DNA of 37,549 bases, from assembly GCA_026391915.1 (NCBI GenBank), contig JAPLCZ010000230.1:1-37549 (forward strand), given 5' to 3'. Shown here piece after piece: positions 1 through 37,549 of this stretch (its first letter is position 1; every line of letters starts with the position of its first letter). The stretch comes from Bacteroidota bacterium. GTDB taxonomy: Bacteria > Bacteroidota > Bacteroidia > CAILMK01. The notes beneath the pieces were generated by a model. The model had not been told where the DNA came from. It did no database searches and saw nothing but the letters and a program-made list of their open reading frames with translations. The position numbers and the translations under genes are program-made.

Positions 1-154
1 TAACTTTTTCTACTTACACACTTTGAGGGATAGTACCCTCATATTATCAAATTATCACCTCCAAAAAAATTGGGTTTGAATAGTGCATGCCTCTTAACTT
101 CGTGTATTATTTCAAAACGTATTTCAATACAATCAAGAACACAAATTACTTAAC

Positions 155-388
155 ATGAACACAATTATTACAGGCAAAAGACTAATGCTTTGGGCAGCAT
201 TAGTAACAATCTTCACAACTAACATTTTTGCGCAAGCGCCTACATCAGCAATTAAAAACCAAAACGCTGCGGAATACAACCTCATTTACCTCCCAGAAAA
301 CTATGCTGCTGCTAAAGGTGGCGTGTACTTCGTCCACTTTATTGTGGGAGATAGGAGGGTAGTTGAGAGGGTGGTGATGGTGAGGTAG
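155..388 (+). CDS. 77-aa mini-protein: signal peptide joined to the C-terminal half of a T9SS type A sorting domain (probable deletion remnant)
   Basis: N-term MNTIITGKRLMLWAALVTIFTTNIFAQ looks like a signal peptide; C-term GGVYFVHFIVGDRRVVERVVMVR is nearly identical to the C-terminus of the 422-5446 gene (GGVYFVHFIVGDRRVVERVVMAR). Confidence 0.6.
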   Translation: MNTIITGKRLMLWAALVTIFTTNIFAQAPTSAIKNQNAAEYNLIYLPENYAAAKGGVYFVHFIVGDRRVVERVVMVR

Positions 389-499
389 AGAAATATTTTT
401 ATAAAAATTAAAATCAGAACAATGAAAACAATAATCTTAATTTTCCTTACATGCTTGGTTAGATTCACTACTTTAATTGCTTCGCCAATGAGTGGAATT

Positions 500-1800
500 T
501 ATACAATAAATCCTTCTGGCAGTGGAACTAAAAATTTTACATCTTTTACATCTGCAGTAAAAATGCTAAATGATAGTGGAGTGAATGGAGCTGTGTTTTT
601 TAATATTACTGATGGATACTACAATGAGCAGATTGAGATAAGCAAAATATCCGGTGCATCAGCTTCTAACACCATTACCTTTCAAAGCCAAAGCAAGGAC
701 AGCACTAAGGTAATTCTTGACTGGAAGAAAACCGGCTCCTAATCAGGGAAAAATTTCACCCTTCGACTGAAAGGTGCTATTTATTTTACTTTTAAACAGA
801 TGACAATTTCCAGGACTAAATCATCTTCTAATCAAAATTATGCAATGGTATTACAGATTGACAGCAGTTCAGGACATAACTATTTTTTAAATAATATAAT
901 ACACGGAATAAAGGGAGTAGCTTTCTCTGTCAATAAAAGCGACGTGATATACTCCGGTACTGATATAGATTCATATAATGTTTTTGACAATAATATAATC
1001 CGTTGTGGAGATTATGGGATATACTGGTCTGGTACAAGTACCAGTGGTACAGAAAAAGCAAATAAGTTTACCCGTAATTTAATTGACAGTTTTTGTTCAG
1101 GCAATAGATTTTATTATCAGAACCAATTTATATTTTCTGATAATATTATTAAATCAAATAATAATACTGGAACTGCATTATATATATCATATATTTTTAA
1201 TAGAAGCTTTATAACAGGTAATAAACTATATACAGGTGGAGATGCAAACGGGTTATATATATCCTATTGCGATGGCATTAAGGACAGTATTTATATTGCT
1301 AATAATATGATTTCAAATAAAAGTAAAAGTTCTTTTCCCGTGTATGCTTATAGTTCCAATAAATTGAATATTTACTTCAACAGTTTTCTCTACACAGGAA
1401 CCAGTTCATCAGGTTACTCCGCAATAATTTCTAATATCATTTCTTCTAATCCACAAAACAGATTTTACAACAATATATGTCATAATAGTTCGGGTGGTTA
1501 TGTAATTTCTTCTTATTACGGGATTACTACTTCAGATTATAACGACTATTATACTTCTGGTACAAAAATCGGCTATTGGAACGCGACAGTTTGCAATACC
1601 CTTTCAGATTGGAAGAGCACCTCGGGGCAGGATAAAAATTCTATTACCATAGACCCTTCTTTTTACTCTTCAGCTGATTTACATGTCAAGAAATTATTAC
1701 TTCGTAAAGCAAAATATTTAGCCACAGTCACCAAAGACATTGATGGTGATAACCGCAGTAAAACCACCCCTAACATTGGCGCAGATGAATTCGTCCCTTT
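500..1800 (+). repeat. Beta-helix module copy 1 (~430 aa) of an intragenic tandem duplication
   Basis: Shares with copy 2: DGYYNEQIEI, GASASNTITFQSQSKDSTKV, DSYNVFDNNII, RFYNNIC, DWK(S/T)TSGQDKNS, KDIDG...IGADE. Confidence 0.85.
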
Positions 1801-2136
1801 GTCAAACGATGCTGGTGTGTACAGCATAGACAGTCCTGTACAAGGTTTCTGTGCCGGAAAGAAAGCAGTTTATGCTACTTTGTTTAATAATGGCTCAAAT
1901 GCGATTACCTCTGTTACAGTAAAATGGATGGTAAATGGCACTTCTCAAACACCTTATGTATATTCAGGAAATATTGTTTCAGGCGGTACTGTTAAAGTAA
2001 AATTAGACACTTTTAATTTTACTTCCTCTAAAACTGTAATTTTAAAAGTATTTACCTCATCACCTAACGGCACAACAGACTCCGATAATTCAAATGATAC
2101 ATTAAACACATCATTATATTTTATTAGCAAAGGGTC

Positions 2137-3420
2137 ATTTACTATAGGTGGCATATCGCCGGACTTCAACACCTTTTCAAATGCTATTAATTATCTCAAC
2201 AAACAAGGTGTATGCGGTGCAGTTACTTTTAATATAAGAGATGGGTACTACAATGAACAAATCGAAATCGGAAGCATTAAGGGAGCCTCTGCATCTAATA
2301 CTATTACTTTTCAAAGCCAGAGTAAAGATAGTACTAAAGTAACTCTTGACTGGAAAAATACAGGTGCACCTTTTACAAAAAACTATACATTGCATATGAA
2401 AGGTGCAACTTATACCACTTTTAAGCATATAACCATTTCTAGAACAAAATCGGCAACCAATTTTGATTACATGCGTGTAGTACAAATTGATTCTGGTTGC
2501 GGATACAATATTTTTTTAAATAATAGATTATACTGTACTATTTTAAGCAGCACAGGTAATTACAGCGAAGTAATTTTGGCATCTAACGGGATAGATTCTT
2601 ATAATGTATTTGATAATAATATTATCCTTGGAGGTGGTAATAGTATAAGATGGGCCGGAAGTTCCAGCAGCTCTACCGAAAGGTCCAATAAGTTTACACA
2701 CAACCTTATTGACAGCTCTTATTTTGGTAGTATATTTTTTTATCAGGATGAGTTGGTGTTTTCTGAAAACGTGGTTAAGAACATTGTAAATGGTAGCGGA
2801 CTTTATTTATATTATATATTTAACAAAAGTATTATTAGCAAAAATAAAATTTATGTAACGGGGAATAACAATGGTTTAGGTTTTTTCTATTGTAACGGTT
2901 TAAAAGACAGTATATGTGTATTTAATAATATGATTTCTTCTAAGGACAGTAATTTATATCCTATTTCTTTTTACTATTCAAGTAACATGAATATTTATTT
3001 CAATAGTTTACTTAATGCCGGAATTAATAATGTAACAACCTGTGCAGAATTTTTTTATAAATCATCAGCTACACCCAATACAAGATTCTATAATAATATT
3101 TGTCAGAATAACGGGAAAGGAAATGCTATAGAATCCTATTACGGGTTAACCTCTTCTGATTATAATAACCTATATACATCAGGAACTGAATTTGGCTACT
3201 GGAATGGAACAAAATGTATTACTTTTTCTGATTGGAAGACTACTTCGGGGCAGGATAAGAACTCTCTCTCAATCCATTTGTTTTACCCATCGCGAAATGA
3301 TCTGCATACCAAGAATATATCACTTCGTAAAGGAAAATATATATTAACTGTACCTAAAGATATTGATGGTGAAGCACGGGATACTTCCTCGCCGTATATT
3401 GGTGCAGATGAATATTTCCC
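2137..3420 (+). repeat. Beta-helix module copy 2 (~430 aa) of an intragenic tandem duplication
   Basis: Collinear protein similarity to 500-1800, including DGYYNEQIEI and GASASNTITFQSQSKDSTKV. Confidence 0.85.
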
Positions 3421-5457
3421 TTCTAAGGTTGATGCAAGCGTTGATTCTATATTTTATTTGCAATATGGAACTACATGCGGGGACTCGAATACAACTATCA
3501 CTGTAAGAGTAGTAAACAATGGCACATCCAGCCTTAGCAATATCCCTATAAAAATGCTTGTCAACTCTAAGCTTATTGCAACAGATACGTTAATGGGTTC
3601 TCTGGCTGCTTATACCGATTCACTTTTTACATTTAAAACCAAGATAAACACATTTGCCTCCGGTACTTTAGATATAGCTTTACTTACAGATGTTACCGGA
3701 GATGGAGATCAAAGTAACGACACTATTAAACGTACTTATAAATTCATTACTCCCTCTACCATTTCATTTACAAAAGGCGTTTTTAATTGCTCACCTGGTA
3801 AATATAAGTTAGTTGCTACAGCTACATCATCTGCCGATACTATTTATTGGTTTAATTCCGGTTTAACATATGTTGCAACTGGTGATACTCTGAAAACTCC
3901 TTTTTTATCATCACCTACAGTGTATTATGCACAGGCAGGCGCTAAAAGATATAACCCTGGTCTCAAAAACTATAAATCCACCGGCGGGTTCTATTCGACT
4001 ACTACATATAACTACGGAACCGTGTTTGATGCTATTAAAAATTTCTATCTTGAGTCTGTAAATGTGTATTATACAGGTAGCGGACAAATAACAGTTAATC
4101 TTATAGATAAATCAGGGAAATTGATTGCATACAAAACAATTTCAGTAACCAAGACATCATCTTTTAAATCGATAACAATTCCACTGAATTTCTATATTCT
4201 GGCAGATACTGGATATATTATTCATACATACGGCTCTACTGTATCCACTATGTATTTTAGCACAGGGGCATCTTATCCCTATTATGCAGGCAATCTTATG
4301 AAAATTACAGGTTCTAATTATGCCACAGGTAGTACTAACTATTTTTATACTTATAACTGGGTTGTGACCAACACTAATAGAAACTGCCCTTCTTCAATGA
4401 GAATGGTGAAAGCTGATGTGGCAGGATTAAAAGCATCTTTTTACTATAAAGCTAATTGCAGCAATAATTCGGTAACCCTTTATGATACTTCAGTACTCGG
4501 AGGTTCACAATATGCTAGCAGAAAATGGGATTTTGGTGATGGAGGAAAAGATACAGCAAAAAATCCTTTACATTCTTACTCCGGTAGTGGGCCTTTTAAA
4601 GTAACACTTATTATTACCACTAAAGCCGGTTGCCTCGACAGCATTAGTTATAATATTAGTTTTGGCAAGGCTCCCGTGCCTTCCTTTACGGACAGTTCTT
4701 CCTGCTTAAAAAACCCGGTATTTTTCAAAGACTCCTCTGTGATTAATGGAATTAGTGCTACCTATTTATGGAGTTTTGGCGATGGCAAAACAGATACATT
4801 GCAGAATCCTTCGCATACTTATGCATCTTCTGGTAGCCAAACTGTTTCTTTGACGATTACCAACAATCAAGGTTGCAGCGCTGTAAAATCTAAAATGATA
4901 TATGTAGATGCAAACCCTAATGCTTCATTTATTAAAACTGCTCACTCTGTTAATACATATACTTTTACTCCTGCTGATACTGGTTACTCCAGTTACTTCT
5001 GGGATTTTGGAGATAGTACCTCTTCTACCTCTGTAAGTTCTACACATTCGTATACCACCCTAGGGAAATTTACTGTAAAACTGAAAGTGGACAACGGCAA
5101 GGGTTGCAGTGATTCATCTAATGTTTCTATATCTGTAATTACAGGATTAATAAGCATCATAGAAAACAATTTCACTGCGAGTATCTTCCCAAATCCTTTC
5201 TCAGAATCCACCAATATCCACTACGCCATCACACAAAGAAATCATGTAAAAATTTACATAACTGATGTACTTGGCAGAACAGTTTGCACCTTAACGGATG
5301 CAAACCAAAGTGCTGGAGAATACTCTTTAGACTTGCCATGTTTTGAAAACGTGGCAAGTCTGGGTATGGCAGTAGGCGGCGTGTACTTCGTTCACTTTAT
5401 TGTTGGCGATAGGAGAGTAGTAGAGAGGGTGGTAATGGCGAGGTAAACAGAAACTTT

Positions 5458-6789
5458 TTACTCATGCCTTAAAGATTCAATAGGGTCTTGCATGGCAGCT
5501 TTGCGGGCTGGTGCAATCCCGAAAATAATCCCTGTGGCAACTGCCACACAAAAACTAATGATAATACTCATGGGCGTAATAATAGTGAATATATTGTTGA
5601 GTTTACTGATAGATTTTGCTGTTGCTACTCCAATGATAATCCCGGCAATACCACCCATTACGCTAATCAATATTGCCTCTGAAAGGAACTGATAGACTAC
5701 ATCTTTCTTGGTAGCTCCAAGTGCCAGACGAATCCCAATTTCTTTTAACCTCTCCATCACAGAAACCAGCATAATATTCATGATGCCAATTCCACCTACC
5801 AACAAAGAAATTCCTGCAATAAAACCAAGGGTATAACTAAAAGTTTTCTTAGTACTTTCTTGTTGCCGCAGTTGGTCTTGTGGTATGTTGATTTCAAAAT
5901 CTGTAACACCCGTGTGCCTCCTTTTCAGTATGGCACTTATTACTTCAGCCGCCGCAGGTAGGTTCTCTGCTTCATCCACTTGCACTATTAATTTATCTAT
6001 TTGGTTATAGCCTTTGTCTTCCTCTGGCGTTGGGGTTTCTTCGTCGTCATTGTTTTGGTTAAAGGTGTGTTTGGTAATTAAAGAACGATTTTTAACCCGC
6101 AACAAATGTGTAGTAATGGGGATGAAAATATCCATATTATTATCTCTAATTCCCAACTCTGTTGCAATTGATTTTGTTACGTTTCTATCTTCCAAAATCC
6201 CCACTACAGTAAACCACGTATTGCCGCATTTTATCTTTCTACCAATTGGGGCATCGCTGCTAAAAAATTTAGTTTGCACCCCTTTGCCAATCACACAAAC
6301 AGGGGTGGCGTTTTGTAATTGGTATTCATCAAAAATCTTCCCCTCAATCAGTTTAATATTATAGATGGAAAAGTATGGGATAGAAACCCCAACCAAATGG
6401 GTTCTTGCACCAATGCCTTTGCGCAAAGAGAACTTCTCAACATCCACCTCTGCACTCACATTAATAATATTTGGGATGACGGAATGGATAGCTTCTCCAT
6501 CCGCAATACAGAGCCCAAGAGAGCCTTCTTTCTTCTCCTTTTTTCCGGATTGTTTGTCTTCCTTTTTCTGGTTATTATTTTCCTTTGGCTTTTGCTTAAT
6601 GATGATATTATTTGAGCCTACTAGTTTTATTTGAGTAAGAATTTCCTGCTCTGTACCCCGCCCTATTGCAAGCATAGTTATTACACTTGCTACCCCGAAA
6701 ATAATCCCAAGGGCAGTGAGGATGGTGCGTAGTTTATTATGCAGCAATGCCTCTAACGCTATCCTTAAATTAAATAAAAACCTTTGCAT
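5458..6789 (-). CDS. ABC transporter permease, FtsX/MacB family (permease only, no ATPase domain)
   Basis: N-term FNLRIALEALLHNKLRTILTALGIIFGVASVITMLAIGRGTEQEI and C-term GGIGIMNIMLVSVMERLKEIGIRLALGATKKDVVYQFLSEAILIS are typical MacB_PCD/FtsX sequences; no Walker A motif. Confidence 0.93.
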   Translation of the reverse strand: MQRFLFNLRIALEALLHNKLRTILTALGIIFGVASVITMLAIGRGTEQEILTQIKLVGSNNIIIKQKPKENNNQKKEDKQSGKKEKKEGSLGLCIADGEAIHSVIPNIINVSAEVDVEKFSLRKGIGARTHLVGVSIPYFSIYNIKLIEGKIFDEYQLQNATPVCVIGKGVQTKFFSSDAPIGRKIKCGNTWFTVVGILEDRNVTKSIATELGIRDNNMDIFIPITTHLLRVKNRSLITKHTFNQNNDDEETPTPEEDKGYNQIDKLIVQVDEAENLPAAAEVISAILKRRHTGVTDFEINIPQDQLRQQESTKKTFSYTLGFIAGISLLVGGIGIMNIMLVSVMERLKEIGIRLALGATKKDVVYQFLSEAILISVMGGIAGIIIGVATAKSISKLNNIFTIITPMSIIISFCVAVATGIIFGIAPARKAAMQDPIESLRHE

Positions 6790-6801
6790 TACTCTGTTGG
6801 G

Positions 6802-8151
6802 TTAATCAATATAAAACATCATATCGTCAGAGCCTTTATCACTTTTCTTTTTGGGTTTATCCGGCACTTTTACCCGCTTTGGCTTTTTAGGTTTCTGGCT
6901 TGGTGATAGGAAAACCATCTTTAATTTATCAGCATCCGCTGGGGTATTTAGGTAAACTATTTCATTCTTTTTTAAACCCACCTGAATCCATGCATCATCA
7001 CTGCCTGCGCCACCTACTACTACTTCTTGTTTGATAATTGAGCCGCCATCATCTTTAAAAACATAATTCAAAGTATCGCTGCCATGCAATGCATCCAAAG
7101 GTATATGTACCGCATTTTTTACAGTTTGAATGATGATGGTACTACTTGTAGTCATAGCAGGCCGGAGGAGGGTATCTTGTTCTTCAAGTTGAATCATCAC
7201 TTCAAAAACCTTAGCGTCATTATTAGGTAATTGCTCACCAATATTGGCAACCGAAGTTACTTTGCCATGATATTTTTTATCAGGGAAGGCATCCACCCCA
7301 ATCACTACAGCTTGCCCCATTTTAACTTTGCTGATGTCCACTTCGTTTACATAAGTTTGGGTTACCATTACTGATAAATCAGGCAGGGTGGCTACCGTTG
7401 GGTCCCATGCACCAATGCTACTTCCTACTTTCAGTTTTTGTCCGTTCCAGTTCTTTTTATAAATCAGCATTCCGCTTTTTGGTGCATTGATAACGAACTC
7501 GTCAAGCAGCTTACTCATCTGGTCATATTTACTTTTTTGTTGAGAAAGAGTGGCTGCAATTTCCTGCATTTTTGCCTGAGTTTGTTGGGTTTTAAGAATA
7601 TAGTTTTTTTGTTCCTGTGCCCAAGTTCTCTTTGCTTTTTCTACTTCAATCTCCGCTTGCCTTATAGTTGCAGGAGGCTCATATTTACTTTGTTTTAAGA
7701 TGAGTTCCTTTTCCTCCACACCAAATTTAAGGTTCAGTAATTCATCTCTTAGTTTCCGCAATTCCAATGTGGTATCCAACCTTGTTTGCGTGTATTGAGA
7801 TTCTATTTTGCTGAGCTCAGTATTTAAATCTTTTAGTTTATTACTGATTTCACTGCGGTCAAGGGTGGCTACATAATCCCCTTCCTTCACCACAGTTCCT
7901 TCTGCAATAAGGTCTGTTATTTTTACATTCCAAACTCCGGCTTGCCGTAAGCCAGCAGGACCTTTTATGTCTTCAGAATTCAATGCTTGTAATTCACCCG
8001 TTGTGGTTACTGCAATTTGAAATTCACCTTGCTTTACGGGAACCTTTAGCAAAGTATCTTTTTTAACAGCTTTAGTTTTCAGAATATAAAATGCTGTAGC
8101 AAGAATAAGGATTCCTCCTGCGGCAAGTAATAGTTTTCGTGTTGTAGTCAT
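6802..8151 (-). CDS. HlyD/MacA-like efflux periplasmic adaptor subunit
   Basis: N-terminal TM, barrel-sandwich half (VPVKQGEFQIAVTTTGELQALN), coiled-coil hairpin, and membrane-proximal region; 12 nt upstream of the permease on the same strand. Confidence 0.88.
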   Translation of the reverse strand: MTTTRKLLLAAGGILILATAFYILKTKAVKKDTLLKVPVKQGEFQIAVTTTGELQALNSEDIKGPAGLRQAGVWNVKITDLIAEGTVVKEGDYVATLDRSEISNKLKDLNTELSKIESQYTQTRLDTTLELRKLRDELLNLKFGVEEKELILKQSKYEPPATIRQAEIEVEKAKRTWAQEQKNYILKTQQTQAKMQEIAATLSQQKSKYDQMSKLLDEFVINAPKSGMLIYKKNWNGQKLKVGSSIGAWDPTVATLPDLSVMVTQTYVNEVDISKVKMGQAVVIGVDAFPDKKYHGKVTSVANIGEQLPNNDAKVFEVMIQLEEQDTLLRPAMTTSSTIIIQTVKNAVHIPLDALHGSDTLNYVFKDDGGSIIKQEVVVGGAGSDDAWIQVGLKKNEIVYLNTPADADKLKMVFLSPSQKPKKPKRVKVPDKPKKKSDKGSDDMMFYID

Positions 8152-8168
8152 ATTGATAAATGAATGCA

Positions 8169-8201
8169 GTTTTCAAAGGTAGTAAATACCTTTTTGAAAA
8201 C
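8169..8201. promoter_or_regulatory. Inverted repeat overlapping a TAnnTTTG-type -7 box (TACCTTTG, minus strand, 8174-8181) upstream of the adaptor gene
   Basis: gttttcaaaggta-gtaaa-tacctttttgaaaac: arms complementary apart from a 2-nt bulge; no clear -33 TTG. Confidence 0.4.
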
Positions 8202-8218
8202 TAAACTCTTTTAAAACA

Positions 8219-8248
8219 AGCAGCCCCGAACTAAAGTTCGGGGCTGCT
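8219..8248 (-). terminator. Intrinsic terminator downstream of the 8274-13859 gene
   Basis: Perfect 14-bp inverted repeat agcagccccgaact-aa-agttcggggctgct; minus strand continues with ttgttttaaaa. Confidence 0.8.
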
Positions 8249-8273
8249 GAAAAATTTATGTATTGAGGGTTGG

Positions 8274-11200
8274 TTACCTTGCTATGGTTACCGTACCACG
8301 TTTAACGCCAGATTTATCACCTTTTGTTTTTCCAATTAAATCAAAATGGATTATCCAATAATAGGTTCCAGATGGGCACTCAACACCGGTATTATTTACC
8401 TGTCCGTTCCAGTCTTTTGATTTATCATCACCAGCAAAAACCTTTTCACCCCAGCGGTTATAGATTTCAATATTATAGGTTTTTTCACCTACAACTTTAG
8501 GGTCAAATACATCATTTTGTCCATCACCATTAGGAGTCATAATATTCCATGGTTGGAAATCAGTAATGCATCTTACGAATTTACTTATAGTATCCTCGCA
8601 TCCAGATTCGGTAATTGCCTTAAGTTTAATTTGGAAACGGAATTCCTTTTTGTCTTTACTATTATCAATTGGCACTTCGCTTTCAAACTGATGCTTAACC
8701 ACATTAGTGTCATTTACAGTAATGGTGTTGGTAGCTGTTTGGCTGATGTACGTCCACTGATAGCGAACGCAGTCTGGGCAACTATCTTGTGATTTATTCT
8801 TGAAGTAGAATTCACAATGGTCAGCACCCGTTATTGAGTCAACAATAAAGTCTGCATGTGCTGATTCAACCAATACTTGGCGTGTAATAATTGAATCGCC
8901 GCAATGAAGAGTTTTGCCTCTTAAGAGTACTGTATATACACCGGGTTTAGTATAAATATGTGCAACAGAATCTTTGGCAGTTATAGATGGGCTACCATCT
9001 CCCATATCCCAAGTAAAGCTTTCGTAAACAGTACGGCTCTTAGTAAATGCTTTAAGTTTTACTGGCTCACCAGGACAAACTGCTGTATCTCCTTTCATGC
9101 TAAATACATCCCTTCTATAAACTGTTATATTGATTACAGTATCACTAGCATGTGGCCATGTGGCAGAGCATAATTGCTTGGTACCTGTATGTAGATTAAA
9201 GATAGAATCGGACTGAGTGAGGTATAGTGGGAACACACTACTATCTAAGTTTTTCGCACTATCCTTAGGATCTAGATGGGTATAAGTTAGGTAAACAAAG
9301 CTATCAGTACTTACAGTATTTTGGCTGGTTCCATCACTCTTATTCCATAGATAGCTGGCGGTTTTATTTAACTCATGATTACGCACTTTAAGTGTGAATG
9401 GTAAACAACCTTTGTAATCTCCTACAACATTAAATTTAGGATGTGGTCCTGCTACTATCAGATATTTTTTACGGAGAAGAGAATCATTGCAACTACGCAA
9501 CGTGGTTATCTTAGCAAACATATCAAAAGTGTCATTACGGGTATAAGTAAATGCCAAGGTATCTGCCTGCAATGAGGTTCTTGTTATGTTTGGTCTACCA
9601 TCACCTTGGTTCCAAACCCAAGTAGTAATGCTATCAAAAATAATTACAGTATCTTTAATACAAGGTACATTTTTCTTCTTAATAACATCATAGCAGCTGC
9701 CTATATATTTGTCTTTATATGCAAATACATTCTTACGCTTTTTAGGGAATTGATAAGTACCAACTCCTAATGAGATATCAGTGCTATCAATAATAGTTAC
9801 CAGTACAGGTGCACAATAGTTAATGGTATCGCGTAGGTATTTAACGCTAAACTTAGGTTGTACTTTAATTATTTTAACAAAGTTTTTGCGTTGGGTATGT
9901 ACCACACAACCATTACTATCTGTGGTAATCATCCTTACTGTATAAACACCGGGTTGCTTATAGGTATGTGCTACATGCAAGCCTGTGGCAAGAGGGGAGC
10001 CATCTCCAAAATCCCATCTAACAGGCTCTTCACGTCTGTAATTTTTTCCTAATTTCCAGTTACGGTCAATGCTCTTTCTTACAGAGTCGGGCCAGAAAAT
10101 AGGAATAGAATCAAACCTATCCCAAGGGTTAAAAGGAATTACAGAACCCGAAACTGGGTTTGTACTATTCTCCCAAATACCAGATCTTGGCTGGTTTAAT
10201 CCATCATAAAGAATGGCAGTGTTCACAGGGTCTAAACTAAAGTACCTAACAGTACCATTAAAATGTACGGTGCTATTTAAGCAACTTACAGAGTCAGGAG
10301 AAGTGAAGAATGCAAGGTGACCATTAATAATTCTATAGTCCACTTGGTTTACTGTACATCCATCAATATTTCCCTCACTAATAGAGAGCTTATAAACACC
10401 AGGATAGGGTAGTTTAAAGTGTACAGTATCATGTCCGTTTGCTTTGCCTTTGGTGTAATGGTCATCCCATTTAGGGTCACTAAGGTCAAGGATAAGGATA
10501 CTATCTTTTATAGCCACTGGCTTCTTAGCTGTAAAAATTGTAATAGGATACTGGCAACTAAAATCTAAAGCTTGTGCTCTAGCATCCTTAGGGTCAATAG
10601 TGGCAGAGCCAGTTTTGTTTAAAGAAATAATCTCTGCCTTAGTTAGGTATAATGAGTTGCCAAATAAAGGTAAGTTTTGGCTGGTAGCCTTCCCTGTGGT
10701 AGGGTCTATATAATCATACTTAAAGTACACAGTATCACCACCACCAAATTTTGGTATGTAAACAATATCTTTAGTAGAAGTAATATCAGCTTGGTCAGAG
10801 TAATTATTACTTAGTGAAACTTCATTAGGCCAAAATGGTACGCTATAGTAATAATCATTAGCATCAAATCCACCCACGCTACCTGTATTTTCTTCCCTTG
10901 AAATATCATAATGGAAAGAAGTAATAAAGGTTTGATTGGTATCTACAGGGGCTACACTAATTGTGGCTGCGGGTGAATATTTTGCTGTATCATTACTACA
11001 TATCCTGCCTGATAAAGCCACTGGGCTTTGGGTTATATCATATTCTTCATTCCACCATTTTTTTGGATAGCTTTTGCTACCATCAGTGAGGGCTCCAATG
11101 GAAGTTTGAGTTGGGTCATAGTTTACTACAGGTTTTAACTGTACTCGTGTGGCAGAATCTATTACGCTTACCCGCGGCTCAAGTTTGTTAAAGCAAATAT

Positions 11201-13859
11201 AATTGTGGTACCAAGTGGTATCAACGCAATTACCATTTTGGATAACTACACCAATAGTCTTGCAACCAGAGTCCCCAATATTATACCACCAGTTACCAAG
11301 ATAAGGCAACCCAGTAAGGATTTTCTTGGATAAGAAACCCATATTCCAGATAGTATCGTAAACAGTTTTGCCAGCGACTTTGTGTGGATTAACCATACAT
11401 AGAGAGTCATTATTTGCTCTTGCAGAAGCTAAGCCTGCGGCAGAGTCAAAACAAACCCAATAATTTTGTGGTGCTTCGCACACACCGGGCAAGGTTTCAC
11501 TAAAATCAATTTTGTATTTATAGGTGGCACCCAGCGCACACGGCAGTGATTTTTCCGAAAGCATAAATCCTTTTCGTGGTGCCCTGGCGTTATGCCAGCC
11601 AATATAATTCTGTATATACCAATTCATATGGCAATAGTATTTAGTATTCCATCTGGCAGATGGTGGGCCCATCAAAATTTGGAATGTGGCAACATCATCA
11701 CACATAGGTTGGGTAGCCGCTTTGCCATATCTGGAGGTATCAGTAACAGTCATTTTTATGGTGTAGCAATAGGTGCTTCTCTTATCAGGGTCATAGGTTT
11801 TATTAGCAAAATAATGCAATGGGGCTGCCTCAGTAGAGTAGTTACAAGTATCATTATGTTTTGCATAAGTAGAAGTACACCCACCTGCTCTGCTATCCTG
11901 GAACTCCCATAAATATAAAAGAGAGTCACTGGAATAAGGCCAGTTTCTATCAAGGCATTTATCAGGTATTGGGTTAGGATATTGGTCATCCCAAGCATTA
12001 TAGCCTAATCTGAATTTTTTAGAATTATTAGTAAACTGAACCCAGTTAGGGTATTCACATTTGTATTTATCCGAGTCATGGATATTTTGCATAGGCTTCT
12101 TATCAGGAGACCACTCTGCAGTAGCAGGGTTGTAGAAAAGAGCTGTGTCATAATTATTAGGTGAATAAAGATTACCGCCAGAGGATTGTGACCATAAAAG
12201 AACACCTGCCTTAGGAAGTGGGTCACCAAATTTCCATTGGTATTTATTTTCAAGGGAATCCACAAACATCACAGTTTTATATGAAGATGCTTTGAATTTA
12301 AATTGCGCTGCATCCCAACCCTGCATAATTAGTTTTTTACCATTAGGACCATTACAAAGGGTATCATAGGTTTTTACTCCTTTAAAAGATGGCTTAGTGG
12401 TTATGTCGCAAAACTGAGGGGCATAATGTGCTGTTTTAGTTTTGCCATTAGGGTAAGTGTAAATTGAGTAATCAATAGTTTTAGCACACAACCTCCTATT
12501 AGTAATATCATTAAACATTGACCGGCTAAAAGTATCGTATTTAGTACCATGCTTAATGTTCCAATCTGCACTTAACGAAATAGAAGGCCTGAAGGTAGAA
12601 AGCGGCTTGCCTGGGTGTGGTGCAGGTGGCGTAATATTCAACCTCGCCTGCGGCCCCTTAACAAAGAGAAGGAAACAAGTATCAATTGCACAATCTTTAC
12701 CGGCAATGTGGTCTGCTTTAAATTTTATTTGATAGTTACGTGGCCCTTTTACAAAAGCATGCGCTTGAGTCCATGTATATGTTTTTACGTTTTCCAAACC
12801 ACTTGGAGGGTCATCAAAATTCCACTCTGTGTAATAGAACCCATCAATAGGGTCAATGGAGAAGGTTACATTTTGCTTAGCCAATGACCAGCAAAGAGAA
12901 TCAGGGAATTTTAAGTTGATGGTATATTTATAATTGATAATAGGGGAGGTAGCTTTGAATTTTTCATGGCAACCTTCTTTAGTCCAAACCTCAAATGTTG
13001 GGTAGAATTTACCGCCTTTGGTATAGAAGTGTTTGGGTGGATTCCAGTTTACAGAATCTAAAGGAGTGCTATCTGCAAAATCCCAATAAAATTTAGTAAC
13101 ATGATAATCTGTGGTATCAAAAGTTGTATTGTTTAGTATTGCCGCTGTAATCTTACAGTTTGGTTTAGAGTTAATAGTAAAAGTAGGTTTTAGATTAGGC
13201 AATATCTGAATTTTTCTACTAACAGTTTGTGTGTCCTGGCAACCTTTTGCATCTTTGATAGTAAGAGCAATAGAGTAAAACCCGGGAGACTGATAATGGT
13301 GACAACCTGGGTTATAACCTGTATCGTTTTGCCCATCTCCAAAAGCCCAGAAATAATCTGTAATAGGCCATTTGTGCTTACTTACTTTACTGCTTTGCTT
13401 ATAGCAATACTTATTAGTTTTAAAACATTGAACAGCCTGAATCTGACTTAAACTAATCTGTGCCTTTGGGTGATCCCAAACAATAATTTGGGGACCAAAA
13501 GTGGCGGTAGATTTACTCCCGTCACTATAGGTTATTGTACAAGAGGTACGGTAATCCTTAGTGGTATCAGGAGATCCGGTGAGGTAGGTATGTAATACCG
13601 TACTATCCGTGCTTGGGCTGTTATTGGTTTTCTTATCACCAAAATTCCAGTTCCATGCTACAGGAGTTTTTGATGATAGATTTACTGCCTTAAATCCTAC
13701 AGGATAAGGATAACAACCTTGCCTGCCAAAGCCGGGTTGCACATCCACCCTAATTTGGGCGTTGGCAATGGTGCCCATTATTACAATGGCAAAAATTGCA
13801 ATAAGGCTTTTCAAGTTCAAATTTGACTTATTCATGTTAATTACGTTTTGAGTGTTCAA
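8274..13859 (-). CDS. Giant (1861 aa) secreted PKD-domain protein with T9SS type B (gliding motility-associated) C-terminal domain
   Basis: Signal-peptide-like N-term; multiple PKD motifs (WNWNFGDKKTNNSPSTDSTVLHTYL, WDFGDGSPLATGLHVAHTYKQPGVYTVRM, WDMGDGSPSITAKDSVAHIYTKPGVYTVLL); C-term MTPNGDGQNDVFDPKVVGEKTYNIEIYNRWGEKVFAGDDKSKDWNG...GTYYWIIHF...GTVTIAR. Confidence 0.93.
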   Translation of the reverse strand: MNTQNVINMNKSNLNLKSLIAIFAIVIMGTIANAQIRVDVQPGFGRQGCYPYPVGFKAVNLSSKTPVAWNWNFGDKKTNNSPSTDSTVLHTYLTGSPDTTKDYRTSCTITYSDGSKSTATFGPQIIVWDHPKAQISLSQIQAVQCFKTNKYCYKQSSKVSKHKWPITDYFWAFGDGQNDTGYNPGCHHYQSPGFYSIALTIKDAKGCQDTQTVSRKIQILPNLKPTFTINSKPNCKITAAILNNTTFDTTDYHVTKFYWDFADSTPLDSVNWNPPKHFYTKGGKFYPTFEVWTKEGCHEKFKATSPIINYKYTINLKFPDSLCWSLAKQNVTFSIDPIDGFYYTEWNFDDPPSGLENVKTYTWTQAHAFVKGPRNYQIKFKADHIAGKDCAIDTCFLLFVKGPQARLNITPPAPHPGKPLSTFRPSISLSADWNIKHGTKYDTFSRSMFNDITNRRLCAKTIDYSIYTYPNGKTKTAHYAPQFCDITTKPSFKGVKTYDTLCNGPNGKKLIMQGWDAAQFKFKASSYKTVMFVDSLENKYQWKFGDPLPKAGVLLWSQSSGGNLYSPNNYDTALFYNPATAEWSPDKKPMQNIHDSDKYKCEYPNWVQFTNNSKKFRLGYNAWDDQYPNPIPDKCLDRNWPYSSDSLLYLWEFQDSRAGGCTSTYAKHNDTCNYSTEAAPLHYFANKTYDPDKRSTYCYTIKMTVTDTSRYGKAATQPMCDDVATFQILMGPPSARWNTKYYCHMNWYIQNYIGWHNARAPRKGFMLSEKSLPCALGATYKYKIDFSETLPGVCEAPQNYWVCFDSAAGLASARANNDSLCMVNPHKVAGKTVYDTIWNMGFLSKKILTGLPYLGNWWYNIGDSGCKTIGVVIQNGNCVDTTWYHNYICFNKLEPRVSVIDSATRVQLKPVVNYDPTQTSIGALTDGSKSYPKKWWNEEYDITQSPVALSGRICSNDTAKYSPAATISVAPVDTNQTFITSFHYDISREENTGSVGGFDANDYYYSVPFWPNEVSLSNNYSDQADITSTKDIVYIPKFGGGDTVYFKYDYIDPTTGKATSQNLPLFGNSLYLTKAEIISLNKTGSATIDPKDARAQALDFSCQYPITIFTAKKPVAIKDSILILDLSDPKWDDHYTKGKANGHDTVHFKLPYPGVYKLSISEGNIDGCTVNQVDYRIINGHLAFFTSPDSVSCLNSTVHFNGTVRYFSLDPVNTAILYDGLNQPRSGIWENSTNPVSGSVIPFNPWDRFDSIPIFWPDSVRKSIDRNWKLGKNYRREEPVRWDFGDGSPLATGLHVAHTYKQPGVYTVRMITTDSNGCVVHTQRKNFVKIIKVQPKFSVKYLRDTINYCAPVLVTIIDSTDISLGVGTYQFPKKRKNVFAYKDKYIGSCYDVIKKKNVPCIKDTVIIFDSITTWVWNQGDGRPNITRTSLQADTLAFTYTRNDTFDMFAKITTLRSCNDSLLRKKYLIVAGPHPKFNVVGDYKGCLPFTLKVRNHELNKTASYLWNKSDGTSQNTVSTDSFVYLTYTHLDPKDSAKNLDSSVFPLYLTQSDSIFNLHTGTKQLCSATWPHASDTVINITVYRRDVFSMKGDTAVCPGEPVKLKAFTKSRTVYESFTWDMGDGSPSITAKDSVAHIYTKPGVYTVLLRGKTLHCGDSIITRQVLVESAHADFIVDSITGADHCEFYFKNKSQDSCPDCVRYQWTYISQTATNTITVNDTNVVKHQFESEVPIDNSKDKKEFRFQIKLKAITESGCEDTISKFVRCITDFQPWNIMTPNGDGQNDVFDPKVVGEKTYNIEIYNRWGEKVFAGDDKSKDWNGQVNNTGVECPSGTYYWIIHFDLIGKTKGDKSGVKRGTVTIAR

Positions 13860-13895
13860 AGTTATATGTTGATTATGTTTTATTAAAGTTTTGTT

Positions 13896-15194
13896 TTACC
13901 GCGTGATGGTAACTGTACCTGTTTTGGTTTTCAGTGGCTCATTCCCAAACTGATATTTGATGAGATAAATATAAGTTCCAGTAGCACACGGCTGCCCAGT
14001 TTTTAGGTTGTTGCCTTCCCAACTCATGGTTCTGTTTTGTGTGGTATAAACCATTTCTCCTCGGCTATTCATGATGGATGCTTCAAAGAATCTGGCTTCA
14101 GAAAAGTCAAGGTCAAAAGCATCATTAATACCATCACCGTTGGGGGTAAATACATTATTAGGCATATTAAATTTATTTCTGCCACTCACATTTATTTTCT
14201 GGATGAAGGTATCCATGCAGCCATTTTGCCCAAAGGCTTTTAACCTGATGGTGTAATCACCTTCTTTACTGAAACTATGCTCAGGATTTACTCTCATATC
14301 CATAGCAGAGCCATCATTAAAATACCACTCAAACCTATTGGCATTTTGAGTATTATTGCTGATTCTGCAAGTAAGACCTTCGCAGCCACTTACCATAAAG
14401 TCTGCTTTCTGCAACTCTCTTACTTGCACATTGCGTGAACAAGTGGAAAATTTATTTTTAACACTCACTTGATAAACCCCAGCCCTCTTATATTTATGCT
14501 GCATGAGGTCATTATCCTGAGATGTACTTCCATCTCCCCAATCTACAATTGTGGTTGTGCCACCTGCATTAAATTGGTAAGTAGCATTGGCGCAAATTGC
14601 GGTATCATCCAAGCTTGTTGGTAGAACTGCGGGTTTATTCTCATTTTTTCCTTTGTTGTCATTTGCAGTGGCTTTATCCTTATCTCCATTACTTGGGTCA
14701 ATAGTTTTATCACCATTATTATTTGGGGTATTCAAATTATTTCCATCAACATCAGTAATGGATTTACTTGAGCCCAACACCCTACCCATTCTTATTTTAG
14801 TATCCTCTTTAGTGAGTTTGTTTTCGTTGATGGGGTCATTATTCCCTTCTACAACTGCTGCATTATTTTCAGAATTATTGATTTGATTTCCACTCTCAAC
14901 CACCCCTATTTTTTCAGTATTTGAGGTTTTCTTATCCTCGCCATTAAGGTTATTATAAATCAAGACTGCGGCAGTGATAACCACTGCCCCAATAATAGCA
15001 ATACCGCCCAATTTGGCAGCTGTAAACGCTTTTACCACAGAGCCTGCCTGCGTGCCACTTGCGCTACTGCCAGCATTAGGCATTTGCCCAATTTGCTGCT
15101 GCACAGCTTGCCAACCCTGGTTCATTTCCGCGGGGTTGAAATCTGCCTCATAGTTTTCAAAGGCATCTTTAAAAATTTTATCCATATTACTCAT
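13896..15194 (-). CDS. Membrane-anchored PKD protein with short N-terminal cytoplasmic (anti-sigma-like) region and T9SS type B C-terminal domain
   Basis: ~60-aa N-term (MDKIFKDAFENYEADFNPAEMNQGWQAVQQQI), one TM (LGGIAIIGAVVITAAVLIY), Asn/Asp/Lys-rich linker, PKD motifs (IVDWGDGSTSQDNDLMQHKYKRAGVYQVSV; FEWYFNDGSAMDMRVNPEHSFSKEGDYTIRL) and CTD (FTPNGDGINDAFDLDFSEARFFEASIMNSRGEMVY...GTYIYLIKY...GTVTITR). Start overlaps the sigma-factor stop by 8 nt. Confidence 0.85.
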   Translation of the reverse strand: MSNMDKIFKDAFENYEADFNPAEMNQGWQAVQQQIGQMPNAGSSASGTQAGSVVKAFTAAKLGGIAIIGAVVITAAVLIYNNLNGEDKKTSNTEKIGVVESGNQINNSENNAAVVEGNNDPINENKLTKEDTKIRMGRVLGSSKSITDVDGNNLNTPNNNGDKTIDPSNGDKDKATANDNKGKNENKPAVLPTSLDDTAICANATYQFNAGGTTTIVDWGDGSTSQDNDLMQHKYKRAGVYQVSVKNKFSTCSRNVQVRELQKADFMVSGCEGLTCRISNNTQNANRFEWYFNDGSAMDMRVNPEHSFSKEGDYTIRLKAFGQNGCMDTFIQKINVSGRNKFNMPNNVFTPNGDGINDAFDLDFSEARFFEASIMNSRGEMVYTTQNRTMSWEGNNLKTGQPCATGTYIYLIKYQFGNEPLKTKTGTVTITR

Positions 15195-15789
15195 GGCTTA
15201 TTTTATTCAATAAATTAATATTTTCTCTTTCTTCAATCATCTTTTGCATAGCTTGCTTTGCCCTTGCATATTGCGATTTTGAAGTGCTCTCACTAATCCC
15301 AAACTTCTCCCCAATTTCTTTGTGGGTATATCCCTCAATAGCAAAAAGGTTAAACACCAACTTATACCCAGTAGGTAGGCTGTGCATCATCCCTAAAAGC
15401 TCCTCATAATTTAAATGGCTGATGGTGTTTTCTTCGCCGTATTTCTCTTCGCCAAATTCAGTGTTTAAATCAGTGGTCATTATATCTGCTTTCTTCCTGC
15501 GAATGTTATCAAGGGCGCTGTTCACCATTATTCTCCTAAGCCATGCCTCAATATTTCCGTTATGTACAAAATCTACAATATGCTTAAATGCCTTCACATA
15601 TCCCTCCTGCAAAACATCTTTTGCCTCATCCCTGCTTTCACTATATCTTAAAGTTACACCTAACATTTTTCCGTAGTATTTTTTGTAAAACATTTCTTGA
15701 TATTTTGGCATCCCCTTGCGGCATCCATCCACCATCTCTTTCTCTGCATCTGAAGGCTCAAACCCCATATCATTTCCGTGATTTTGCAT
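15187..15789 (-). CDS. RNA polymerase sigma-70 family (ECF-like) sigma factor
   Basis: Region 2 (YSESRDEAKDVLQEGYVKAFKHIVDFVHNGNIEAWLRRIMVNSALDNIRRKK) and region 4 (LPTGYKLVFNLFAIEGYTHKEIGEKFGISESTSKSQYARAKQAM). ORF is open to 15843; ATG at 15789 (MQNHGNDMGFEPSDAEKE) is the more likely start. Confidence 0.93.
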   Translation of the reverse strand: MQNHGNDMGFEPSDAEKEMVDGCRKGMPKYQEMFYKKYYGKMLGVTLRYSESRDEAKDVLQEGYVKAFKHIVDFVHNGNIEAWLRRIMVNSALDNIRRKKADIMTTDLNTEFGEEKYGEENTISHLNYEELLGMMHSLPTGYKLVFNLFAIEGYTHKEIGEKFGISESTSKSQYARAKQAMQKMIEERENINLLNKISHE

Positions 15790-15892
15790 AAGGACGTAAA
15801 ATTTGCCCCAAAAGACGTATGGGGGTATGAAAATAATTTTCATTTGCCCCTTTCTCCTCTCAAGGTATTTCTCTAAAACCTTTTAAATTTAC

Positions 15893-15900
15893 TAATTTTG
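15893..15900 (+). promoter_or_regulatory. Candidate Bacteroidota -7 box TAATTTTG upstream of accC
   Basis: Matches TAnnTTTG, 46 nt before the ATG; no clear -33 TTG. Confidence 0.35.
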
Positions 15901-15945
15901 GCGGAAAATTACGATTTACCCCCCGTAAAAATATTTTTAAAAAAG

Positions 15946-17436
15946 ATGCAAAAAATTTTAGTTGCCAACCGTGGCGAGATAGCCCTCCGCATTATGAGGT
16001 CAATAAAAGAAATGGGCATTGCCACCGTAGCCGTGTATTCCGAGGCAGATAGATTAGCACCCCATGTCCGCTTTGCCGATGAAGCCATTTGCCTTGGGCC
16101 TGCCCCCTCCAATCAATCCTATTTATTAGAAGATAAAATTATAGCCGAAGCCCTGCGCCTTGGCGTAGATGGCATACACCCCGGCTATGGATTCCTCTCA
16201 GAGAACGCAGAATTTGCGGGTAAAGTAGAGGCTGCCGGCATCACTTTTATTGGCCCATCATCCCTTGCTATAGAAATGATGGGGAATAAACTCGCCGCCA
16301 AAGCTGCCGCCTTGAAGTTTGATGTGCCTATGCTACCCGGTACTAAAGATGCCATTGCCGATATTGCCGAAGCCAAAAAAATTGCTACCGAAATCGGGTT
16401 CCCTGTTTTAATCAAAGCCGCTGCCGGAGGTGGTGGCAAAGGGATGCGGGTGGTAAATGCCGCCGCCGAATTGGAAGAACAAATGCAGCGCGCCATTGGT
16501 GAGGCAACCTCTGCCTTTGGCGATGGAAGCGTTTTTCTGGAAAAATATGTTGCCTCCCCAAGGCATATTGAGATTCAAGTACTCTGTGATAAACACCAAA
16601 ACTACCTATACCTTTTTGAGAGGGAGTGCTCTGTGCAGCGCCGCCACCAAAAGGTAGTGGAGGAGGCTCCTTCCTGCGTACTTACCCCCGAAATCCGCAA
16701 GATGATGGGCGAAAACGCTGTGAAAATTGCCAAAGCCTGCGACTATGTAGGTGCCGGCACAGTAGAGTTTTTATTGGATGAAAACCACCATTTCTTTTTC
16801 TTGGAGATGAATACCCGCCTGCAAGTAGAGCATCCCGTTACGGAGATGATAACAGGGCTTGACCTTGTAAAAGAACAAATAAAAATAGCGCGTGGAGAGG
16901 TGCTCTCATTTACGCAGGAGGATTTAAAAATCAATGGGCACGCTATTGAATTGCGCATTTATGCCGAAGACCCCACCAATAATTTTTTGCCGGATATTGG
17001 CACCCTAAAAACCTACCGCACCCCTGATGGCCCCGGCATACGGGTGGATGGCGGCTACGAAGAAGGCATGACCATACCTGTATATTATGACCCCATGATT
17101 GCCAAACTTGCCGTGCATGCCCCCACCCGCCAAGAGGCATTGCAAAAGATGATACGTGCTATTGATGATTACAAAATAGAAGGCGTAGCCAACACCCTTA
17201 TTTTCGGAAAATTTGTGATGCAGCACCCCGATTTTGCAAGCGGAAATTTTGATACCCATTTTGTGCCCAAGCACTTCTCCCCAGAGAAACTACAATCCCA
17301 AAACGAAGACGAAATACTTATAGCTGCCATTGCCGCCGCACATATTTACGAAACAGCAAAAAAGGAAGTTGCCACTGCTGCGACCAATGGTGCAGTGAAA
17401 TCTAATTGGGGGGAGAGAAGGGGGATGAGGGGGTAG
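15946..17436 (+). CDS. accC: Biotin carboxylase (acetyl-/propionyl-CoA carboxylase biotin carboxylase subunit)
   Basis: MQKILVANRGEIALRIMRSIKEMGIATVAVYSEAD, GIHPGYGFLSENAEFA, KAAAGGGGKGMR, FLEMNTRLQVEHPVTEMITGLDLV. The longer ORF from 15898 uses TTG; ATG 15946 matches the family start. No BCCP domain. Confidence 0.95.
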   Translation: MQKILVANRGEIALRIMRSIKEMGIATVAVYSEADRLAPHVRFADEAICLGPAPSNQSYLLEDKIIAEALRLGVDGIHPGYGFLSENAEFAGKVEAAGITFIGPSSLAIEMMGNKLAAKAAALKFDVPMLPGTKDAIADIAEAKKIATEIGFPVLIKAAAGGGGKGMRVVNAAAELEEQMQRAIGEATSAFGDGSVFLEKYVASPRHIEIQVLCDKHQNYLYLFERECSVQRRHQKVVEEAPSCVLTPEIRKMMGENAVKIAKACDYVGAGTVEFLLDENHHFFFLEMNTRLQVEHPVTEMITGLDLVKEQIKIARGEVLSFTQEDLKINGHAIELRIYAEDPTNNFLPDIGTLKTYRTPDGPGIRVDGGYEEGMTIPVYYDPMIAKLAVHAPTRQEALQKMIRAIDDYKIEGVANTLIFGKFVMQHPDFASGNFDTHFVPKHFSPEKLQSQNEDEILIAAIAAAHIYETAKKEVATAATNGAVKSNWGERRGMRG

Positions 17437-17439
17437 GGG
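17408..17439 (+). other. G-quadruplex-forming motif containing the accC stop codon
   Basis: GGGGGG-AGAGAA-GGGGG-ATGA-GGGGG-TA-GGGG: four runs of at least 4 G with loops of 6, 4 and 2 nt; TAG stop at 17434-17436. Confidence 0.65.
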
Positions 17440-17481
17440 TAAAAAAATATTTCTCTCCCCACTCATTTCTATAAAACCCTT

Positions 17482-17489
17482 TACCTTTG
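17482..17489 (+). promoter_or_regulatory. Candidate -7 box TACCTTTG for the LamG/T9SS gene
   Basis: Exact TAnnTTTG match 24 nt before ATG 17514. Confidence 0.45.
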
Positions 17490-17513
17490 TACAATAATCT
17501 TAAAATGGTTTCT

Positions 17514-19130
17514 ATGAAAAAGACATTATTGGCTGCTATAATAGCAGTTTTATTTTTTGCCCAACTACAAGCACAGGTAGTTACTAAGGGCTTAAAAGCT
17601 TACCATAGTTTTAATGGTAACACCAAGGATGCATCAGGTAATAGTAATGATGCTACTAATCAAGGGGCATTTTTAACTACTAATAAGGATGGGGACAGTA
17701 ATCAGGCGTATGGTTTCAAAACCGCCAACGCTAATTATATGGATTTGGCTGAGGCTTATGATTACCAATACAGAACCATCACGCTTATGTTTTATGTGGA
17801 GAGCATGAATACTACTACCCGTGGTTATATTTATTGCAGTGATAACCCCAATATGCAATATGGTAATGTGGATATTTCTGTGCTTAAGGTGGGCAGCACA
17901 CCCAAAGTTTGGTTTTTGGTGAGTGATGGATATCCGGGGGTTAATGGCTCAACTATTTCGGAAAGCATCAGCCTGAAAACATGGTACACGGCTACTATTA
18001 TTAATGATGGCGACTCTGCCACTTTTTACCTTAACTGTAAAAAAATAGGAAGGGTGAAGAATAATAAACTCACCTCTAAAGCTGGGAATAATAACGCAAT
18101 ACTTGGTGCAGCCCGCCAGGCCAGCAACCAATTTTTTGATGGAAAGATTGATGAGGTGCGGGTGTATGACAGGGCGCTTAGCCTTGGAGAATTGGATTCT
18201 TTATGCCTTTACTATAACAATAAAAAACCTGCTTCTACTTATTCAACTTCAGGTAGGGTATTTTTGGGCAACTCCAAAACTCCCGCAGACTATGGCTCAG
18301 TATATCTAATAAAATATAACCCCGCTGATAGCACCTTAGCGGCTGTGGATACTACTTCTTTTGTACCCAAGGATAGTGGGGAGTATGTTTTTAAAAATGT
18401 GGCTGCAGGTAAGTATTTGATAAAGGCTTTCCTTAGCACCACCTCCGGCTATCATGATTATTTTTTACCTACTTATCATGACTCCAGTTTGCAATGGAGT
18501 GGGGCGAAAGATGTGGTGGTTTCAACCTCAAATACTGCTGGGGTTGTTATCCATTTGGTGCAGGGAAGCAATGGCACAGGTTCCGGATTTATTGGTGGCA
18601 AAGTAACCCAAGGTGCTAATAAAAAAGCAGGCGACCCGCTTGATAATATTGAGATTGTTTTGTTGGATGCTAATAAGAAACCATTGCGCTATGCTACCAC
18701 AGATAGCAATGGTTATTTCAACTTTGACAAATTACCTTATGGTAGCTATAGCGTATTTGCAGAAGTAGTTGGTGTAACCCCCGCTTTTGGGTATTACACC
18801 CTCAACAGCGAGTATAAAACCATTGATGATATTGGGATAAAAATTAATAAGAAATCAACATCAACCTATACTTTAATTGGGGAACAAAATGATGTGTCTT
18901 CTAGTTTAAACATCTACCCAAACCCAACTCTAGGTTTGGTGGTAATTAGTGGTTTTGAAACCAACCATACAGCCCATTTAAAAGTGATGGGAATGGATGG
19001 AAGAATACTAATTAATCAACGGGATTTTAAAGATAATGGTGTTGATTTATCCTCCCTGCCAAAAGGAATTTATGTGGTTGAAGTTATACAAGGTAACAAG
19101 ATTCAAAGAAGTAAATTGATGCTTCAATAA
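17514..19130 (+). CDS. Secreted LamG/concanavalin-like protein with carboxypeptidase-regulatory-like domains and T9SS type A sorting domain
   Basis: Signal peptide MKKTLLAAIIAVLFFAQLQAQ; LamG-like YHSFNGNTKDASGNSNDATNQG...FFDGKIDEVRVYDRALSLGELDSLC; CarboxypepD_reg-like GYFNFDKLPYGSYSVFAE; CTD LNIYPNPTLGLVVISG...LPKGIYVVEVIQGNKIQRSKLMLQ. ORF track starts at TTG 17487; ATG 17514 preferred. Confidence 0.9.
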   Translation: MKKTLLAAIIAVLFFAQLQAQVVTKGLKAYHSFNGNTKDASGNSNDATNQGAFLTTNKDGDSNQAYGFKTANANYMDLAEAYDYQYRTITLMFYVESMNTTTRGYIYCSDNPNMQYGNVDISVLKVGSTPKVWFLVSDGYPGVNGSTISESISLKTWYTATIINDGDSATFYLNCKKIGRVKNNKLTSKAGNNNAILGAARQASNQFFDGKIDEVRVYDRALSLGELDSLCLYYNNKKPASTYSTSGRVFLGNSKTPADYGSVYLIKYNPADSTLAAVDTTSFVPKDSGEYVFKNVAAGKYLIKAFLSTTSGYHDYFLPTYHDSSLQWSGAKDVVVSTSNTAGVVIHLVQGSNGTGSGFIGGKVTQGANKKAGDPLDNIEIVLLDANKKPLRYATTDSNGYFNFDKLPYGSYSVFAEVVGVTPAFGYYTLNSEYKTIDDIGIKINKKSTSTYTLIGEQNDVSSSLNIYPNPTLGLVVISGFETNHTAHLKVMGMDGRILINQRDFKDNGVDLSSLPKGIYVVEVIQGNKIQRSKLMLQ

Positions 19131-19146
19131 GTCATCATTCATAAAA

Positions 19147-19188
19147 TAAAAAAGCCCGTCTGAAGTTTTTTTCAGGCGGGCTTTTTTT
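19147..19188 (+). terminator. Intrinsic terminator, probably shared by the convergent genes
   Basis: aaaaaagcccgtctgaa-gttttt-ttcaggcgggcttttttt, one G-T wobble, between stops at 19130(+) and 19203(-). Confidence 0.85.
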
Positions 19189-19202
19189 ATGGGTAAAAGG
19201 GA

Positions 19203-19412
19203 TTACTCTTTATCTGCAATAGGTTTGCTTTTCTCTTTCAATTCCAAAAGACATTCTCTGCAAATGCAATCTTCAAACTGGGCATCTATATACTCTTTTT
19301 CCGCCTCCGAAAAGTTAATTCCGTAGCATTGGCATTCTGCAATATTGCCCACTTTGCACTCAAAGGGTTTTTGGCAGCGGGGGCAGGTTTTTTCTTCGTG
19401 TTTGGGGTGCAT
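19203..19412 (-). CDS. Cysteine-rich CWC family protein
   Basis: CPRCQKPFECKVGNIAECQCYGINFSEAEKEYI...CICRECLLELK matches the CWC-type cysteine pattern. Confidence 0.88.
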   Translation of the reverse strand: MHPKHEEKTCPRCQKPFECKVGNIAECQCYGINFSEAEKEYIDAQFEDCICRECLLELKEKSKPIADKE

Positions 19413-19423
19413 GGGTTTAAAGA

Positions 19424-19458
19424 AACCTTTCCAAAAGTTTAAAACTTTTGGAAAGGTT
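19424..19458 (-). terminator. 35-nt perfect palindrome between the BtuG-like and CWC genes; probable terminator
   Basis: aacctttccaaaagttt-a-aaacttttggaaaggtt, 17-bp arms. Confidence 0.65.
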
Positions 19459-19468
19459 AAGGGTTTAT

Positions 19469-20518
19469 TTACTCACCAAAATAAAAACCACTAGGGTTCA
19501 CTCCTGCTTTAAAGGAATCTATGGCAACCCCATTATTATTGTAATGGAAAACATATCCTGCTTGTGTAAAATCAATGGCATCGCCAAGGTAATAATCACC
19601 ATTAGAGGGGTCAATGCCTAAGCCATAAAGTGAGAATGAATTTTTGCTAATAAATGGCCCCACAACAGCACCGCTATAGCTAATGCTTCTTTTGTAAATA
19701 CCACCTTTGCTTAGGAAATACAATTCATAACCAGCTTTATTAATGCTAAGTTTTGAGGGAGAGTGCCCCATATCCGGGAAGCTGTAAGTAGCCTCAATAG
19801 CGCGGGTAGTAGGATTAATTTTTAGCAATGTTGCGGCTTTGGTTTTTGCATAAAAATCACATAGCACCCAAAGTTTATTGTCTTTGTCTTTAACTATCCA
19901 TTGCGGCTCATCATCCACCAAAAGGGAGGAGTCCTTTATGGTTTGGGTAGTGGCATCAATCACCATTATTTTGCAATTGCCTTTGATGATTCTGCAAACA
20001 AAAACTTCATTGCCTACTACTGCCATTTGCTCTGACCAGCCATTGGTGGTAATTGTTTTTGCTACCTTTTTGGTGGTTTTATCTACCACAGAAATCTTCC
20101 CTGAAAATAAATCGGATACATAGATATTATTGCCGCTTGCTACTGCATAGCGGGGGGAGCTAAGGCCTGTAATTGTGCCCGTAGATTTACCCGTGTTGCG
20201 GTTGATAATCTCAATTTTCTGAGAGTTATTTACCACCAGATAAAGGTCATCATCCACCCTACTGATGCTTTGCAAAACATCCCCAAGTGGGAAGCCATTA
20301 GTAGATTTAAATACATCTTTACTGAGTTGCTTTTTGGCAGGCAGGTACCAGTCAAATCCGGCAGTGCCTTTTCCAAATCCACCTTCATTAATAATCAATA
20401 CCCCTTTGGTGAGGTCGTCACCAGGAGTGGTGGTTACTACTGGAGTTTTTTCTTTTGTGCAGGCAAAAAATGTTGCCAATGCAAGGAGTGTAATAAGTTG
20501 TTTTTTTATTGTTGTCAT
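19469..20518 (-). CDS. YncE-like/DUF5074 beta-propeller surface lipoprotein, BtuG-like
   Basis: Lipobox LALATFFACTKEK; repeated propeller strands (RYAVASGNNIYVSDLFSGKISVVDKTTKKVAKTI); directly downstream of a BtuB-like receptor under a cobalamin riboswitch. Confidence 0.8.
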   Translation of the reverse strand: MTTIKKQLITLLALATFFACTKEKTPVVTTTPGDDLTKGVLIINEGGFGKGTAGFDWYLPAKKQLSKDVFKSTNGFPLGDVLQSISRVDDDLYLVVNNSQKIEIINRNTGKSTGTITGLSSPRYAVASGNNIYVSDLFSGKISVVDKTTKKVAKTITTNGWSEQMAVVGNEVFVCRIIKGNCKIMVIDATTQTIKDSSLLVDDEPQWIVKDKDNKLWVLCDFYAKTKAATLLKINPTTRAIEATYSFPDMGHSPSKLSINKAGYELYFLSKGGIYKRSISYSGAVVGPFISKNSFSLYGLGIDPSNGDYYLGDAIDFTQAGYVFHYNNNGVAIDSFKAGVNPSGFYFGE

Positions 20519-20519
20519 T

Positions 20520-22511
20520 TTATTTATTGATGTTTATTTGTGTTGAAATTTCTATATACCTGCCCGGCATAGGGTACCATGCCACCGCCTGATAATTGGT
20601 GTTAAAAAGGTTATTGATTTTCAGCCTTAGGCTGATGGAATTTTTATAAATACTAAACCTATTTCCTGCTGAGATATTCACCAAACCATAAGCAGGGAGG
20701 AAGTCAGTGTTATCAGAAGTGATATATCTAAAACCCGTGTATTGATACTCCCCATACACATCAATGGTTTTATAATTAATCCTAATGTTGGCAGCCGTGA
20801 GGTGGTAAGGCACATACACCACTTGTTTGTTTTTGGAGTCATCAAGTGCATTAATGCCTTCCAGGTTTGTGCTTTGGGTGTAGGAGTATTTTAGTTTAGG
20901 GATGATACTCAAATCACCTAATAATATTTTTGCTTCGGTGTGAAACTCCAAGCCAACCACATTTACTTTTTTAAGATTATAGGCTTCATAAAAACCATTT
21001 TTACCGGGTAGCCAAATAATCTGGTTGGTGATGCGGTTATTAAATCCTGTTACATCAGCGGTAAAGCTGCCCACTTTAATTTTCTGCGTGAAATGCAACC
21101 CAATCTCTGCCTGCTTTGCGTATTCCGCTTGCAGGTTTGGGTTGCCCCCCGGCACCCAATATAAATCATTTATCCCTGGATAATTATAGTTAGTTCCATA
21201 AGATGCTTTCACAAAAAAATGATAATCTTTTAGCCAACCTGCCAGCACAGATGCATTGTAAATAATGGGCATCACGCGGGAGTTAATCACCTCTTCCCTT
21301 GCCACAACAGAGTAGCGGAAATTATCATTAATACTATGCGTCCCCGTACCGGAAATAGAATATCGCGTTTGGTTTGGAGTGCCTTTATAATGATTGGTAA
21401 CGGCATTATCATGCAGTATGTAGCCATTAAGATTGTAGTTAATCTTGGGCGTTAAATCACCCTCCAGTGCTGAAACATAATTATAGCGGTAGGCATTATT
21501 TACTTCAAACAAATTTGCCGTAAGATTGATGTATTTCAGGCGTTCATTCCCAAAATAAAACTTATTGCTCAGCACGGATTTCTTGAATTTATGTTCATGA
21601 TTCAGGAAGAACCGCAATGAACTATCCTTCCTTGATTCTATACTATTAGAAATAATTGGTGGAGTAATATCCCTTGGCGCTACATGATACCAAGTAGTAA
21701 GAGTAAGCACATCCTTTTCACTGATTTGGCAACCGAATTTCTGCAAAATACCATATTGTGTAAAGGCGGCTCTTGTCTCTTTTTCTACTGGTGAACCAGA
21801 CTTGGCGGTATTGATAAATGAGTAATCGTTCTTGGCTTTTTCATAATAAAGGTTGGTGCTACCCCAGAATTTTTGATTGCCAAAGTTCAGCGTCAATCCA
21901 CTTTTATAAGTGCCAAAACTCCCAATGCTTTGGCGGAAGATTAGTACCTCATCCGCAGGCTTATTTTTAGTAATAAGGTTTACCCCAACCCCAAAAGAGC
22001 CCGTACTGTTTTTTAATGAAGCATTGCCGTAATCCACCTCAATAGCATCAACCATAGTGATGGGCACAAGGGTATAATCAAAAGTGCTATGTGTGCTGGA
22101 GGTAATAGGCACGCCATCCCAATACACCTTACTTTGGGAGGCATTAGTCCCCCTAAAAACAGGAGTGCTAAGCCCCACCCCAAAGCTTTTAAAGAAGATA
22201 GAATTAGATTGCATCAGCACATCGGCAAGCGTAGCAGTACGGTTGTAGGAGAGGGTTGCTGAATCAATAAAAGTAGTTTTTAAGCCCGTAAGTAACACTT
22301 GCTTTTCTCCATTTACCTCCACTTGCTTCACGGTAAAAGTATCCCCAATAGTCTGGGCATTTGCCCCAAAAGGCAATACCAAACCACTGCATACAAATGC
22401 ACAAAACAAGGCAATATAAATTGTTCTTTTCAAGTCAATAAAAAACTCGCAAAGCCCCAATAAAAAGAATGAAAAGAAAACAGTAGCCTGCATCTGTCCA
22501 TTGCCTTTCAT
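20520..22511 (-). CDS. TonB-dependent outer membrane receptor, BtuB-like (cobalamin)
   Basis: Plug domain (ATLADVLMQSNSIFFKSFGVGLSTPVFRGTNASQSKVYWDGVPITSSTHSTFDYTLVPITMVDAIEVDYGNASL), barrel ending INNLFNTNYQAVAWYPMPGRYIEISTQININK; cobalamin riboswitch about 30 nt upstream. Start codon uncertain. Confidence 0.9.
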   Translation of the reverse strand: MKGNGQMQATVFFSFFLLGLCEFFIDLKRTIYIALFCAFVCSGLVLPFGANAQTIGDTFTVKQVEVNGEKQVLLTGLKTTFIDSATLSYNRTATLADVLMQSNSIFFKSFGVGLSTPVFRGTNASQSKVYWDGVPITSSTHSTFDYTLVPITMVDAIEVDYGNASLKNSTGSFGVGVNLITKNKPADEVLIFRQSIGSFGTYKSGLTLNFGNQKFWGSTNLYYEKAKNDYSFINTAKSGSPVEKETRAAFTQYGILQKFGCQISEKDVLTLTTWYHVAPRDITPPIISNSIESRKDSSLRFFLNHEHKFKKSVLSNKFYFGNERLKYINLTANLFEVNNAYRYNYVSALEGDLTPKINYNLNGYILHDNAVTNHYKGTPNQTRYSISGTGTHSINDNFRYSVVAREEVINSRVMPIIYNASVLAGWLKDYHFFVKASYGTNYNYPGINDLYWVPGGNPNLQAEYAKQAEIGLHFTQKIKVGSFTADVTGFNNRITNQIIWLPGKNGFYEAYNLKKVNVVGLEFHTEAKILLGDLSIIPKLKYSYTQSTNLEGINALDDSKNKQVVYVPYHLTAANIRINYKTIDVYGEYQYTGFRYITSDNTDFLPAYGLVNISAGNRFSIYKNSISLRLKINNLFNTNYQAVAWYPMPGRYIEISTQININK

Positions 22512-22540
22512 CCCGAAAGCTTTGAATTAAATTAATTGCT

Positions 22541-22716
22541 ATGGCAGGTCTTCTGACTTATCCTTCTTTTGCGCCTTCCCATCCAAAAAACTGAACAGTG
22601 GCTATTGAGGCAAAAGATTTATACAGGACTTACAGCTGCGGGGACAGTTCCGGTATCTCACCGGATTCCCTTTTATCCCGAATGCAAATTCGGAAACCAT
22701 TGCAAGGGCAAAACTA
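22541..22716 (-). ncRNA. Cobalamin (AdoCbl) riboswitch
   Basis: Minus strand reads GGGAATCCGGTGAGATACCGGAACTGTCCCCGCAGCTGTAAGTCC...GCCACTG...GGGAAGGCGC...AAGTCAGAAGACCTGCCAT: B12 box and conserved core. Boundaries approximate. Confidence 0.95.
22709..22716 (-). promoter_or_regulatory. Candidate -7 box TAGTTTTG for the riboswitch/B12 operon
   Basis: Minus strand TAGTTTTG matches TAnnTTTG at the 5' edge of the riboswitch. Confidence 0.4.
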
Positions 22717-22724
22717 CATCAGCC

Positions 22725-22745
22725 CATTGGATAAATTATCCAATG
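22725..22745. promoter_or_regulatory. 21-nt palindrome upstream of the B12 riboswitch (operator-like)
   Basis: cattggataa-a-ttatccaatg: 10-bp perfect arms, immediately upstream of the candidate -7 box. Confidence 0.5.
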
Positions 22746-22779
22746 CGTAATTTGAAATAAAAAATTCCGAAAAATTATT

Positions 22780-23196
22780 TTAGCAAACCTCCAACCCAGC
22801 AAAAAAGAAAGCCCCCTCAATAGCAGCATTCTCATCCGAGTCAGAGCCATGTATAGCATTGCTCTCAATAGATTTCCCAAAGTTCTTGCGAATAGTACCA
22901 GCATCTGCATTAGCAGGATTAGTAGCACCAATCAAAACTCTAAAGTCAGCCACAGCATTATCCTTCTCAAGGATGGCAGGCATCACAGGGCCAGAGCACA
23001 TATAGTTTACAAGGTCATTATAAAAAGGTCTTTCCTTATGCACCGCATAAAACTGCCCTGCTTCTACAGCACTAAGTTGCTTTAGTTTCAAAGCCTTTAC
23101 GCAGAAACCCGCTTTAGTAATCTGGTCAAGGATAGCACCTGCATGCCCGTCTTTCACAGCATCAGGTTTAATAATAGTAAGTGTAATATTCGTCAT
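22780..23196 (-). CDS. ndk: Nucleoside diphosphate kinase
   Basis: [26 protein letters not shown]...[22 protein letters not shown]...[35 protein letters not shown], including the catalytic-His motif NAIHGSDS. Confidence 0.97.
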
Positions 23197-23216
23197 TTGT
23201 AGTTTAAAATTCAGGG

Positions 23217-23224
23217 CAAAGTTA
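23217..23224 (-). promoter_or_regulatory. Candidate -7 box TAACTTTG for ndk
   Basis: Minus strand TAACTTTG, about 20 nt before the ndk ATG; no clear -33 element. Confidence 0.35.
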
Positions 23225-23263
23225 AGATAGGAAATTCAATTGATTTATCCCCACTTTTGTTAA

Positions 23264-23300
23264 AATAAGAAACCCCGCTTTGCAGGCGGGGTTTCTTATT
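23264..23300 (-). terminator. Intrinsic terminator downstream of the 23318-28309 gene
   Basis: 15-bp perfect inverted repeat aataagaaaccccgc-ttTGCAG-gcggggtttcttatt with T-rich flanks. Confidence 0.85.
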
Positions 23301-23317
23301 TTTTATTTCAATAAATA

Positions 23318-26300
23318 CTATCTAAGCAGATGTATTAATCCCTTTTTAAAATAATGTTTACGGTCAAAAGCATGAGCTTCCACAACATAAACATATACAT
23401 CTGCAGGGCAAGGGTTGCCATTATCTATAAAAGTTCCATTCCAACCTTTATGCTTATCATGAGTTTCAAAAACTCTTGTACCCCAGCGGTCATAAATAGT
23501 AAAGGTATATTGTAAATCCTTTATTTTAGAAGAATTGAAAATAGAAAGAGCCGAGATATTGAACTCATCATTTAATCCTGGGGTAACTCCTGTGAGTTTA
23601 GATCCTACTAACCATGTGGGTGTAAACGCCGTTGGCACAAAAACTCTAGATGGTAAATAGCAACAAGTAGAATTAGAAATACTAGTATCAGTAAAGCCAG
23701 GGAAATTATCAATAGCAACCACACGGAAACAAGTAGCGGAGTCCATATCACTATGCGAAAGAGTATCAGTAGCCGTAGTGTCAGAAGCAATATTTCTTGA
23801 TACAACAGGAGTCCATGTGCCACTTACATCTTTATACTGTAAAATATAATTGCTAAATGGTTGTGGGAAATCTTTGTACTCATTCCATGTCAAATCAAAC
23901 ATATCATTATTAATAGCACAAGTAAGCATAATAGAAGTACCTAAGTTTGATTCATTAACAATACGTGGATTGCCAGTACCTGCACGGGTTATGTTACCAC
24001 AAGAGTCTTCTACAGCTACGCGATACCTATAATAGCCCGTCAATACATCAACCTTTTTATCAATATAAGAAGTTACTGTTGGGCCAACAATGTCAAAATC
24101 AGTTACCCAGCCATTGGTCTTATCCCATTTATCAATATGGTAAGCCTTAATATTAGGTTGAGAGCCCGACACCCATTTGGTAAGTGTATACTCATTATTT
24201 ACAACTGTAGTGTAGGATAATTCTATAGGTTTTAATTGATAAGTATATGCGGGTCTTGATACTACTTTATTACTAAATGAATTATAAGCAGTATCTGTTT
24301 GATGAATTGCTTTAACATAGTAGCGATAATTTTTATCACATAAGCCAGAGGCATCTAAATAGGTAGAATCTGTTGCTTTTAAAGTCGCAAGGAGGCTATA
24401 TTTTAAATCATTAGTATCATTTCTGTAAAGTTCATAACCCTTGGGGCCAAGACCACCAATGGAATCCCATCCATGATATGTACTCCAGGCAAGTTGAACT
24501 GCAGGAGTGGTTCCCGCAACACTTGGGGTAGCTGTTAAATAAATTGTTTGGTGGGTGTATGCTGTATCAGAAAATAGCCCGCATTGGTCAGCAATGCTTA
24601 ATGAATATCCATAAGATTGAGCATTCACATCAATACCGCTTGATGGATCACTATAGTTATCTGTATTAATCGTAGTGATGGTGGAGATATTGGTAATTGG
24701 AGAACCCATTCTATAAATATCATATTGTTTAAAAACCGGGTCAGTTGATTTATTCCAATAAATGTGAACATCTGCAGGAGTCCCCGGCATATGATTCCTA
24801 TCTACGGTTACGCATTTAATACTTGGTGCAATAGGTCTGGAAGGAGCAGTAATTGTTATAAGGCTATCCTTAGCAATGCTATCCTTACAACCAAAATTTG
24901 TTACAATTGCTAAAGAAACAGTATAAGTTCCTGCAACAGTATAATTATGTTGAACAACACTACCTGTATTATCAGTTCCACCATCACCAAAATCCCATGA
25001 ATAAGAACCAATCACGCCATCCGGTGTTGTACTGCTGGAGGTAAAAGTATAAGGGTCATTAAAACATTTTAAATTCTTTGGGGTGTAATCAAAGTCTGCC
25101 TTTGGGAGACCATGCACGGTTATATAATTCATATGAGAAAAAGTATCAGCGCAATTAGCACTTTCAACTTTTGTTCTTACACTAAATGTTTTAGCAGCAC
25201 CCGTGGTGGTGAAGGTATGGGTAACGTCATCACCAGCATTTGTTACCGTGTCATAATTACCATCACCATCAAAATCCCAAGATACCTTAGTGTGGTATTT
25301 ACCCTTATCTTTAAAAGTAACAGTCAATGGGGTGCAACCTGAGGTTGGAGTAGTGGCATCAAAGGATGCTAATGGAGGTCTATATAGAGTTATAGAATCA
25401 GTGAAAAATGCATAGCAAGGATTTGCGGAATTATCACTAACAATAAGGATTGGATAATACTTAACACTTGGTTGACTATAATCAGCGTATTTATATTTAT
25501 GAGTTCTAGCAACAAAGTTGAAGGAGTCTAATGGAGAGCCATCCTTATAATCAAAAGTTATTTTCTTTATGTTAGAACTTAGGTTAGTAAAGGTCATAGT
25601 AGAGTCTCCGCAAGCAGAATGCGGCGTAAAAGAAAACTTAGCAACCGGACCCACTAATTGAATATAGGAAGTTTGTACATCTGTATCTTTACAACCATTG
25701 GCATCTTCTACTATTAATGCAATTGTATATCCTGAAGAGTTATTCACTTTATAATCATGGTAAACAATTGTATTTGCTGTTGTATCACCTTTGCCATCCC
25801 CATAATCCCATATATATTTTACCGCACCTTGTGAACTATCAAAGAAAGTAACCAGTTGAGGTGCACAAATCTTGAATCTATCATTACTATAAAAATGAGC
25901 CACGGGTCTTGTTATAGTAATGGTATCATTTATAGTAGAATTACAGTTTTTATTCCCTTGTTTCCCAACCGATAATTGGATTGCATATACACCTGGTTTT
26001 GAAAAACTGACTGTACAAGTATCATTTGTAGAGGCACTGAATGTTGCGTCAGATTTATTTGCAGAAACGCAAGCCCATGCAAAGGCCGTAGGGTTACCAG
26101 AACTAGAGCTTATAAGATTAATTGGGGTATTTATACACCCTGTTTTATTCGTAGTAAAAGCAGCTTGGGTACCAAGATAAATAAGTCCAGGTTTGTTTAC
26201 GGTTGTGGTGCAGGTTTGGGCGCCAAATGTATTAATAATCGTTAATGAAATATCATAACTACCAGATGTTGTAATTTGAATTTTAGATGGATTAGCTACA

Positions 26301-28309
26301 GTAGAGTCATTAATTTTAGCAATCCTGCCTCCAGTTGAATTAAATGCCGGACTTATTGACCAAGCGTATTTGAGGGTAGATGTAGAAGGTATTGTTTGCC
26401 CGATATAGGAGTTAAGTGTAATGTCCCCATTTTTTATTGGAGTACAATAATTTGTAGCAGTCATGGTCACTGAATCCACAATAACACCATTCACTTTAAC
26501 TGCATTTTTTTTAGAAATTCTAGAACTACAACCCACTAAAGTATTTGTAACGGTTAATGTTAAATCATATATACCTGGAAATGCAAAAGAAATATCTGGC
26601 TTTTTGATATACCTGTTAATCACTGCGGAAGTAATTGTTTGATGCGCTAAGGTCCAATTATACTGATAAGGATGTACAGTAGAATCTACAGGTTGGGTGG
26701 AGTCAATAAAATGAACTGTTTCGCCAATACACACATCAGTATCATGAATACGATAAAAAATTGAAGGCTTGGCGATGAAAATGCTTCCGTTACTAGTTGC
26801 GGAGTCTGAGCATCCATTAGAATTATTAATAACAAGTTTCACGGAGAATATTCTCTTCCCGAATGATAACATTGCTGGCGTTATGATAAACGACTCTGAA
26901 TCTACAGTATTGGTTTTTGTTGCTATTTGTTTTTGAGCAAATTTCCCAGCAATAATTGTATCATAGCTTAGATACCATTTATAGGTATTACCAACTGAAT
27001 GTTTTGTTGCTCTAACGTGGACTGTATCAGGAGGTGAACACTGAGAACCATCAAGAATTTTATTAATACCAGCTTTAGGAGGTAAGATGGTAAAAATTGC
27101 TGGAATAACAAGTTGAACATTGCAATTAAATAATCCTTTGTAATAGCCAGACATAGTCATTTTAACACTTCCAATATTTGAAAATTTAAAAGTAACGGTA
27201 TCGCTATTTGTCTTTATGGGGGAATTTGTTGAAGTAATATCAGTGCTGAAAGTATTTAAATGTAATCCACCACTAAGGCTTGATTTTGTAAGCATTACAG
27301 TATCATTTGCGCCCATACAGTATTTATTCTTCTTGGCTACAAAATAATGTTTTGTGACTAACTTAGGGTAGCTTACAAAAGTTGTACATCCATTTGTCGC
27401 ATACACTCTTAGACTAACTGAATATTTTTTGGACGTATCTATAGAACTATAATTATGGGTTCTTGGGAATGTAGCTGTACTAGCAACACTATCTACAGGA
27501 GAACCATCCCCCCAATCAAATACATATGCACTAACATAAGATGCACCTGAAATCATTTTTGGACTAAGCTCTAATTTTATATTTGTATGAGTGATAGAAT
27601 CTTCTGTTAGGGTTGCGCAAAGACCTGCGGACAGAACATCTGGCAGGGATATATAATTAGTTTTAGTTAGGTAGTGACTACAACCGCTAGAGTCAAATAC
27701 CTGTAACAAAACAGTGTAATTTCCAGTTGTCGGCAAGGTAAAAGTATCAGAACTCAATTTGCCAAACGTGGTATCAACCCTTGTATAGCCATTGGGACCA
27801 GAAATAATCCAAAAGCATTTTTCAACTCCACCTGTTGTACTATCAATCAATTTCATTTTATAAGGACCACCACAAAACTTAAGGTTTACTGCTCCGAACT
27901 TTACACTTCCCAAGGTTTTAATTATAAATTTGTTGGTAAATATCTTAGTGCATAAGGTACTACCATTCTTAGTATAGACAATTTTCAATCTTGGGTTATA
28001 AGTGCCTGCCGCACTATAAACGTGAGATGTCTTACTACCAGCAATGCTAAAAGTCCCTTTTTTGTTCACTGCATCATTAGGGTCATCAAAATCCCAATAG
28101 TAAGCTGCAGTATCGTTTCTTGCTGCAACAGTAGAAGCATAGGGGATGTCAAAGGTCACATTTTTAGGTGTGCAACCCGTAGCTTGGGTAATGGTAAAGT
28201 CCATGGAGTCGCAAGCATTTTGGGCAGTTGCATTGGTGCTGATAAATAGTCCAATAAATAGTGCTGTCGCTGACAGCATTGTACTGATTTTTCTAACAAA
28301 TCTATACAT
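23318..28309 (-). CDS. Giant (1663 aa) PKD-repeat protein with FN3-like modules and T9SS type B C-terminal domain
   Basis: Signal peptide; PKD motifs (YIWDYGDGKGDTTANTIVYHDY, WDFDGDGNYDTVTNAGDDVTHTF, YSWDFGDGGTDNTGSVVQHNYTVAGTYTVSL); FN3-like GYELYRNDTNDLKYSLLATLKATDSTYLDASGLCDKNYRYYVKAI; CTD PTAFTPTWL...LNDEFNISALSIF...FTIYDRWGTRVFETHDKHKGWNGTF...YVYVVEAHAFDRKHYFKKGLIHLLR. Confidence 0.94.
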   Translation of the reverse strand: MYRFVRKISTMLSATALFIGLFISTNATAQNACDSMDFTITQATGCTPKNVTFDIPYASTVAARNDTAAYYWDFDDPNDAVNKKGTFSIAGSKTSHVYSAAGTYNPRLKIVYTKNGSTLCTKIFTNKFIIKTLGSVKFGAVNLKFCGGPYKMKLIDSTTGGVEKCFWIISGPNGYTRVDTTFGKLSSDTFTLPTTGNYTVLLQVFDSSGCSHYLTKTNYISLPDVLSAGLCATLTEDSITHTNIKLELSPKMISGASYVSAYVFDWGDGSPVDSVASTATFPRTHNYSSIDTSKKYSVSLRVYATNGCTTFVSYPKLVTKHYFVAKKNKYCMGANDTVMLTKSSLSGGLHLNTFSTDITSTNSPIKTNSDTVTFKFSNIGSVKMTMSGYYKGLFNCNVQLVIPAIFTILPPKAGINKILDGSQCSPPDTVHVRATKHSVGNTYKWYLSYDTIIAGKFAQKQIATKTNTVDSESFIITPAMLSFGKRIFSVKLVINNSNGCSDSATSNGSIFIAKPSIFYRIHDTDVCIGETVHFIDSTQPVDSTVHPYQYNWTLAHQTITSAVINRYIKKPDISFAFPGIYDLTLTVTNTLVGCSSRISKKNAVKVNGVIVDSVTMTATNYCTPIKNGDITLNSYIGQTIPSTSTLKYAWSISPAFNSTGGRIAKINDSTVANPSKIQITTSGSYDISLTIINTFGAQTCTTTVNKPGLIYLGTQAAFTTNKTGCINTPINLISSSSGNPTAFAWACVSANKSDATFSASTNDTCTVSFSKPGVYAIQLSVGKQGNKNCNSTINDTITITRPVAHFYSNDRFKICAPQLVTFFDSSQGAVKYIWDYGDGKGDTTANTIVYHDYKVNNSSGYTIALIVEDANGCKDTDVQTSYIQLVGPVAKFSFTPHSACGDSTMTFTNLSSNIKKITFDYKDGSPLDSFNFVARTHKYKYADYSQPSVKYYPILIVSDNSANPCYAFFTDSITLYRPPLASFDATTPTSGCTPLTVTFKDKGKYHTKVSWDFDGDGNYDTVTNAGDDVTHTFTTTGAAKTFSVRTKVESANCADTFSHMNYITVHGLPKADFDYTPKNLKCFNDPYTFTSSSTTPDGVIGSYSWDFGDGGTDNTGSVVQHNYTVAGTYTVSLAIVTNFGCKDSIAKDSLITITAPSRPIAPSIKCVTVDRNHMPGTPADVHIYWNKSTDPVFKQYDIYRMGSPITNISTITTINTDNYSDPSSGIDVNAQSYGYSLSIADQCGLFSDTAYTHQTIYLTATPSVAGTTPAVQLAWSTYHGWDSIGGLGPKGYELYRNDTNDLKYSLLATLKATDSTYLDASGLCDKNYRYYVKAIHQTDTAYNSFSNKVVSRPAYTYQLKPIELSYTTVVNNEYTLTKWVSGSQPNIKAYHIDKWDKTNGWVTDFDIVGPTVTSYIDKKVDVLTGYYRYRVAVEDSCGNITRAGTGNPRIVNESNLGTSIMLTCAINNDMFDLTWNEYKDFPQPFSNYILQYKDVSGTWTPVVSRNIASDTTATDTLSHSDMDSATCFRVVAIDNFPGFTDTSISNSTCCYLPSRVFVPTAFTPTWLVGSKLTGVTPGLNDEFNISALSIFNSSKIKDLQYTFTIYDRWGTRVFETHDKHKGWNGTFIDNGNPCPADVYVYVVEAHAFDRKHYFKKGLIHLLR

Positions 28310-28387
28310 TTTTTGTGTGTGTAGTTTTTAAAAGTGTTTATGCCTGATTTATGTAATTTAGAGCTTCATTACCCTAAATAGAATTTA

Positions 28388-28418
28388 CAAAGATAGGATT
28401 TGGAATTAAATTACAAAA
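28388..28418 (-). promoter_or_regulatory. Bacteroidota-type promoter for the 23318-28309 gene
   Basis: Minus strand TTTTG-N18-TATCTTTG, matching the TTTG / TAnnTTTG arrangement, about 80 nt upstream of the ATG. Confidence 0.65.
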
Positions 28419-28455
28419 CTCCAAATGCCAAATTATGTTTTTTTTTTTCAACAGC

Positions 28456-31400
28456 CTACTGCCTAAGCAGGGTAATATTGCCAGTCTTGTAGAACGATTT
28501 GTTATCCATCCCATTGGCTTTCAGGATGAAAATATAAATCCCATCCTGAGCCAATTGCCCATAAAATTTTCCATCCCAACCATGGTTAACATCGTTTGAT
28601 TCAAAAACCAACTCACCCCAACGGTCAAAAATCTTTAAGGAGTAGTCGTATTTTTTCATACCAGTGGCGTTATAAATAAATAGTGATGATGGTTTCCATT
28701 CATCATTGAGGCCATCAGTACCTGGGGTAAATGCATTTGGTAAAAAAAACCTGCTATCTAAAATTGCACAACTTGAATTTGAAACAGAACTATCCTTTCT
28801 TTCTCCTTTTTCATGAGCTATTACTCGGAAGCAATAAGCAGTATCAATAGAAGTGAAAATGGTATCAATAATACTTGAGGTATCATTGCCTGAAATATTT
28901 CTGATGGTAAAATAGGATTTATCCCTATTCCTTAGCTGAATAGAATAATTTGCTACCCCACTTGCCCAGTCTTCATAAGCGTTCCACTTTAGATAAAATT
29001 TATCATCCTTTACTAATGTGATAAAATGAATAGTTTGTCCAATACTTCCGTTAGGATAAGTATTGCCACAGCGGTCACCTACTCCTACTCGGTATTGATA
29101 AATCTTAGAATGAACATCTGTTTTTTTATCAAGGTAAAATGTATCTCTTAAAGCAATTAATTCTGGGGTCTGTATTCCCTTGGTTTCTTTTTTTTCAAGG
29201 TAATACGACTGAAGATTTAATAACTTGGTTTTCTTCCAACTCACTTCAACATTGGCATCATCAATAACTGTTGCATAATGAATGGACAAAGCGGTATCTT
29301 GCTTAACATATGTTGGATGGAAAATAATTTTATTGCTATATGAAATAAATCCACCTTTTAATGCCTTTGCAATAACGTAATACTGATAAGCAAAATCACA
29401 TAATCCTGTATCAGTATAAGTGTAATTTCCGCCGGCAAATGTTGCCAAAAGGCTATCTTTGCTACCTGACTTTCTCTTGTAAAGGTTATAGGATAAAACA
29501 CTATCCCAACCTATGTATGGAGACCAAATAAGACTTACTGAAACCCCGTTAATGGGTATTGCCTGTAAGTGAATTGTGCAATGTTTTTTAAGTGGGGTGC
29601 TGGTATGATTACAGTCATCAGTTGCAGAAATATTATAACAATACGATTGGGTAGAATTGCTTATTGCAGCGTCTGAGTAAGCGGTATCATTTCTATTATA
29701 TGTCGTATAAATTGGATTGGTAGCAGCCCCTAATCTATTCAAAGAGTATTTAGAGAAAGTGGGTTGAATATTACTTGCCCATTGTACAGTATTTGAGGTT
29801 GAATCCAAAACAGAAACAAAATATATTTCAGGGTTTGGAGGAGGGAAACTATCCTTTACTCTAACCATGGGTTTTGTGATGGTTGTGCTACATCCTCTTT
29901 TATCCGTAGCGGTTAATTTTATCTTCCTGAAACCAGGAGTAAAGAAAGTAAAAGTAGGACTTAATTGTGTGCTTGTATCTATTGCAAAGGGTTCATCAAA
30001 CTTCCATAAATAGGAAGCAATAGTATCCTGATTTGATTTACTGAGATTAGTAAATGTTATACTTTGGTAAGAGCAAATTACAGTATCAGAAACTGCAAAA
30101 TCCGGGATTGGGGGCTCCCATGCAGTTATTAAGTTTTTCTTAAAAACAGTATCTATACAACCAGCTTTGGAACCCGCATACATGGTTGCAGAATATATTC
30201 CAGGGGTGAAGGTATGAGTAGGATTTGCAGAGCTATCATCAATAATTCCATCACTATTAAAATCCCATTTTCTTGAGCCTCCATAAATACTTGTATCATT
30301 AAATTTTATGGAAAGTGGGGCGCAGCCAATTGGCTTGCTAAATTTAAATCCACCCACTGTTACTGGGTAAGCAACTAAAGTGTCTTTTTTGGTGCTTTTG
30401 CAACCATTGTTATTAATCATAACAGTAGTGGTTATGTAGATGGTAGAGTCTTTATCTTTAGGATTGTAAGAGTAAAAGTGAGGCTTAATTACATCACTGT
30501 CTTTCTTGCTTCCATCACCATAATCAAAACTGAAATTATCATAATAAAGACTGTTATTAATAAACTTAACTGTGGCATTTCCACAGATTCTTTTAAGGTT
30601 TGGCGAAACCTTGATAGTAGGGGCTGGTAGGCTACTTACAAAACCTTTTTGGGTAAGAGTATTTGGGCAGCCAAGTTTATTATATACAGTTAGTTTAACA
30701 TCATAAAGTCCTGGATTGGTGTATTTAAATATTGGATTGGCTACTGAGTCATCAACTACACCATCACCATTTAAATCCCAATACCTTTTGGTTGTATTCC
30801 TTGAGCTATCATAAAAATTAACACTAAATGGTAAACATCCTTTTTGAGGCGTGCCAACAAACGCAGCTTTATAAGAACGGTAAAGTTTTACTGTGTCTTT
30901 ATGGAAATTCTTGCAATTCTTTGCATCTACTGCCACCATTACAGGGTAAAAAATTTGTGAATCCAGATTTGCTTTAATCAACTTATACATGTGCGGGTTG
31001 ATAGCATTACTCAACTGCGCTGAGCCATCATCATAGTTAAAAATAAAACTCTTTACATTTTTGCTGCTATCTGCAATAGTTACATAAACGCTGTCACATC
31101 CTTTTTTAGCACTTAAATAAAATTTCGGGGCAGGGCCAATTACTTTTATTGGCGTGGTATGAACATATTTAAAGGTACAGCCTGTTGTGCTATCTTGCAT
31201 ATCAACAGTAATCTTAAAACCGGAAGGGTTATTTTTAGTGTAGAGGTGTGAAACTATTTTTTGAGTATCTGTATTAGAGGTACTGCCATCACCAAAATCC
31301 CAGTGATACTTATTGGCGTTTTGAGAGTAATTATAAAAAGTAATAATAGAAGGTGCACAATAAGCAGTTGAAGTATTGGAGGTGATAAAAGGTTTCACTC

Positions 31401-33579
31401 CACCAACATACATCAGGGTATCATCAGTGCCGGTACAAGTAAGCCCATTAGAAGTTTTTACTGTGCTTAAAGTAATTTTATAAATTGTATCCTTATTAAA
31501 AGTAATAGTAGGATTTGGTGCCGAATCATTGGGTGAAAATTTTGCATGTGCTGATGGAAAAACTGTCCATTTAAATTTATCAGGGGTTGGGTTTGCGCTG
31601 TTAGAAATATTAACAGGTTGCCCTAAACATTTGGGTTTATCAACGGTGAAGGTAGCGCCGGACCCCACACAGATTCCCTTTTGGTCAGAGGCGGTACATT
31701 GGTTACTATCTTTCAATACAATTTTGATAGCGTAGCAACCGCCTGCAGTTATATCAACCTTAACAGTAGAGTCGTTGGTTTTAGTCATTGTATTCCCAGT
31801 AGCAGGGTCAACTGTCCAAGTATATTTTTGAACATTAGTGGCTGTATTCGGGTACTTCATTTTCACCACCGCATTTAGGTTTACACTTAACGGAGGGCAG
31901 CCTACACTTTTATTGCTTTGCAATTCCACAATCTGCCCATTAACCTTAAACAGCCTTTTTTTGATTAAAGTATCTGCGCAGCCCTTACTGCTTTCCACAA
32001 TCAAAGTAACATCATATTCACCGGGTAGTGATGGTTGGAAACTTGGTGTTTTTATAGTAAGTGTAGTTACCACTGGTGCACTATCAGAATGTTGAATTAT
32101 CCATTGATATTTATAAGGATTATTTTTATCATCAGGTGGGTAAGTCAGGTTTTTTAACTGTATATTTTTCTCTGTGCAGATGATATTGGTATCAGGTTTA
32201 AAATCTGCTTTTGGTTTTAGAAGTACCAGATACTTTTTCATAGTTAGTGTAGTATCTGTACAACCAGTTGTACCTGTTGCATAAAGCTTCAAACTCCAAA
32301 CTCCGTATTTAGGAAAGATGATATCCAAATCATTTGTACCTGTTGGTTTAAGGAGTTTTGCACCGCTATATATTTTACCAAAAGTGTCTCTTATCACCCA
32401 TGTGTATGTCACTTTGCCAGCACCAAATTCATCAGAGGTATTTTTGATATGCATGGTATCCCCTATGTTACACTTATTTCTTGAAGATGAACTAAACTCA
32501 GCCTTTGGACCCTTTACCTTAATGCATTTGGGGCAGATAACTTTATTACCACATTTACTACCTGGGTAGGTATAGTTTAAAGCAAAATCCTGTAATCCTG
32601 TAGCCGTAAATCTTGCTGAGTCATTACTCTCAGTCCCATTTAAGCCCCACGCAAAACCTGTCCTATTACTTGTCTTAACTTTATTAGTTAGCATCACCAA
32701 TTCGTTTATGCAGGCAGAGTCTTTATTAGCACTCATAAAGGGTTGAACAAAACTTGTAATTTTTTTGGTGAATACACATCCATCAGAAAGTTTTACAGTA
32801 AGAGAGACATCATAATTTCCAGTTTTAGGGAAGCTAACAGAAGAAGGAGATGATGTTGTAGAACTTGAAGGAGTACCACTGCCAAAACTCCAATTGTATG
32901 AGCTTACGCTTCTATTGGGACAATAGATAGCAGGGCTAAAATCTACTGTGATGCTGCTTTTAGTTTCTTTAATGTTGGCGCAAAAATCCGCAGCTGCGCT
33001 GTCTGTAACAGTAACAAAATTATTATCACTAAAAACAGCACTACACCCACTACTGTTTGTTACTTTTACAACTAGGCTTTTAGTGCCAATACTATTAAAA
33101 GAATCCGTGATGGATTTGCCGCCATTCAAAGTGCTTTTACCATTAATTACCCAATCTCTGCTGGCACTGCCAACAGTACTATCAATAAAAGTGATTTTGT
33201 GTGTACCACTACAAAGTATTTTACCGGGGATAACTGCAATATAAGGCACTGGCGCTGCCAGCACCTCAATTAAATTTGATTTGGTAATAGTGCTGCAAAC
33301 AGTACCATTGCTAAGGGTAGCCCGCATCTTAATAGTATATTTTCCTGTGGCGGTAAAAATTTTATAAATGGTGTCCTTACCATTTACAAAGCCACCCCCA
33401 AAGTCCCACTCAAAGGTGGTACCTGAGGTAAAGTTTAGGGCACTGAATTTTACGATTAAGGGGTTACAGCCTTTATAGACATCTGCTTTAAAATCTATTG
33501 TGGCGCAGCCACCAAACCCATCGGAGAAACTGAAAACCCAGAGGGCTAAAATTGCGAAAATGCGCAGGCAGCTTTTCAT
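28456..33579 (-). CDS. Giant (1707 aa) PKD-repeat protein with FN3-like modules and T9SS type B C-terminal domain; paralog of 23318-28309
   Basis: Signal peptide; PKD motifs (YHWDFGDGSTSNTDTQKIVSHLY, WDLNGDGVVDDSVANPIFKYTNPGLYDVKL, WDFNSDGIIDDSSANPTHTFTPGIYSATM); FN3-like YNLYKRKSGSKDSLLATFAGGNYTYTDTGLCDFAYQYYVIAKAL; CTD LPNAFTPGTDGLNDEWKPSSLFIYNATGMKKYDYSLKIFDRWGELVFESNDVNHGWDG...TGNITLLRQ. Confidence 0.94.
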   Translation of the reverse strand: MKSCLRIFAILALWVFSFSDGFGGCATIDFKADVYKGCNPLIVKFSALNFTSGTTFEWDFGGGFVNGKDTIYKIFTATGKYTIKMRATLSNGTVCSTITKSNLIEVLAAPVPYIAVIPGKILCSGTHKITFIDSTVGSASRDWVINGKSTLNGGKSITDSFNSIGTKSLVVKVTNSSGCSAVFSDNNFVTVTDSAAADFCANIKETKSSITVDFSPAIYCPNRSVSSYNWSFGSGTPSSSTTSSPSSVSFPKTGNYDVSLTVKLSDGCVFTKKITSFVQPFMSANKDSACINELVMLTNKVKTSNRTGFAWGLNGTESNDSARFTATGLQDFALNYTYPGSKCGNKVICPKCIKVKGPKAEFSSSSRNKCNIGDTMHIKNTSDEFGAGKVTYTWVIRDTFGKIYSGAKLLKPTGTNDLDIIFPKYGVWSLKLYATGTTGCTDTTLTMKKYLVLLKPKADFKPDTNIICTEKNIQLKNLTYPPDDKNNPYKYQWIIQHSDSAPVVTTLTIKTPSFQPSLPGEYDVTLIVESSKGCADTLIKKRLFKVNGQIVELQSNKSVGCPPLSVNLNAVVKMKYPNTATNVQKYTWTVDPATGNTMTKTNDSTVKVDITAGGCYAIKIVLKDSNQCTASDQKGICVGSGATFTVDKPKCLGQPVNISNSANPTPDKFKWTVFPSAHAKFSPNDSAPNPTITFNKDTIYKITLSTVKTSNGLTCTGTDDTLMYVGGVKPFITSNTSTAYCAPSIITFYNYSQNANKYHWDFGDGSTSNTDTQKIVSHLYTKNNPSGFKITVDMQDSTTGCTFKYVHTTPIKVIGPAPKFYLSAKKGCDSVYVTIADSSKNVKSFIFNYDDGSAQLSNAINPHMYKLIKANLDSQIFYPVMVAVDAKNCKNFHKDTVKLYRSYKAAFVGTPQKGCLPFSVNFYDSSRNTTKRYWDLNGDGVVDDSVANPIFKYTNPGLYDVKLTVYNKLGCPNTLTQKGFVSSLPAPTIKVSPNLKRICGNATVKFINNSLYYDNFSFDYGDGSKKDSDVIKPHFYSYNPKDKDSTIYITTTVMINNNGCKSTKKDTLVAYPVTVGGFKFSKPIGCAPLSIKFNDTSIYGGSRKWDFNSDGIIDDSSANPTHTFTPGIYSATMYAGSKAGCIDTVFKKNLITAWEPPIPDFAVSDTVICSYQSITFTNLSKSNQDTIASYLWKFDEPFAIDTSTQLSPTFTFFTPGFRKIKLTATDKRGCSTTITKPMVRVKDSFPPPNPEIYFVSVLDSTSNTVQWASNIQPTFSKYSLNRLGAATNPIYTTYNRNDTAYSDAAISNSTQSYCYNISATDDCNHTSTPLKKHCTIHLQAIPINGVSVSLIWSPYIGWDSVLSYNLYKRKSGSKDSLLATFAGGNYTYTDTGLCDFAYQYYVIAKALKGGFISYSNKIIFHPTYVKQDTALSIHYATVIDDANVEVSWKKTKLLNLQSYYLEKKETKGIQTPELIALRDTFYLDKKTDVHSKIYQYRVGVGDRCGNTYPNGSIGQTIHFITLVKDDKFYLKWNAYEDWASGVANYSIQLRNRDKSYFTIRNISGNDTSSIIDTIFTSIDTAYCFRVIAHEKGERKDSSVSNSSCAILDSRFFLPNAFTPGTDGLNDEWKPSSLFIYNATGMKKYDYSLKIFDRWGELVFESNDVNHGWDGKFYGQLAQDGIYIFILKANGMDNKSFYKTGNITLLRQ

Positions 33580-33739
33580 AATTTTGAGTGTTGATGTTTA
33601 GTTTTTGATATTAGAATTTGGCAATTCTATTTTTTAGTTTAAGAGTGTAAATTTATTGATAATTTTTATTATAACAAAAAAAATATGTTCGGTCTCAGTT
33701 TTTTATCACTCAACAACATGTATCGGGGGAGAAAGAAGA

Positions 33740-33783
33740 AATAAAAAAAGCCCACTTGAAAACTTCAAGTAGGCTTTTTTATT
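33740..33783 (-). terminator. Intrinsic terminator downstream of the SPFH gene
   Basis: aataaaaaaagcccacttgaa-aac-ttcaagtaggcttttttatt; the single mismatch becomes a G-U wobble when read on the minus strand. Confidence 0.8.
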
Positions 33784-33796
33784 TTCTCAATTTACT

Positions 33797-34735
33797 TTAT
33801 GATTGGTTTTGGCTGCTGCTATTAATCTTTGTCATGCCAATAATCTGCTGCATGGTGCGTTGCATGCCTTCGGGGCTGCCATCTAAGAAAATCATATTGC
33901 CTTGCCCAAGTTCTGCAAAGTTTTTCACAGCTTCTGTCCACATGCTAAATAATATTACGTTGGTATCAAGGTTTGCTTGTTTCATTTCTTCGGCGGCGTT
34001 ACTCATACCCTTGGCTACCTCCTCGCGGAAAAGCGCCACACCTTGCCCACGCAATTGGGCAGCTTGCCTCTCTGCTTCGGCGGCAATTTTTATGGCGTTG
34101 CCCTCTGCTTCGGCTGCTTTGGTTTTGGTAATTAATAGCGCCTGACCTTCATTTTCCGCAGCGGCTTTTAAATTATTACTTGCCACTACGCGGCTCATAC
34201 TTGTTAGTATTACTTCATCAAAAGTGATGTCGTTAATCTGTAAATCCTGTAGGTGGTAGCCCCACCCCTCAAGCGTAATATCAATTTGTTCTTTCACAAA
34301 TTCTACAATTTCGCGGCGCAGCAAAAGAATTTCTGCTTGCTTTTTAGTTGCCACAAAAGCGCGGATGCTGCCCTCTACAGTGCGCACCAAAGCTTGCATA
34401 AGGTCTTTATCACTTATAAATTTAAACGCTACATTTTTGATGGTCTCTTCATCTCTATTTAGCACAGAATAAAGTAGCATGGATTTAAAATATACGTTGG
34501 CTTGGTCCACCGAAACTGCCTGAAACTCCAACTCTACAGAACGGTTTTGAATGCTTACGCGTTTGTAAATGGCTTCTAAAAGTGGGAGTTTAAAATTCAA
34601 TCCCGGTGCCATCACTCTGCGGAATTTACCAAACATAGTTACCACACCCATGGTGCCTTGGTTGATGGTAACAAAACTGCTGATGATGACTACCACCAAA
34701 ACTGGCAGCCACCAATAATTTGCGAGAAAGCTCAT
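33797..34735 (-). CDS. SPFH/band 7 (stomatin/prohibitin-like) membrane protein
   Basis: N-term TM; NQGTMGVVTMFGKFRRVMAPGLNFKLPLLEAIYKRVSIQNRSVEL; Ala/Glu-rich C-terminal coiled coil. Confidence 0.93.
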   Translation of the reverse strand: MSFLANYWWLPVLVVVIISSFVTINQGTMGVVTMFGKFRRVMAPGLNFKLPLLEAIYKRVSIQNRSVELEFQAVSVDQANVYFKSMLLYSVLNRDEETIKNVAFKFISDKDLMQALVRTVEGSIRAFVATKKQAEILLLRREIVEFVKEQIDITLEGWGYHLQDLQINDITFDEVILTSMSRVVASNNLKAAAENEGQALLITKTKAAEAEGNAIKIAAEAERQAAQLRGQGVALFREEVAKGMSNAAEEMKQANLDTNVILFSMWTEAVKNFAELGQGNMIFLDGSPEGMQRTMQQIIGMTKINSSSQNQS

Positions 34736-34776
34736 ATATTTATTTTTTTAGATAGGTTCTGCATTATTGCAGGATG

Positions 34777-34784
34777 CAAATGTA
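34777..34784 (-). promoter_or_regulatory. Candidate -7 box TACATTTG for the SPFH gene
   Basis: Minus strand TACATTTG matches TAnnTTTG, about 40 nt upstream of the ATG. Confidence 0.35.
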
Positions 34785-34834
34785 GTTAGTTATTTTGTTA
34801 AGAACCCTTAGCTTCGCAAAACAAAAACACAGAG

Positions 34835-35341
34835 ATGGATTTCAAAGAACTCTTTGGCAATGCTGCCATTAAATCAAAACAAAAAACAGACACAATTATC
34901 AAATGGATTTTGGTTAATCCTAAAGAAATAGATAAGCTACTTGAGTTTGCATACCTAGCCAAGGATTCTACAAAGGCTACCTGTATTGAGGCATTGGAAT
35001 TAGCTACCATAATTTCCCCTCAAAGGGCTACCCAAGCATGTTGGGATTTTGTGGTGAAATCCCTCACTGAAAAAGCACCTCGCATTAAGTGGGAGTCCGC
35101 AAAAGTGATAGGGAATACAGCGCATCTTTTCCCAAAGAATCTGGATGAAGCCATCAAAAATCTTGTTGCCAATACTGCGCACACTGGCACTGTGGTTAGA
35201 TGGAGTGCAGCCTATGCTTTATCACAAATTATGAAACTGAAAACCAAACATAATGAGGAGTTAATTACGCTGGCAAAAGCCATTTGCGCTGGTGAAGAAA
35301 AGAATAGTATTAAAAAGATTTATCTTGCGGCATTAAAATAA
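34835..35341 (+). CDS. HEAT-repeat-like protein
   Basis: Helical repeats such as APRIKWESAKVIGNTAHLFPKNLDEAIKNLVANTAHTGTVVRWSAAYALSQI. Confidence 0.75.
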   Translation: MDFKELFGNAAIKSKQKTDTIIKWILVNPKEIDKLLEFAYLAKDSTKATCIEALELATIISPQRATQACWDFVVKSLTEKAPRIKWESAKVIGNTAHLFPKNLDEAIKNLVANTAHTGTVVRWSAAYALSQIMKLKTKHNEELITLAKAICAGEEKNSIKKIYLAALK

Positions 35342-35383
35342 AAAAAACGAATTGGCGTTTGTCTTAAAAACAAAATAGAAATT

Positions 35384-35782
35384 ATGAAAAAAATCATCTG
35401 TGTTTGCACCATCCTTTTGGCAATGGGTTCAACCTTGCCAGCAAAACTCTCTGCCCAAGATTATAAAATTAATTGGTGTGGCAAATCCGGCAAAATAAGC
35501 AAAGCAACCGTGGACAGTTTGTTTAAGGCAGATTGTAGAAAACTGAGTATAGAAAATGGAGGCGGAATGGTAGTTTCACGATTTAGAATTATTATAGTCC
35601 CTAAAGGTGGAGGGAGGCAAATGTTGGGTGGTACAGGCAATTCCGATTTAATTCCCGATGAATTCTTATCTGCATTCAAAAATTGTAAAAAGGATGACAT
35701 GATTCTTTTTACAGATGTGATGATTAAAAAAGGTAATGGTAATAAAAAAATCAACACTAACTTCAATTTAATAGTTGAATAA
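35384..35782 (+). CDS. Small secreted protein resembling the GldM/PorM C-terminal domain (copy 1)
   Basis: Signal peptide MKKIICVCTILLAMGSTLPAKLSAQ; CGKSGKISKATVDSLFKADCRKLSIENGGGMVVSRFRIIIVPKGGGRQMLGGTGN...FLSAFKNCKKDDMILFTDVMIKKGNG resembles the 'GGKSGG-ISK...F-V...G...LK..K-GD-I-F-DI' pattern recalled for the GldM C-terminus. Confidence 0.65.
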   Translation: MKKIICVCTILLAMGSTLPAKLSAQDYKINWCGKSGKISKATVDSLFKADCRKLSIENGGGMVVSRFRIIIVPKGGGRQMLGGTGNSDLIPDEFLSAFKNCKKDDMILFTDVMIKKGNGNKKINTNFNLIVE

Positions 35783-35786
35783 AATT

Positions 35787-36197
35787 ATGAAAAAAATCAT
35801 CTGTATTCTCGCAATCCTTTTGGCAACTGGTTTAACCATGCCACAAACACTCCATGCCCAAAATTATAAAATTAATTTGTGTGGTAAATCCGGTACAATA
35901 AGCAAAGCAACTTTGGATAGTTTGATTAAGGCAGATTGTAGTATTCTAAACATAGAAAATGGTGATGGTGCATATATTACAAAGTATAGGTATGTGTTTG
36001 TCCCAAAAGGTGGAGGAAGACAAATGATAAATCAAAAAATGAGTGGAAATAAAATCCCATTAAGTTTACTTTATGATTTGAAAACGGGTAATTCAAAGGA
36101 TAGGATTCTTATTTCAGACATAAGCATAAAGAAGGGTAAAACATCCACATTGCCATCCACGAAATTTGAAGGGTCTTTTGTTTTAACCATAGAATAA
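35787..36197 (+). CDS. Small secreted protein resembling the GldM/PorM C-terminal domain (copy 2, paralog of 35384-35782)
   Basis: MKKIICILAILLATGLTMPQTLHAQNYKINLCGKSGTISKATLDSLIKADC...FVPKGGGRQM...LLYDLKTGNSKDRILISDISIKKG aligns along its length with copy 1. ATG 35787, 4 nt after the copy 1 stop, preferred over the TTG at 35775. Confidence 0.65.
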   Translation: MKKIICILAILLATGLTMPQTLHAQNYKINLCGKSGTISKATLDSLIKADCSILNIENGDGAYITKYRYVFVPKGGGRQMINQKMSGNKIPLSLLYDLKTGNSKDRILISDISIKKGKTSTLPSTKFEGSFVLTIE

Positions 36198-36204
36198 AAC
36201 ACTC

Positions 36205-37548
36205 CTACAACTCCCCCGCTTTCTCCTTTAACCATTGCAAGGTTGCAACATTTTTAGAGGTCTCTAATTCTGATTTTAATTCTTCTATAGAGCCTCTGCC
36301 GCCTTGCTTTAACTGCATGAGTTTTTTGGCAAACTTCACAAAGTTTAAGTACACCGTTCTTTGATATTCTGAGATGAGTTTGTTGCGTTTTAGGTAATTG
36401 GTAAAGGCATCACAAAGGGAATAAAAAGGTTCATCTTCATTCAACTCATAATAGGTGCGCAGCAGTAGGGATTTGCCATCAAGTAAATAATAGACATCAG
36501 TAAATTCTGTGCTTTGCAATAGCTTTAATGCTTTGCCAAATTCCTTTTTATAGTACAGCAAAAAGGCGAGGTTGTAATTAAAAGTGTTGTCCCTAATGCT
36601 GGCAGGTACGTAGTCTTTATAGGTGTGTATAAATTCCTCCACCCACGCCACTTTGCCGGAACGCAACCCAAGTGTTACAATATTTTTGTAATCAGAAGAG
36701 GCAAGTTCTCCTTCCTCAAAAATGATTTTCTTTTCAATCATGGTTTGGTAGAGAGCCAGCAATTCTTCCAAGAATTTCAGCACACCACTGTTGTATTTTT
36801 TAATACAATAATTCAGCGCAAGGGTGTACATATCTTTGGCTTCTTCCACTGGGAATTTGGCATTATCTCCCTCCAATAAACTTATTAATTTTTGATAGTG
36901 CGATTCATCTTCCGGCTCTTTGAAAGTCATCACCCCTTGGTAATAAATGGCAATAGCGGGGATGCTATCAAAATTATTTTGCCTGATGAATCCAAGGATT
37001 TCATCCACCAATTGGTTGTTGTATTCTCCCTGCAAAATGTTCTGGCGGCTAAGGATTACGCAAGAATATTTGAGCTTATTGGCGAGGTAATAATAATCCA
37101 GATTATCCATTGCCTGTTGCAATGAAGTTCCTAAACTTCTGCCATCACGGCTGAGGGTGTGCAGGTATGCATTCTCCTCAATCAGGTGGCGGTAGAAAAA
37201 ATAATCGCCATCTCGCAAGGGTTGCTTTCCCTGTAATTCCAAAGCGGAATCAAGGGTTTGGTGAAAATATTTATCAAGTTTCCGTTTGTCGTAAGCATTC
37301 AGCAAAAGATGCTTTTTGTAGAGCTCATGCTTCTCCATTTCCGCCCAAATTAAATACTCTTCCAGCAGGCGGCTTAGGTCTGTCATCACATAACGCAAAG
37401 GCTGTTCTGTAGGCGTACCTGTAAGCACCTTTGCATAAATTTTTTCAAAAACCACCTGGCTCTCTTTGTACTCAGGATGGAACTTTTTGATGGCTTCAAA
37501 AAGCTTCAACACATTTTTATTCTCATTAAAAAAAGGAGAATAAATGAA
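36205..37548 (-). CDS. Hypothetical TPR-like alpha-helical protein, 5' end truncated by the window edge
   Basis: Long helical ORF; the tracked start (37512) is a GTG, and the frame stays open to the window edge (...FIYSPFFNENKNVLKLFEAIKKFHPEYKESQ). Confidence 0.7.
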   Translation of the reverse strand, partial: FIYSPFFNENKNVLKLFEAIKKFHPEYKESQVVFEKIYAKVLTGTPTEQPLRYVMTDLSRLLEEYLIWAEMEKHELYKKHLLLNAYDKRKLDKYFHQTLDSALELQGKQPLRDGDYFFYRHLIEENAYLHTLSRDGRSLGTSLQQAMDNLDYYYLANKLKYSCVILSRQNILQGEYNNQLVDEILGFIRQNNFDSIPAIAIYYQGVMTFKEPEDESHYQKLISLLEGDNAKFPVEEAKDMYTLALNYCIKKYNSGVLKFLEELLALYQTMIEKKIIFEEGELASSDYKNIVTLGLRSGKVAWVEEFIHTYKDYVPASIRDNTFNYNLAFLLYYKKEFGKALKLLQSTEFTDVYYLLDGKSLLLRTYYELNEDEPFYSLCDAFTNYLKRNKLISEYQRTVYLNFVKFAKKLMQLKQGGRGSIEELKSELETSKNVATLQWLKEKAGEL

Positions 37549-37549
37549 A

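Follow-up and report, generated by a model that had tools for sequence, protein, structure and literature searches.

Why should a membrane protein encoded directly behind an ECF sigma factor end in a domain resembling the type B sorting signal of type IX secretion (T9SS) cargo? The question is raised by a 37,549-nt stretch of DNA from a Bacteroidota bacterium (contig JAPLCZ010000230.1), here called the window. We consider it likely that the two genes encode an ECF sigma factor and its cognate, inner-membrane-anchored anti-sigma factor of a build like that of the dual membrane-spanning anti-sigmas (Dma), in which an altered T9SS type B CTD replaces the beta-barrel as the outer-membrane module.

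The locus and its relatives

The features of the locus are collected in Table 1. The sigma ORF is open to position 15843 (15187-15843, minus strand), and the true start is likely to be the ATG at 15789 or 15768, because the alignment of relatives begins there. In Pfam the ORF matches Sigma70_r2 (E=1.2e-12) and Sigma70_r4_2 (E=4.7e-14). The earlier note on this DNA had read the sigma stop as overlapping the start of the next gene by 8 nt, and the overlap is exactly that long. It had also placed the transmembrane helix of the second protein centrally; in fact the segment lies near the N-terminus (residues 62-80 of 432). The PKD-like domains that it recognised are borne out by a PKD_4 match (E=4e-15) and by Foldseek. 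The type B CTD stands as a CHU_C match (E=3e-16), but the domain is divergent, since its TIGR04131 score of 31.6 bits is under the NCBI cut-off of 35. AlphaFold2 predicts for the anti-sigma alone helices at residues 4-13, 21-36 and 67-83 and beta domains at 198-337 and 367-430, in a model from a 10-sequence alignment with a mean pLDDT of 61 and low confidence over 35-195.

Table 1. Features of the sigma/anti-sigma locus (positions in the window)
Feature	Position	Strand	Basis or remark
ECF sigma factor gene	15187..15789	(-)	Pfam/NCBIfam; orthologues L004, L005, L072-L076, L078, L081
8-nt overlap of sigma stop and anti-sigma start	15187..15194		ATGAGTAA on coding strand; same -8 in L004, L005
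Dma-like anti-sigma factor with type-B-CTD-like C-terminus, 432 aa	13896..15194	(-)	
N-terminal anti-sigma domain, residues 1-37, two helices, invariant Trp28	15084..15194	(-)	hhalign to barrel-type anti-sigma N-termini; AlphaFold2 read-through model of relatives
Single transmembrane helix, residues 62-83	14946..15011	(-)	Hydropathy (hydrophobic segment 62-80); AlphaFold2 helix 67-83
Disordered Asn/Asp/Lys-rich, putatively periplasmic linker, residues 84-195	14610..14945	(-)	pLDDT <50 over 35-195
Two PKD/Ig-like domains, residues 198-337	14184..14603	(-)	PKD_4 in two stretches; Foldseek PKD1 domains, TMt 0.82-0.84
Type-B-CTD-like domain (CHU_C), residues 346-432	13899..14159	(-)	CHU_C E=3e-16; TIGR04131 31.6 bits
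Site of cargo motif NRWG, here NSRG (Arg378 in place of cargo Trp)	14058..14069	(-)	CTD alignment
Third operon gene: giant secreted PKD protein, 1861 aa, ordinary type B CTD (NRWGE)	8274..13859	(-)	AxAQ signal peptide
accC (biotin carboxylase), divergent neighbour	15898..17436	(+)	Syntenic anchor; no part in mechanism

Conserved synteny was one of the checks that the earlier note had proposed, and the pair passes it in the order as well as in many other Bacteroidia. A sigma gene followed by a transmembrane CHU_C protein is present in 10 of 12 genomes of the order (window, G001, G002, G004 and G006-G011). In all ten, a third gene completes the operon; it lies on the same strand and encodes a giant PKD protein, about 1,600-2,400 aa long where complete and carrying a CTD with NRWG in 8 of 8 complete cases; accC lies divergently upstream in seven of the ten. 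A CHU_C protein is found downstream at 34 of 81 sigma loci from the order and class-wide samples, and at 28 of 75 sigma loci from named genomes (Flavobacteriales 21/22, Chitinophagales 1/7, Bacteroidales 0/11, Cytophagales 0/7, Sphingobacteriales 0/10); both sets sample the best sigma matches, and the figures are no estimate of prevalence. The cultured hosts Fluviicola chungangensis MAH-3 and Crocinitomix catalasitica ATCC 23190 also carry the pair. Altogether 62 pairs share this build. Their genes lie -29 to +48 nt apart and overlap in 40 cases, which makes the tight arrangement more than chance. A search of the genome contigs with the window sigma as single query gave no match.

The source genome encodes SprA and has 37 CHU_C matches, 24 of them over the cut-off. 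The presence of SprA was considered as a marker to separate genomes lacking the T9SS and was rejected, SprA being present in 385 of 395 genomes. Two more very large type B CTD proteins (ORFs of 1663 and 1707 aa) lie at 23318-33579 of the window. The giant PKD gene is followed by MacA/MacB-like membrane-fusion and permease genes (5458-8151), in a position that is not conserved in the relatives.

Upstream of the sigma gene, the promoter element GGCAAC-N17-CGT, of ECF type, occurs at 8 of 10 order loci and GACAAC-N17-CGT at one more, with a spacer of always 17 nt and at 5-26 nt from the assigned start. The chance of the pattern is about 0.001 per region, a figure that is indicative only, as the pattern was spotted by eye in these same regions. 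GGCAAC-N17-CGT was not found upstream of the window's own sigma gene (15789-16000); with its long branch and the missing element, this sigma factor may have drifted in promoter specificity. Looser CAAC-N16/17-CGT forms are present at some other sigma loci. As to a wider regulon, genome-wide matches to the pattern numbered 44 versus 60 for the reversed control, that is, no excess. The 208-aa ORF that begins 23 nt after one intergenic match in G002 (contig C118, locus L290) encodes a small protein that has a signal peptide and a C-terminus like that of outer-membrane proteins; this is possibly a regulon member or possibly a chance hit. A CGT -10 box of ECF-like character has been described for T9SS genes of F. 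psychrophilum (PMC9723704) and is cited as a parallel only.

A probable anti-sigma factor of Dma-like build

The closest known build is that of the Dma proteins. These consist of an anti-sigma domain, a transmembrane segment, a disordered tether and a barrel, and are encoded next to an ECF21 sigma factor (Das) in Bacteroides thetaiotaomicron (PMC13088901). The window protein has in common with them the adjacent ECF sigma gene, the N-terminal anti-sigma domain, the single transmembrane segment and the long disordered tether. The spacing from this segment to the CTD is 120-328 residues in the 62 members, which, if mostly extended, would be enough to span the periplasm. The C-terminal module of Dma is at the outer membrane, and by analogy that of the window protein would be there too. 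However, the published members end in a beta-barrel (PMC13088901), whereas the window protein has PKD domains and a CHU_C domain in its place. We therefore call the window anti-sigma Dma-like, working as a Dma would, and do not file it as a member; its tie to the named Dma1-3 rests on architecture. The earlier note had named P. gingivalis SigP/PorX/PorY as a precedent for sigma control of T9SS genes, though one of different architecture; it had missed Dma, whose architecture is a close precedent (PMC13088901). No report of a CTD-bearing anti-sigma was found in the literature searched, many subscription papers being outside that search. The locus is a real and conserved variant of Dma-like regulation, undescribed in that literature; how novel it is depends on how far that literature reaches and is limited by the Dma precedent.

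Homology of the N-terminal domain to barrel-type proteins supports this kinship. Downstream of paralogous sigma genes in the same genomes are proteins that share the N-terminal motif and the transmembrane segment and end in an outer-membrane barrel (PF13568 in several). Their N-termini match that of the CTD-bearing anti-sigmas (hhalign 98.4%, E=5.4e-15), with the Trp invariant. The N-terminal anti-sigma profile gave no match among solved structures.

Other paralogous sigmas show a further arrangement. At L204, L212, L217, L222, L223 and L228 (Cytophagales, Sphingobacteriales), the anti-sigma is short and the next gene encodes a secreted protein of its own, whose C-terminus resembles that of outer-membrane proteins; the PF13568 barrel was found in one of three tested (L217, with no Pfam match in L204 and L228). 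It looks as if the Dma barrel had become a gene of its own. Moreover, at least two tandem copies of the motif E..P....W..I...L precede the transmembrane segment in the anti-sigmas of L077, L080, L082, L100-L102, L104, L107, L111, L131, L143, L152 and L159. This suggests multi-headed anti-sigmas that could hold several sigma molecules.

In the sigma tree of the 81 loci, the CTD label changes 7 times in the simplest account, with at least 3 changes forced by well-supported branches, versus about 25 changes when the label is shuffled; the tree does not say whether the CTD was gained or lost, and its placement of the window row, a long branch, is uncertain. On this evidence the outer end was probably swapped on more than one occasion, and CTD and barrel would therefore be exchangeable ends.

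Does the N-terminal domain bind the sigma factor? No natural sigma/anti-sigma fusion was found among the loci examined. In eight relatives, however, the anti-sigma continues the reading frame of the sigma factor, interrupted only by TAA stops. These were translated as Q, and the joined products were truncated behind the N-terminal region. The eight sequences were aligned and the L072 row was folded with AlphaFold2. Beyond a low-confidence linker, the anti-sigma helices of the model reach a pLDDT of 94-96 (pTM 0.78), against about 60 for the same helices in the sigma-free window model; the read-through model, which has no PAE or coordinates behind it, describes the relatives and not the window pair, whose overlap is out of frame. 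The helices are thus predicted with confidence beside the sigma factor in the relatives, though confident helices could also be obtained without a true interface. In Foldseek comparisons, the sigma part scores TMt 0.64 with SigW-RsiW, 0.56 with CnrH-CnrY and 0.56-0.57 with RpoE-NepR, and 0.30-0.42 with RNAP-bound ECFs. The predicted sigma fold is closer to several anti-sigma-bound ECFs than to RNAP-bound ones, which is suggestive only, because some anti-sigma-bound structures also score low (AlgU-MucA 0.49, RpoE-RseA 0.46-0.50). The structure prediction that the earlier note had proposed for N-terminus and sigma factor thus agrees, in relatives, with its view of the membrane protein as anti-sigma-like. 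Given also the homology to Dma-like barrel anti-sigmas and the recurrence of the pair, an anti-sigma role is well supported; direct inhibition of the sigma factor is a matter of predicted placement.

The membrane anchor and the altered CTD

CHU_C and PKD domains are typical of cargo, and the protein could in principle be plain T9SS cargo whose N-terminal region is unusually long, whose transmembrane segment is a cleaved signal peptide and whose sigma neighbour is incidental. We find this extremely unlikely. In each of the 62 anti-sigmas, the hydrophobic segment begins between residues 36 and 86 (median 53; residue 62 in the window protein, which lacks an AxAQ site). A loose signal-peptidase-like match follows it in only 5 of the 62, whereas 10 of 10 giant cargo neighbours carry a signal peptide and, with it, an AxAQ-type site. 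The conserved anti-sigma N-terminus and the conserved sigma neighbour argue against it as well. As far as sequence goes, a cleaved signal peptide, which the earlier note had named as fatal to its idea, does not appear to be present. Simple cargo with a signal anchor was dropped on the position of the segment, the missing signal-peptidase site and the conserved N-terminus.

The CTD itself differs strongly from that of cargo at one position. Alignment of 34 anti-sigma CTDs with 53 cargo CTDs, to which 28 anti-sigma CTDs were added later, found the Trp of the RWG motif in none of the 34 and again in none of the 28 (0/62 in total). Cargo CTDs have the Arg in 49 of 53 and the Trp in 47 of 53, a set partly picked by high CHU_C score and so favouring canonical motifs; the much less affected cargo of the source genome has the Trp in 21 of 21, and the neighbouring giant cargo has the Trp of NRWG in 8 of 8. 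The difference between the 34 and the 53 gives a Fisher p=2e-18, relatedness ignored. The first 34 retain PNGDG, ND, WDG, GxYxY and the closing GxIxLxR; the next 28 retain most of these, with the last Gly in only 8. The residues at the Trp position are mostly small or polar, and the polar replacements suggest that the cargo Trp is surface-exposed and makes a contact.

An SprB CTD reporter was no longer secreted when any one of five conserved type B motifs was mutated (PMC12618676). The motif letters are not spelled out in that text, and we infer that RWG is one of the five. Because the Trp is missing and any one such mutation blocked the reporter (PMC12618676), the window tail is unlikely to be treated like the CTD of ordinary exported cargo. 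One version of the idea in the earlier note would be a secretion-powered switch: SprA would take up the CTD as it does that of cargo, with the N-terminus still anchored in the inner membrane, and pulling or surface cleavage would lead to proteolysis of the anti-sigma. Most CTD motifs are conserved and the linker is long enough for the periplasm, as that would need, but the systematic loss of the Trp, set beside the reporter result (PMC12618676), makes it very unlikely. CTD cleavage also becomes a less likely trigger, because in P. gingivalis the barrel PorP holds a type B CTD protein from which the CTD is not removed (PMC9143113). Since the RWG Trp is lost, a non-exported docking tail is more likely than one engaged or cleaved as a secretion signal.

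PorP/SprF-like barrels hold type B cargo (PMC9143113); none was recognised beside the pair in the window or the order genomes. This, the missing Trp in 62 of 62 and a window CTD under the NCBI type B cut-off would fit a mere periplasmic sensor that makes no T9SS contact and has borrowed the CHU_C-type fold as an Ig-like binding module. We think such a sensor unlikely: the remaining columns of the CTD motifs are conserved in the first 34 and mostly in the next 28, and other proteins of this build have an outer-membrane barrel in place of the module, which argues for a role facing the outer membrane.

A putative T9SS readout and its meaning

The preferred reading, a Dma-like anti-sigma with a docking CTD, can be put as follows. 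The N-terminal two-helix domain, from its predicted placement and its homology to Dma-type anti-sigmas, would hold the sigma factor at the membrane. From the transmembrane helix, a long flexible tether would cross the periplasm, as sequence, AlphaFold2 and the presumed topology suggest. The CTD-like domain would lie on the periplasmic face of the outer membrane, where it would most likely dock on a PorP/SprF-like T9SS shuttle or on the translocon component SprA. It would not be exported, given the lost RWG Trp and the anchoring of the N-terminal end in the inner membrane. A change at the CTD end, for instance when real cargo occupies the site, the docking partner is lost or the envelope is damaged, would release the sigma factor, probably through regulated proteolysis of the anti-sigma. 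The sigma factor would then transcribe its own operon, including the giant T9SS cargo, in keeping with the promoter conserved in the order. A readout of T9SS state by the anti-sigma tail is plausible. As a more tentative possibility, the Trp-less CTD could be a non-exportable mimic of the secretion signal. Occupying a type B shuttle or SprA on the side of the periplasm, it would compete with genuine type B cargo, for example the giant protein of the same operon, so that the sigma factor would be switched by T9SS load.

Known systems offer partial parallels. FlgM, itself exported, is an anti-sigma of sigma28 coupled to secretion, and RsgI is an anti-sigma of SigI coupled to an outward-facing sensor domain; the proteins and export machinery are unrelated to the window pair. 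In the PorA-PorXY-SigP system of Porphyromonas gingivalis, a CTD-bearing protein likewise influences an ECF sigma tied to T9SS genes, but PorA is a separate surface protein acting via a two-component system (PMC7712824), while here the CTD sits on the anti-sigma itself. Type B cargo with PorP/SprF shuttles shares the C-terminal CHU_C/TIGR04131-like domain and most motifs (PMC9143113, PMC12618676); the window protein differs in its inner-membrane anchor, its lack of a cleavable signal peptide and the lost Trp of RWG.

Because several anti-sigmas of this build pass the NCBI type B cut-off, automatic annotation can label them as secreted type B cargo, and T9SS substrate lists probably include regulators. 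If true, the T9SS-load mimic would correspond, in type IX secretion, to the FlgM checkpoint, here on a Dma chassis. More generally, the outer-membrane end of Dma-like regulators would be exchangeable, and a widespread anti-sigma family with an altered secretion signal is a concrete candidate sensor of T9SS or outer-membrane state, with the Trp position of RWG as the test residue. Through this pair, Bacteroidota may let cell-surface events control the genes of surface proteins.
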